Source: Terebella lapidaria (lineage: Eukaryota > Annelida > Polychaeta > Terebellida > Terebellidae). From it: a stretch of 64,000 nt of DNA. Both the position numbers and the translations under genes were made by a program. The stretch lies in contig OX424559.1 of NCBI GenBank assembly GCA_949152475.1, forward strand, positions 32,531,119 through 32,595,118, written 5' to 3'. Shown here in pieces: positions 1-64,000 of the stretch; position 1 is the first letter of the stretch; the number at the start of each line of letters is the position of its first letter. The notes below the pieces were generated by a model. It did not search any database, was not told where the DNA came from, and was given only the letters and a program-made list of their open reading frames with translations.

Positions 1-389
1 ACGGGCACCAGTATATCTTATCATTCTTATGTACCAGGCGTAGGCCCTAACCAGTGATATCAAACAAGAAAGTTGAAATTAATTAAGTGACTACGATCAG
101 GTGATCTTTGCTGCTAGCCTACTCGTACGCTACGGCTCTAGGGCCTAGTAGGGCCTAGGCTGCTAGGCAGGCGACCTACGGCTGTGCATACGGATCTAGC
201 AATGATTCACCGTAATTTGTTTTACCTGTCTTTGTCTTTAGGGAATCTGAAGAAATGGCGTGTTTTTGATACGGATTGACGTTCGCTGCACCCGTAAGCA
301 GCACGGAAACTTCCCGAAGATTTGGGTATTTTTAGTTTCTGTAGCGGAAATCTTGGAACAAAAACAGGCACACCCATTCGCTAGGGGCG
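1..389. other. left flank, no gene seen
   Basis: This is the flank to the left of the large inverted-repeat transposon. It contains short GC-rich stretches with repeated CTAGG/GCCTA words around 120-180. I see no coding region with family resemblance. The open frames near 240-560 run through the inverted repeat and look like chance frames. Confidence 0.5.
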
Positions 390-394
390 CTGTC

Positions 395-531
395 CAGTTG
401 GGAAGAATCCCATTTGGTGGCATATATGGCCAAACGGGATATATGCCACCAAACGGGTATACTTCCTGTATGGCCAAATGGGATATACGTCACAATCTGC
501 CTATAAAAAGGGCCACACGCACACTCGGGGT
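395..531 (+). repeat. left terminal inverted repeat
   Basis: This 137-bp repeat begins CAGTTGGGAAG and ends at ACTCGGGGT. It contains an internal palindrome: TTTGGTGGCATATAT around 413-427 is answered by ATATATGCCACCAAA around 440-454. It also carries the words CCCATTTGG, CAAACGGG and CAAATGGG, which look like variants of one subterminal motif and could be transposase binding sites (inference). The inverted partner is 10,055-10,191. Confidence 0.88.
502..509 (+). promoter_or_regulatory. TATA box in left terminal repeat, pointing inward
   Basis: TATAAAAA lies in a clean context about 22 bases before the inner end of the repeat. A good 5' splice site (ACAG|GTGAGG, GT at 556-557) follows, so a short untranslated first exon (about 530-555) spliced to the PHD-finger gene at 2,268 is plausible. 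Promoter function is inferred from sequence only. Confidence 0.45.
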
Positions 532-1455
532 GTCAGAAACAGGCGTTAACAACAGGTGAGGCAAGCACTGTTCGGTACAGAATGGGCGATAATGTGTTTG
601 AAAGACCGCGTAATGACATAAAATGATTTGTTCTTACCCATTTATAGCGGTCGCTTATTACATGAGATATTTGAAGCAAGTGCCATGACCTTAATTTCGA
701 GTTGAGCAAATTGCTAGCACGTGGGTTTGGTAGTTTGGGACGTATATTTCGAAATTAGAACACTTTTCTCACCCCAAAAGTCCTCCTCCGCAGCAACGGG
801 TCAGTTTCATAGTTCATCCTGGTCTTCCGTCTGGAAAAGTATGGAACAATTTCAAAGTCATAATGCACTTACAGCACAATCGTAGTGGTGCGATGCTAAC
901 GTAAATGGGGTTCCGGGTGTCTCGCAGTGTATGGTCGCTAAATACACGCTTATAATATATCATATTGCTTGTATATGTCATGTGGGCAACTACAAACATG
1001 GATATAAAATGTCCGATAATGTAAATCATGAAAATCCGATTATTCAATTAATTCCATTATTCAATTAAAATACATTGCATTGAACCAAGTACGTGTCAAT
1101 AACTGCAGTACCACGTGTCCGAACAACCAACAACACATCTTCCAATTTGATATGTACACATGAAACATTGAAGTTAAGGTCATGGCTCTGAGGTTATTCA
1201 ATGGACATTAAAACAGTGTGACGTATTTTCCCACACAGACACGGACATTGCAAAACTAAGCTAGTGAAAAATGGGAAAGACAAGACGAACAACGGAATTG
1301 CAAATGAAAGGACCGCGACGAGCGGTCACGTTGTATAAGAGGAAACAGACTCTTCTTGCCAAGGCAAGAGTGTTAATATACATTGGGCATACAGAGACAC
1401 ACAACCACACGCACAAAGACATGCATACCGCCACCCATGTACACACATATGGTAC

Positions 1456-1968
1456 CATTTCCGAGAAATCTCCAACAAAGTTGTCGTGAAATGTGGACAG
1501 CTCCTCCCAGAAAGTAATGAGAGCAGTCTTCGTCTTGGACTGTCTCATCTTTTTCCTCAAGTCATCGACGTCGGCACCTAACTCATCCAAGTGTTGCAGT
1601 ATGGCATTCGTCTCGCTCTGAATGTGTGCTTTCGTTTGGGTTTGAATATTTCGATCTGACTGGAGTATTGGAATTTTAACGACATGAAGTCTGACTGATT
1701 TAGGGATTGAAATGTTATTGGAGATAGAGGCAATAACCGATTTAACTATGTCATTGGCTGTCGTATGGAAGTTAATGAGATCTGCATCAAGGGTAATATC
1801 ATCGACGGAAACATGAGGTTTGGCTAGGAAAGGGTCAGCAAGGTAATTGGTGGTTGTTAGGTGTGAGCTCCACGCAGAAATCTCCTGCGAGAAACCAGTA
1901 GCTGACGGAATGATGTCATAGGATGAGGAGTTAGGCGCTGACGGGGTGGCAGACCACTTCGTCTTCAT
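1456..1968 (-). CDS. putative exon, uncharacterised protein with coiled-coil-like segment
   Basis: On the minus strand an acceptor-like TTTTCTCCAG ends at 1,969. From 1,968 a frame starting with ATG runs 171 codons to a donor-like GT at 1,455-1,454 (after GAAATG). The first half is rich in Ser, Thr, Asn and Ile. The second half (about residues 105-160) is rich in Gln, Glu, Asp, Lys and Leu and looks helical. It lies downstream of the 757-aa gene on the same strand, but joining the two at the obvious sites gives the wrong phase, so I keep it separate. I do not recognise the family. It could be an exon of a third transposon gene or a chance frame. Confidence 0.4.
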
Positions 1969-2282
1969 CTGGAGAAAAATAGTTCTGCTTGAAACACACG
2001 TAGATACCAAGATCCTATACACTTTAATTGCATTATTTCACAGGAACTCATGAAAATTACACATGTACCAACCCAAAAAACAATATATAAATATACATCT
2101 TTTTTTCTACAGGGAAAGTAATATAATGTCTTCTTTGTCCATAAAATATGACAATAGATGCGAAAACACTCAGAATTGTGGTCAAAATGTACTTTCAAAA
2201 TTTTTGTTTTTAACTATTGTGCAATATTGTGATTATTGCTTGTTTGAAAGTGCGTGTGTTAACTCAGGCACACGAGCTACAC

Positions 2283-2867
2283 ATGACAACCAACTCCAAG
2301 GTACGTGTGTGGGTCGAGACAGACGAAGGAAGGACATATTCATATTCCAGCCCCAACTGCCCTTCACCAACACCAACGACGGTACAACCTCCTTCAACAC
2401 CAACACCTACACCACCACAGCCGGCAACACCACCACCACAGCCACAGCCACCATTCACAACAGCATCGCCCAAAACTCTCTGTGCTTCATCGTCAGCCCC
2501 CAAATGCAGTACCACTGAGTGTGCCAGTCAAACTGATCCATCAACCAGCAACAAGGCAGAGGTACAGATGGACCATTTATGTAATAGATAATCGCATCTC
2601 TTTGTTCTGCAGAGTTCCGACCAAATAAAAGTATTACCTTAGTATAATAAAGGTTCATCATATCATTCATTGCAAGGATTCATCTGAAGATCACTGCAAA
2701 CTGTGCGGAATATTGTCTGGAACAGAGGAAGAAGCTGGGATGGGACCATGGCTCGGCTGTGCCGAAAAAGATTGCAGCTATTGGTGCCATGCTAAATGTA
2801 CAGGCATTGTGGCCAGCAAGCGCACCCTGTCTCGTTCAAGCCTGAAATTTTTTTGCCCCAAACATAG
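2283..2867 (+). CDS. proline-rich PHD-finger protein, two exons
   Basis: Exon 1 probably runs from 2,268 (after TTAACTCAG) with ATG at 2,283 to 2,561. Exon 2 runs from 2,677 (after CATTGCAAG) to 2,867, before GT at 2,868. The 115-bp intron starts GTACAG and ends AG, and both exons meet in phase 0, which is good evidence for a real gene. Exon 1 encodes a Pro/Thr/Gln-rich linker. Exon 2 encodes a Cys/His-rich finger: CKLC, a GC-x4-C pair, CHAKC, then FFCPKH at the end. This spacing fits a PHD or extended-PHD fold, which binds histone tails or DNA. Reading through the last donor gives 52 hydrophobic residues to a stop at 3,024; that is more likely intron. The gene faces the transposase candidate tail to tail. 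Later exons were not found. Confidence 0.6.
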
Positions 2868-3222
2868 GTATTACAGGACCAGTTTTGGTGTTTATCGCAG
2901 CATGTATGTTTTGGTATACCTTACCTTCACTGTCATTAACATTTGGTCACATCTTAACAAAGGTTTTGTCACACTGTTTGCAGGAGCAATATGTAGCCTA
3001 ATATTTGCAATGACAAACGGTTGACATTGACACATAATTAGTTTTGGATAAAATTACTAGTAAGGCGTCACTAGCACTGTAAAGAACACGACACTAGATA
3101 ACTTTTGCACTTTTTTATACACCTTAATCCATAACCATTATCATTATTCCACATGTTTAGGCATACTTTGAGCTAAAACCACATGGTTAGAAATTAATAG
3201 TGTAAGCAGTCGGTGCAACACG

Positions 3223-5496
3223 TCAATCCACAAAATAAAAACAAAACACATTGCTTTCATAATAAACTTGTGATGTGCAACACACAGGTGTTATGATGTG
3301 CAGTACATCATATAGAAACCTTTTGAAGGTTGTCCACATTTCGACAGACGAATTTCCAGTCGGGACTCCCACTGGCAGCAATCGCTTCAGCCACCTATTC
3401 CTAAGCTCCAGACGAAAGTCCCCTGCCTCGGCATTACAGTGGTCCCCACCCTCAGCAAAACCTTCATTTTTTTCCATCATTGTGCGGACTTCGGGAGGTG
3501 CACAAAGCCTAATCATACTATCCCTAAGGAGAATCTCCACATAATTGGGCATATTCATTATAGAAAACAGAGGGCATAGCAATGATTTGCTGATGGCAAT
3601 GATTTGGGCATTGTTGTTCCTGACCCCGGCCTTGAACAAAAAGAAGGCCCACACATATTTGAAGACGTATTCAAACATAAAGGTATAGTTTGGATTCTGG
3701 ACCCTCTCAAGCCAAACCAGCAAACCAGCATGGGAGGGTTCAACACCTCTGGCCTGAGCATCATGTGCATAAGGTGCAATCAAACACTGAGCACTACCAT
3801 GGAACAAAATCGTTAGGATGTCTTCACTCTTATGGAGGTCTTTGGCGGCTTGGCAGTAAGCTTGAGCTTTGGGAGTTCTGAAACCTAAAAGACGTGCTAA
3901 TGGGGAAATAAATGTGTGCCAACCTAATTTAAATAATGCCTTAGCGAAATTAATTTGGAAATGACCTAAATTTGGAAGAAGGATGATGGATTTATGTTTG
4001 AGATGATAAGATGGATTCGTGTTGAGTTGCATTGAATGATGTTGTGTTAAATGCTGCTGGAAGTCTTGGACGCCGCTGGAAACATCTATGTGACAAATGC
4101 TGCATTCGAAACAATCGTCTTGAAGTTTACTGCCAAGAACATATGGTGCCCCATCACAACCCAGAATGGTCCATGACCGACTTCCTCCAGAAAGCGTGGC
4201 TGTGGTAAGTTCATTAAGCACTGTATTAACCCGGTCAAAACTGTTGGGGTTGACCATGATGGGTTCACCCATCATGATCTTGCAGGGTAGGTCGGGAACA
4301 TGATTTTCAATGGTGTATGAATTGGTCTTGCTGATGCTTGTGGTGGATGTTTCAGATTTTGTTGAAATGGCTCTTACTCTATTGTTTTCAGTAATGAAAG
4401 TGACCTCGGTATGTTGAGATGAATGAAGTGGTTGGCGGATGACGATCCCTTGTGAGATGAGTTGTGGAATATATGATGTGAAGAATTGGGAATGTGAAGA
4501 TGAGAATGCAAGTTGGCTGTCTTCAATGGAAGTCTGGAGTGCTAACGTTGGAAGTGGGTTTTGGGAGCAGGAAAATGGAAACCACGAAACTGGATTAAAC
4601 TGTTCATCACTTTGTATGTTACTGTTACCATTACATGCAATATGAATGACGCTGGTAATGATGCTACTTGGCACTTTTCCACCAACAACAACACCCCAAT
4701 TGCGCCCAATCACTTGGCTATTGTCGAAGTAATATATGATATCTCCCTGGAGGACACACTGCGAAGGCTGGGAAGAGCGTTCTTTCAACCACAGTCGTGT
4801 GGTGTCATAGCTCCCAGAAGGATCAAAATGAGACAGCAGATTCAAGACTGTTTTGCTACCTGTCAGCAAATAAATGAGTACCCTCATTCCAAATGATAAA
4901 GGACATATGACCCTGTTGCTACTGGCATGCAGCAACGATTCTAGTATGCGGCAAATAGATATATCAGATGGTTGGACATCATCAGCCTTGGTACACATGT
5001 GTTGAAGGAAAAAAAGTAGGAGCGGGTGAAAGTGTTTCATCCATAGCTTCATGTCAAAATCACTGATGGTTGACCATGAATAGTTACTAGATTTCTGGGT
5101 GTATGCTGTTTGTGAAGGGATGCGTAAAAAATGTGCAACTGAGACAAGAAGGAGTTTTAGATCAGCCTCCGACAACGCATTCATCATGAGTGCGTCACAT
5201 ACAGATTTCACCATGTCTGCCAAGGGTGTTCTGCAATCCGGCATGGGCTCGTCATTATTAGAAGCCTCAACATTCTCGTCAGAGACCTCTTGCATTTGTT
5301 GTTTGTTTGGCCGAACAGTTGCGTTTTGCAAACATCTTGCACATAAATAAGTTGCCCCCTTCTTTAGAATTCCCTCCCTCATTAGCATCTGCAGTACTCC
5401 CTTACTAATCCTTTTGTTATTGTTAATTCGGTAACAATCTCCCTCATTTCTTTCATTTATCTGTTCATGAGTTTGAGATGAACATTTACTGGCCAT
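3223..5496 (-). CDS. transposase candidate, 757 aa, with embedded C2H2 finger
   Basis: An unbroken 757-codon frame starts at ATG 5,496. Residues 52-55 form CARC near the N terminus, perhaps part of a zinc-binding module. Residues 251-267 contain YYFDNSQVIG (Asp258), 445-452 contain LGCDGAPY (Asp448), and a classical C2H2 finger (Cys465, Cys468, His482, His486) follows directly. Then come LLPNLGHFQINF (506-517) and near the C terminus AEAGDFRLELRN (Glu690, Asp693, Glu697). Asp258, Asp448 and Glu690 or Glu697 are a plausible DDE triad of an RNase H-fold transposase, with the finger inserted after the second acid. I recall similar high-copy predicted proteins in cnidarians, molluscs and lancelets, but I cannot name the superfamily. 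Location inside matched inverted repeats supports the transposase call. A donor-like site near 3,319 (AAAAG|GTTTC) may mean the last 30 or so residues are intron read-through. Confidence 0.6.
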   Translation of the reverse strand: MASKCSSQTHEQINERNEGDCYRINNNKRISKGVLQMLMREGILKKGATYLCARCLQNATVRPNKQQMQEVSDENVEASNNDEPMPDCRTPLADMVKSVCDALMMNALSEADLKLLLVSVAHFLRIPSQTAYTQKSSNYSWSTISDFDMKLWMKHFHPLLLFFLQHMCTKADDVQPSDISICRILESLLHASSNRVICPLSFGMRVLIYLLTGSKTVLNLLSHFDPSGSYDTTRLWLKERSSQPSQCVLQGDIIYYFDNSQVIGRNWGVVVGGKVPSSIITSVIHIACNGNSNIQSDEQFNPVSWFPFSCSQNPLPTLALQTSIEDSQLAFSSSHSQFFTSYIPQLISQGIVIRQPLHSSQHTEVTFITENNRVRAISTKSETSTTSISKTNSYTIENHVPDLPCKIMMGEPIMVNPNSFDRVNTVLNELTTATLSGGSRSWTILGCDGAPYVLGSKLQDDCFECSICHIDVSSGVQDFQQHLTQHHSMQLNTNPSYHLKHKSIILLPNLGHFQINFAKALFKLGWHTFISPLARLLGFRTPKAQAYCQAAKDLHKSEDILTILFHGSAQCLIAPYAHDAQARGVEPSHAGLLVWLERVQNPNYTFMFEYVFKYVWAFFLFKAGVRNNNAQIIAISKSLLCPLFSIMNMPNYVEILLRDSMIRLCAPPEVRTMMEKNEGFAEGGDHCNAEAGDFRLELRNRWLKRLLPVGVPTGNSSVEMWTTFKRFLYDVLHIITPVCCTSQVYYESNVFCFYFVD

Positions 5497-5619
5497 AGTT
5501 GTTGATGGCCGTTGCTGTCATGAGTTAAATAAATTGGAATACCAAATTGTTCAAGGGCACGATAGTTGTCCATAAAGGCAGGGTACAAAAGGGAGGAAGA
5601 AGAAATGAATATAAAAAGT

Positions 5620-6125
5620 AAATATTGCGATTTTGCTCAAATATTGCAACAGGAGTTTTGGCTGCTATCCTACTCCATACCTACCTGTTTTGACTGCTGC
5701 ACATTCAGAACTCGTGCATTCCCTTAGTGACGTATTGTGTTTTATCTATACACCATACTGTAAAAATGGTTTCATGTCACACCCTCGCTCTTGTGTGCTT
5801 TTGTGTTCCTCGTTTTTTTGGTCTGAGTAGAGAGTCCGTGAGGACCCCGGAGTCAATCCCAAACAGGATCCCAGGAGGGAGGCTGCTTTGATCCTGGGGC
5901 TTATGCCCCCATGCAGTGGTAGTCTCTCACCCTGGTATGGTGCGTACAGGCTCTGAGGGATCGTCAGGCTATCCGGGGTTCTATTCCCGTGGTGGACCGT
6001 CGGCTAGGCTAGCCAGCAACATGCCCACCTGACAATTACCTGGACTATTACCTGGTCGCAGTTTAGTGATAACGACGCCTGCGTGACTGTGCACACATGA
6101 GGGGCACTTGCACCCTAGGTAGCGG
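5620..6125 (+). repeat. dispersed repeat, copy 1 (diverged pair with 8,450-8,990)
   Basis: This stretch shares scattered blocks with 8,450-8,990: GCGATTTTGCTCAAA at the start, a CATACTGTAAAAATGG-like block, then AGG-CCC-rich text and TCCGGGGTTCTAT followed by GGACCGTCGGC near the end. GGGTTCTATTCCC resembles a Pol III B box, so a tRNA-derived SINE is one possibility. Other explanations are not excluded. Confidence 0.45.
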
Positions 6126-7019
6126 GCATCAAACGTTACATAAATAAGCATTACTTAAGGTAGTAATGTTCCAGAAGGCCACTGCAACACTGATGCAGTA
6201 TTTTATTCTTAACAAGCACATTTTATTTAATTTCAAACTGCATTTGTGATCCTCCAGCCTGTTAATTAAATTCAGAGTTCATGTGTATATCAATGACTAC
6301 TGTATTAATAATAAATATCGATTGTTACAACATGTAATGCCATTATTAATCTGCTGCTACATACCTTTTTGGCGTGAAATAGAGTAGTAACTGAGGACTG
6401 GACAGCGTGATCTTCTATGCTGAAATAAAACACAGTACTTGTCCTTACCAGTATCATTTTGTTCTTCGCAGGTGATGTTCCAACACTTGACAGGTTACCA
6501 AGTACCACAAGGAGTGTATTTTTGTTTGCATGAATATATCGATGTCAATGTTGAATAATAAATGTTATGTGTCCTGAAGTCGCATTTCAAGATGTTTGTG
6601 TAACTAAAGAGTGGTCGGGAGAGGAAGTCAGTCTCACGAACGCATATGTGTCCCCCAGTACAATTCAGAATAAAGTGCAGCACGTCATTTTCATGAAAAA
6701 TGTAATGTTTTTCTTCGTGACGGCCATGTTGTATTAATGAAGTGGCGGAAATTCAATAGCATCCTGTCGCAGGGCCCGATGTATGTGTACAAAGAAGTTT
6801 CGGGAAGTATGTGAAGTTTTTCGTAAGTTTCAAAATAAAGTGCATGACGTCATTTCTGGATGGCTTATGTCGCAGGGGAAACCGCAAAAAGAACGATACA
6901 TTCTCCCCTTTGGGTGAAATAACTAGGTGTATGAGATGTGGATTTTTTCATAATCAAGACAAAACAAATGGAAAGCCGGTGCTACACTGTGGTAATAATT
7001 TCACCGAAATCGCATTTAT
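6126..7019. other. non-coding stretch inside the transposon
   Basis: AT-rich sequence with short open frames only. I see no domain, no tandem repeat and no RNA gene. It may be intron of the minus-strand transcript that starts in the right terminal repeat (inference). Confidence 0.4.
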
Positions 7020-7719
7020 TTAAAGAAATATACAGTTGTCAACAAAGTGTGGTTGAAGCCTATCAGCCACAGCCATGAACTGTTCAGCAACGATGTTGCG
7101 TCTATAGACCAAAACATACATCGCTTCTAGCTGAGGGCCGCCCCCAGGTGCTATCCCTCCGTGGATAACATTACCTGTAGTGAAGCACCACAGGGTAACA
7201 AAAGTACGTGCAGCCAGACCTTCCGATATAACACTACATAGTCCTCGGAGCACGCGCCCCACTATGCGGCCATCTTGTGTCCTGACAACAATGGCAGTGT
7301 GGTCCTGAGGGTTATTCGGCTCCGTTATACACGACAAACAGTTTCTCCATCCAGCCTCCGGACGCACTCGGTACACGTGATACCTGAACCAAAATTGCTA
7401 TTGATAACCAGTACACAACAATTCACGATATGTTCATGAACGAATATTTCAGTTCTGCCAGTTACACTTGCCCTTTGATTGTAGATTTGAACGCAATGAC
7501 ACCATAACTGTTGGGGTCGACTCCACGAGCCCGAACACAGCGCCTCACTGAGCCAAGCAAACCTCGACGAGATGGCATACTTGAATGCACTGAAACATTT
7601 TTTTCCGAAGGAATATGAACGCGTTGGCAATAGAATGTACCACGGAACAAGTCCAGATCTACTGTAGGATGTGACCACGGTGTTAGTTCATTGGACAAGG
7701 TCCGACTCATACATGCCAT
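7020..7719 (-). CDS. HIRAN-like domain protein, two exons
   Basis: The first exon runs from about 7,719 to about 7,460 (encoding a Ser/Arg-rich stretch ending near STIKGQ). An ~80-bp intron is followed by an exon that starts after GGTTCAG at about 7,382 and ends at a stop at 7,020. A donor CAAGT|GTAACT joined to the acceptor keeps phase and yields a valine at the join. The second exon has VYRVRPEAGW, then ITEPNNPQDHTAIVV and DGRIVGRVLR. This EP-NP-D-AI-V ... VG-V-R pattern is typical of HIRAN domains, known in helicase-like proteins as binders of DNA ends. It lies upstream of the transposase candidate on the same strand and may be a companion gene of the transposon. The exact first exon and start are uncertain. 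Confidence 0.5.
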
Positions 7720-8013
7720 CAGTTAGTACAACATAACAGTTATGTAGCCTGGTGTCATGAGCCCGTGAGCCATGGAGGCGGCTCCCGGTACACAAGCACG
7801 TGGCCGTGTTGCTGGCTGGGCCTGCCGACAGTGCCACAAGCTCATAGAAACCATTTTAGCCTGAAGGGCTGTCAGAACCTGTATGTAGTACGTCAGGCTT
7901 CAACCGATGCATCACCCTCAAGTTGGATATAATCAAATGCGTTGAAAGATATTGTCACAATTATGAAACATATGAAACACCACCGTATTAACGCATGCTT
8001 CACATGCGATGCT

Positions 8014-8531
8014 CCAAAAGTGTTTGACACCTGTCCACATCGATAGGCAAACCAAAAATTTAGTCTGGTCATTTCATTTCTGAGTCCGCACGACATTTTT
8101 TCCATTTGCTCAGTTTTGAAATTTTTTGAAGAAACAAATATTTTCGTACCATACACCCTACTGTGTCTTCTGGTGTAAAATCATACCAATGTGTGGCGAT
8201 TTTGCTCAAACATTGCGGCAGGAGATTTGTTATTAACACTATAATTGTTTTGGCCGCTTTGTGTTCAATGCACCAAAAGTGTTTGACACCTGTCCACATC
8301 GATAGGCAAACCAAAAATTTAGTCTGGTCATTTCATTTCTGAGTCCGCACGACATTTTTTCCATTTGCTCAGTTTTGAAATTTTTTGAAGAAACAAATAT
8401 TTTCGTACCATACACCCTACTGTGTCTTCTGGTGTAAAATCATACCAATGTGTGGCGATTTTGCTCAAACATTGCGGCAGCAGATTTGTTATTAACACTA
8501 TAATTGTTTTGGCCGCTTTGTGTTCATTGCA
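8014..8531. repeat. 259-bp tandem duplication
   Basis: Units 8,014-8,272 and 8,273-8,531 are almost identical. Each starts CCAAAAGTGTTTGACACC and ends in TTTGTGTTCA(A/T)TGCA. The unit contains the GCGATTTTGCTCAAACATTG block that also occurs at 5,629, so the duplication lies in a dispersed repeat. Confidence 0.85.
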
Positions 8532-8990
8532 CTTGCGTTGCATAACAACGCTCTCTAATCCTCTCGCTCCACTATACTGTAACAATGGTCTTACGTCATC
8601 CCTCATGTCTCGTGCTTGGGGTTATAAAAACTGCCAAGTCGCTTTGTGTCTTCGGATTTGTCTCAGAGCTAGCAACGCGAGAGGATGACGAGTGAGCTCG
8701 GCCATGAGCTCCACGTCCCTCTCGTCCGGTTAGAAGTGGGCTGTGAGGCCCCAGGGAGATTTTCAATCGGGGGCCCAGGAGGCGGACCGCGCTGAACCAG
8801 GGCTCGTCCGTGTGACCACCAGTATCTTGCCCTGGGATGGTATGACACAGGCTCTGAAACACCATCGGGCTGTCCGGGGTTCTATCCCAGTGGCGGACCG
8901 TCGGCGAGCCGGCCACAGCTAACACAACGATGGTGGTCTTGTATCTGAGTGGTGTCCTTACGTCTGGGCTTGCTCTGGGAACCGCTACGT
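8532..8990 (+). repeat. dispersed repeat, copy 2
   Basis: Diverged partner of 5,620-6,125. It contains CCACTATACTGTAACAATGG and CTTACGTCATCCC, words also found at the 3' end of both LINE copies near 56,465 and 59,232. A later block has CTGTCCGGGGTTCTATCCC, resembling a Pol III B box, then GTGGCGGACCGTCGGC. Confidence 0.5.
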
Positions 8991-10054
8991 GGTTAACGTT
9001 CTAAAGTAAATACTGCGCCCGCGGTGACCCTAGGTGAGTGGACTATCCGCGAGGATCTGGGATAGCGGATGGCGTGAAACTTTACAAATGCTTCGAATTC
9101 TGATGGATGTAAACAGAACCAAATGTTACAATATGCTCTGGTTTTCGACATCCCTTTCTGGGGGGAAATTCCACATTGGGGGTAGATTGCCAACTTCATC
9201 AATTTTTGGGGTAGAAGTGGGAAATATTGAAAAATAAATCAGGTTCACTCAGAGGTGAAGTATGCAAAGTAATAGAAGGATAAAATGTAGCATTCCAAAT
9301 ATATCATGAGAAACCGGAGTGCACAAGTTAAAAATATCACAGTACAGGAACGTACACGCAAAAAAATCACATTTGTTGAGGTCAGTAAATATTATTTGAA
9401 GTCATGAACAATTGTAACTTTCATGATTTCCAAAAATTAGCACATGATGCATTTGTTTTCAGGAATTTCATCCCTTTTTCTTGTTGTAACCACATGACCA
9501 GATGCATACATTTATACGGAAACAATTTATTACAATCGGAAATGCAGGAATAAATTCAAGTGAAAAGTCATAAGGCATTGGTGTACGTGCATTATGAAGT
9601 TGACATTCATGTATTTGTCCGCATATAACATAACATACATATTAACATACAAGTTTATTCTGCACAAACGTTAACTATTATTGCCCTCTCGTTTTCGGCT
9701 ACATTGTTATAAATCTTACGACATGTGAAGTGTTCCATAATTCTGGATTTTTTGGAATGTATCCAAGTCAACCCTACGACATCTAGCGAATCAAGGTCAA
9801 ACTACACCCAGGACTATTGCAATGGCGTCTTGAGATACCAATCTTTTAAATCGTAACTTTCCCAGTTCAAAAAGGAAACAAAAACAGGCTTAAAAAGTTA
9901 TCTGAACACGTAAGTTATCACATGAAATGCCAAATGTCACTTTTAAATAACCTTTTTCACACCAAAGACGGCTACAGATTACTTACAAAGTGTTGTTGTC
10001 GTGTCCAGAGCGATAATAAGAGTATGTTCAAGTGAGTGTCTCATACCCCGAATG
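8991..10054. other. non-coding right interior of the transposon
   Basis: AT-rich with no recognisable gene. Toward the right end, on the minus strand, a strong donor ACTTT|GTAAGT (GT at 9,986-9,985) follows the TATA box of the right repeat, so a short 5' exon (about 10,055 to 9,987) and a long first intron are plausible. Confidence 0.4.
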
Positions 10055-10191
10055 ACCCCGAGTGTGCGTGTGGCCCTTTTTATAGGCAGATTGTGACGTA
10101 TATCCCATTTGGCCATACAGGAAGTATACCCGTTTGGTGGCATATATCCCGTTTGGCCATATATGCCAACAAATGGGATTCTTCCCAACTG
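10055..10191 (-). repeat. right terminal inverted repeat
   Basis: Inverted copy of 395-531 with one visible difference (TTTGTTGGC instead of TTTGGTGGC). The outer end abuts CTGTC, matching the word outside the left end. Confidence 0.88.
10077..10084 (-). promoter_or_regulatory. TATA box in right terminal repeat, pointing inward
   Basis: TATAAAAA on the minus strand, the mirror of the box at 502-509. It would drive the minus-strand genes (HIRAN-like, transposase candidate) through the spliced leader described for 8,991-10,054. Function is inferred. Confidence 0.45.
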
Positions 10192-10519
10192 CTGTCGGCG
10201 TCTGGTGCAAAAAGCGCCATCATGGTGGACAATGGTAAATTGCGGAGTGGGATTTCTCGGTTTTATCTTCTCTGACCATATCACCCTGCCCTCGAAATTT
10301 ATTGTGCGACAATTACTCCAAATCTATACATTATTCCTTAAATAAAACACAACTTACCCGTTCTAAACCCGTAGAGAAAACGTCATAGGGTAGAAAGAAA
10401 TTACATCACGCAATCAAATAACGTTTTGTCATGGTAACTGATTGAGGAGGGCTCTACCGTTTACCTGTACGCGTAACTAAAGGTCCCTAATGTAAGTTTT
10501 TGTTAATATAGCTTCTGTG

Positions 10520-11270
10520 TCATCGCCGTACGGAGGTACAAAGCTCGTATCCGTGCAAGTCAACATAGATTTAATTTAGTATACTGTTAACATCTGCATA
10601 TTTAGTGTCAATGTCAGTCAAGTAAAAAAAATTCTAATGCCAATATCTGTATATTTTGTTACAAAGTAATGCATCTAATTGTTTGTTCCATGGCATGTCG
10701 AGGATAACTACTGTCTATGATATGTTTTTGTGAGCATTCGGTAAAGTATTCGGTAAAATATCTGTTCGATATCAGTGTTTGGACATGTTGTTGATGTAAG
10801 TATTATTTCAAGTTATGTTATATTTCAATCTCGGAATCTGCATATTTTTGTGTCAGTGTGAATCAGTATATATTCTGGGTTGATGCCAGTATCTAGCTTC
10901 CACAACAAGGTGAATCATACCCAAAGCTTGTTCCGGGTCTATAGCCGGTTATGTTTTGTGCCAATGCAAATTGAAGTTAAGGTATGACCTTTGAAGATGC
11001 CAGTATATCTATATATTACATTATTGTATAGGCCGTGCATAAATGAGTACTCTCCTTTGACAGCAGTATGTTAAATTCTGTGCCTATGCAAGTCACAGTT
11101 GATGTATGTAGTGTCGATGCCAGTATGTTCAGTACTGTACATGTACTTGGGCGAACGCAAATTTGGGTATGTTTTGGGTTTAATATCGATATTTTCATGT
11201 TCTGTGTCAGTGTAATACAGTATCAAGGTTTGATGTGTGATGATCGCCTAATTCCCAGAATATAACAAGA
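10520..11270. repeat. diverged ~120-bp tandem repeat
   Basis: GATGCCAGTAT recurs at about 10,873, 10,995 and 11,115, with a related AATGCCAATAT near 10,636. The accompanying words TTCTGTGTCAGTGT and CCTATGCAAGTCACAG/CCAATGCAAATTGAAG also recur. The units are strongly diverged and the limits approximate. Confidence 0.35.
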
Positions 11271-11497
11271 AAAAAAACTTTATACGCATCTATACCGAAA
11301 CTCATATTATATATTTGGAAGGAAAAAGTGACGAATTCACTGTGAAAATTTTCACTGTGAACAAAAATGGCCCAGAACAAAAATAAAACTTGTGAAGCTT
11401 TAGTGTTTGTGTGTTTACACTATGACCATTAGTGTGGCGTTTCTGCACTTTTTGCATTCTGTGTGATGTTTGTTGCTAACTGATCTCCGTCTGTTTT

Positions 11498-11676
11498 GTG
11501 TATATTAAAACGTTTAATATGGTTTAAATGGGTTTTCGTCGTTTTCACTCATGCAGACCTGCCGAGGTTTAAGCTTGTACTCTCATATTACTCAATACCA
11601 GTATATATTGCATGCACCTGTCTGTCGTCTCAATTTCAGTGTTGTACATGTACCCGCTTTATTCAAACGCTTTTTA
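11498..11676 (+). repeat. Ngaro direct repeat A1
   Basis: 179 bp, the same length as A2 at 15,369-15,547 and almost identical to it. Begins GTGTATATTAAAACG and ends at CGCTTTTTA. It lies before gag and the long frame of gag runs through part of it. Confidence 0.88.
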
Positions 11677-11703
11677 GCAATTACGAAAAACGCAAATACA
11701 ACA

Positions 11704-12696
11704 ATGTCAGAAGATAAAAAGCACTTCAAAGAAGCTACCAAGGCAGCGGGGCTGAAGGATAGCGCTGTTACAAAATTGGCAGAAGAAGATTTTGATAGTT
11801 TGGCGGCTGTCAAAGCGATGACCGATGATGACGTCCGAGCCGTAGGTTTGACCCGGGGACAGACCAGACTACTGGAGAAATGGATCAGCTCCTTGAACAA
11901 CACAGCTCCTGCCGAAACACAAGACATGCTACCGACGGCGTCCGGGGGCCTGGTAACCAATGGTCCCCATCCAACAGCACTCAACAACACAGACATCGCT
12001 CAGAATCCTGAAGTTCAACGCCTGCTAGCACAGCTCAACGACAACGGCTTCCCAAGAGATAGCTTGTTCACCGGTAATACAACAGGGCCACAGGATACGC
12101 AAAACAAACGCACGCCAGGTAAATTGCTGCTTATTCCTGACTTTGTTACCAGACCCAACCAGGGGGGTCTCGATGGCGATGATACAGAACTGTGTGAACA
12201 GGGAGGCACCAGACTCTTCATTCGTTCAGCGAGACAAAAACCTCCGCCTGAGACTGTTACACTTGCACAGTGGATAAGTGCAAACGCCAGAATTATGACA
12301 CAGATGATCACAGACGATAAACTCAACACACATGAAGCGCTACTGGATTACCTGCAGTACACTCAGGACTTTGGTGACTACGCCCAGGTGTGTGAACACA
12401 GTTCCCTCATGGTGTACGACCAGGAGTTTCGGAAGAAACAGGCGGCCAAAGGTACACGCTGGGGGTGCAATGATGTACACCTGGCTACCTTCTACCTGAG
12501 CCGACGGCCACGGAATACGCAACACCAGCCCCAACGACCGCGTAGGCCAGACAGACCACCCAGATTAAAAGATAACAAGGGGGTAGAAATATGCCGCAAC
12601 TTCAACAGCAACAACTGCGTCAGAGAAAACTGTCGTTTCTCACACGTCTGCGCCATATGCAAGGAGGCAAGCCACTCGCGATTCAATCATAAATAG
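11704..12696 (+). CDS. gag: Ngaro gag-like protein, 330 aa
   Basis: I choose ATG 11,704 because the open frame before it is inside repeat A1. Residues about 15-60 look like a helical SAM-like module (AGLKDSAVTKLAEEDFD, then VRAVGLTRGQTRLLEKW). The middle holds the conserved segment LAQWISANARIM and, later, GTRWGCNDVHLATFYL, typical of Ngaro/DIRS gag proteins. The C terminus has Cys/His fingers: CRNFNSNNC, CRFSHVCAIC and a final His, suited to RNA binding. The stop is TAG at 12,694-12,696. The RT frame continues in the same phase three bases later (GTC ATG), so readthrough or re-initiation is possible. This is the only gag copy in the window. Confidence 0.8.
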   Translation: MSEDKKHFKEATKAAGLKDSAVTKLAEEDFDSLAAVKAMTDDDVRAVGLTRGQTRLLEKWISSLNNTAPAETQDMLPTASGGLVTNGPHPTALNNTDIAQNPEVQRLLAQLNDNGFPRDSLFTGNTTGPQDTQNKRTPGKLLLIPDFVTRPNQGGLDGDDTELCEQGGTRLFIRSARQKPPPETVTLAQWISANARIMTQMITDDKLNTHEALLDYLQYTQDFGDYAQVCEHSSLMVYDQEFRKKQAAKGTRWGCNDVHLATFYLSRRPRNTQHQPQRPRRPDRPPRLKDNKGVEICRNFNSNNCVRENCRFSHVCAICKEASHSRFNHK

Positions 12697-12699
12697 GTC

Positions 12700-14268
12700 A
12701 TGTGCATCTCCAATCCTCTGAGCGACCGTTGCCGAGTCTGGGATGTAGAGCTCGCCCGCGACGATATCGACAGACAATTCATCCTCGATGGTCTACGCTT
12801 CGGTTTCGATGTGATTAAGAACCAGTCGCCTATCAGAGAGACGTTCGAGTGTGATAACTATCTATCAGTCAGCTCCAGAGATAACATCGCTGTAGTCAAA
12901 CATCAGATCAAACAAGAGATCGCTCAGGGACGCTACGTTGTGACCAAAACTAAACCTCAGTTTGTCAGTGCTATCGGTGCTATACCCAAAGCCGACTCAG
13001 GAGTAAGACTGATCCACGACTGTAGTAGACCGACCGGCCGCAGTGTCAATTCATTCTCATCAGTTGAAAAACATTCGTTTGATACCATTGACACGGCACT
13101 GAAACACATCACACCTGATGCTTGGATGGCAAAAAAAGACTTGAAAACAGCGTACCGCCATGTTGGTATTCATCCTACATGGGGCTAAAATTTACATTTC
13201 CAGGATCCAAGTCCGCCTCATACATGTACGACACTCGACTTTGTTTTGGGGCATCCCGCTCGGTTGGTATATTCCATCGCATTACACAAAGCATCGTCAG
13301 AATGATGAATAACAAGGGTTTCAAATCAGTGCTGTGCTATATAGATGACTTTTTGATAGTCGAAGAAACTAGAGAGAAATGTCGGGAGGCCATGGATACA
13401 CTCATTGAACTACTGACTAGGCTTGGATTTACAACAAACTGGTCAAAAGTTATCGAGCCAGCACAAAAACTCCCCTTCCTCGGTATAGATATTGACACAG
13501 TGAGTGGAAGGCTCTCCATACCTCACAGCAAGCTACAAGAAATCAAGAGCACGGTATCGCACTGGCAGTCCAAAACAAGAGCCAGCAAACGCGAACTCCA
13601 GTCGCTGATTAGGAAAGTATCCTGGGCCAGTAAGTGTATCAAAGCCACGCGTCCAACGCTACATCGCCTCATTAACCATCTACGTCGCCTCATTAACATC
13701 CTGTCGCGGGAAAGACCTCTGCCCGAAACCACAGTCCATACTGACGCATCGCTTGAAGCAGGTGCAGCCTACCATGATGGGGATTTCGCCTTCTCCGCAT
13801 GGGCTGTCGACTTCCCAGATTTGCAACAAGAAAGCATATATGTCAAAGAACTTTGCGCCATATATCTGGCAGTTAAACGCTGGAGGCACAAATGGACAAA
13901 TAAATGTATTTATGTGTACACAGACAACAAAGGCTTTGAGTGGGCCGTCCGTAAGGGACTAACTACCAATGTTGTCACCAACGATATTTTGCGTGAAAAT
14001 ACTCTGGTTATGTGCTACTCATGATATCGCTCTCAACCCTGTCTATATCAATACTAAATGTAACTATGTTGCAGATGCCCTGTCAAGACTTCATGATATC
14101 AAGTTTTTACCATTTGCCCTCAGATATATCTGTCAGTATGTTGTCGATGTATGTCTTCCTGTGTTTAGTATGCTACACCACATGTCATTGGGCAGTTACA
14201 TTTATGTGTATGGTTGCATTTGGTTTCATCTTTTTCTGCAGATGTACAAGAGCAGGAGCGACTCCTAG
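12700..14268 (+). pseudogene. pol: Ngaro reverse transcriptase-RNase H, copy A, frameshifted
   Basis: Starts ATG 12,700 in the gag frame. RT motifs seen: GAIPKADSGVRLIHDCSRP, the first catalytic block around DLKTAYRHVG, CYIDDFLIV (the YIDD box) and FLGIDID. RNase H motifs follow: HTDASLEAGAAY, YVKELCAIYLAV, YTDNKG and VADALSRL. Compared with copy B, 14 nt are missing near 13,180, which breaks the frame just before the second RT block, and one extra A near 13,998 breaks it again. Another difference to copy B is Lys for Ile at the first catalytic block (AKKDLK against AKIDLK). The protein would be inactive without repair. Confidence 0.85.
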
Positions 14269-15233
14269 ACCGAGATATCGTCCGGTATCGGCACGCCACC
14301 TACGCTGCCAATACAAAAGTCGCCTACATGTCCCAGAGAGACACATATCTGCGTTTCTGCATTTATTTCAACTATCGTATTGTCCCAGCATCCGAGATGA
14401 CACTATGCCGATATGCTGCCTTCCTGGCACGAAGCCTGCGACCTCAAAGTATCGACAATTACCTGAACGACGTGCGGATAGTCCACCTTGAATGCGGCAG
14501 TAAGAACCCTCTGGTCGATAACTGGTTTCTCACAACAGTGCTAAAAGGCATCAAGCGCAATCTCGGTAGAGCCCAGAGACAAAAACTCCCAATAACGCCC
14601 GAAATTCTCCGTTCCATCCAGTCCAGGTTAGACCGGCAGTGTCCAAGAGACATGGCGTTCTGGGCAGCCTGCCTTTGTGCATTCTTCAGCTTCTACCGCA
14701 AGGCCACATTACTGCCCAAGACAAACCATGACAACACCACAGACGGAGGCCTCCGAAAACGAGATTGTCGGCTCCTAGACGACTGCGCTATTCTGAGCAC
14801 TGGGCGAACAAAGACTATACAATATAGAGAGAGGTGTCTGACGACACCAATCCCTGTCATCCCAGGCTCTGTTTTGTGCCCAGTGTCAGCCCTCAAAGAA
14901 CTGTTTCTCATCGGATCCACCATTCCAGATACAGCACCTCTATTCTCTTACCCATGTGCCAGCGGAGGCTATGCCTGCATTACCCACTCGTCCTTCGTCA
15001 ACACTTTGCGCCTGGTTATTGCTGCCTGTGGTATGCCTGCCCCCGAGTACTCTGGACATTCGTTTCGGAGGGGTGGGGCAACGTTTGCCTTCGCATGCGG
15101 CGTCCCGGCGACCCTAATAAAACGTCAAGGGGATTGGAGATCCGCTGCCTACGAGAGGTATCTCACGCCTTCAATGGACACACAGAAAAAGCTAACTCGA
15201 GTAATGGCACTAAAATTGTTGCCCACCACATAG
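14214..15233 (+). CDS. Ngaro tyrosine recombinase, intact frame
   Basis: 339-codon open frame; the real protein probably starts near residue 10 (DVQEQERLLDRDIVRY). It would cut and rejoin DNA to insert the circular element copy. An N-terminal core-binding domain (about 22-110) is followed by the catalytic domain with Arg162 (FYRKATLL), HSFRRGG (His282, Arg285), GDW (Trp308) and the likely nucleophile Tyr316 (YERYL). All four key positions of the family are present. The region just upstream reads TTTTTCTGCAG directly before ATGTACAAG, like a 3' splice site, so the recombinase may be made from a spliced RNA. It is the only unbroken recombinase of the four copies here. Confidence 0.85.
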   Translation: MHLVSSFSADVQEQERLLDRDIVRYRHATYAANTKVAYMSQRDTYLRFCIYFNYRIVPASEMTLCRYAAFLARSLRPQSIDNYLNDVRIVHLECGSKNPLVDNWFLTTVLKGIKRNLGRAQRQKLPITPEILRSIQSRLDRQCPRDMAFWAACLCAFFSFYRKATLLPKTNHDNTTDGGLRKRDCRLLDDCAILSTGRTKTIQYRERCLTTPIPVIPGSVLCPVSALKELFLIGSTIPDTAPLFSYPCASGGYACITHSSFVNTLRLVIAACGMPAPEYSGHSFRRGGATFAFACGVPATLIKRQGDWRSAAYERYLTPSMDTQKKLTRVMALKLLPTT

Positions 15234-15368
15234 ATCACAACACACACTCACACAGGGGTTTGGTTTGGAGATTTTTATCTTGGTAAAAAATAAAGAATTT
15301 TCCCAAACCCACGTCAATCAATTTCCACTAAACACTGATCATACATGTATATACAAATCAACATTTAA

Positions 15369-15547
15369 GTGTATATTAAAACGTTTAATATGGTTTAAAT
15401 GGGTTTTCGTCGTTTTCACTCATGCAGACCTGCCGAGGTTTAAGCTTGTACTCTCATATTACTCAATACCAGTATATATTGCATGCACCTGTCTGTCGTC
15501 TCAATTTCAGTGTTGTACATGTACCCGCTTTATTCAAACGCTTTTTA
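15369..15547 (+). repeat. Ngaro direct repeat A2, copy A
   Basis: 179 bp, almost identical to A1. It is preceded by B1 (GGAGATTTTTATCTTGG ... CAACATTTAA) and followed by CCCACCCACCCACCC. Confidence 0.85.
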
Positions 15548-15730
15548 CCCACCCACCCACCCTCAAATTTGGGTAGATTTACGTGTATTTTATTGGTTGT
15601 ATGTATTGAATGTATGTTTTGGAGAGTATAAAAAATGCACTGGCACAAGATAATTGTAAGAGTAACACATAACATAAAACAGTAAAAGCAATGAAAATTC
15701 AATGAGCGACATTGAACAAATTTTGTTGGA

Positions 15731-18002
15731 TTATTTAAGTCTGCTTCTGACTAAAAGTTCTTTAAGATTTTGATGCTTCTTGTAAGCTGTTGCTATTTTA
15801 ATATCACCATCAGTATTTTTGTTGAGTTGTTTCATATGTTTTTTAACAATTTGGGCCGAAAGAGCACCTGTTTTTGAGAAGGGTACTATATACACCAGGT
15901 CGAATTTATTTTTACTTTTGTTCAAAGGGTCATACTTTGTAAATTTTTTAACGTTGAGGCCATGAGGTTCGAAAGTGCCTAGAGTGTCAATCCAACAATA
16001 TTCCCTTTCAAGTCGCCATTGTTTGTTTAAAAGTTCATCACCAAGATCGGAAAAGAGAAAAACATTCGATGGAAAATTCAGTTTTGCTGTGAAATTTAGA
16101 TAGATGACTGTATAATGCATATTCCTCATTGCAGCTAGTTATTGTAGCACGGTGACGATTGTTTCTGAATTTGAGTGACTTACCGGTTTCACCTACGTAT
16201 TGTTTTTCGCAAAGCTTACAAGTGTATAGATAAATTATATTTTCTGAGTTGCAATCCAAAGCTGAGTTGATTGAGTAGGTTTGTTCAAAAACTGATCCTG
16301 AGAAATTTTGACAATTTGGAACTAAATGACTTGTCTGACATTGTCTAGAATTACAAGGTTTCGAGCCAGATGAGCTAGAAGTGGGCAATTGAAAATCAGC
16401 ACCTAGTCTTTCCTCACTGTTTAGAATTCTGAATGTTTCATTCTTTATTTTGCGAAGCCAACGTTTTGAATAGTTACGTTTCGAAAGTGCCTTGAATAAT
16501 GTTTGGCAAGCTGATTCAACATCATCTGGATATGAGCAAATTTGGGAAAATCGAAAAACTTGGGACTTGATTAGTCCTTTATAAGTGTGCTTTGGATGGA
16601 AAGAGAGCTTATGCAGCAACTGATGAGTATCCGTTGGTTTGAAGAAAACTTTTGCTTCTAAAGTGTTTTCTTTGCTCCTGAACAAAGTAGTATCCAGAAA
16701 ATTAACTGAATCAGTACTAATTTCAGCTTTGAACTTGATTGATGTCCTATGAGAATTGAATATTTCGAGAAACTGATTAAATTTGGAAATGCCGTGTGGC
16801 CAAATGAGGAAAATGTCATCTAAATATCTATGAGAGCAATCTGGTTTGAATGGACACTTTTGTAATGCTTGCTTTTCAAATTCAGCCATGTAAATATCTG
16901 CATAATGAGGTGCATATTTCTGACCCATGGCTGTGCCTGAAACTTGTAGGAATGTTTTACCGTCAAATTCAAAGTCATTACATTTAAGTGAAATTTCCAA
17001 TAATTCTATTATACCTTTGAATAGTTCATTGTTTTTCAGGGTCGGGAATGCATTTTTAATTGCTTGGATACCTTCTTCCTGATTTATATTAGTATACATA
17101 CTTTCAACATCTAAAGTGATTAGTAAAGAATTTGGATCTAGTTCAAGCCCTCTAACTTTATCTAAAAAGTCATATGTGTTTTTTATATATGACGGATGCT
17201 TATTTGCTTGATCTTTTATATATGAATCAATATACATAGCTACTTTTTCAGATTCACTGCTGCAGTCAGAAACAATTGGGCACCCTGGAGGCATTACATT
17301 TGGAATTGGCCAGGAGTCTTTGGGTTTATGAATTTTAGGTAGCATATAAAATCTTCTTTGACGAGGGCGTTCTGGTGGTAGAAGAAATTGGAATACTTTT
17401 TCAGAAAGGCATCCAGAATTGCGTAATCCTTTTAAAATTTTTGTTATTTTTTCTGAATTTTCTAGGTAAAGAGGAGTGTCAATTTCTCTGTAATGAGCTG
17501 GATTGTATAGTTGACGAAAGCCTTCATTAATATATTTTTGCTTATCCATAATTACGACTGCACTACCTTTATCTGTTTTTTTAATTACCAAGTCTACGTT
17601 ATTTTGTAAATCCTTTATAGTTTTATATTCAATTTTTGTTAGGTTTTTGGTTTCGGGTTGAATTTTCAAATTTTCAATTTCTTTTGATATTGCCGAAATG
17701 CAATCTAAAACAGGCTTGTCAATCATGGAACTGGGTGGAGTCCAGGTAGATTTTGGAGTGAATTTTGATCTATTTGTAAATGAATTTGGACGGTGAGAAA
17801 AATAATTATGAAGTTTGAGTTTTCTACCAAAATCTTGCACAGCTTGTTCAATTGGATCCAATGTTATTTTGGGTGTGGGAACAAATGTCAAACCACGATT
17901 TAGAAGAGCGATTTGTGTGTCCGAAAGTGTAAATTTGGAAAGGTTTACAACATTATTAGTCCTACTGGAGTTCGGTGGACTCTCAGAATGATTTAGTTTA
18001 AA
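15731..18002 (-). pseudogene. PLE ORF2: reverse transcriptase + GIY-YIG nuclease, copy 1, one 17-bp deletion
   Basis: The frame opens inside the end of ORF1, has no ATG before the conserved NLSKF ... RGLTFVPTP segment, and so probably depends on frameshifting at 17,996-18,002. RT blocks: KGSAVVIMDKQKY, FYMLPKIHK, LLITLDVESMYTNI, TAMGQKYAPHYADIYM and RYLDDIFLIWPHG (catalytic DD). The linker has CNSRQCQTSHLVPNC (zinc-binding). The nuclease has ENIIYLYTCKLCEKQYVGETG (split GIY/YIG) and RNNRHRA. Near 16,047 a 17-bp stretch present in copy 2 (ACCTGTTCAATTGGTAA) is missing between AA repeats, so the last ~110 codons, which continue in another frame to 15,731, are cut off. Up to that point (over 600 codons) the frame is unbroken. 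Confidence 0.87.
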
Positions 18003-19724
18003 TGACTGAGCCAGAATTTCAACATTTCATTGGCCGTTTGTTCAGTCCAATGAATGTTATCTGGTTGTGTAGAGAACTTGATAGGATCCAACTGTTTAAC
18101 AACTGTGAGATTGCTGAAACGTGAACTCATGTCATCCAAAGCCCTGTTAATCATATCCAAGTTGCTTTTCTCTACAGACAGAAGATTGTCTGAGTAGTTA
18201 ATTTTTGGAATAAGAATTTTGGAGTGGGGGAAGATTCGGAAAGCACAGCTGAGCATATTCCTCAGCTCTGGAATTGAAGTAACACTTGGTTTGGAGCTTC
18301 GATTGTTCAGGCCAACACTTAAGATTAAGTTTTTGGGGGCATCAAATGACTTTTTACAGGCCGTGAACATCATTCTCAGATGGTTGAACAAAGCTCCAGG
18401 ATAAGACACAACTTGGATATCACTGACGGGGGATTTGGTGATGCGAGAGAGGTTAGAAGAGCCGAGGACGACAGTGGTGGAGGTTAGTTTAGGAAGGGCC
18501 CAAAGAGTTTTGGGCCCTCTGATAGTGGGAGGAGATACATGGAAAGTGGTGTTAGGAGAGTTTTTAGGAGAGGCAAAGCGAGAGCGTTTGCCTTTAGGTA
18601 GAGAGGAGGGTGAGAGTTCAGGAGAAGAAGGAGAGCGCAGACGCCGTTTGGGCGTGGCACTAAGGCGGTTATCAGGAGAAGAGCGAGAGAGAGGTGGCCA
18701 ATCATCAGATGATGAGAGGCAAGGAGGATTAGAGAGAGTGTCAAGGAGTTGGAAGCGGTTAGAAGTGGACACAGAGGGAAGGGTTTAGGGAGGGTGTTAT
18801 TTGAGGATGGAGGTATAGAGCGAGAGGGTTTAGGATTGTTAGTAGGAGAGTTGGCACGTTTTAGGTCCATTTGGAGGCGGCCAAAGAAGTTAGAGCCTTG
18901 ACCATGACGATTAACACCCCAGTGGCTGTCAGGAACTGGATGGACAATGTGACACCCTTCAGGTAGACCCATCAGAGTTTCACGGAACAATTTGCAAGAA
19001 TTAAACTTAACTTGAAGAAGTTGACGCATGATTCTATTTTTACTTTTATGCCAGAACGGGGACAGGCTAGGAATTTCACTAGCCAAGCGTTTAGCCACTC
19101 CTGCATGGGGAGCCCTAAGGATCCGATTGGCTAGGTGTTGACAGTCATGGTACCGGGCTTTGTGATACTGATAGTGTGCTCAAGGCTAGGGAATCTCATA
19201 CCACGATAGGATATATTACATGGAAAGAAATTACTAAGTGGGTGTTTGTGACCTTTAACCTCACAAGTCTGAGGTTTTGATTGAGAGTTAGAATTTGGAA
19301 TAGGGGAATTTGGAAGAGTGGAGCTTTTGAATTTCTGGATGGTGGAAGCCTGAAGTTTTTTGCCAAAATGAGATTTGGCCTGCTGAATGACGAGAGCTAC
19401 CGAATTTGCAATGTCCGAATCAGATAAACCTAAAGAGGAAATGTGGGCCAAAAGGTTTTGAATTGAGCTCTCGTAGTGTTCCACCAATTGTTTGGTCACG
19501 TTTTGTACCCAATTTTGATTGATTTTGGAGATTTTTTGTTTGATTAGAGGACCAGAACAAGCAGGTTTGATGAAGTCATCCAGGTGTTGTTTTTTACTGA
19601 AAGCCCTGGTGACTTGGCCTTGAGACTGCTGGAGCATTAGTGACAGGTGGTGAAAGCATTGAAGGAGAGTGTAAAAAGAACGGAAGTGAGGAGGTTTAGA
19701 AAGAGCCATGATACGTTTCAGCAA
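17993..19724 (-). pseudogene. PLE ORF1 (NADAR + SGNH hydrolase), copy 1, broken
   Basis: Same protein as at 25,138-26,847. A 2-nt deletion near 19,167 (GATAGTGTGCTC against GATAGATGTGCTC in copy 2) breaks the frame inside the NADAR domain after SLEH. The reading continues in another frame (19,098 onward, WGVNRHGQGSNFFG visible) and shifts again near 18,780, where about 11 nt differ from copy 2. The C-terminal SGNH part (17,993-18,772) is open: GSSNLSRI, SVGLNNR and DNIHWT are all present. Confidence 0.85.
17996..18002 (-). promoter_or_regulatory. TTTAAAC slippery heptamer at ORF1/ORF2 border, copy 1
   Basis: On the minus strand the last ORF1 codons read CAT TTA AAC TAA. The heptamer T TTA AAC fits X XXY YYZ exactly in the ORF1 phase and lies directly before the stop (17,995-17,993). 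A -1 shift there enters the ORF2 frame, which is open. The same arrangement occurs at 25,141-25,147. Confidence 0.6.
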
Positions 19725-19879
19725 TTAAATTTGAAAGCATTAAAGCCAGAATGCGATTGATTTGGATGATAAAACCTAAGGATAAAATCATAAAAATAAA
19801 AACAATTGTATAAAATGGAAACAAAATGTTCGAAGAAGCCTGAATGCAAAGATATGGTCAATAATCTGGGTCTGGGATG

Positions 19880-21402
19880 TAGAGCTCGCCCGCGACGATA
19901 TCGACAGACAATTCATCCTCGATCGTCTACGCTTCGGTTTCGATGTGATTAAGAACCAGTAGCCTATCAGAGAGACGTTCGAGTGTGATAACTATGTATC
20001 AGTCAGCTCCAGAGATAACATCGCTGTAGTCAAACATCAGATCAAACAAGAGATCGCTCAGGGACGCTACGTTGTGACCAAAACTAAACCTCAGTTTTTC
20101 TATGGTGCTATACCCAAAGCCGACTCAGGAGTAAGACTGATCCACGACTGTAGTAGACCGACCGGCCGCAGTGTCAATTCATTCTCATCAGTTGAAAAAC
20201 ATTCGTTTGATACCATTGACACGGCACTGAAACACATCACACCTGATGCTTGGATGGCAAAAATAGACTTGAAATCAGCGTACCGCCATGTTGGTATTCA
20301 TCCTGATAACTATCAATACATGGGGCTAAAATTTACATTTCCAGGATCCAAGTCCGCCTCATACATGTACGACACTAGACTTTGTTTTGGGGCATCCCGC
20401 TCGGTCGGTATATTCCATCGCATTACACAAAGCATCGTCAGAATGATGAATAACAAGGGTTTCAAATCAGTGCTGTGCTATATAGATGACTTTTTGATAG
20501 TCGAAGAAACTAGAGAGAAATGTCGGGAGGCCATGGATACACTCATTGAACTACTGACTAGGCTTGGATTTACAATAAACTGGTCAAAAGTTATCGAGCC
20601 AGCACAAAAACTCCCCTTCCTCGGTATAGTTATTGACACAGTGAGTGGAAGGCTCTCCATACCTCACAGCAAGCTACAAGAAATCAAGAGCACGGTATCG
20701 CACTGGCAGTCCAAAACAAGAGCCAGCAAACGCGAACTCCAGTCGTTGATTGGGAAAGTATCCTGGGCCAGTAAGTGTATCAAAGCCACGCGTCCAATGC
20801 TACATCGCCTCATTAACCATCTACGTCGCCTCATTAACATCCCGTCGCGGGAAAGACCTCTGCCCGAAACCACAGTCCATACTGACGCATCGCTTGAAGC
20901 AGGTGCAGCCTACCATGATGGGGATTTCGCCTTCTCCGCATGGGCTGTCGACTTCCCAGATTTGCAACAAGAAAGCATATATGTCAAAGAACTTTGCGCC
21001 ATATATCTGGCAGTTAAACGCTGGAGGCACAAATGGACAAATAAATGTATTTATGTGTACACAGACAACAAAGGCTCTGAGTGGGCCGTCCGTAAGGGAC
21101 TAACTACCAATGTTGTCGCCAACGATATTTTGCGTGCAATACTCTGGTTATGTGCTACTCATGATATCACTCTCAACCCTGTCTATATCAATACTAAATG
21201 TAACTATATTGCCCTGTCAAGACTTCATGATATCAAGTTTTTACCATTTGCCCTCAGATATATCTGTCAGTATGTTGTCGATGTATGTCTTCCTGTCTTC
21301 AGTATGCTACACCACATGTCATTGGGCAGTTACATTTATGTGTATGGTTGCATTTGGTTTCAACTTTTTCTGCAGATGTACAAGAGCAGGAGCGACTCCT
21401 AG
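19880..21402 (+). pseudogene. pol: Ngaro RT-RNase H, copy B
   Basis: From 20,074 a 442-codon frame is open and contains the part deleted in copy A (DLKSAYRHVGIHPDNYQYMG), CYIDDFLIV, HTDASLEAG, YVKELCAIYL and YTDNKG. At 21,210 it lacks 6 nt that copy A has, which removes Ala-Asp from the conserved ADALSR end of RNase H; that Asp is normally catalytic. Upstream of 20,074 the frame is broken: a stop (AACCAGTAGCC near 19,960) and a small deletion (CAGTTTTTCTATGG against CAGTTTGTCAGTGCTATCGG). Confidence 0.82.
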
Positions 21403-22362
21403 ACCGAGATATCGTCCGGTATCGGCACGCCACCTACGCTGCCAATACAAAAGTCGCCTACATGTCCCAGAGAGACACATATCTGCGTTTCTGCATTTAT
21501 TTCAACTATCGTATTGTCCCAGCATCCGAGATGACACTATGCCGATATGCTGCCTTCCTGGCCTGCGACCTCAAAGTATCGACAATTACCTGAACGTCGT
21601 GAGGATAGTCCACCTTGAAAGCGGCAGTAAGAACCCTCTGGTCGATAACTGGTTTCTCACAACAGTGCTAAAAGGCATCAAGCGCAATCTCGGTAGAGCC
21701 CAGAGACAAAAACTCCCAATAACGCCCGAAATTCTCCGTTCCATCCAGTCCAGGTTAGACTGGCAGTGTCCAAGAGACATGGCGTTCTGGGCAGCCTGCC
21801 TTTGTGCATTCTTCAGCTTCTACCGCAAGGCCACATTACTGCCCAAGACAAACCATGACAACACCACAGACGGAGGCCTTCGAAAACGAGATTGTCGGCT
21901 CCTAGACGACTGCGCTATTCTGAGCACTAGGCGAACAAAGACTATACAATATGGAGAGAGGTGTCTGACGACACCAATCCCTGTCATCCCAGGCTCTGTT
22001 TTGTGCCCAGTGTCAGCCCTCAAAGAACTGTTTCTCATCGGATCCACCATTCCAGATACATGGAACCTCTATTCTCTTACCCACGTGCCAGCGGAGGCTA
22101 TGCCTGCATAACCCACTCGTCCTTCGTCAACACTTTGTGCCTGGTTATTGCTGCCTGTGGTATGCCTGCCTCCGAGTACTCTGGACATTCGTTTCAGAGG
22201 GGTGGGGCAACATTTGCCTTCGTATGCGGCGTCCCGGCGACCCTAATAAAACGTCAAGGGGATTGGAGATCCACTGCCTACGAGAGGTATCTCACGCCTT
22301 CAATGGACACACAGAAAAAGCTAACTCGAGTTATGGCACTAAAATTGTTGCCCACCACATAG
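21370..22362 (+). pseudogene. Ngaro tyrosine recombinase, copy B
   Basis: Aligns with 14,242-15,233. A 7-nt deletion after TTCCTGGC (near 21,560) and a 2-nt gain (GATACATGGAACC for GATACAGCACC near 22,060) break the frame. The C-terminal part is open (HSFQRGG, so the Arg of HxxR is changed to Gln in this copy; GDWRSTAYERYL is kept). The same two indels are found in copies C and D. Confidence 0.85.
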
Positions 22363-22497
22363 ATCACACCACACACTCACACAGGGGTTTGGTTTGGAGA
22401 TTTTTACCTTGGTAAAAAATAAAGAATTTTCCTAAACCCACGTCAATCAATTTCCACTAAACACTGATCATACATGTATATACAAATCAACATTTAA

Positions 22498-22675
22498 GTG
22501 TATATTAAAACGTTTAATATGGTTTAAATGGGTTTTCGTCGTTTTCACTCATGCAGACCTGCCGAGGTTTAAGCTTGTACTCTCATATTACTCAATACCA
22601 GTATATATTGCATGCACCTGTCTGTCGTCTCAATTTCAGTGTTGTACATGTACCCGCTTTATTCAACGCTTTTTA
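22498..22675 (+). repeat. Ngaro direct repeat A2, copy B
   Basis: Same as 15,369-15,547 but one A shorter (TTCAACGC for TTCAAACGC). Confidence 0.85.
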
Positions 22676-22858
22676 CCCACCCACCCACCCTCAAATTTGG
22701 GTAGATTTACGTGTATTTTATTGGTTGTATGTATTGAATGTATGTTTTGGAGAGTATAAAAAATGCACTGGCACAAGATAATTGTAAGAGTAACACATAA
22801 CATAAAACAGTAAAAGCAATGAAAATTCAATGAGCGACATTGAACAAATTTTGTTGGA

Positions 22859-25147
22859 TTATTTAAGTTTGCTTCTGACTAAAAGTTCTTTAAGATTTTG
22901 ATGCTTCTTGTAAGCTGTTGCTATTTTAATATCACCATCAGTATTTTTGTTGAGTTGTTTCATATGTTTTTTAACAATTTGGGCCGAAAGAGCACCTGTT
23001 TTTGAGAAGGGTACTATATACACCAGGTCGAATTTATTTTTACTTTTGTTCAAAGGGTCATACTTTGTAAATTTTTTAGCGTTGAGGCCATGAGGTTCGG
23101 AAGTGCCTAGAGTGTCAATCCAACAATATTCCCTTTCAAGTCGCCATTGTTTGTTTAAAAGTTCATCACCAAGATCGGAAACCTGTTCAATTGGTAAAAG
23201 AGAAAAACATTCGATGGAAAATTCAGTTTTGCTGTGAAATTTAGATAGATGACTGTATAATGCATATTCCTCATTGCAGCTAGTTATTGCAGCACGGTGA
23301 CGATTGTTTCTGAATTTGAGTGACTTACCGGTTTCACCTACGTATTGTTTTTCGCAAAGCTTACAAGTGTATAGATAAATTATATTTTCTGAGTTGCAAT
23401 TCAAAGCTGAGTTGATTGAGTAGGTTTGTTCAAAAACTGATCCTGAGAAATTTTGACAATTTGGAACTAAATGACTTGTCTGACATTGTCTAGAATTACA
23501 AGGTTTCGAGCCAGATGAGCTAGAAGTGGGCAATTGAAAATCAGCACCTAGTCTTTCCTCACTGTTTAGAATTCTGAATGTTTCATTCTTTATTTTGCGA
23601 AGCCAACGTTTTGAATAGTTACGTTTCGAAAGTGCCTTGAATAATGTTTGGCAAGCTGATTCAACATCATCTGGATATGAGCAAATTTGGAAAATCGAAA
23701 AACTTGGGACTTGATTAGTCCTTTATAAGTGTGCTTTGGATGGAAAGAGAGCTTATGCAGCAACTGATGAGTATCCGTTGGTTTGAAGAAAACTTTTGCT
23801 TCTAAAGTGTTTTCTTTGCTCCTGAACAAAGTAGTATCCAGAAAATTAACTGAATCAGTACTAATTTCAGCTTTGAACTTGATTGATGTCCTATGAGAAT
23901 TGAATATTTCGAGAAACCGATTGAATTTGGAAATGCCGTGTGGCCAAATGAGGAAAATGTCATCTAAATACCTATGAGAGCAATCTGGTTTGAATGGACA
24001 CTTTTGTAGTGCTTGCTTTTCAAATTCAGCCATGTAAATATCTGCATAATGAGGTGCATATTTCTGACCCATGGCTGTGCCTGAAACTTGTAGGAATGTT
24101 TTACCGTCAAATTCAAAGTCATTACATTTAAGTGAAATTTCCAATAATTCTATTATACCTTTGAATAGTTCATTGTTTTTCAGGGTCGGGAATGCATTTT
24201 TAATTGCTTGGATACCTTCTTCATGATTTATATTAGTATACATACTTTCAACATCTAAAGTGATTAGTAAAGAATTTGGATCTAGTTCAAGCCCTCTAAC
24301 TTTATCTAAAAAGTCATACGTGTTTTTTTATATATGATGGATGCTTATTTGCTTGATCTTTTATATATGAATCAATATACATAGCTACTTATTCAGATTC
24401 ACTGCTGCAGTCAGAAACAATTGGGCGCCCTGGAGGCATTACATTTGGAATTGGCCAGGAGTCTTTGGGTTTATGAATTTTAGGTAGCATATAAAATCTT
24501 CTTTGACGATGGCGTTCTGGTGGTAGAAGAAATTGGAATACTTTTTCAGAAAGGCATCCAGAATTGCGTAATCCTTTTAAAATTTTTGTTATTTTTTCTG
24601 AATTTTCTAGGTAAAGAGGAGTGTCAATTTCTCTGTAATGAGCTGGATTGTATAGTTGACGAAAGCCTTCATTAATATATTTTTGCTTATCCATAATTAC
24701 GACTGCACTACCTTTATCTGCTTTTTTAATTACCAAGTCTACGTTATTTTGTAAATCCTTTATAGTTTTATATTCAATTTTCGTTAGGTTTTTGGTTTCT
24801 GGTTGAATTTTCAAGTTTTCAATTTCCTTAGATATTGCCGAAATGCAATCTAAAACGGGCTTGTCAATCATGGAACTCGGTGGAGTCCAGGTAGATTTTG
24901 GAGTAAATTTTGATCTATTTGTGAATGAATTTGGACGGTGAGAAAAATAATTATGAAGTTTGAGTTTTCTACCAAAATCTTGCACAGCTTGTTCAATTGG
25001 ATCCAATGTTATTTTGGGTGTGGGAACAAATGTCAAACCACGATTTAGAATAGCGATTTGTGTGTCCGAAAGTGTAAATTTGGAAAGGTTTACAACATTA
25101 TAAGTCGTACTGGAGTTCGGTGGACTCTCAGAATGATTTAGTTTAAA
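22859..25147 (-). pseudogene. PLE ORF2 (RT + GIY-YIG), copy 2, three breaks
   Basis: The N-terminal part is open from the slippery site to 24,389, where AAA in copy 1 is TAA here (SESE then stop). One extra T in a T run near 24,328 shifts the frame. RT blocks LEVSG.. TAMGQKYAPHY and RYLDDIFLIWPHG are then open (24,243-23,590). A single base is missing near 23,690 (TTTGGAAAATC against TTTGGGAAAATC). The GIY-YIG part (23,533-22,859) is open and complete, including the 17 bp lost from copy 1. Confidence 0.87.
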
Positions 25148-26847
25148 TGATTGAGCCAGAATTTCAACATTTCATTGGCCGTTTGTTCAGTCCAATGAAT
25201 GTTATCTGGCTGTGTAGAGAACTTGATAGGATCCAATTGTTTAACAACTGTGAGATTGCTGAAACGTGAACTCATGTCATCCAAAGCCCTGTTAATCATA
25301 TCCAAGTTGCGTTTCTCTACAGACGGAAGATTGTCTGAGTAGTTAATTTTTGGAATGAGAATTTTGGAGTGGGGGAAGATTCGGAAAGCACTGCTGAGCA
25401 TATTCCTCAGCTCTGGAATTGAAGTAACACTTGGTTTGGAGCTTCGATTGTTCAGGCCTACACTTAAGATTAAGTTTTTGGGGTCATCAAATGATTTTTT
25501 ACAGGCCGTGAACATCATTCTTAGATGGTTGAACAAAGCTCCAGGATAAGACACAACTTGGATATCACTGACAGGGGATTTGGTGATGCGAGAAAGGTTA
25601 GAAGAGCCGAGGATGACAGTGGAGGAGGTTAGTTTAGGAAGGGCCCAAAGAGTTTTGGGTCCTCTGATAGTGGAAGGAGAGACATGGAAAGTGGTGTTAG
25701 GAGAGTTTTTAGGAGAGACAAAGCGAGTGCGTTTGCCTTTAGGTAGAGATGAGGGTGAGAGTTCAGGAGAAGAAGGAGAGCGCGGACGCCGTTTGGGCGT
25801 GGCACTAAGGCAGTTATCAGGAGAAGAGCGAGAGAGAGGTGGCCAATCATCAGATGATGATAGGCAAGGAGAGTTGGAGAGGGTATCAAGGAGTTGGAAG
25901 CGGTTAGAAGTGGACACAGAGGGAGGGGTATTATTTGAAGATGGAGGTACAGAGCGAGAGGGTTTAGGCCTGGTAATAGGAGAGTTGGCACGTTTTAGGT
26001 CCATTAGGAGGCGGCCAAAGAAGTTAGAGCCTTGACCATGACGGTTAACACCCCAGTGGCTGTCAGGAACTGGATGGACAATGTGACACCCTTCAGGAAG
26101 ACCCATCAGAGTGTCACGGAACAATTTGCAAGAATTAAACTTAACTTGAAGAAGTTGACGCATGATTCCATTTTTACTTTTATGCCAGAATGGGGACAGG
26201 CTAGGAATTTCACTAGCCAAACGTTTGGCCACTCCTGCATGGGGAGCCCTAAGGATCCGATTGGCTAGGTGTTGACAGTCATGGTACCGGGCTTTGTGAT
26301 ACTGATAGATGTGCTCAAGGCTAGGGAATCTCATACCACGATAGGATATATTACATGGGAAGAAATTACTAAGTGGATGTTTGTGACCTTTTACCTCGCA
26401 AGTCTGAGGTTTTGATTGAGAGTTAGAATTTGGAATAGGGGAATTTGGAAGAGTAGAGGTTTTGAATTTCTGGATTGTGGAAGCCTGAAGTTTTTTGCCG
26501 AAATGAGATTTAGCCTGCCTAATGACGAGAGCTACCGAATTTGCAATGTCCGAATCTGATAAACCTAAAGAGGAAATGTGGGCCAAAAGGTTTTGAATTG
26601 AGCTCTCATAGTGTTCCACCAATTGTTTGGTCACGTTTTGTACCCAATTTTGATTAATTTTGGAGATTTTTTGTTTGATTAGAGGACCAGAACAAGCAGG
26701 TTTAATGAAGTCATCCAGGTGTTGTTGTTTTTTACTGAAAGCCCTGGTGACTTGGCCTTGAGACTGCTGGAGCATTAGTGACAGATGGTGAAAGCATTGA
26801 AGAAGAGTGTAAAAAGAACGGAAGTGAGGAGGTTTAGAAAGAGCCAT
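25138..26847 (-). CDS. PLE ORF1: NADAR (YbiA-like) + SGNH hydrolase fusion, 569 aa, intact
   Basis: ATG at 26,847; earlier in-frame codons lack ATG. Residues 1-145 are mostly helical and of unknown role. Residues about 150-290 form a NADAR domain: GHKHPLSNFFPCNISYRG, FPSLEHIYQYHKA, a Trp-containing stretch, LLQVKFNSCKLFRDTLM, DSHWGVN and GQGSNFFGRLLMDL. NADAR proteins act on ADP-ribose N-glycosidic bonds, and some reverse ADP-ribosylation of guanine in DNA. Residues 290-400 are a Ser/Pro-rich basic linker (PKRRPRSPSSPELSPSS). Residues 405-569 are SGNH-like: VILGSSNLSRI (Ser), SVGLNNR (Asn), DNIHWT (Asp, His). SGNH esterases are known in ORF1 of CR1 LINEs and in Ngaro elements. The pairing with NADAR in a PLE is unusual to my knowledge. 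Stop at 25,140-25,138, directly after TTTAAAC. Confidence 0.85.
   Translation of the reverse strand: MALSKPPHFRSFYTLLQCFHHLSLMLQQSQGQVTRAFSKKQQHLDDFIKPACSGPLIKQKISKINQNWVQNVTKQLVEHYESSIQNLLAHISSLGLSDSDIANSVALVIRQAKSHFGKKLQASTIQKFKTSTLPNSPIPNSNSQSKPQTCEVKGHKHPLSNFFPCNISYRGMRFPSLEHIYQYHKARYHDCQHLANRILRAPHAGVAKRLASEIPSLSPFWHKSKNGIMRQLLQVKFNSCKLFRDTLMGLPEGCHIVHPVPDSHWGVNRHGQGSNFFGRLLMDLKRANSPITRPKPSRSVPPSSNNTPPSVSTSNRFQLLDTLSNSPCLSSSDDWPPLSRSSPDNCLSATPKRRPRSPSSPELSPSSLPKGKRTRFVSPKNSPNTTFHVSPSTIRGPKTLWALPKLTSSTVILGSSNLSRITKSPVSDIQVVSYPGALFNHLRMMFTACKKSFDDPKNLILSVGLNNRSSKPSVTSIPELRNMLSSAFRIFPHSKILIPKINYSDNLPSVEKRNLDMINRALDDMSSRFSNLTVVKQLDPIKFSTQPDNIHWTEQTANEMLKFWLNHLN
25141..25147 (-). promoter_or_regulatory. 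TTTAAAC slippery heptamer at ORF1/ORF2 border, copy 2
   Basis: T TTA AAC in ORF1 phase, followed at once by TAA. The -1 frame reads into ORF2 without a stop, while upstream that frame closes at a TGA only about 12 codons earlier and offers no ATG. Downstream on the minus strand only a weak hairpin is obvious (GAGT ... ACTC within 25,117-25,133). Confidence 0.6.
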
Positions 26848-26978
26848 GATACTTTTCAGCAATTAATTTTGAAAGTATTAAAGCCAGAACGTGATTGATT
26901 TGGATGATAAAACCAAAGGATAAAATTATGAAATATAAAAACAATTGTATAAAATGGAAACAAAACGTTTGAAGAAGC

Positions 26979-27070
26979 CTGAATGCAAAGATATGGTCAA
27001 TAATCTGACCAGTATCTAAAACAAAAAAAAACAAAAAATAATACAAAACAAAATAAAAGAGGTTACTCAC
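26979..27070 (-). other. possible intron in the PLE leader
   Basis: On the minus strand a consensus donor GTGAGTAA (GT at 27,070-27,069) follows the hammerhead-like motif. A long T-rich tract ends in GTTTTAG (AG at 27,017-27,016), giving a 55-nt intron; a second AG at 26,980-26,979 (TTTGCATTCAG) gives 92 nt. Introns in the 5' part are known for Penelope of Drosophila. Seen as sites only. Confidence 0.4.
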
Positions 27071-27087
27071 AATGTACTCTGCCTGTT

Positions 27088-27125
27088 GCACGACCGGTTT
27101 CGGAGTTGAATCCTTTGTCAAGTGC
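27088..27125 (-). ncRNA. hammerhead-ribozyme-like motif in the PLE leader
   Basis: Minus strand: stem I GCAC (27,125-27,122) pairs with GTGC (27,091-27,088). Core TTGACAA stands where CTGANGA is expected. A stem GGA/TCC with loop TTCAAC is followed by GAAACCGGTC, which fits GAA + a loopless stem III ACC/GGT + the cleavage-site C. Short palindromic stem III is known for hammerheads in PLEs. The two core changes are C3 to U and G8 to A, the two bases that pair with each other in the active fold. Activity is doubtful; homology to PLE hammerheads is likely. Confidence 0.5.
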
Positions 27126-27129
27126 TGAA

Positions 27130-27640
27130 GTCTAAAGAACCTACTGTAAGGAAATATTGGCTTGTGCCAATGTCAATTTTGTTTGAGTAAATCAATTAAC
27201 AGTTTTCCAATGGTTGAGCAAATGAATTAGCAGTTTTCAGAACAGTTTGCCAAGAAAAGTGACATATGTTGAGTATAGATAATAAACAGTTAATGAATTC
27301 AATTGTTTTTGATATGCGTATCTGACACTGAGTAAAACAATTAGCAGTTAGTTGATTGACAAACATAATTAACGTTTGAAGTTATATTTTCTGAAGTATG
27401 CTAAAATAAATAATTTTCAAAATGGTTTTACTGCGATGCTTTCCAGCAATAGATTCTTAGGCAGAGATTTTATTAGGCATGAAATTGTTTTTTGAAACTG
27501 AAGATGTGTCAAATTGACTTGCATTGCTTCAGGAGACTTCAAATAAAATGAGATGAAAAAACAAAATGTACTAAAATGAACTGAAAAACAAATTATTTAT
27601 AAAATGTGTTTTGACCCTTACAATATGCTAGGCATGGGCT
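27130..27640. other. PLE pseudo-LTR region, non-coding
   Basis: Between the leader of copy 2 and the 3' end of the truncated copy 3. AT-rich, with repeated words such as GAGTAAA(T/A)CAATTA(A/G)CAG and TTAGCAGTT at spacings of tens of bases. A near copy is at 33,900-34,410. No coding region. Confidence 0.55.
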
Positions 27641-27644
27641 AAGT

Positions 27645-28454
27645 ATGTTTTGGAGAGAATAAAAAATGCACTGGCACAAGATAATTGTAAGAGTAACACA
27701 TAACATAAAACAGCAATAAAAATTCAATGAGCGACATTGAACACATTTTGTTGGATTATTTAAGTCTGCTTCTGACTAAAAGTTCTTTAAGATTTTGATG
27801 CCTCTTGTAAGCTGTTGCTATTTTAATATCACCATCAGTATTTTTGTTGAGTTGTTTCATATGCTTTTTAACAATTTGGACCGAAAGAGCACCTGTTTTT
27901 GAGAAGGGTACTATATACACCAGGTCGAATTTATTTTTACTTTTGTTCAAAGGGTCATACTTTGTAAATTTTTGAACGTTGAGGCCATGAGGTTCGAAAG
28001 TGCCTAGAGTATCAATCCAACAATATTCCCTTTCAAGTCGCCATTGTTTGTTTAAAAGTTCATCACCAAGATCGGAAACCTGTTCAATTGGTAAAAGAGA
28101 AAAACATTCGATGGAAAATTCAGTTTTGCTGTGAAATTTAGATAGATGACTGTATAATGCATTTTCCTCATTGCAGCTAGTTATTGCAGCACGGTGACGA
28201 TTGTTTCTGAATTTGAGTGATTTACCGGTTTCACCTACATATTGTTTTTCGCAAAGCTTACAAGTGTATAGATAAATTATATTTTCTGAGTTGCAATCCA
28301 AAGCTGAGTTGATTGAGTAGGTTTGTTCAAAAACTGATCCTGAGAAATTTTGACAATTTGGAACTAAATGACATGTCTGACATTGTCTAGAATTACAAGG
28401 TTTTGAGCCAGATGAGCTGGAAGTGGGCAATTGAAAATCAGCACCTAGCCTTTC
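27645..28454 (-). pseudogene. PLE ORF2 C-terminal fragment (GIY-YIG), copy 3
   Basis: Open frame 28,430-27,756 (224 codons) covering the Cys linker CNSRQCQTCHLVPNC, the nuclease core CKLCEKQYVGETG and the C-terminal tail DLGDELLNKQWRLEREYCW to the natural stop. RT and ORF1 are absent. On its 5' side the PLE sequence meets Ngaro sequence at about 28,454 (CTTTC|AGATATATC) with a 2-base overlap. Confidence 0.85.
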
Positions 28455-28569
28455 AGATATATCTGTCAGTATGTTGTCGATGTATGTCTTCCTGTGTTTA
28501 GTATGCTACACCACATGTCATTGGGCAGTTACATTTATGTGTATGGTTGCATTTGGTTTCAACTTTTTC

Positions 28570-29561
28570 TGCAGATGTACAAGAGCAGGAGCGACTCCTA
28601 GACCGAGATATCGTCCGGTATCGGCACGCCACCTACGCTGCCAATACAAAAGTCGCCTACATGTCCCAGAGAGACACATATCTGCGTTTCTGCATTTATT
28701 TCAATTATCGTATTGTCCCAGCATCCGAGATGACACTATGCCGATATGCTGCCTTCCTGGCCTGCGACCTCAAAGTATCGACAATTACCTGAACGTCGTG
28801 AGGATAGTCCACCTTGAAAGCGGCAGTAAGAACCCTCTGGTCGATAACTGGTTTCTCACAACAGTGCTAAAAGGCATCAAGCGCAATCTCGGTAGAGCCC
28901 AGAGACAAAAACTCCCAATAACGCCCGAAATTCTCCGTTCCATCCAGTCCAGGTTAGACTGGCAGTGTCCAAGAGACATGGCGTTCTGGGCAGCCTGCCT
29001 TTGTGCATTCTTCAGCTTCTACCGCAAGGCCACATTACTGCCCAAGACAAACCATGACAACACCACAGACGGAGGCCTCCGAAAACGAGATTGTCGGCTC
29101 CTAGACGACTGCGCTATTCTGAGCACTAGGCGAACAAAGACTATACAATATGGAGAGAGGTGTCTGACGACACCAATCCCTGTCATCCCAGGCTCTGTTT
29201 TGTGCCCAGTGTCAGCCCTCAAAGAACTGTTTCTCATCGGATCCACCATTCCAGATACATGGAACCTCTATTCTCTTACCCACGTGCCAGCGGAGGCTAT
29301 GCCTGCATAACCCACTCGTCCTTCGTCAACACTTTGTGCCTGGTTATTGCTGCCTGTGGTATGCCTGCCTCCAAGTACTCTGGACATTCGTTTCGGAGGG
29401 GTGGGGCAACATTTGCCTTCGTATGCGGCGTCCCGGCGACCCTAATAAAACGTCAAGGGGATTGGAGATCCACTGCCTACGAGAGGTATCTCACGCCTTC
29501 AATGGACACACAGAAAAAGCTAACTCGAGTAATGGCACTAAAATTGTTGCCCACCACATAG
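28570..29561 (+). pseudogene. Ngaro tyrosine recombinase, copy C
   Basis: Carries the same 7-nt deletion (after TTCCTGGC) and 2-nt gain (ACATGGAACC) as copy B, so it descends from the same broken form. The C-terminal catalytic part is open, with HSFRRGG intact here, unlike copy B. Confidence 0.83.
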
Positions 29562-29696
29562 ATCACACCACACACTCACACAGGGGTTTGGTTTGGAGAT
29601 TTTTACCTTGGTAAAAAATAAAGAATTTTCCCAAACCCACGTCAATCAATTTCCACTAAACACTGATCATACATGTATATACAAATCAACATTTAA

Positions 29697-29875
29697 GTGT
29701 ATATTAAAACGTTTAATATGGTTTAAATGGGTTTTCTTCATTTTCACTCATGCAGACCTGCCGAGGTTTAAGCTTGTACTCTCATATTACTCAATACCAG
29801 TATATATTGCATGCACCTGTCTGTCGTCTCAATTTCAGTGTTGTACATGTACCCGCTTTATTCAAACGCTTTTTA
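29697..29875 (+). repeat. Ngaro direct repeat A2, copy C, between B1 and B2
   Basis: 179 bp A2, preceded by B1 and followed by (CCCA)n, GTATGT repeats and then B2 (29,958-30,089). B1 and B2 share GGAGATTTTTACCTTGG through ATACAAATCAA(C/T)ATTTAA. Confidence 0.85.
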
Positions 29876-30089
29876 CCCACCCACCCACCCTCAAATTTGG
29901 GTAGATTTACGTGTATTTTATTGGTTGTATGTATTGAATGTATGTATGTATGTACGTGTGGAGATTTTTACCTTGGTAAAAAATAAAGAATTTTCCCACC
30001 TTGGTAAAAAATAAAGAATTTTCCCAAACCCACGTCAATAAATTTCCACTAAACACTGATCATACATGTATATACAAATCAATATTTAA

Positions 30090-30828
30090 GGATGTGAAAA
30101 TGAACATGAATTACTTCACGTGTGTCTGTTTATTTCTTACAGGTGACAAATGTTTTTGATGTTGTGTGTTCTAATGATTGCTGTGACTAAAATAAACACC
30201 ACACCTGACTTTATTGCCAAGATCTGTGCCAACTATTGTCAGGTAACAACACGGATGAGTGGAAAGAGCCTAGCGGGTGAGTAAAACTCAAGGCACTTTA
30301 ACACACGTGTACTCTGAACACAAATGTAAAACAAAATAAATGCTGGTGAGATACGTGCTCAAGTAAGTGAGATCGGTCAGATGTCAGGGTGTGACTGAGC
30401 ATCTCGAGGTCACAGATCTCATTCTAGAAACGCGTAGATAACAAAAAGACTATGCCCGTGAACGAAACATATGTCAAAATAAATAAATTCATGTTTATTT
30501 TATGAGCGGCCAGTATTCCGCCACCGTACAGGATTCCCAGTTCCGAGTGACAGGATTCCCAGTACTTGCTACCGCACTAATCGGTGTCCTTTTTATAATC
30601 CCAAACCTTATTGAATCTGAGATGAGTTAAAATTGGACGAAGTCTGGTAAAAACATGTGCACGATGTTGTTATTGTCCCGGTCGACGCACTTTTGAGCAC
30701 TCTTCGCACACGGACCATGTTTTTTGTGGTCTCGAAAACACGATCACCGTTAATACACACCTTTATGCATAACTATAACACCCCAACTGTTAACAGATGG
30801 CAACCGGTATTTTTAAGTTATACCATCA
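30090..30828. other. spacer between Ngaro copy C and the LINE
   Basis: No coding region recognised. It probably includes LINE 5' leader sequence before 30,829. The near copy is 36,857-37,594. Confidence 0.4.
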
Positions 30829-33179
30829 TTGAAAATGGATAATTTGAATTTCGTTTCATTGAATGTCAAGGGTCTGCGGACCTCCAAACCTAAAACTTTA
30901 AGATGCAAAATATTCCAGTGGTTAAAAAATACACATAAATCTGACGTTATACTTATGCAGGAAACACACAGTAATCCAACGGATGAAACTGGATGGATGG
31001 ATGATTGGGGTGGGACAGAGTATAATGCTTATTATAGTCACGGAGAGACAAATGCGAGGGATGTGTGTGTTATTATCAGATCTAGTCTGATTTCTTAAAT
31101 CCACAAAATAACTAGAAGCCCCAATGGCCGTTACATTATACTGGATCTGACGATACATGAAAGACGCTTGACACTCGCGAACATCTACGCGCCAAATGAC
31201 GACGATCCAGAATTTCTCTGGTAATTCTCGAGGTAATACAGACTCTGGATTATTTCGAAAATGATGATAGGATCATAGCGGGTGATTGTAACTGTATATT
31301 GAATGAAACACTAGATAAAAGCGATAGGGCATTGACGCACGCTAACAACAAAATGATAAATATTTTAAATACATTCATTTCAGAAAACGACCTGGCGGAC
31401 ATATGGCGCAAGCAACATAGTGATACCAGACAATATACATATCATTGTAAATATCGAAACTCGAATATTTTTTCCAGGTTAGACTATTTTTTAGTTTCTT
31501 TTGGCCTCAGTAATATGGTACACAAATCGACAATAAAACCGTCAATCCTAACTGATCACTCGATGATATATATCTCAATCCCATTCAATAAGGAGAAGCG
31601 GGGCAGAGGTTACTGGAAATTGAGCTGTTCACTGTTATCAGATATAGAGTATGTGAATAAAATAAAGGACATTATACAAGGGACAATAATAGATAACCAA
31701 AACTTGGATCATAGCACTTTATGGGAACTAATTAAGGTCATGGTTAGAGGGGAAAGTATTCAGTATTGTACAAGGAAGAAACGTAATAAAACAAATCCGC
31801 TGCAGATTTTGTCCAGAAGGCTTGAGTTTTTGGAGAGAAAATATTCACTATTGCCAAATGACGAAGACGAACTACATATAGCCATGGTCAAATCTGACAA
31901 TAATGACATATTACAACAACAGGTTCACAGCTTAAAAATGAGATCAAAATGTGACTGGGTAGAATATGAAGAAAAACCTACAAACTTCTTTTGAAGTCTG
32001 GAAAAAAGGAATTATAACAGAAAGACTATAAAACGATTACGAACGGATAAAGGGGATTCAATAACAGGTCCCAGAGAAATTCTAGCTGAAACAAATAAAT
32101 TCTACAGAAAACTATATTCCATACCCGAGACAAATATAAACAGTACGGATATCCAGCTGTATTTGAGTAAAATAAATGCGCAAAGTTAACACAAAAAAAA
32201 CAACAAATACAATGTGAAGGCCTTCGGAAAGAATTCGAAATGTTATCAGTTCTAAAAATATGTGAAAATTACCAAACCCCGGGGTCAGATGGTTTCCCAG
32301 CCGAATTTTACAAAGTTTTTTGGCAAGATATAAAGGAACCCCTTGTAAATGCACTTAATTTGGCGCTGAAAAAGAAAGAACTATCATATTCACAAAGAGA
32401 AGGTATCATCACCCTACTACCTAAAAAAGACAAGGACACACTTACCCTGAAAAACTGGCGTCCTATCACTTTACTTAATCAGGATTATAAACTGGCCACC
32501 AAAGCAATAGCAAAACGGATATGTGAAATATTACCTTCTATAATAAATACAAATCAAGCGGGTTTCATAAAAGATAGATTTATAGGTGAAAATATATTCA
32601 AAATACAAAATATCATGGACTATGTTGATACAGAAAATATTCCTGCTATGTTATTATGAGTAGATTTTGAAAAAGCGTTCGATTGTTTGAGGTGGGATTT
32701 TTATTAAAGAAACTCTTGTCAAGATCAACTTCGGCCCAACAATAATACAGTGGATAGAAATATTCTATACTGGCATTTTTAGTAGAATTATTAACAACGG
32801 AGAAATTTCGGATAAATTTGAACTAGAAAGAGGAGCGAGACAAGGATGCCCACTGTCCCCTATATATTTATTTTCAGCATGAAAATGTTAGCAAATGCAT
32901 TTAGACAAAATAAAGATATAACAGGTATCCAACTGGAGAATAAAAAAATCATTATAAGTCAATATGCAGATGGCACAGTGCTGACATTGAAATACAATGA
33001 ACAATTTTTGAACCGTGCAATAAGTACCTTCAATGAATTTGAAAATGTCTCTGGTTTAAAAGTAAATCTCGACAAAACAGAAATATTTCCAATTGGACCA
33101 GGAAAAAATAACTATACAATACTTTGCCCACATTTAGGGATAAAATGGTCCACCGGTCCAATGAAAATACTTGGTGTTT
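30829..33179 (+). pseudogene. L1/Tx1-like LINE ORF2, copy 1, truncated
   Basis: Endonuclease (APE) signs: NFVSLNVKGLR, ILMQETHS, TLANIYAPND, GDCNCIL, SRLDYFLVS and TDHSMIYIS. RT signs: NQTPGSDGFPAEFYK-type block, GIITLLPKKDKDTLTLKNWR, NTNQAGFIKDRF, VDFEKAFD, ARQGCPLSPIY and QYADGTVLTL. The catalytic box reads YADG instead of YADD, and the frame is cut by several stops and shifts (for example after RSSLIS at 31,096 and at 31,994). Cut at 33,179 by the tandem-duplication join. Confidence 0.85.
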
Positions 33180-33617
33180 TGATTGAGAGTTAGAATTTGG
33201 AATAGGGGAATTTGGAAGAGTAGAGGTTTTGAATTTCTGGATGGTGGAAGCCTGAAGTTTTTTGCCGAAATGAGATTTAGCCTGCCTAATGACGAGAGCT
33301 ACCGAATTTGCAATGTCCGAATCTGATAAACCTAAAGAGGAAATGTGGGCCAAAAGGTTTTGAATTGAGCTCTCATAGTGTTCCACCAATTGTTTGGTCA
33401 CGTTTTGTACCCAATTTTGATTAATTTTGGAGATTTTTTGTTTGATTAGAGGACCAGAACAAGCAGGTTTAATGAAGTCATCCAGGTGTTGTTGTTTTTT
33501 ACTGAAAGCCCTGGTGACTTGGGCCTTGAGACTGCTGGAGCATTAGTGACAGATGGTGAAAGCATTGAAGAAGAGTGTAAAAAGAACGGAAGTGAGGAGG
33601 TTTAGAAAGAGCCATGA
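33180..33617 (-). pseudogene. PLE ORF1 N-terminal fragment, copy of unit 2
   Basis: Encodes the helical N-terminal part of ORF1 (MALSKPP onward, HYESSIQNLLAHISSLG visible) up to SQSK, where the duplication join switches to LINE sequence. An extra G near 33,523 (TGGGCC for TGGCC) shifts the frame. No NADAR or SGNH part remains. Confidence 0.82.
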
Positions 33618-33853
33618 TACTTTTCAGCAATTAATTTTGAAAGTATTAAAGCCAGAACGTGATTGATTTGGATGATAAAACCAAAGGATAAAATTATGAA
33701 ATATAAAAACAATTGTATAAAATGGAAACAAAACGTTTGAAGAAGCCTGAATGCAAAGATATGGTCAATAATCTGACCAGTATCTAAAACAAAAAAAAAC
33801 AAAATAATACAAAACAAAATAAAAGAGGTTACTCACAATGTACTCTGCCTGTT

Positions 33854-33891
33854 GCACGACCGGTTTCGGAGTTGAATCCTTTGTCAAGTGC
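33854..33891 (-). ncRNA. hammerhead-ribozyme-like motif, second copy
   Basis: Duplicate of 27,088-27,125 with no visible change: GCAC/GTGC stem I, core TTGACAA, GAAACCGGTC. It belongs to the unit-2 copy of the PLE leader. Confidence 0.5.
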
Positions 33892-34414
33892 TGAAGTCTA
33901 AAGAACCTACTGTAAGGAAATATTGGCTTGTGCCAATGTCAATTTTGTTTGAGTAAATCAATTAACAGTTTTCCAATGGTTGAGCAAATGAATTAGCAGT
34001 TTTCAGAACAGTTTGCCAAGAAAAGTGACATATGTTGAGTATAGATAATTAACAGTTAATGAATTCCATTGTTTTTGATATGCGTATCTGACACTGAGTA
34101 AAACAATTAGCAGTTAGTTGATTGACAAACATAATTAACGTTTGAAGTTATATTTTCTGAAGTATGCTAAAATAAATAATTTTCAAAATGGTTTTACTGC
34201 GATGCTTTCCAGCAATAGATTCTTAGGCAGAGATTTTATTAGGCATGAAATTGTTTTTTGAAACTGAAGATGTGTCAAATTGACTTGCAATGCTTCAGGA
34301 GACTTCAAATAAAATGAGATGAAAAAACAAAATGTACTAAAATGAACTGAAAAACAAATTATTTATAAAATGTGTTTTGACCCTTACAATATGCTAGGCA
34401 TGGGCTAAGTATGT

Positions 34415-35220
34415 TTCGGAGAGAATAAAAAATGCACTGGCACAAGATAATTGTAAGAGTAACACATAACATAAAACAGCAATAAAAATTCAATGAGCGA
34501 CATTGAACAAATTTTGTTGGATTATTTAAGTCTGCTTCTGACTAAAAGTTCTTTAAGATTTTGATGCCTCTTGTAAGCTGTTGCTATTTCAATATCACCA
34601 TCAGTATTTTTGTTGAGTTGTTTCATATGCTTTTTAACAATTTGGACCGAAAGAGCACCTGTTTTTGAGAAGGGTACTATATACACCAGGTCGAATTTAT
34701 TTTTACTTTTGTTCAAAGGGTCATACTTTGTAAATTTTTGAACGTTGAGGCCATGAGGTTCGAAAGTGCCTAGAGTATCAATCCAACAATATTCCCTTTC
34801 AAGTCGCCATTGTTTGTTTAAAAGTTCATCACCAAGATCGGAAACCTGTTCAATTGGTAAAAGAGAAAAACATTCGATGGAAAATTCAGTTTTGCTGTGA
34901 AATTTAGATAGATGACTGTATAATGCATTTTCCTCATTGCAGCTAGTTATTGCAGCACGGTGACGATTGTTTCTGAATTTGAGTGATTTACCGGTTTCAC
35001 CTACATATTGTTTTTCGCAAAGCTTACAAGTGTATAGATAAATTATATTTTCTGAGTTGCAATCCAAAGCTGAGTTGATTGAGTAGGTTTGTTCAAAAAC
35101 TGATCCTGAGAAATTTTGACAATTTGGAACTAAATGACATGTCTGACATTGTCTAGAATTACAAGGTTTTGAGCCAGATGAGCTGGAAGTGGGCAATTGA
35201 AAATCAGCACCTAGCCTTTC
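34415..35220 (-). pseudogene. PLE ORF2 C-terminal fragment (GIY-YIG), copy 4
   Basis: Unit-2 duplicate of copy 3; the open frame 35,196-34,522 differs from copy 3 by one residue near the end (Lys to Glu). Contains CKLCEKQYVGETG and the C-terminal tail. Confidence 0.85.
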
Positions 35221-36855
35221 AGATATATCTGTCAGTATGTTGTCGATGTATGTCTTCCTGTGTTTAGTATGCTACACCACATGTCATTGGGCAGTTACAT
35301 TTATGTGTATGGTTGCATTTGGTTTCAACTTTTTCTGCAGATGTACAAGAGCAGGAGCGACTCCTAGACCGAGATATCGTCCGGTATCGGCACGCCACCT
35401 ACGCTGCCAATACAAAAGTCGCCTACATGTCCCAGAGAGACACATATCTGCGTTTCTGCATTTATTTCAACTATCGTATTGTCCCAGCATCCGAGATGAC
35501 ACTATGCCGATATGCTTCCTTCCTGGCCTGCGACCTCAAAGTATCGACAATTACCTGAACGTCGTGAGGATAGTCCACCTTGAAAGCGGCAGTAAGAACC
35601 CTCTGGTCGATAACTGGTTTCTCACAACAGTGCTAAAAGGCATCAAGCGCAATCTCGGTAGAGCCCAGAGACAAAAACTCCCAATAACGCCCGAAATTCT
35701 CCGTTCCATCCAGTCCAGGTTAGACTGGCAGTGTCCAAGAGACATGGCGTTCTGGGCAGCCTGCCTTTGTGCATTCTTCAGCTTCTACCGCAAGGCCACA
35801 TTACTGCCCAAGACAAACCATGACAACACCACAGACGGAGGCCTCCGAAAACGAGATTGTCGGCTCCTAGACGACTGCGCTATTCTGAGCACTAGGCGAA
35901 CAAAGACTATACAATATGGGGAGAGGTGTCTGACGACACCAATCCCTGTCATCCCAGGCTCTGTTTTGTGCCCAGTGTCAGCCCTCAAAGAACTGTTTCT
36001 CATCGGATCCACCATTCCAGATACATGGAACCTCTATTCTCTTACCCACGTGCCAGCGGAGGCTATGCCTGCATAACCCACTCGTCCTTCGTCAACACTT
36101 TGTGCCTGGTTATTGCTGCCTGTGGTATGCCTGCCTCCAAGTACTCTGGACATTCGTTTCGGAGGGGTGGGGCAACATTTGCCTTCGTATGCGGCGTCCC
36201 GGCGACCCTAATAAAACGTCAAGGGGATTGGAGATCCACTGCCTACGAGAGGTATCTCACGCCTTCAATGGACACACAGAAAAAGCTAACTCGAGTAATG
36301 GCACTAAAATTGTTGCCCACCACATAGATCACACCACACACTCACACAGGGGTTTGGTTTGGAGATTTTTACCTTGGTAAAAAATAAAGAATTTTCCCAA
36401 ACCCACGTCAATCAATTTCCACTAAACACTGATCATACATGTATATACAAATCAACATTTAAGTGTATATTAAAACGTTTAATATGGTTTAAATGGGTTT
36501 TCGTCATTTTCACTCATGCAGACCTGCCGAGGTTTAAGCTTGTACTCTCATATTACTCAATACCAGTATATATTGCATGCACCTGTCTGTCGTCTCAATT
36601 TCAGTGTTGTACATGTACCCGCTTTATTCAAACGCTTTTTACCCACCCACCCACCCTCAAATTTGGGTAGATTTACGTGTATTTTATTGGTTGTATGTAT
36701 TGAATGTATGTATGTATGTACGTGTGGAGATTTTTACCTTGGTAAAAAATAAAGAATTTTCCCACCTTGGTAAAAAATAAAGAATTTTCCCAAACCCACG
36801 TCAATAAATTTCCACTAAACACTGATCATACATGTATATACAAATCAATATTTAA
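35221..36855 (+). mobile_element. Ngaro-type element, copy D (recombinase + split direct repeats)
   Basis: Unit-2 duplicate of copy C. Recombinase remnant 35,336-36,327 with the same two indels, A2 at 36,463-36,641, B2 to about 36,855. Confidence 0.83.
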
Positions 36856-36856
36856 G

Positions 36857-37594
36857 GATGTGAAAATGAACATGAATTACTTCACGTGTGTCTGTTTATT
36901 TCTTACAGGTGACAAATGCTTTTGATGTTGTGTGTTCTAATGATTGCTGTGACTAAAATAAACACCACACCTGACTTTATTGCCAAGATCTGTGCCAACT
37001 ATTGTCAGGTAACAACACGGATGAGTGGAAAGAGCCTAGCGGGTGAGTAAAACTCAAGGCACTTTAACACACGTGTACTCTGAACACAAATGTAAAACAA
37101 AATAAATGCTGGTGAGATACGTGCTCAAGTAAGTGAGATCGGTCAGATGTCAAGGTGTGACTGAGCATCTCGAGGTCACAGATCTCATTCTAGAAACGCG
37201 TAGATAACAAAAAGACTATGCCCGTGAACGAAACATATGTCAAAATAAATAAATTCATGTTTATTTTATGAGCGGCCAGTATTCCGCCACCGTACAGGAT
37301 TCCCAGTTCCGAGTGACAGGATTCCCAGTACTTGCTACCGCACTAATCGGTGTCCTTTTTATAATCCCAAACCTTATTGAATCTGAGATGAGTTAAAATT
37401 GGACGAAGTCTGGTAAAAACTTGTGCACGATGTTGTTATTGTCCCGGTCGACGCACTTTTGAGCACTCTTTGCACACGGACCATGTTTTTTGTGGTCTCG
37501 AAAACACGTTCACCGTTAATACACACCTTTATGCATAACTATAACACCCCAACTGTTAACAGATGGCAACCGGTATTTTTAAGTTATACCATCA
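36857..37594. other. spacer before LINE copy 2
   Basis: Duplicate of 30,090-30,828; no gene recognised. Confidence 0.4.
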
Positions 37595-40500
37595 TTGAAA
37601 ATGGATAATTTGAATTTCGTTTCATTGAATGTCAAGGGTCTGCGGACCTCCAAACCTAAAACTTTAAGATGCAAAATATTCCAGTGGTTAAAAAATACAC
37701 ATAAATCTGACGTTATACTTATGCAGGAAACACACAGTAATCCAACGGATGAAACTGGATGGATGGATGATTGGGGTGGGACAGAGTATAATGCTTATTA
37801 TAGTCACGGAGAGACAAATGCGAGGGATGTGTGTGTTATTATCAGATCTAGTCTGATTTCTTAAATCCACAAAATAACTAGAAGCCCCAATGGCCGTTAC
37901 ATTATACTGGATCTGACGATACATGAAAGACGCTTGACACTCGCGAACATCTACGCGCCAAATGACGACGATCCAGAATTTCTCTGGTAATTCTCGAGGT
38001 AATACAGACTCTGGATTATTTCGAAAATGATGATAGGATCATAGCGGGTGATTGTAACTGTATATTGAATGAAACACTAGATAAAAGCGATAGGGCATTG
38101 ACGCACGCTAACAACAAAATGATAAATATTTTAAATACATTCATTTCAGAAAACGACCTGGCGGACATATGGCGCAAGCAACATAGTGATACCAGACAAT
38201 ATACATATCATTGTAAATATCGAAACTCGAATATTTTTTCCAGGTTAGACTATTTTTTAGTTTCTTTTGGCCTCAGTAATATGGTACACAAATCGACAAT
38301 AAAACCGTCAATCCTAACTGATCACTCGATGATATATATCTCAATCCCATTCAATAAGGAGAAGCGGGGCAGAGGTTACTGGAAATTGAGCTGTTCACTG
38401 TTATCAGATATAGAGTATGTGAATAAAATAAAGGACATTATACAAGGGACAATAATAGATAACCAAAACTTGGATCATAGCACTTTATGGGAACTAATTA
38501 AGGTCATGGTTAGAGGGGAAAGTATTCAGTATTGTACAAGGAAGAAACGTAATAAAACAAATCCGCTGCAGGTTTTGTCCAGAAGGCTTGAGTTTTTGGA
38601 GAGAAAATATTCACTATTGCCAAATGACGAAGACGAACTACATATAGCCATGGTCAAATCTGACAATAATGACATATTACAACAACAGGTTCACAGCTTA
38701 AAAATGAGATCAAAATGTGACTGGGTAGAATATGAAGAAAAACCTACAAACTTCTTTTGAAGTCTGGAAAAAAGGAATTATAACAGAAAGACTATAAAAC
38801 GATTACGAACGGATAAAGGGGATTCAATAACAGGTCCCAGAGAAATTCTAGCTGAAACAAATAAATTCTACAGAAAACTATATTCCATACCCGAGACAAA
38901 TATAAACAGTACAGATATCCAGCTGTATTTGAGTAAAATAAATGCGCAAAGTTAACACAAAAAAAACAACAAATACAATGTGAAGGCCTTCCGAAAGAAT
39001 TCGAAATGTTATCAGTTCTAAAAATATGTGAAAATAACCAAACCCCGGGGTCAGATGGTTTCCCAGCCGAATTTTACAAAGTTTTTTGGCAAGATATAAA
39101 GGAACCCCTTGTAAATGCACTTAATTTGGCGCTGAAAAAGAAAGAACTATCATATTCACAAAGAGAAGGTATCATCACCCTACTACCTAAAAAAGACAAG
39201 GACACACTTACCCTGAAAAACTGGCGTCCTATCACTTTACTTAATCAGGATTATAAACTGGCCACCAAAGCAATAGCAAAACGGATATGTGAAATATTAC
39301 CTTCTATAATAAATACAAATCAAGCGGGTTTCATAAAAGATAGATTTATAGGTGAAAATATATTCAAAATACAAAATATCATGGACTATGTTGATACAGA
39401 AAATATTCCTGCTATGTTATTATGAGTAGATTTTGAAAAAGCGTTCGATTGTTTGAGGTGGGATTTTTATTAAAGAAACTCTTGTCAAGATCAACTTCGG
39501 CCCAACAATAATACAGTGGATAGAAATATTCTATACTGGCATTTTTAGTAGAATTATTAACAACGGAGAAATTTCGGATAAATTTGAACTAGAAAGAGGA
39601 GCGAGACAAGGATGCCCACTGTCCCCTATATATTTATTTTCAGCATGAAAATGTTAGCAAATGCATTTAGACAAAATAAAGATATAACAGGTATCCAACT
39701 GGAGAATAAAAAAATCATTATAAGTCAATATGCAGATGGCACAGTGCTGACATTGAAATACAATGAAAAATTTTTGAACCGTGCAATAAGTATCTTCAAT
39801 GAATTTGAAAATGTCTCTGGTTTAAAAGTAAATCTCGACAAAACAGAAATAATTCCAATTGGACCAGGAAAAAATAACTATACAATACTTTGCCCACATT
39901 TAGGGATAAAATGGTCCACCGGTCCAATGAAAATACTTGGTGTTTCATTATGTCATGATCACGAACAGATGACTCAGTTAAATTATAGTAAAGCACTAGA
40001 AAAAAAATAATTTGAACATCTGGAAACGGAGAAAACTGTCGCTATACGGTAAAATTATCATCCTAAACACATTTGTTATTTCACAGTTTGTATATCTCAT
40101 GTCCACCCTACCCAGTCCACCAGATAAATTGATGAAGGAAGCAGAGCAACATATATTCAACTTCCTTTGGGATGGTAAAGTTGACAAAATCAAAAGAAAG
40201 GTTCTAACTTTCGGAAAAGATAACGGTGGACTCTCAGTGCCCGATTTATATCTAAAAACAAATCGTTAAAAATTTCCTGGGTAAAAAGGATAATAAATAA
40301 TAATAATGAAAACTGGTCTAAGTTTATATATAAAGATACACCTATTAAAAATTATATTTTTGGGAGTGTGATTTGAACATGTACAAGGAATATCCGAGAA
40401 ATGTCCAAATCCCATAACTCGAGATATACTCAACTTTTGGTTCGATTATACTTTCCAATACCCAGAAAATATCAAAAATTTCAAGACACAAAAAGTTATA

Positions 40501-41395
40501 GGGAATTCCTTGATACGAATAGACGATAAACCCATCTTCATCCCAAGCCTGATAGACAAACAAATCTTAAATATTGTGCATTTCGTTGACACGAATGGAC
40601 AATGGAAAAATTATTAGAACTTTAAGAGGATAAATGACGTAAAATTAAACTTCATTAATTACTTAGGAATACTTTCAGCAATACCTTTAGATTGGAAAGG
40701 CCATATTCTGGGGATCGACACACGTCACATCAATGATAATACAAGCATTACAAACAAGATATTAAAACAAAAACACGTTTGCAAAATGGTTTATTGGGAT
40801 ATTAAAACAAAAAAAACCTGACGCTTCACAACTAAATGGTATCAAGAAATGGCGAGAATATTGTTCAGGCAATCTAAATGATGAAGAATGGCTAAATGCA
40901 ATCGAAAATATGTACACCACTAGAAAGTATACAAAATTACTAGACTTTCAATATAAAATATTACATTCAATACTGACAACTAATGAGAAATTATATCAAT
41001 GGAATATAGTGGATAGTGATATCTGCGATTTTTGTGAAGAAGAAATAGAAACTATAGCACATATTTTTCTGGAATGTGAGTTGGTCAAATTATTTTGGAA
41101 AGATCTTAAAGACTGGATTCATAACATAACAAACATATCGTATGACCTTACAAATAAAGAAGTGGTATCTGGTATATCTAACATGACTAATCCAGAATTA
41201 ACTGCAATTAACAATGTTTTCCTCACAGCTAAAAGATATATTTACACAGAAAAATGTCGCAATTTGAATTTATCTCTAACCAGATTCACGGTTTACTTCA
41301 GGGAATTAATGACTGTTGAAAAACAAATAGCAAAATCTAAATGTGAGATAGAGGGCTTTCGAAGATATTGGGGAAAGTTTATCCGATACGCGTGA
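37595..41395 (+). pseudogene. L1/Tx1-like LINE ORF2, copy 2, longer
   Basis: Same as copy 1 up to 39,945, then continues through the RT thumb and C-terminal region (SQFVYLMSTLPSPPDKL, FNFLWDGK, GGLSVPDLYLK) to a Cys/His knuckle CDFCEEEIETIAHIFLEC near 41,020-41,080, which is typical of the RT C terminus of L1/Tx1-like LINEs. Stops and shifts are scattered (for example 40,267-40,909 is broken). The RT box is YADG as in copy 1. No ORF1 is visible upstream. A T-rich and then AT-rich tail follows at 41,400-41,510. Confidence 0.85.
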
Positions 41396-41786
41396 AAGGT
41401 TTGTTTGTTTTTTTTGGATTCTGTCCCATCCTTTGACGAAATAATTTAATAACATATCCAATAACATAATATAATTTAACATAAAATAACATATATAATT
41501 TAACATATCACCTCCTAATGGCCATTTTTGGGGGTTCATGAGTTTCCCTGTCATTTTTGTTTTCTCTCATTTCGTATGCCTGATATGACTTTCTGTCCCC
41601 GGACTATGAGATTAGATAACGGACCTTGTTTTGCTTGCTTGGAATACTTAATACTGGGTATTGATTTCACGTCTATTACTATAACTGAGTCGGTGTCTTT
41701 GCTGGTGGATAATTATTTTTCCCCGCGGGCACCATCAGCTCAGTAAACCTAGTATAGTTAGGTTTAACCTAGTATTTGAAATAACT

Positions 41787-43368
41787 GTGCAGTACAGAAG
41801 CAACGGAAACATACTGGTTGGCACGGCGCCCAGTATAAAAAGGTGCCAAAAAGCTGTGTCCAAGGGCACGGTCACAGTTTCCTCAGAAGGTGCACCTAGA
41901 CTCATCATATCAGATATTATGAAAAAATCATACGTAGTCTCTTCTGATCGATCCCTATGGTACAACAACTCGGGTAATTTTATTAATATCAGAGATTGCA
42001 AAATCAAACTTCCAGATATAATGAAAGCAGAGGGTGATGATCGTCAATATAGTATTAATAAATGTAGAGCTAAAAACTGCAAAACTTGTGATATGTTAAT
42101 TACAGATTCACAGTTCACAAGTTCAATTACCAAACGTACATATACTAGTAAAAGCTATGAAAAAATCAATTGCAAGACCAGCAATATCGTATATGGAATT
42201 GAATGCACTATATGTGGTCTCGTATATATTGGAGAAACCAAAGGACAGCTTAACAAGAGAGTTGATGGTCATCGTTCCAACATCAATAATAATTCTAATC
42301 AACTACTTCATCAACATTTTAATCAGGATGACCATTCTATTTTGTCAATGAAAGATCGAGTCATAGAAAAAGATATACCACCAACAGTCCCTCATTAAGT
42401 ACACCCACCCACAGGAAACGAGAAAAACATTGGATACGTGAACTAGGCACAGCTACACCTTATGGCTGTAACAATAATATCAGTTCAGTGGGAAACCTGA
42501 CAAGCCCAGGATGCAGTTCAGTCAATGTAATGAATTTATTTACCTCATTTAAACGTAGGAAACGAAGCCATGGACAACGACATTATAATTGACCATCTAT
42601 TCATAATATTTCCTTTGATGGTCTACTCGAAATATTGAAACAACCACTAGGACTACACTATGTTCGCACTAGATTATTCGCTATACCTCATGTTAAACTT
42701 AAAGAACTAGAGGACCAATGTCCTACCCACTATATCAGAAATACCAATAGCTATGAATTTCGTCTGTATTCCATTATCATGGATATTGTTTATCATCGGC
42801 TTTATAAGCCAACACAGACTTCTGAATATATACCACCCAAACGGTCTTTTGTGAAGATAAGATTTGCCAATAAAGGCATTGATGCAATTAGCATCAGTAA
42901 TATATTACATCATAAGTCTGTTCAGTCCCAGGTACCATCATACTTCATTGACACGGCCGCTCCATCTATATCCTACTCATATACCAAATCTGTTGCTTCC
43001 AAGATATTCAACTACAAACAAACATTGAATGATTTGGATATTGATGATCTCTTACATAACCCACCCTCCTACACTTGCATTAACTCTCCGTTCATACACG
43101 ATCCAGTTGGGCATGTTATTTCAGGCGACCTCAATATATTGGAGAATGAATCATTGAAAGACATTTTGTCCAAAGGTCCCAAATATAGAGAGCCCACGTC
43201 GTTTTCATGGAGATACATTTTTAAGTTAATCATGGATGCAGTTGAGGATCATGCCAGAAAATGGACAAGGCGAGAAAAGGCAGAAACTGATTCTCTGTCA
43301 GAATGGGTCAAACAGATTAGGTCATCAGTAAACCAACCCATTAATGTTTTGTCAAAGTCAGTTAGTAC
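41787..43368 (+). pseudogene. Naiad PLE: GIY-YIG nuclease and N-terminal RT extension
   Basis: The first frame (41,787-42,398) contains CRAKNCKTCD and NIVYGIECTICGLVYIGETKG with RVDGHRSN, the GIY-YIG core with its Cys pairs. A frameshift after 42,390 leads to KREKHWIRELG, and a TGA at about 42,590 interrupts the sequence. From 42,635 the frame is open: GLHYVRTRLFAIP, then ISGDLNIL, SKGPKYREPTSFSW and LSEWVKQIR, a conserved extension ahead of the RT in this PLE group. The reading is cut by the gypsy LTR at 43,369. Confidence 0.78.
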
Positions 43369-44157
43369 TGTGACAGTTGTGGGTGGGGCGAAATTAACCA
43401 CACGTGGGTTCCTTTTTTCTAATTTATTTCGTAAGAATAAACCCTGCAATGTGTATAAACAACATATGTATAATCCGTGTATAAATCGTGACAATGCAGT
43501 ACACGTAGATGCCAATTTCATAAAATTCCAACAACAGTATTTCAACATAGTAACAAGTAATAGTACCAAGTAACATGTAACAGCTACCTACCCAGCGAAT
43601 AGTGACAGTAACAGCAATAATATGACCGTATGTTCAAGGAGAACATGAACGTTTGCCTGCAACCAAAACTATATAAATGAACGTTTGTACAATACCAACA
43701 GAATAATGAATTCATGCAAATTCAAACCAACTGCAATGATTGAAAATCATTCCCTCCACAATAAAGCGTTTTGAGAAACAAATGCATTCTGAATAACAGA
43801 AATGCAACGTATTAACAGCCAAATATTATAAATGAACACTCACCTTGGAATCTGTCGATTCACACAATAAATAAATGTCAGAGTTCCAATGTTCTCGATG
43901 TTCAAGATCCCATTAGCGTATGTCGAGATCCCATCAGCGGTCGGCTACATGTGAATACTGACCAGAATACTGCACCGGCTTTTATTAGACAGCAGGCGCG
44001 CCAGTTGTACAACTGCATGCGCGTCTCGACTCGTGTCCAACCCGAGACAATACCTGCAGAGGGCAGCTACGACTCGCCGGGCCCAACCCCAAAACTGGCC
44101 GACCTGAGTACAAAAAGTACAAGGAGTCCAAGGACCTTAAAATATGTCCCTGCTACA
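43369..44157 (-). repeat. gypsy 3' LTR
   Basis: 789 bp, near copy of 46,561-47,362. The differences include a short gain in the other LTR (TTCACTTGACGCCG near 47,205) and scattered substitutions. Confidence 0.88.
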
Positions 44158-44198
44158 TACACCCTCCCAAGATGAAAATGGCGTCCCGACATTTTACC

Positions 44199-44818
44199 TT
44201 ATATCCCATGGATGTTCTGCAAAATACTGTCTCGAGCATCGTCCTTTGAAAGTATACCCCTGGTTACCAAAGACGCCATGTAGTTGGCCTTCTCAAACCA
44301 ACTAGAACCCTCTCGGATTTGTACCATTCCAGAAACACCTGGAGAATACCTATCTGGTGGTTTTGTTGTTCTGTTCGATCTTCTGGGTGGCACTGGTGGA
44401 CGAACAGGAGGTGGAGGCAGCGCAACTGGTGATGGTGGTGGAGGCAACTGCCGATCTTCGATCGGACCCGTCTCAATTTCTGGTGCCTGAGCAGGAACAT
44501 CCTCAGTTGTCTTGTCACCTACCTTACGTTCGGCAGGCAAGAATATGATAGAATCTTCATCACTGCTATCACCATCCATCACTCCCTCCTCCCCCTGATC
44601 CAGAGACACTGGGGGGTCCACCTCGGACTCAACTGCTGGATCACTACCAGAGGAACTAGAGATTGGCAACTCACCTATAGGCAAAAGCATGTTTCGATGG
44701 AGGGTTTTGATGGGTCCTTGACCATCTTCTCTTTGGATCTCAAACACAGGGATATCTTCGTTAGGTTTCCTAATTACTACGTAAGGATCCGATTCCCACT
44801 TGTCCGCAATTTTATGCT
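44199..44818 (-). pseudogene. gypsy pol C-terminal tail
   Basis: Continues the integrase C terminus (WESDPYVVIRKPNEDIP, TLHRNMLLPI, typical of this domain), then a Ser/Asp/Glu-rich and proline-rich segment (PPPPSPVALPPPPVRPP) and the stop at 44,199. A frameshift near 44,818 separates it from the integrase. Confidence 0.75.
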
Positions 44819-46470
44819 TACCTTCTCAGAAGCACACGGTTATTTTCCTGCAGAACAGAAACACGTATACGTCTATCATAATTACCCTTTTGTCGCTCTT
44901 GTGATTTCCGTGCATGTTGCGAGGTCAGTTGATAAGCACTTTCCAACTTATCCTTCAGGTCCTGAATGTACTCATCATATGTCTTACCGGAAGGCATGTT
45001 TGCGAGACCAAAGGTGACGTCAAGAGCTAACCGTGGCTTACGTCCAAACATGAGGAAATAAGGCGAATACCTGGTTGTTTCATGTCTGGTGCTGTCGAAG
45101 CATGTACTAACGCTCCGAGATGATCTTTCCATGCAGCCTTTTCTGAAAGTTCCAGGGTACCCAACATACCTAATAAAGTCCTGTTCATTCGTTCACACTG
45201 GCCATTACCCATGGGGTGATATGGCGTTGTTCTAGACCTTGAAATACCAGCAAGTTCACATAGATCTTTCATCAACTTACTCTCAAAGTTCGTACCTTGA
45301 TCACTGTGGATCCGTTTAGGCAGACCATAATGTACGACAAAGTTGTTGAAGAAAGCACTCGCTGTAGTCTTCGCGGTCATGTTCTTGGTTGGCACAGCGA
45401 CAGCATACTTAGTAAACAGGTCCGTCATAACTAAAATATGTTGAAACCCACCTTTGGATTTTTCCAGCATCAAGAAGTCCATAGAAACCAACTCCAATGG
45501 TTCAGAGGTACCTATGCTTACCATAGGCGCACGGTCACTGCAGGGACTTTTCCGTTTCACACAACGTTCACAGTGACCTACCCAAGTTTCCTCATCCCTG
45601 GCCATCCTTGGCCAGTAGAACCGTTCTTTGAGAACACTTAAAGTACGGTCCCTTCCCGGATGTCCAACATCATTGTGAGCACCCGTAATAGCATCCTTCA
45701 CAAACCTTGGAGGCAACACAATTTGAAACCGATCTTCACCATCTACCTGCAACTTCCTGTAAACGACACCACTCCTCAGGACCATACGGTTAAAGTCCCG
45801 GATCAGAACTTTATTGTGATGATTCTCTAGGTGTCTTACCTTTGGTTGCTGTCGATTCAGGATACATCGCCGAATGTAGGAAATATCTGCATCCTCATCC
45901 TGTCGCACACGCCAAATTCTGGGATTACTCACCTCAGAGTCATCTTGGTCCTCTAAATCCTCGTAGCAGGATATCGTATGGATGTAAGCTACTCTGGTTA
46001 GCTTACATAGAGCCTTGATGGAATCTTCCTTCAGCAGTACATACCCATCATCTTCATGCCCCCGAGATAGTATATCAGCATCTGTGCTTACCTTACCTGG
46101 CCTATACTTGATTGAAAAGTTGTATGCAGCTAATGCTGCCATCCAGCGATGTCCAGTGGCGTCTAGTTTCGCAGTTGTGGTTACATATGTGAGGGGGTTA
46201 TTATCAGTATATACCTCAAACCTGTTCCCATACAAATACTCATGGAACTTATCCACTATGGCCCATTTCAACGCCAAATATTCCATCTTTTGAGCTGGGT
46301 AATGCTGTTCCGATTTCCGTAACCCACGACTTACATAACTTATAACACGTAACTGACCTTCCTGTCGCTGATGAAGGACAGCTCCCAGCCCTGATCCAGA
46401 TGCATCAGTATGCAACTCGGACGGGAGTGCATAGTCGGCATATGCAAATACTGGTGGCGACGTTAAAAAT
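44818..46470 (-). pseudogene. pol: gypsy RNase H and integrase, frameshifted
   Basis: The open frame from 46,415 gives RNase H (HTDASGSGLGAVLHQ, YPAQKMEYLALKWAI, VYTDNNPLTY) and the integrase: zinc finger HNDVGHPGRDR ... CERC, catalytic Asp in SMDFLMLEK, Asp in HSDQGTNFE, Glu in GNGQCERMNR. Near 45,100 a frameshift occurs; STRHETTRYSPYFLMFGR continues in another frame. Upstream of 46,470 the coding sequence ends at a fold-back (46,451-46,483), so the RT is missing. Confidence 0.85.
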
Positions 46471-46483
46471 ACGTCGCCACCAG
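46451..46483. repeat. perfect 12-bp fold-back at gypsy deletion point
   Basis: CTGGTGGCGACG, a 9-base spacer, then CGTCGCCACCAG. One arm belongs to pol coding sequence (…TSPPVFAYAD read on the minus strand); the other is an inverted copy that borders the tRNA-derived sequence. Confidence 0.85.
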
Positions 46484-46559
46484 TCGGTAGAGCATGGGAC
46501 GGTAGAGCATGGGACTCTTAATCCCAGGGTCGTGGGTTCGAGGCCCACATTGGGCGCCA
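46482..46559 (+). tRNA. partial tRNA-Lys(CUU) sequence captured next to the gypsy LTR
   Basis: Reads from the D arm (CAGTCGGTAGAGC) through the anticodon loop CTCTTAA and the T arm GGGTTCGAGGCCCAC to the 3' end TTGGGCGCCA, including CCA. It lacks the first ~12 bases and has a 15-bp internal duplication (GGTAGAGCATGGGAC twice). The last 17-18 bases are the primer-binding site one base inside the LTR. It is not a working tRNA gene because the 5' acceptor strand is missing and CCA is encoded. Confidence 0.8.
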
Positions 46560-46560
46560 T

Positions 46561-47362
46561 TGTGACAGTTGTGGGTGGGGCGAAATTAACCACACGTGGG
46601 TTCCTTTTTTTCTAATTTATTTCGTCAGAATAAACCCTGCAATGTGTATAAACAACATATGTATAATCCGTGTATAAACCGTGACAATGCAGTACATGTA
46701 GATGCCAATTTCATAAAATTCCAACAACAGTATTTCAACATAGTAACAAGTAATAGTACCAAGTAACATGTAACAGCTACCTACCCAGCGAATAGTGACA
46801 GTAACAGCAATAATATGACCGTATGTTCAAGGAGAACATGAACGTTTGCCTGCAACCAAAACTATATAAATGAACGTTTGTACAATACCAACAGAATAAT
46901 GAATTCATGCGAATTCAAACCAACTGTAATGATTGAAAATCATTCCCTCCACAATAAAGCGTTTTGAGAAACAAATGCATTCTTAATAACAGAAATGCAA
47001 CGTATTAACAGCCAAATATTATAAATGAACACTCACCTTGGAATCTGTCGATTCACACAATAAAAAAATGTCAGAGTTCCAATGTTCTCGATGTTCAAGA
47101 TCCCATTAGCGTATGTCGAGATCCCATCAGCGGTCGGCTACATGTGAATACTGACCAGAATACTGCACCGGCTTTTATTAGACAGCTGGCGCGCCAGTTG
47201 TACAACTTCACTTGACGCCGCGTGCGCGTCTCGACTCGTGTCCAACCCGAGACAATACCTGCGGAGGGCAGCTACGACTCGCCGGGCCCAACCCCAAAAC
47301 TGACCGACCCGAGTACAAGAAGTACAAGGAGTCCAAGGACCTTAAAATATGTCCCTGCTACA
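46561..47362 (-). repeat. gypsy 5' LTR
   Basis: 802 bp, partner of 43,369-44,157. Confidence 0.88.
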
Positions 47363-48433
47363 TATAGCTCTGTCTTCAATGATCCTGTGGTTACTAATAG
47401 TTTGTTGAAACTTCAAAAAGGTTCGTCATTGTCCCTACAGATAAAGCTTCTAAAAACATTGTTTTTGTTTGTAAAGCATACTATATACAGTACCTGTTTG
47501 ACGAACTAGTACATACCGAGCCATTACCGTGCCCAAACAGGATATCTTATCAAATCATGTGTCTGTATTGCATTCGTTTGGTATTACTACCTCATGTAAA
47601 GATTCTAATCTACCAAACTTATTTTGGATCCCAAAGTTGCACAAAAATCCACACAAACAAAAATATATTTCAGATTCAGCAGCATGTTCTACCAAAGCCC
47701 TTTCTAAAATATCAACTATTATATTGTCTAAAATTAAACAGGGTCTCCAAAAGTACTCTGATACCATCTATTCTAGAAGTGGTATGAACCAAATGTGGAT
47801 ATTAACAAATTCCAAATCTTTATTGAAATATCTTCATGCTCACACACTTTCAAAAGTAACGTTTATCAAAACATTTGATTTCTCCACTTTGTACACAACT
47901 ATATCTCATTCTGAACTGAAGTGTCAGCTTGAAAAACTAATCAATAGTTAATTTTTCTCTAAAAAGGGACAACGTCGGTACCACTATATTGTAGTTAAAT
48001 ATAATACCGCTTATTTTGTTAAAGGCGACTCTGATGCCCCATACAAATATACTGAAATAGATGTGGTAAATATGGTTAATTTTCTGATTGATAAAATTTT
48101 TGTGGAATTTGGTGGTCGAATATTTCAACGAACTATTGGTATTCCCATGGGTACAAACTGTACACCATTATTGGCAGACCTGTTTTTATACTCATATGAA
48201 TCAGCTTTTATCCAACATTTACAACGAGGAGGTTCTAAGAAACTAACATGTAATTTTAATTTCACTTTCCGATACATAGATGATGTATTGTCGCTAAATA
48301 ATCCCAAAATTGGTGATTATTTGGATGTCATATATCCTAAGGAATTTGAAATTAAGGATACTACAGACTCGGATAATTTTTCAAAATTTTTATTTTTCCA
48401 AAATGGCGTTTTTTTTCTCTCAAAAATTTTGTG
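47363..48433 (+). pseudogene. Naiad PLE reverse transcriptase core
   Basis: Begins SSVFNDPVVTNSLLKL, then in a shifted frame VIVPTDKASKNIVFVCKAYY, NLFWIPKLHKNPHK, KTFDFSTLYTTI, TIGIPMGTNCTPLLADLFL and FRYIDDVLSLNNP (catalytic DD), IYPKEFEIKDTT. A frameshift lies near 47,420 and a TAG at 47,949-47,951. The end of the RT is cut near 48,380. Confidence 0.82.
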
Positions 48434-48840
48434 ACCAGTTTTGAGATTTTATTTTGAAACATGCCAATCACTTTCCTTGACATTCTGCATACAGATGTAG
48501 TGACTTGAATTTCTCGAAAGCCCCAAAATCTAGACTTTAAAGGCCCAAAATTCAGTTTGTGACTACTTTATCAGTTTTGAGATTTAAATTTCAAATCACG
48601 CTTATTGGAATCCTTGATACTGTGTATAAAGATGGAGTGCCTTGAATCGATCAAGAGGTCTGAAATCTATGCTCAAAAGGCCTAGCAATAAGATTTTGGT
48701 TGTTTTCTCGAAAACTTTCTAATCAGTTTTGAGATTTTTGTTTCAAAACATGCTGATTGGGGTCCTTCGAGATTGTTTATGAAATGGAGTGCCTTGATTT
48801 GCTGAAAAGGCCCATTAGGTGGGCTCTGAAAGCCCAAAAA
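48430..48840. repeat. diverged ~145-bp tandem repeat, three units
   Basis: The words (A/C)CAGTTTTGAGATTT, AACATGC(C/T)(A/G)AT and GATG(T/G)AGTG(A/C)CTTGAA recur starting near 48,436, 48,571 and 48,724. Confidence 0.5.
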
Positions 48841-48900
48841 GACGTGATATGCGCAAATTACCATGTGAGGCAAAACCGCCTGTACATGGAGGTTAGGTTT

Positions 48901-49674
48901 GTACGGAAGACCGTTAGTGCCAGGTGTGAAAATATATTTAAGTGGCGGCGGCCACATAATTATCCGGCGGCCACCACTTAATTATCTGGCGCCCGCCACA
49001 TAATTATCTGGCAGCCGTCACATATTTTCATGTCATTTCATGTCAATGTACATATTTTCGTGTCATTGATTAGTATTATGGACCATAGGGCAACTTTCAA
49101 TACATATTCCATAGGGGGAAAAACAAAGAAAGAAAGAAACACACAATATTAATCGGATAATTCGACGAATATTTGTCACCACCATCGAATATGCACTGTT
49201 TTTATTTGTTAACATATCCCTTTAACCTATATATCAATGGCAGCAACCATAATTGCAGAGGGCCCCGTTGCCATGGCCACAACAAATAACATGAATTCCT
49301 TGATGATCCCTACATAAAGCTAAGTGTGAAGTAAAGTTTTGTTGAATAATTGGCATATTAACACCCCCCACAATACACTTTATAACATTGTCTCATTATA
49401 AACAATACTGTCATTAATACAGTATGTCACGACTTTTATTTGGATACTAGGGCCTAATTAGCTATATGTATATTGCTTTACAAGAATATCCTCATAATTC
49501 AAGCCGCGGCCTACATATAATTATGTGGCGGCCGCCAGATAATTATGTGGCGGCTGCAAGATAATTAAGTGGCGTCTGCCAGATAATTAAGTGGCAGCCG
49601 CCAGATAATTAAATGGTGGCCGCCAGATAAATATATTTTCGCACCTTTCATTATCTGGCCTCAACGGCCTTCCA
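48901..49674. mobile_element. fold-back element with tandem-array arms
   Basis: The left arm (48,903-49,020) and right arm (49,505-49,674) are inverted relatives. Both begin GGAAG(A/G)CCGTT, continue to GAAAATATATTTA, then carry tandem units of about 25 bp of the form (T/C)GGCGGCCGCCACATAATTAT. TAGGTTT lies at both borders (48,894-48,900 and 49,675-49,681), a possible target duplication. The interior (49,020-49,500) has no coding region. Non-autonomous; superfamily unclear. Confidence 0.65.
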
Positions 49675-49689
49675 TAGGTTTTTATCATA

Positions 49690-51046
49690 AGCATATAGAA
49701 AATTCATATATGGTCCAACTTTTGGTGACTTTGAGGTTGAATTCAGGTGACCTTGAAAGCTTTACAGGCAAACTACTCATTTGTATAAATAGTTTTGTAT
49801 GAGTAGTTTTCCTCTACAGGCAAACTACCAGGCTGATACAGGCTGATTTAATGAATTCAGAGCTCATGTTTATATTATGTTCCTAAATAGAGCTTATGTT
49901 TATAATGTAACGATTTTAAGCCAAAAAATTGTGTTCGGCTAGGTATAGTGCATGTTTACTAAAAGTATATGTGGTTAACTTATTCGGTGTTTAAAAAGGT
50001 TTACAGTTGATTGTGTAGGTGTATTTATTTTCATTGAAAGTTCGGATATTTTTCGGTGGCTTCATTAGCTCTTCGGCTGAACTCAGACATTGATGGTCAA
50101 ATTACATGATTACGTAAAAGTGTTCCGAAACGGGATTGGAACAATGCACATTCAATCAAAAAAAATAACTTTGGGTAAAAACATCAGTTTTGATTGATTG
50201 GAGTAGGTCACGTGAGATCTACCCCAAAATGTATAGATAGTGCCGACTCGCGGGTGTCAGCGCCTTTTGAGTCTGGGACACCAGCCAGTTCACATCGTGG
50301 TACAGCCAAACTGATATCAAATGGCCGAAGAGCGAAAAAAACCGAAGAATGTCATCTCTAGATGAATTTACAACAATTTCAACCAATTTATGATTCGTCA
50401 ATAAACCTTGAACAGTAGCAGAGAGTTGATCTTTGAGCCGGCACAGCCGACTCCGCGTTCGGGTATACAGATGAATCATAACCGAAGTTGAACTTCGGAG
50501 AATTTCAAGAAGTAAACCCAACTTCAAGATCAGTTGGGTTGAAACAAAGCTGACAACGTCTGAGATAGCTCACAACCCGAGCTTTCAACCGAACATACAG
50601 CCGAAGAAGAAGAGGTCGATAGAAGAAGACGAACTCCAGTCTGAATGATCGGTGACCCCTACTTCGGGCACACGCGGAGCTGCAGACCTGAACATGCTAC
50701 CACTGAGACGCCATGCAGCTGGAGCACCAAAGTCATTTTCACGAAAGGCGGCGCTCCAGCACCCGTCTTTCACACAATTCGTCCTTCGCATTCTGTGATA
50801 CCGAAAATAGTTCCAACATGGATGCCTCTATGAATCGAAATAAGTTTGAATGTTTGTGATATTTTGTTACAGACAGGACATTTTGTCGAAAACTATACAA
50901 TTTATAAAAAGATTATGATAGAATAACTCCAGTAGCGGTGTCCGTGGCAATCTTTAGTGCCTCTGGAAAATCCATGGCTGAGTCATGACTGGCGGGTCGA
51001 TCCATGCAAAACAAGAAATCACGTGCTCGTGTTTACAAAACGCGCA
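49690..51046. other. non-coding region
   Basis: I see no gene. A short Cys-free open frame at 50,219-50,527 (minus) has no recognised motif. PstI-like CTGCAG and CAGCTGGAGC words around 50,680-50,710 echo the minisatellite at 53,050-53,240. Confidence 0.4.
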
Positions 51047-51050
51047 TTAA

Positions 51051-52935
51051 GGTGGATCGCGACACCTGAAAATTTCCATAGACTTCATTAATTTATGCTA
51101 CTATAATCATCTTTGTTTACATTGAGTTCTAAATAACAGATAAAAATGAGATGTCATCATGCTGGTTTTTCTGGTATAACATTTATGAAGAAGTGTGTAT
51201 TACTAGATAGATACACGAGAAAACGCGTTATTTTTTCCTTCTGTGTTGCTCACAAAGTAATCCTAAAGGGAGCTTTTTGCAGAGTGAAATAATCCCCACA
51301 GGAATTAACTGGCAATTATTTAATTGGTCAATAGTTATTATTGGTTTTGATTACGAAAAATATATATGTGTAAATAGATTACCATGAATAAACAGCCTTT
51401 TGACAATAACTGTAAGCTTCCAGGTTGTAAAAATACCTGGATTTAACTCAGAAACATTTCACTAAATTGCACAAACATCGTCGCATTGTGAGAAATTGAC
51501 CCATAAAGTCAGCAATTTTAACATCGTGAAGTGAAGGGAACATCCTCAGGGTAATATAGAAGAAGAAAAAAACATAGGTCACCATATCGGTTTTCAATGT
51601 ACAACGCGACGTGGCAGTGGACTAGATTTTCAAAATATGCTGATATTCAATGAATTGATCGACACAGATATCATAAATTATATTAACTGATATATTATCA
51701 TTCCAGGTGTAAAATAAATTTGAAATCAATGGATGTAACTGATAACGATAAAAAATCTTACTTAGAGTAGGCCCCAATTAAAAATTTGGATGTATACCAC
51801 CCCGGGCGACTTCCCTGGCGACGCTTAACAACAACACTCACAATTTCATGAATACGAATAAACGAGTGATGGTATCATGATTGATACAGTGGCTATATCA
51901 GCAATCGTAATACCAGGGTAAGAAATGCAATCAATAACAAGACAAAATGGGTGATGGGAAACACTTTTTTGAACATAGATCTACAAAAGTCTGGAAATTA
52001 GTTGAATTGCCAATAACGTTGCCCAGATAAGCTGCGGTATCGAGTTCATTAGATCTTGATAGAACGCGGATGATACACAACTTAGGGGGCTTTAAAGTTA
52101 TAATTCTCCCAATATTTATGCTCAGCAACTTTACAGTAGCTATCGAAATATTTGTTGTTGCCATTCAAATTACATTCTGAATTATTTGTGAATGAAGAAG
52201 CACCGAAAATTTGTAGTAAACTAGATCTACGTCTGTATCTTTGTTCGTTTTTTTTTAGATATGTCTATACGCACTGATACTTTTAGTTTGCAACCGGTAA
52301 AAATCGCATCGCACATTTATTATTATGTACAATGCCATAGATCTATGGGACATAAATGTCCAGAATTATTATTGAACATTATTAATTTATTTTTTTGCAC
52401 GATTCTGGATTTTGAGAAATGCGCCATTTGGTTATTGACGGTCATTCGTGGACTAATGCTATGTACACGAAACTTCAAAAGTAGGCGCCGTGTGAGTGAA
52501 TTTGTGTGACAAAATACTAGTAGAGGGTTTGCATAATGAATAAAGATGATCACTTCCCCTATGATATTAGCAGGCCTAGAATATAAACATTTTTTCGCTC
52601 CATGTCTGCCGATGATGTGTCCGTGTTGCCTACATCATGTTCGAAGAAACATCGGATGAATAGGATTACCGTATACAGAAATGAACTAAACGGTCGGTTT
52701 CGCATGTTCGTATATTTCGTACATGGGAACCGCTCATGTCGATCTCTACCCGCGTCCATGCTCGCCGGTTTGATTAGAGTAAAGATATGAGCTGAGCGAT
52801 TTAGCTCGCCGAATGGTATAGGCCTAGCCTCATAGGCCCTATGTCGATGGATGGAATGAGCCTGAAATGGCAAAACAGAGCGTCATAAACGTAAAGGTTA
52901 TAACGCTTTCTGTCTACAGGGTGTCGCGATCCACC
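51051..52935. mobile_element. 1.9-kb TTAA-flanked element with 16-bp inverted ends
   Basis: GGTGGATCGCGACACC (51,051-51,066) is perfectly inverted at 52,920-52,935, and TTAA lies outside both ends (51,047-51,050 and 52,936-52,939). TTAA target duplications are typical of piggyBac and Kolobok elements; the ends do not look like piggyBac. The interior has only short frames (for example 52,261-52,509 plus) and no transposase, so it is probably non-autonomous. Confidence 0.75.
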
Positions 52936-53049
52936 TTAATACGGACTATTTGTTACCGCGCATTGACACTGTCCCCTGATTCAGGGGACCAGAGAATCGG
53001 TTATTACAAAGACGGGTGCTTCGGAGTGCCCTCTGGTGGACAAAACGCA

Positions 53050-53245
53050 CCAAAGTTGCCCGAAGTACCTCAACCAGAGTCACGCGAGACGGCCTGCAGT
53101 CGGAGTACCAGAGTCACCTGAAGCATCTCTGCAGCCGAAGTACCAAGGCCAGCCGAGACAGCCTGCAGCTGGAGCCTTCTGAAATACCCCTGCAGCTGAG
53201 GAGCCAGAGTCGTCTGAGATGGCCTCCACAGACAGAAGCGAGCTG
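53050..53245. repeat. CTGCAG-rich minisatellite
   Basis: Diverged units of roughly 35-40 bp around CTGCAG: GCCTGCAGTCGGAG, TCTGCAGCCGAAG, GCCTGCAGCTGGAG, CCCTGCAGCTGAGGAG, each with AGTACC or CCAGAGTC and GAGAC/GAGAT words. A stray GAGGAGCCAGAGTCGCC occurs at 55,079. Confidence 0.6.
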
Positions 53246-53279
53246 AAAAATTTAACATCCAAACATCCAGCTAACTGAG

Positions 53280-54830
53280 ATAGACTGGGAGTGAAAAATC
53301 CACCCCCAGAATCGTTACAATATTATGAGCATAAGGGAGTCGTATATAGCACATTTTTTTTGACATTAGAGCGTTGGGGGCGAAGCCCCCAACCCTCTAC
53401 ATGTCTATGTGCTGACTTTTTCGTGGAGGTTTCATGCCAAACTATCGACGCCCGTTTGGGGGCGTAAACGTTTGCATACCTACTTCAAATGAGGATTTTC
53501 TTCGTCCTTGACATAAAATCTCTCGATTTGATGGCAAGCTTTGAATATTCTGCAGATATATAATGCATAAATCGATGTGTTATGTTTGAGAAAATTACGC
53601 AAAATGCTCAGCTCGTCTGAAAAAACGTCAAAATGGCGGAGCCGATGGAAATTCACGTTCCCAGAATGCAAAGCAAATTTTACCGCAATGACTCGTATTT
53701 TGGAAAGTACAATTTTCCGTGCAACATTTCGTGCATGCATGTACATGGAACATTGCTTGTGCCCTTCTTTAGCGTAATGAAGGAAACACAGAGATTCGTT
53801 TGCGATACCACGACTACGTTTACCGTAATTTGACGTATTTTATCACATGGCAAGGTGTTCCATGTTGGGTTGCGAAACCTTTTTATTCTATACCGGTCTT
53901 TCAATTTTCCCAGTATGCATGTGTTAGCTATATCATGATATCAGATGCAGATATTCCTCATAGTTTCCAATATTCTAAGGATATTTTATTGAGGTTGAAT
54001 ATCATTTTATCAGGTGTATCTGTTTCATTGAGTTCAAAATAAATGTTTATAGGAATATGATTGAAGTAGACCTATGTGTTTCATCATAATATACGGGACG
54101 GAATGAATTGGAATCATGTGGGGGAGGATATGTTCCATCATTATTTTTTGCGGGGGGGTAACGTTATGTAAGATACATTCAGCTTTCGTGGTTCTGGTGA
54201 TATGCTCGAGCTCTAATGTCGTCTCCCGCAGTTAGCTGCATTTTCTTGTTACCTTGAACTTGATCTCAGATGACCTTGAATGCTAATGCCCAAGTAACAT
54301 TTGAATATATGTCACCGGCAATGCCTAAAACCAAAATTATCCGGTAACCTATCCTAGCCCTTGGGCAAAATTTGTCTGCATTTCATTTAAAAACAGTTGG
54401 CGATGATCTCATCACCCACCTTTCTTGTAATGAATATATATATACTTGTTACTGGCAGAAAAAACATGTTCATATTTGAAGTGCATGCAAACCCAAATTG
54501 CATTTGGAGTTGTCATGATTTGTATGATGGAAAAAGCAAAAAATACATTGGCTGGTTTTTCCAGAATTGAAATATATTTATTCGTTCTCTAGATATCATG
54601 AATTTAGTGTCAAATTTTGGTCACCCTATTACTGATTTATCGAAGCTCATTATTTATTATAATGAGTATTCATGATCGTCATAGATAGATATCATAGGTT
54701 GTGTTTATTTGAATGCGTTAGAAGCTTATTTTGGAATTTCTGTGCATGATATCTCAAATTACTAGTAATATTTTGTGAGGTATGATAATATAAAATAAAA
54801 CCATAGCCATACCATGTATGCTATTGTCAT
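53280..54830. other. non-coding region
   Basis: AT-rich; no gene, RNA gene or clear repeat recognised. Short open frames around 53,480-53,900 and 53,800-54,042 lack motifs. Confidence 0.4.
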
Positions 54831-54832
54831 GC

Positions 54833-55035
54833 CAACCATTTTGTTTATATATCCCATAGCAACCCTGGTTACTACGAACTTTGATTCGGATCCTGGATGC
54901 ACAATCGTTTCAAAAATTAATCATGTTTAATAATTTATGTTGTTCACATTTCAACATTTATGTCATGAAAATTTGAATATTCATACAATTTAGATCCTTA
55001 GAAACCATGGTTGCTATGGGATATATAAGGTTGGT
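54833..55035. repeat. ~200-bp hairpin element (MITE-like)
   Basis: TTATATATCCCATAGCAACC at 54,846-54,865 is inverted at 55,009-55,028; the match extends through CTGGTT/AACCAT inward and CCAACC outward. The interior is about 130 bp. No target duplication is clear. Confidence 0.55.
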
Positions 55036-55304
55036 TACTCAAGCAACCCAAAATGTACCCACACACTGATTATGACTGAGGAGCCAGAGTCGCCTTAGCC
55101 ACTATAATCCTGTGTACCTCGTATGGAAAAAAAGGTGACAACTGGGTCTAACGTTTTGCTATACTGCAAACACAGCCGCAATGAGTACTTCGGGAGCATG
55201 GGTTGATTTGGGGATGGGGATCGCTTCACCCATCCAAACAATAGTTAATTAATCCATAAAAACAGGTTATTAGATTTTTTTCATAAAAGCAAAGAAAAGG
55301 ATTC

Positions 55305-56472
55305 ACTTGCAAATTATTGACCAATATCCCTCCTACCTAAAATATCAAAAATACTAGAAATGGTGGTGCATATACGACTCTATAATTTTCTTGCCACTAT
55401 AACAATCAATGTGGCTTTGAAAAGGGGCAGAGCACAATTGATGCAATAACAAAATTTGTCGGCGATATCAAAACTGAACTCGATAAAAGTAACACCAGTA
55501 TCTATATATTTCTAGACTTATCAAAAGCCTTCGATATGATTGACCTAAACATATTATTTAATAAACTGGAATTCTATGAAATCCGCGGTAAACCCCAAGA
55601 CTGGTTCAGAAGTTATCATTTCAATCGTAAGCACTTTGTATCGTATGCCGGAAACACTCTGAAATCAATGACATTAAATGTGGTGTACCACAATGATCGG
55701 TCATGGGCCCTCTGTTATTTATAATTTATACAAACGATCTCCCCAAAAAAAACCTATACGCTAAGTCCATACTGTTTGCTGATTATACAACTATATACTT
55801 CTCAAACAACCACATAAAAGTAATCTATCAAACAATGACCAAAAAACTATCCAGACCATCATATTGGTTTAAAGCTAATAAAGTGTCAACATATCCAAAA
55901 CAAACAATATGATATTCACCAATAAAATATTCGATAACAACCAGAAAGATGATATCGTTCTATCAGACACAAAAATTACAGAGACCGAAACATTCAAGTT
56001 CCTTGGAATTCATATAGATAAATCCTTAAACTGCAGTGAACACATAAAGCATGTTAGGAACAAAATAAGTAAATCCCATTTTGCACTAAATAAAGCGAAA
56101 AATGTCATGAACAAAGAGCACCTCATCACACGCTATTATCCTATGGTTTATCCTTCCCTGCTTCACGGTATCACTTTCTGTAGATCTGCCGCCAATAAAT
56201 GTTTATCAGAACTCATTATTCAGCAAAATATAATAGTTAGAACCATAGCAGGAGCACGTTATGATGCACACACTGCATCTATCTTTGCGTCATTGAAAAT
56301 TTTAAAGCTATTGGACATCTATGAACTCCCAGTAACCAAGTATATTTATTCGTTTATACAACGCACATTACCAGTTCAAGTATCCAAACTCTTCACATTT
56401 ACTGAGGACATACACCTTTATAAAACCTGGAACAGTCTTCTTCACCGTTCTCCTCTCTATCCACTATACTGA
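55305..56472 (+). pseudogene. CR1/Jockey-type LINE reverse transcriptase, copy 1
   Basis: From about 55,315: PISLLPKISKILE, CGFEKGQSTIDA, YIFLDLSKAFDMIDL (first catalytic Asp), WFRSYHFNRKHFVSYAG, GPLLFIIYTNDL, ILFADYTTIYF (ADD box changed to ADY) and FKFLGIHIDKSLNCSEHI. The frame is split by a shift near 55,690 and a stop (TGA 55,910-55,912), then open to 56,472. It ends with SLYPLY and a stop, followed by ACAATGGACTTACGTCATCCC, which also occurs near 8,580. No endonuclease domain is visible. Confidence 0.8.
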
Positions 56473-57866
56473 AACAATGGACTTACGTCATCCCTTGCTC
56501 TCGCGCGCTGCCTGCCCGCCTTGTTGGCCAGCGCCTCGCGCTGGACTTCTAAGTTTGCCTAAAATGAGACCCACGGAGGGTAGATATGAGTGGGCCCGGT
56601 CCTGCTCATGCTGCTATCCTTTGTTAAATACAGTAATCTCAACAAAAGGATCACAGCCGTGATGAATACCGTTCAAGGCTGGTATCAGGCCTACTTATTT
56701 CCGGGGTCGTTGTGCAATAAAGGCCGGCAGTTTAGTTCAATAGTTTATTTCGATGATAAATGGTCGATGTTCAGTCACAACACAATACGGGGCCGTTCGC
56801 ACCTACGTCGGTTATACTCCCAGTCGAATTATATATATATCGTCTATTCCAGGTATAATTCTTCTTATATCACAATTATAGTTTAGTCCATATATATTGT
56901 TCTATACGATCAGAGCCATCAAGTTTATCAAAAATCTCGAAACTAAAAACACGTCCATCTTGATGGAAGGCATCTTCTAGACTACGCGGGGCCGGGGGAC
57001 CATGTGCATGGAGTTTTCCCGCCTAGTGTATGCGGTGTTGTGATTGGTCGACTGTGTGCTGATCTCACCGGGAAAGTGGGTTTCCCCGGTGTATGTGCTG
57101 TTCACGTGTTCTGAGTGCAGTGCATGTGATGTTCCATGTGATGAAGTATAGGTGTGTGAAGGTCAAGGCCGGTGCACTGGGGTTGAATTATCTGGTTGGA
57201 CGGGGCCGGGGGTGCGTGTGAGCTGACCTATTCTGTATATGGACCGTGTATTGATCGTATAGTGCATATGTACTGTATGTAAAGTCATGTAAGGAGTCTG
57301 TGGTGTCATGGAAATGTGGTGCGCGGGAGGGGCGGGCCATTACAGTCTCTAAAAATGCTACATTACACCCCTTCATTAATCCTACGCCCTCGGGATTACC
57401 CTCCCCGTAATCCCCGTCGCAAAAACCAAAACAATAAAAAGCTAGAAAGTCCTAAAAGGTCAAAACCCAGCACTCACGCACACTCGCCGCGCGACAATGT
57501 GAAAGCACTTCATACAATAAAAAGATCCTAACTGTCAAAATAAACGTCAGCAGTCAGTCCGTCAACAGTCGCTACGCTGATACATACAAATACATGCACA
57601 ACAATGACTGAGATGCAATGGAATGTATAAACAAAACTCCTCGACATTCTCTAATAGAATGGAAATTACTTAGAGTCTATTGCTGAAATAAAATTCCGGA
57701 TTAAACTCATATACAACATTTTTAACGTGACCAGGATGATTTTATCTATATACAAATATTTACAACGTGACCAGGATTACTTTTCCCGTGTCAACACAGG
57801 GCCGGTATAATACTGGGCCGACAGTTCGGGGTCGGGCAGTTCAGCGTGACCAGGATTTCTAGGTCA
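56473..57866. other. non-coding part of the 2.77-kb unit
   Basis: Holds GC-rich blocks (GGGGCCGGGGGACC near 56,990; GGACGGGGCCGGGGG near 57,197) and the short repeated word AACGTGACCAGGAT (57,727, 57,767). It could be LTR or leader sequence of the gypsy element to the right, but I see no second copy that would prove it. Confidence 0.35.
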
Positions 57867-58268
57867 CTATCCTGTGGGGCCGACACAACAGGGTCGGCAG
57901 TTCAGGGCCATTAAGTCCAGGCCGAAGTTACTCACTGTTCCCATTTGCTGGCGGGAGACGGCCGGGCCGCTGTAATATAAGGTCGACAAATTCACTGGGT
58001 CGACTGTAGTAATAGTCCGAGTGTATTCAAAGTCGATTTCTGCCATGTTTTCTGAAGTATGGCATGATACTTGTACAAATCCGATTTCACGCAGCGTGTC
58101 ATTGTTCCAAGTGTGTATGCTGCAAGGCGGGGCCGTCGTCAGGGAAACGCGGGTGCGATCCTTCGTCGGCCTACTAGGCCAGTCCATTATGACAGTAGGA
58201 GGGTCCTCACACTGTCCAGATTTCCGTATGTCCGTCTGCCGTCCCCTGGATATCGCACTCCAAGACAT
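57867..58268 (-). CDS. uncharacterised 133-aa open frame
   Basis: An unbroken frame, kept also in the duplicate at 60,634-61,035 with two residue changes. Basic N terminus, no recognised motif. It may be part of a gypsy gag or 3' region, or a chance frame. Confidence 0.25.
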   Translation of the reverse strand: MSWSAISRGRQTDIRKSGQCEDPPTVIMDWPSRPTKDRTRVSLTTAPPCSIHTWNNDTLREIGFVQVSCHTSENMAEIDFEYTRTITTVDPVNLSTLYYSGPAVSRQQMGTVSNFGLDLMALNCRPCCVGPTG

Positions 58269-58299
58269 ATTCTGTTTATACTGGTCGACTGTTGATATT

Positions 58300-59240
58300 C
58301 GATATGATTGACCTAAACATATTAATTAATAAACTGGAATTCTATGAAATCCGCGGTAAACCCCAAGACTGGTTCAGAAGTTATCATTTCAATCGTAAGC
58401 ACTTTGTATCGTATGCCGGAAACACTCTGAAATCAATGACATTAAATGTGGTGTACCACAATGATCGGTCATGGGCCCTCTGTTATTTATAATTTATACA
58501 AACGATCTCCCCAAAAAAACCCTATACGCTAAGTCCATACTGTTTGCTGATTATACAACTATATACTTCTCAAACAACCACATAAAAGTAATCTATCAAA
58601 CAATGACCAAAAAACTATCCAGACCATCATATTGGTTTAAAGCTAATAAAGTGTCAACATATCCAAAACAAACAATATGATATTCACCAATAAAATATTC
58701 GATAACAACCAGAAAGATGATATCGTTCTATCAGACACAAAAATTACAGAGACCGAAACATTCAAGTTCCTTGGAATTCATATAGATAAATCCTTAAACT
58801 GCAGTGAACACATAAAGCCTGTTAGGAACAAAATAAGTAAATCCCATTTTGCACTAAATAAAGTGAAAAATGTCATGAACAAAGAGCACCTCATCACACG
58901 CTATTATCCTATGGTTTATCCTTCCCTGCTTCACGGTATCACTTTCTGTAGATCTGCCGCCAATAAATGTTTATCAGAACTCATTATTCAGCAAAATATA
59001 GTAGTTAGAACCATAGCAGGAGCACGTTATGATGCACACATTGCATCTATCTTTGCGTCATTGAAAATTTTAAAGCTATTGGACATCTATGAACTCCCAG
59101 TAACCAAGTATATTTATTCGTTTATACAACGCACATTACCAGTTCAAGTATCCAAACTCTTCACATTTACTGAGGACATACACCTTTATAAAACCTGGAA
59201 CAGTCTTCTTCACCGTTCTCCTCTCTATCCACTATACTGA
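58300..59240 (+). pseudogene. CR1/Jockey-type LINE reverse transcriptase, copy 2
   Basis: Duplicate of 55,532-56,472, lacking the RT part before AFDMIDL because the duplication starts there. Contains GPLLFIIYTNDL, ILFADYTTIYF and FKFLGIHIDKSLNC, with the same break points as copy 1. Confidence 0.8.
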
Positions 59241-60633
59241 AACAATGGACTTACGTCATCCCTTGCTCTCGCGCGCTGCCTGCCTGCCTTGTTGGCCAGC
59301 GCCTCGCGCTGGACTTCTAAGTTTGCCCAAAATGAGACCCACGGAGGGTAGATATGAGTGGGCCCGGTCCTGCTCATGCTGCTATCCTTTGTTAAATACA
59401 GTAATCTCAACAAAAGGATCACAGCCGTGATGAATACCGTTCAAGGCTGGTATCAGGCCTACCTATTTCCGGGGTCATTGTGCAATAAAGGCCGGCAGTT
59501 TAGTTCAATAGTTTATTTCGATGATAAATGGTCGATGTTCAGTCACAACACAATACGGGGCCGTTCGCACCTACGTCGGTTATACTCCCAGTCGAATTAT
59601 ATATATATCGTCTATTCCAGGTATAATTCTTCTTATATCACAATTATAGTTTAGTCCATATATATTGTTCTATACGATCAGAGCCATCAAGTTTATCAAA
59701 AATCTCGAAACTAAAAACACGTCCATCTTGATGGAAGGCATCTTCTAGACTACGCGGGGCCGGGGGACCATGTGCATGGAGTTTTCCCGCCTAGTGTACG
59801 CGGTGTTGTGATTGGTCGAGTGTGTGCTGATCTCACTGGGAAAGTGGGTTTCCCCGGTGCATGTGCTGTTCACGTGTTCTGAGTGCAGTGCATGTGATGT
59901 TCCATGTGATGAAGTATAGGTTGTGAAGGTCAAGGCCGGTGCACTGGGGTTGAATTATCTGGTTGGACGGGGCCGGGGGTGCATGTGAGCTGACCTAGTT
60001 TGTATATGGACCGTGTATTGATCGTATAGTGCATATGTACTCTATGTAAAGTCATGTAAGGAGTCTGTGGTGTCATGGAAATGTGGTGCGCGGGAGGGGC
60101 GGGCCAGTACAGTCTCTAAAAATGCTACATTACACCCCTTCATTAATCCTACGCCCTCGGGATTACCCTCCCCGTACTCCCCATCGCAAAAACCAAAACA
60201 ATAAAAAGCTAGAAAGTCCTAAAAGGTCAAAACCCAGCACTCACGCACACTCGCCGCGCGACAATGTGAAAGCACTTCATACAATAAAAAGATCCTAACT
60301 GTCAAAATAAACGTCAGCAGTCAGTCCGTCAACAGTCGCTACGATGATACATACAAATACATGCACAACAATGACTGAGATGCAATGGAATGTATAAACA
60401 AAACTCCTCGACATTCTCTAATAGAATGGAAATTACTTAGAGTCTATTGCTGAAATAAAATTCCGGATTAAACTCATATACAACATTTTTAACGTGACCA
60501 GGATGATTTTATCTATATACAAATATTTACAACGTGACCAGGATTACTTTTCCCGTGTCAACACAGGGCCGGTATAATACTGGGCCGACAGTTCGGGGTC
60601 GGACAGTTCAGCGTGACCAGGATTTCTAGGTCA

Positions 60634-61035
60634 CTATCCTGTGGGGCCGACACAACAGGGTCGGCAGTTCAGGGCCATTAAGTCCAGGCCGAAGTTACTC
60701 ACTGTTCCCATTTGCTGGCGGGAGACGGCCGGGCCGCTGTAATATAAGGTCGACAAATTCACTGGGTCGACTGTAGTAATAGTCCGAGTGTATTCAAAGT
60801 CGATTTCTGCCATGTTTTCTGAAGTATGGCATGATACTTGTACAAATCCGATTTCATGCAGCGTGTCATTGTTCCAAGTGTGTATGCTGCAAGGCGGGGC
60901 CGTCGTCAGGGAAACGCGGGTGCGATCCTTCGTCGGCCTACTAGGCCGGTCCATTATGACAGTAGGGGGGTCCTCACACTGTCCAGATTTCCGTATGTCC
61001 GTCTGCCGTCCCCTGGATATCGCACTCCAAGACAT
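60634..61035 (-). CDS. uncharacterised 133-aa open frame, duplicate
   Basis: Second copy of 57,867-58,268. Two visible residue changes (Trp to Arg at about 30, Arg to His at about 60), none of which breaks it. Confidence 0.25.
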   Translation of the reverse strand: MSWSAISRGRQTDIRKSGQCEDPPTVIMDRPSRPTKDRTRVSLTTAPPCSIHTWNNDTLHEIGFVQVSCHTSENMAEIDFEYTRTITTVDPVNLSTLYYSGPAVSRQQMGTVSNFGLDLMALNCRPCCVGPTG

Positions 61036-61066
61036 ATTCTGTTTATACTGGTCGACTGTTCATATT

Positions 61067-61694
61067 ACTGGGCTCTTTTTGCCCGAAGACTCACTATTGT
61101 CTTTAATAGGGGAAAATTTGTGGGTGCTGTAAACAGCTTCAGAGTTTATCAGCGCTCGTGCGAACCTTGTGAACTAGTTCATTAGTCATTCCTTTTCCCA
61201 CAAGTTAGCGCATAATAAACTGGCGGGGTCGAATTGTTATTTCACAGACGACACACAGTTAATACAGGCTGAGATATGAATATCAATCACTCACAGGGGT
61301 CGAAGATGTAATGAACTGGGTCGGTCACACCGTGGCGCTTTGAATTTTTGTGTGATGAGTTTGATGACAGGCCGCATTTTGGTATGATAGATTTTTCCGT
61401 GACTGGTTCCCGTACCAAAAGGCCGTTCCTCTGAATATTACATAGAGTGGGTAGAGGCTCTGTCGACGCATACCCCAGAAAGAATCACTCTATCACCTCT
61501 TCGACAACTAAGTGGCCTTACTCAAGGCGTGACATGAATTATTATCCTCTTCAGCTGTCACATGGATAGAAACTTGACATGATATTTTTAGTCATTGCGT
61601 AACACACGCGGAACAAAGGTACATGTTATACGGGGTCGAAACACATATCATTATGCAACCAATTATTCACCAGCATCGTAATCATGAAATCATA
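61067..61694. other. spacer left of gypsy 2
   Basis: No gene recognised. The 3' end of the gypsy element should lie here or further left, but no LTR pair can be seen because the other end is outside the window. Confidence 0.35.
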
Positions 61695-62145
61695 TCAAAT
61701 GTGTATATATACCGAAATTGCCTCACTGACATCTTGCACAAGGTTTTGGCGGGTCCGAACTCGATCTTCGCAATCTTTTTCTCTGTCGATGTCGGCTTGA
61801 GCCGGGTAAGGTCTAGGGTCCTCATTGACGACTTTGGGTCGTTGATGAGTCAGACTCAGCAGTTTGGACTGAATCAGTATGCCGATCTTGGACTGTAACC
61901 TCCCAGGGATAGTAAAACTCCTTGAGAAGTCCCATGGGGTCGGGCGACTGTTCTGGGTCGGATTTGCTTGACGACTGTGTAGGTCGTACAGGGTCGGAGT
62001 AGATGTGGGCCGCTTGGTTGTCACCTTCGTATAGCTTGAGAATATCCAGATGAACAACACGAGTGTTCCAAGGGTTGGAAACCAAGGCGATAAGATAATC
62101 CACATCAGTTACACGGTCGATGATCCTCCAAGGATCAGTCCAGGG

Positions 62146-63555
62146 TCAGGCGAACTTATTATTCTGCGTGAGATGCAGATAATAATACCGGACCGGTTCT
62201 CCTGGTTGAAACTGGGGTCGGGGTTTTGCGTGGGCGTTGCAACCCATCTTTTGCCGAATTGCTGCTTTCTCGAGATGGTCTTGTGCGAAACCATGGGCAG
62301 TCCTGATGGCTTGCCGCAGGTACTCCACATACTCCGGACCACACGAAGGTAGAGGCTTGGGGTCGTAGGTCGGGAACATGAGGTCGACTGGCAGATTACA
62401 CTGTTGTCCATACACCATCAGATGCGGGATGCATCCCGTGGACGAGTGTACCGAGTTTCTATAGGCCATTAACACATATGGTAGGTGCAAGTCCCAGTCG
62501 TTTGCACGATTGCTGACAAATACACTCAGCATGTTGAACAATGTCCTATTAAAACGTTCAACTTGGCCGTCACTCTGAGGTCAATATGGGGTTGTACAAA
62601 TTTTCTTGGCGCCCAGGAGATGCACAACATTGCGGAACAGGGACAACCCGAACTCGGTACCTTGGTCGCGATGAGTGGCCTTGGGAACACCAAGGTAAAC
62701 TATCCACCTGTTCACCAAGATGTCGGCAACATTTTTGGCCGTATGTCGCCATAGCGGAAAGGCATCCGTATACTTCGAGAAGTAGTCCGACATGACAAGT
62801 ATGTACCGATGGCCTCTTCCCGTGACTTTGTGGGTGTCGAGAATGTCCATCGCTATCCTGTCGAACGGAGCTCCTGTCGGCAACTGAGTCAGGGGCGATC
62901 TTTTTGGGGTCGGTTTATCCTTGCGGGTCACACATTGTGGGCAATGGGCACACCAGCGGGTGACGTCCAACGCCATGCCGGGCCAGTGAAAACGGCGCCT
63001 GACTCTCTCGATGGTACGCTGTATGCCGAGATGTCTGACAATCTTCAGTTGGTGCAGAACTTGAGTCCTGAGGGTGACAGGAAGCACGGTTTGCACCACA
63101 GTTCGTCCGGCGGGATCGGTTTTTGCATTCCGTACCAGCATGCTGTCTTGTAGCGCCAGGAGGTTCCAGCGAGAAACAAGTGTCTTTACCTCCTCTCCGT
63201 GGCGTGCAACCCCGACACTGGGGTCGGCCTGCTGTGCCGCGACAATGTCGTGGGTCGTATAGTCCGATAGCCATTTTTGACCATCCAGTGTGGTGTCCAA
63301 GGCACGGACTCGAACAATTTGACGTGCCGAAACTAGTCGGGGCAAAACCGGTGATGTTATGGAATCACTGTCCAGGAAGTCTGCCCTTGTCTTGGCCGGA
63401 ACAATGGTTATCCAACGAACTGGAAGTTCTCCAGAACTATTTTTCTGGGTCGGTCGGAGGTGTGACGAGTCGTCCGGGACAGTCTTGGTGTTTGCAGCTG
63501 TGACACCGTGACAGGCCGTCAGCGTTGCCGTGTAGTTTGTCGGGTCGATGCTCAA
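62146..63555 (-). pseudogene. pol: gypsy 2 integrase, one nonsense codon
   Basis: Zinc finger VRHLGIQRTIERVRRRF ... CAHCPQC, core domain AMDILDTHKV (Asp), HRDQGTEFG (Asp) and, after the break, DGQVERFNRT (Glu). The break is a single in-frame TGA at 62,583-62,581 right after CTTPY, where CGA (Arg) is usual in the family; this fits decay of a methylated CpG. Beyond it the frame is open to 62,146 (LPYVLMAYRNSVHSSTG, LPVDLMF). The tail continues weakly to about 61,820 (PWNTRVVHLDILKLYEG). Confidence 0.85.
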
Positions 63556-64000
63556 TCTTGAAGTCGTAATGTTGCAACTTAGTGAGCCACCTGGCGAGCA
63601 TGCCGTCAGCGTCGCTATAGTTTCTAAACCACCTCAAGGAGCTGTGGTCGGTCCGGAAGAGGAATTTCCTAACCCAGAGATAATGCCGATAGTGCTGTAC
63701 CATTTCAACTACTGCCAGTAGTTCCCTGTACATGGTACAGTAGTTCCATTGGGTTCGGGAGAGGGTTTTGCTGGCGAACCCGATGGGGATCTCCTTCCCG
63801 TTAACCCTTTGTGAGAGGGCGCCTCCCACAGCAAAGCCGCTTGCATCCATGTCGAGGATGAAGTAGTCGTCCGGATTCTGGGTCGGGTGAGCGAGCTTGG
63901 GTGCCTTGATGAGGGCATCACGAAGTCATTGGAAAGCTCGTCGCTGGGCTGGTCCCCAAGTGAAATGACATTCACCTCGGGTGAGAGCTACGAGAGGTTC
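63437..64000 (-). pseudogene. pol: gypsy 2 RT end and RNase H, partial
   Basis: From the window edge: CHFTWGPAQRRAFQ, a TGA at 63,928-63,926, LAHPTQNPDDYFILDMDASG (RNase H Asp), FASKTLSRTQWNY, YRELLAVVEMVQHYRHYL, RTDHSSLRWF and HRPDKLHGNADGLSR. It ends at a stop at 63,437; the integrase runs in a different frame and overlaps it over about 118 bp, so a frameshift lies between 63,437 and 63,555. Confidence 0.83.

Follow-up and report, generated by a model that had tools for sequence, protein, structure and literature searches.

ORF1 of a Penelope-like element (PLE) in Terebella lapidaria combines a NADAR domain with an SGNH hydrolase domain in one frame, and overlaps the frame for the reverse transcriptase and endonuclease (RT-EN) at a slippery heptamer. 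Taking all parts together, we consider it probable that this is a young, high-copy PLE of ~4.9 kb, in which ORF1 would encode a Gag-like protein, the RT-EN would be made by -1 frameshifting, and the NADAR domain would remove ADP-ribose.

The window (the whole stretch of DNA analysed) comprised 64,000 nt of T. lapidaria assembly GCA_949152475.1, contig OX424559.1, positions 32,531,119-32,595,118, forward strand. Its features are as follows.

22740..27642 (-), full PLE unit, 4,903 bp, from a self-alignment offset of 4903
27643..28454 (-), truncated PLE copy (its 3' end), head-to-tail, upstream of ORF1; 96.9% match to 22740-23557
25138..26847 (-), ORF1, uninterrupted over 569 aa, with an N-terminal helical domain followed by NADAR, a low-complexity linker and SGNH
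26443..26847 (-), N-terminal helical domain, ORF1 residues 1-135 (family model)
25978..26409 (-), NADAR domain, ORF1 residues 147-290, with Glu178, Lys185, His258, Asp262 and Trp265
25663..25977 (-), low-complexity linker, ORF1 residues 291-395, mostly predicted disordered
25138..25662 (-), SGNH hydrolase domain, ORF1 residues 396-569 and stop, with Ser416, Gly436, Asn466, Asp548 and His551
25141..25147 (-), in-phase slippery heptamer U UUA AAC, immediately preceding the stop codon of ORF1; RT frame -1
22859..25140 (-), ORF2 of the main copy, broken: RT, Cys-rich segment and GIY-YIG endonuclease
24389-25036, 23590-24243 and 22859-23533 (-), ORF2 pieces of the main copy
17993..19724 (-), ORF1 of the second copy, split over three frames
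17996-18002 (-), heptamer of the second ORF1 copy
16038..18026 (-), second-copy ORF2, a single frame spanning the RT and the beginning of GIY-YIG

The element and its genome copies

The assignment as a PLE rests on the RT and GIY-YIG architecture and on the tandem arrangement. RVT_1 scored 37.2 bits (cut-off 29.6) in 16041-17891, and GIY-YIG 23.1 bits (cut-off 22.6) in the ORF2 piece 22862-23533; in an unbroken genome copy (L056), RVT_1 matched at 3.7e-11, while GIY-YIG (E 0.002) stayed under its cut-off with 18.9 bits. The second-copy ORF2 frame is open from 34 nt inside ORF1 and continues in another frame at 15731-16138. A Cys-rich stretch between RT and endonuclease, CNSRQCQTCHLVPNC, was present in all four unbroken copies. 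The partial head-to-tail tandem arrangement, a PLE trait, is seen in the truncated copy directly upstream, and among 77 genome copies the spacing was 4,907-4,924 bp in 16 neighbouring pairs and 4,427 bp in one. Hammerhead ribozymes are frequent, though not universal, in PLEs. The 64-kb window gave no Rfam match at gathering score; Rfam over 11000-37000 returned one weak, unrelated family (E 0.36), and the hammerhead core pattern matched seven times (4.2 expected), a count equalled in 14 of 100 shuffles.

Searching the same genome with P0013 yielded 2,580 candidates, 66 of them scored, with loci beyond the 77-copy set. Some of the loci matched had open frames as short as 427 aa, so that broken copies exist. 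Diverged families in this genome were considered and rejected, as the six additional loci fetched were all members of this one family, with 93-98% identity along the main stretch.

ORF1 carries NADAR and SGNH domains

The initial annotation described an unbroken 569-aa ORF1 with NADAR and SGNH domains, and this is borne out by profile and fold matches. The NADAR test was clearly positive, with a profile match above the curated cut-off and a YbiA fold. For SGNH, the family profile matches the ZfL2-1 structure 4c1b (1.3e-8). The N-terminal domain, common to NADAR-bearing ORF1s and to homologues lacking NADAR (e.g. P0018), had ten-residue-block pLDDT values mostly of 80-95 in the family model, with a VIA warning that regions other than residues 188-569 are barely tested; modelled alone and with no alignment, it reached a pLDDT of only 58. 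In the linker, pLDDT fell below 50 at residues 292-364 and 366-383. ORF1 is under purifying selection (pN/pS 0.11). A protein search with alignment A1 (the ORF1 family, 20 members) gave 19 matches, 17 of them already in the set; P0001 searched against viral contigs gave one pattern match and no relative. Conservation along the 20-row alignment was nowhere high enough to define a stretch for scanning other collections.

The SGNH blocks of P0001 are at Ser416, Gly436, Asn466 and His551. The Ser is kept in 16 of the 20 members. P0010, P0011 and P0020 have lost both Ser and His, P0014 lacks Ser and is cut short, and His551 is changed in one of 12 genome copies (L054). These losses, which count against the overall explanation, show that an SGNH enzyme role is not general.

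The NADAR active site

Retention of the active-site acids, the second check on the domain, gave a mixed result. Glu178 and Lys185 (NADAR E43 and K50) are kept in all 15 NADAR-bearing members of A1, with Glu178 opposite the distal ribose, whereas the last catalytic acid near that ribose (E125/D171) is missing in 14 of the 15. The Glu of the YbiA subfamily in the last strand (E125) is Val257 in P0001, and is a Glu in P0016 alone. A His stands beside the missing-acid place throughout, within L-x-H (or I/F-x-H) in 14 members and LEH in P0016. This resembles phage T4 gp30.3, where L-x-H likewise replaces L-x-E (PMC11125620), but that protein is stand-alone and very divergent, and the PLE His could instead correspond to the His that neighbours the Glu in YbiA. 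Pfam Phage_30_3 was matched weakly by two of the 20 members (best E 0.008).

A tree of 158 columns and 39 of 40 rows (GEN_L026, missing its C-terminal part in the alignment, was dropped) separated PLE NADARs from other NADARs with branch support of 99/97. This unrooted tree is compatible with one origin; T4 gp30.3 formed a very long end branch (4.9 changes per column). The non-PLE NADARs examined in the same genome were of the Glu type in all 20 rows with data, in contrast to the His type of the PLE. That two classes of retroelement in this genome carry distinct NADAR lineages lowers the probability that the domain is a chance passenger. One locus (L019), a single 812-aa frame with aspartyl protease, RT and NADAR, was rejected as a Gypsy-NADAR fusion because the next frames encode a LINE EN-RT and, after it, an RNase H of Gypsy type. 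The best reading is a Gypsy element into which a LINE with NADAR at the end of its ORF1 has inserted.

Loss of the last acid weighs against the proposed removal of ADP-ribose by NADAR, as does the failure of YbiA and phage NADARs, active in vitro, to protect cells from DarT1 (PMC11125620). With the residues at 185 and 265, placed like the phosphate-binding K50 and W133, kept in 15/15, the domain might instead be a catalytically weak or dead module for ADP-ribose/NAD or nucleotides that binds ADP-ribosylated host proteins or chromatin and leaves the mark in place, one possible site being the PARP-marked nicks from which target-primed insertion starts. We think this somewhat unlikely, given the invariant Glu178 and the low pN/pS, and given that gp30.3, which also has L-x-H and no Glu, is among the phage NADARs reported to hydrolyse guanosine-linked ADP-ribose in vitro (PMC11125620). 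It is less likely still that NADAR targets small soluble ADP-ribose or NAD derivatives, such as immune signals or RNA-repair by-products, rather than nucleic acid or protein. Such targets have been suggested for phage NADARs (PMC9503650), and YbiA has ribosyl N-glycosidase activity on riboflavin intermediates (PMC9503650, PMC11543638), but the former paper favours macromolecular targets for the NADARs embedded in polyproteins of animal RNA viruses, which come closest to a NADAR linked to an RT.

ORF1 and RT-EN overlap at a slippery heptamer

The initial annotation placed ORF1 ahead of the RT. The order stands; ORF1 is not merely ahead, since the two frames overlap at the heptamer, and this apparent -1 frameshift signal makes ORF1 probably Gag-like. 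The overlap shows the defining layout of a -1 site: a heptamer of the form X XXY YYZ lies in phase, and the -1 frame is open. Both window copies carry U UUA AAC, as do 28 of the 29 copies fetched from elsewhere in the genome; L048 has U UCA AAC instead. The RT frame was open through the overlap in 22/22 copies and was 762 codons long in the four unbroken ones. Beginning 8 nt past the heptamer is a 9-bp stem; among pseudoknot-free folds, the RNA here outscored shuffled sequence by a small margin (z -1.83 and -1.40), a weak point of the frameshift reading.

Relatives were drawn from 20 ORF1 matches and the best 120 of 4,010 RT matches. The case for NADAR upstream of related PLEs is favourable but circumstantial, resting on four ORF1/RT pairs on equal-sized contigs. 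The motif GLxFVP lay within the first 140 residues of 42 of the 120 listed RTs, with at least 40 aa before it in 21 of these 42. The -1 reading of the heptamer (FKL) was kept in 17 of these 21 relatives and absent in four, which suggests that Gag-Pol type expression may extend to a broader PLE set.

A dual-frame comparison of 13 ORF1 homologues ending exactly in LN with the 17 RTs having FKL demanded TTTAAA[C/T] in two other families. The ORF1 end of P0007 fits only RT P0030, while P0009 and P0036 are compatible but not uniquely so, the P0009 end also fitting P0025, P0055 and P0058. For P0012, P0015, P0016 and P0018, no RT among the 17 was compatible with the ORF1 end; these four ends, the four RTs without FKL and the broken heptamer of L048 count against the frameshift reading. 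The RTs paired with P0003 and P0005 begin behind the overlap and thus fall outside this test.

Alternatively, ORF2 translation could depend on termination-reinitiation, or on a near-cognate start codon within the overlap. Some relatives (including P0025, P0030 and P0036) have an M shortly before FKL in the RT frame, which makes re-initiation possible as well, and a CTG codon stands at the matching place in the T. lapidaria family. We nevertheless find this improbable: no ATG precedes the RT N-terminal motif in the copies read, including the second window copy, and the heptamer is in exact phase, near-invariant among the fetched copies, and required by the dual-frame constraint in the two other families. 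Frameshifting at the heptamer therefore remains our preferred reading. Finally, the notion that ORF1 is an independent gene, of the host or of a transposon, adjoining the RT by chance in one duplicated locus, which could appeal to the origin of both window copies in one tandem duplication (suspected in the initial annotation and confirmed by self-alignment), is refuted by the ORF1-RT junction being kept in 22/22 copies at other genome places, by full-length ORF1 copies on 14 contigs, by matching contigs in other sources and by the overlapping frames. NADAR with SGNH in ORF1 is indeed a family feature.

Discussion

The initial annotation presented the pairing as one with no known description in a PLE. 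SGNH by itself is not new there, as the esterase occurs in the ORF1 protein of PLEs (Schneider et al. 2013, PMC3905857); NADAR in a PLE was absent from the titles and passages covered by the literature search. CR1/RTEX LINEs and some PLEs have SGNH in ORF1, as here; the N-terminal part of ZfL2-1 (PDB 4c1b) is a coiled coil, whereas that of the T. lapidaria ORF1 is a predicted helical bundle, and the covered parts of PMC3905857 describe neither NADAR nor a frameshift. The Athena PLEs and Terminons of bdelloids, with GDSL and DEDDy ORFs (PMC5408684, PMC6431247), also combine a PLE-class RT with an SGNH/GDSL ORF. Athena, however, has no endonuclease, GDSL is one of several accessory ORFs, and NADAR does not appear in the covered parts of those papers. 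The Neptune group, a candidate affiliation, shares the Cys-rich stretch between RT and endonuclease (a criterion in PMC3846280). NADARs have been captured by brown-algal Gypsy elements and oyster Tx1 LINEs (PMC12477816), retroelement classes other than PLEs, and a role in processing the RNA intermediate has been suggested for them. Among the matches listed for the ribosomal frameshift and slippery-site literature, Penelope-like elements were absent.

We propose that ORF1 most likely encodes a Gag-like ribonucleoprotein protein that would coat the element RNA, and that -1 frameshifting at U UUA AAC would yield a minority ORF1-RT-EN fusion, so that the polymerase as well as the bulk ORF1 protein would carry NADAR and SGNH. 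SGNH would most likely attach the particle to lipid membranes, by analogy with the proposal for CR1-type LINEs. NADAR would most likely strip ADP-ribose added by host ADP-ribosyltransferases to guanine bases, or to the RNA, cDNA or proteins of the particle. The initial annotation had likewise suggested that the element may clear ADP-ribose marks off its nucleic acid or off proteins, or blunt a PARP-like response. What NADARs do physiologically in animals, and beyond DarT operons, is stated to be open (PMC11125620).

More tentatively, invertebrates may ADP-ribosylate the nucleic acid or ribonucleoprotein of retroelements and RNA viruses, with NADAR captured repeatedly as a counter-measure and the frameshift tying the PLE hydrolase to the polymerase. 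If this broader and rather doubtful idea were true, the captures in the PLE (His type), the LINEs of the same genome (Glu type), brown-algal Gypsy elements and RNA viruses would be separate. A high-copy element with many intact ORF1s and a constrained NADAR beside its polymerase makes a testable question of which ADP-ribose mark must go, and hints at a possible need for such elements to reverse a chemical tagging by their host.

Element structure and genome copies

The NADAR-SGNH ORF1 is a family feature, as the initial annotation had supposed. A genome search with ORF1 gave 1,197 first-look candidates, and the 77 that were scored all matched over residues 1-569 at 97-100% identity, spread over 14 contigs. 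ORF1 was free of stops in 75 of them; the scored loci are the best-matching part, which biases this intact share upward and makes the copy number a lower bound. Neighbouring copies formed 16 pairs 4,907-4,924 bp apart, in groups of two to four. In the window, a Penelope-like element (PLE) unit has a truncated copy directly upstream, in the head-to-tail arrangement typical of Penelope elements, and the window also holds other repeats:

22740-27642, minus strand: one PLE unit of 4,903 bp (self-alignment)
27643-28454, minus strand: truncated PLE copy, joined head-to-tail upstream (self-alignment)
11498-15617, 19870-22745, 28453-29945 and 35219-36711, plus strand: retroelement with reverse transcriptase (RT) and RNase H matches, in an array with the PLE
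43369-44159 and 46561-47364: direct repeats of about 800 bp (97%)
45030-46415, minus strand: RNase H-integrase fragment between these direct repeats
55530-58299 and 58298-61066: 2.77-kb tandem duplication (99% identity)

The plus-strand retroelement, which we take to resemble DIRS/Ngaro, has a 179-bp repeat at 11498, 15369, 22498, 29697 and 36463. The direct repeats and the fragment between them look like a Gypsy-type LTR element. Self-alignment also showed two tandem duplications, one of 7.1 kb (97%) and one of 6.8 kb (99.6%), so the PLE copies of the window are not independent, and their suspected origin by duplication was borne out. The accessible part of PMC3846280 served for comparison of the head-to-tail arrangement.

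ORF1 and RT overlap at a slippery heptamer

The RT frame of the better-preserved copy is open from 18026 onward. This point lies 34 nt within ORF1, relative to which the RT frame is -1, and no ATG precedes the RT motif LLNRGLTFVPTP. The overlap reads CAT TTA AAC TAA in the ORF1 frame and so holds U UUA AAC, a classical -1 slippery heptamer, ending at the ORF1 stop. It is identical in the other window copy and present in 28 of the 29 other genome copies retrieved, the remaining one (L048) having U UCA AAC. In all 22 copies for which the sequence past ORF1 was retrieved, the RT frame was open across its first 70 codons, and 762 unbroken codons ran from the heptamer to the endonuclease end in 4/4 copies with fetched ORF2. 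In one copy, L057, the first Met of the RT frame lies inside the RT (YMLPKIH), and therefore internal AUG initiation cannot yield the whole enzyme there. A 9-bp stem starting 8 nt past the heptamer was mildly stabler than shuffled sequence (z -1.83, -1.40). The minus strand of the window has 292 heptamers of the general slippery type, so such sites are common; what is unusual about U UUA AAC is its phase and its placement in the 34-nt overlap.

Relatives in other sources

A protein search with ORF1 returned 20 relatives. NADAR was present in 15 (P0002-P0014, P0016 and the LINE-type P0021) and absent from five (P0015, P0017-P0020). These five retain the N-terminal domain together with most or all of SGNH, P0019 being truncated. 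NADAR therefore seems either to have been inserted between two domains that were there before it or to have been lost from the relatives without it. The RT search gave 4,010 relatives, and among the best 120 were four RTs paired with an ORF1 relative from the same source on contigs of equal size (4805, 5762, 5375 and 14721 bases), ranking 5, 7, 8 and 14; control size offsets of 1 to 100 gave a mean of 0.26 pairs and at most 2. These pairs are circumstantial support for NADAR upstream of related PLEs elsewhere, as the initial annotation had asked. Independently, a single DNA can encode both the ORF1 end of P0007 (WLSYLN*) and the RT start of P0030 (MVKLFKL) only with the heptamer TTTAAA[C/T], and P0009 (end) with P0036 (start) demands the same heptamer. 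FKL, the -1 reading, stood 34-40 aa ahead of the RT motif in 17 of the 21 RT relatives with at least 40 aa upstream (among the best 120 of 4,010 matches), including RTs with identity as low as about 45%. This pattern suggests that a broad group of PLEs shares Gag-Pol-like expression.

Active sites of NADAR and SGNH

Glu178 and Lys185 match E43 and K50 in the Phytophthora enzyme by position and were kept in 15/15 NADAR-bearing members. In the accessible text of PMC11543638, E43 and K50 correspond to E88 and K95 in the C7 NADAR of E. coli; substitutions at these two sites impair function, the in vitro effect of E88A being slight. The third catalytic residue varies with type, being Glu in YbiA-type, Asp in DarT-linked and His in phage NADARs. 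Here the PLE domain deviates, with I-V-H-P-V-P-D as against L-V-E-A-S-P-Y-D: His was present in 15/15 members, with Glu before it solely in P0016. The check on active-site acids proposed in the initial annotation thus came out mixed, with Glu178 kept and the last acid missing outside P0016. Translation of the T4 record gives V-L-K-H-S there for gp30.3, and Phage_30_3 was matched, weakly, by two of 20 members. Phage NADAR had guanosine-ADPr activity in vitro and gave no protection against DarT1 in cells, according to the portion of PMC11125620 available. From these alignments, catalysis by the PLE NADAR is plausible, and His258 may either stand in for Glu or correspond to the neighbouring His of YbiA. 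P0016, an 852-aa relative, resembles YbiA in having both Glu and His here (LEH), which may be how the PLE NADAR looked ancestrally.

The SGNH Ser and His were both lost in P0010, P0011 and P0020, and Ser was also absent in P0014. The catalytic Ser is replaced by Glu or Gly in P0010, P0011 and P0014, which retain NADAR motifs despite its loss and may represent a lineage using NADAR without esterase activity.

Selection on ORF1

The proposed test of selection supports purifying selection: pooled pN/pS over 12 ORF1 copies (97.4-99.9% pairwise DNA identity) was 0.23 (0.14-0.35), with pairs not independent and intervals rough. By part, it was 0.11 (0.04-0.30) for the N-terminal domain, 0.11 (0.02-0.32) for NADAR, 0.46 (0.17-0.93) for the linker and 0.35 (0.14-1.08) for SGNH; ORF2, from four copies, gave 0.18 (0.11-0.28). 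Constraint on NADAR appears about as strong as on the polymerase. The ten residues examined in NADAR and SGNH were all intact in 11 of the 12 copies, the other (L054) having Asp for His551.

A second NADAR lineage in the genome

Searching the genome for the NADAR family gave 973 first-look candidates, and all 150 scored loci were above the cut-off. In the 20 loci opened, the frame that precedes the LINE-like proteins has NADAR at its C-terminal end. Among the loci scanned for RT, an endonuclease-RT frame followed the NADAR frame in L011, L017 and L021 (G000 C6, C4 and C8; Pfam), and endonuclease or RT frames did so in L010, L014, L022, L024, L025 and L029. One apparent fusion protein (L019:1055-8965, G000 C8) was rejected, being best read as a Gypsy-like element interrupted by a LINE, in which the joint protease-RT-NADAR frame mimics a fusion. 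Since the non-PLE NADARs examined are of Glu type (20/20 rows with data, one row without) and a 99/97 branch of the NADAR tree parts them from the PLE NADARs, two retroelement classes within one genome bear two NADAR lineages.

Discussion

Parts of this architecture have precedents. In the text available, PMC3905857 (2013) reports that ORF1p carries an SGNH esterase in CR1, RTEX and Penelope-like elements and proposes a membrane role, PMC5408684 describes GDSL ORFs accompanying Athena PLEs, and PMC12477816 (2025) reports NADAR in Ectocarpus Gypsy and, in one sentence, in oyster Tx1 LINEs. In the literature searched we found no NADAR in a PLE, no NADAR-SGNH pair and no -1 frameshift between ORF1 and RT of PLEs. 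The most economical reading is that ORF1 is a Gag-like protein with two enzyme folds, NADAR being the more constrained. NADARs of animal RNA viruses tend to share a polyprotein with the polymerase, and their proposed target is host macromolecular ADP-ribosylation (PMC9503650, in the part available). By analogy, the PLE NADAR may strip ADP-ribose off the RNA or cDNA of the element or off the proteins of its particle.
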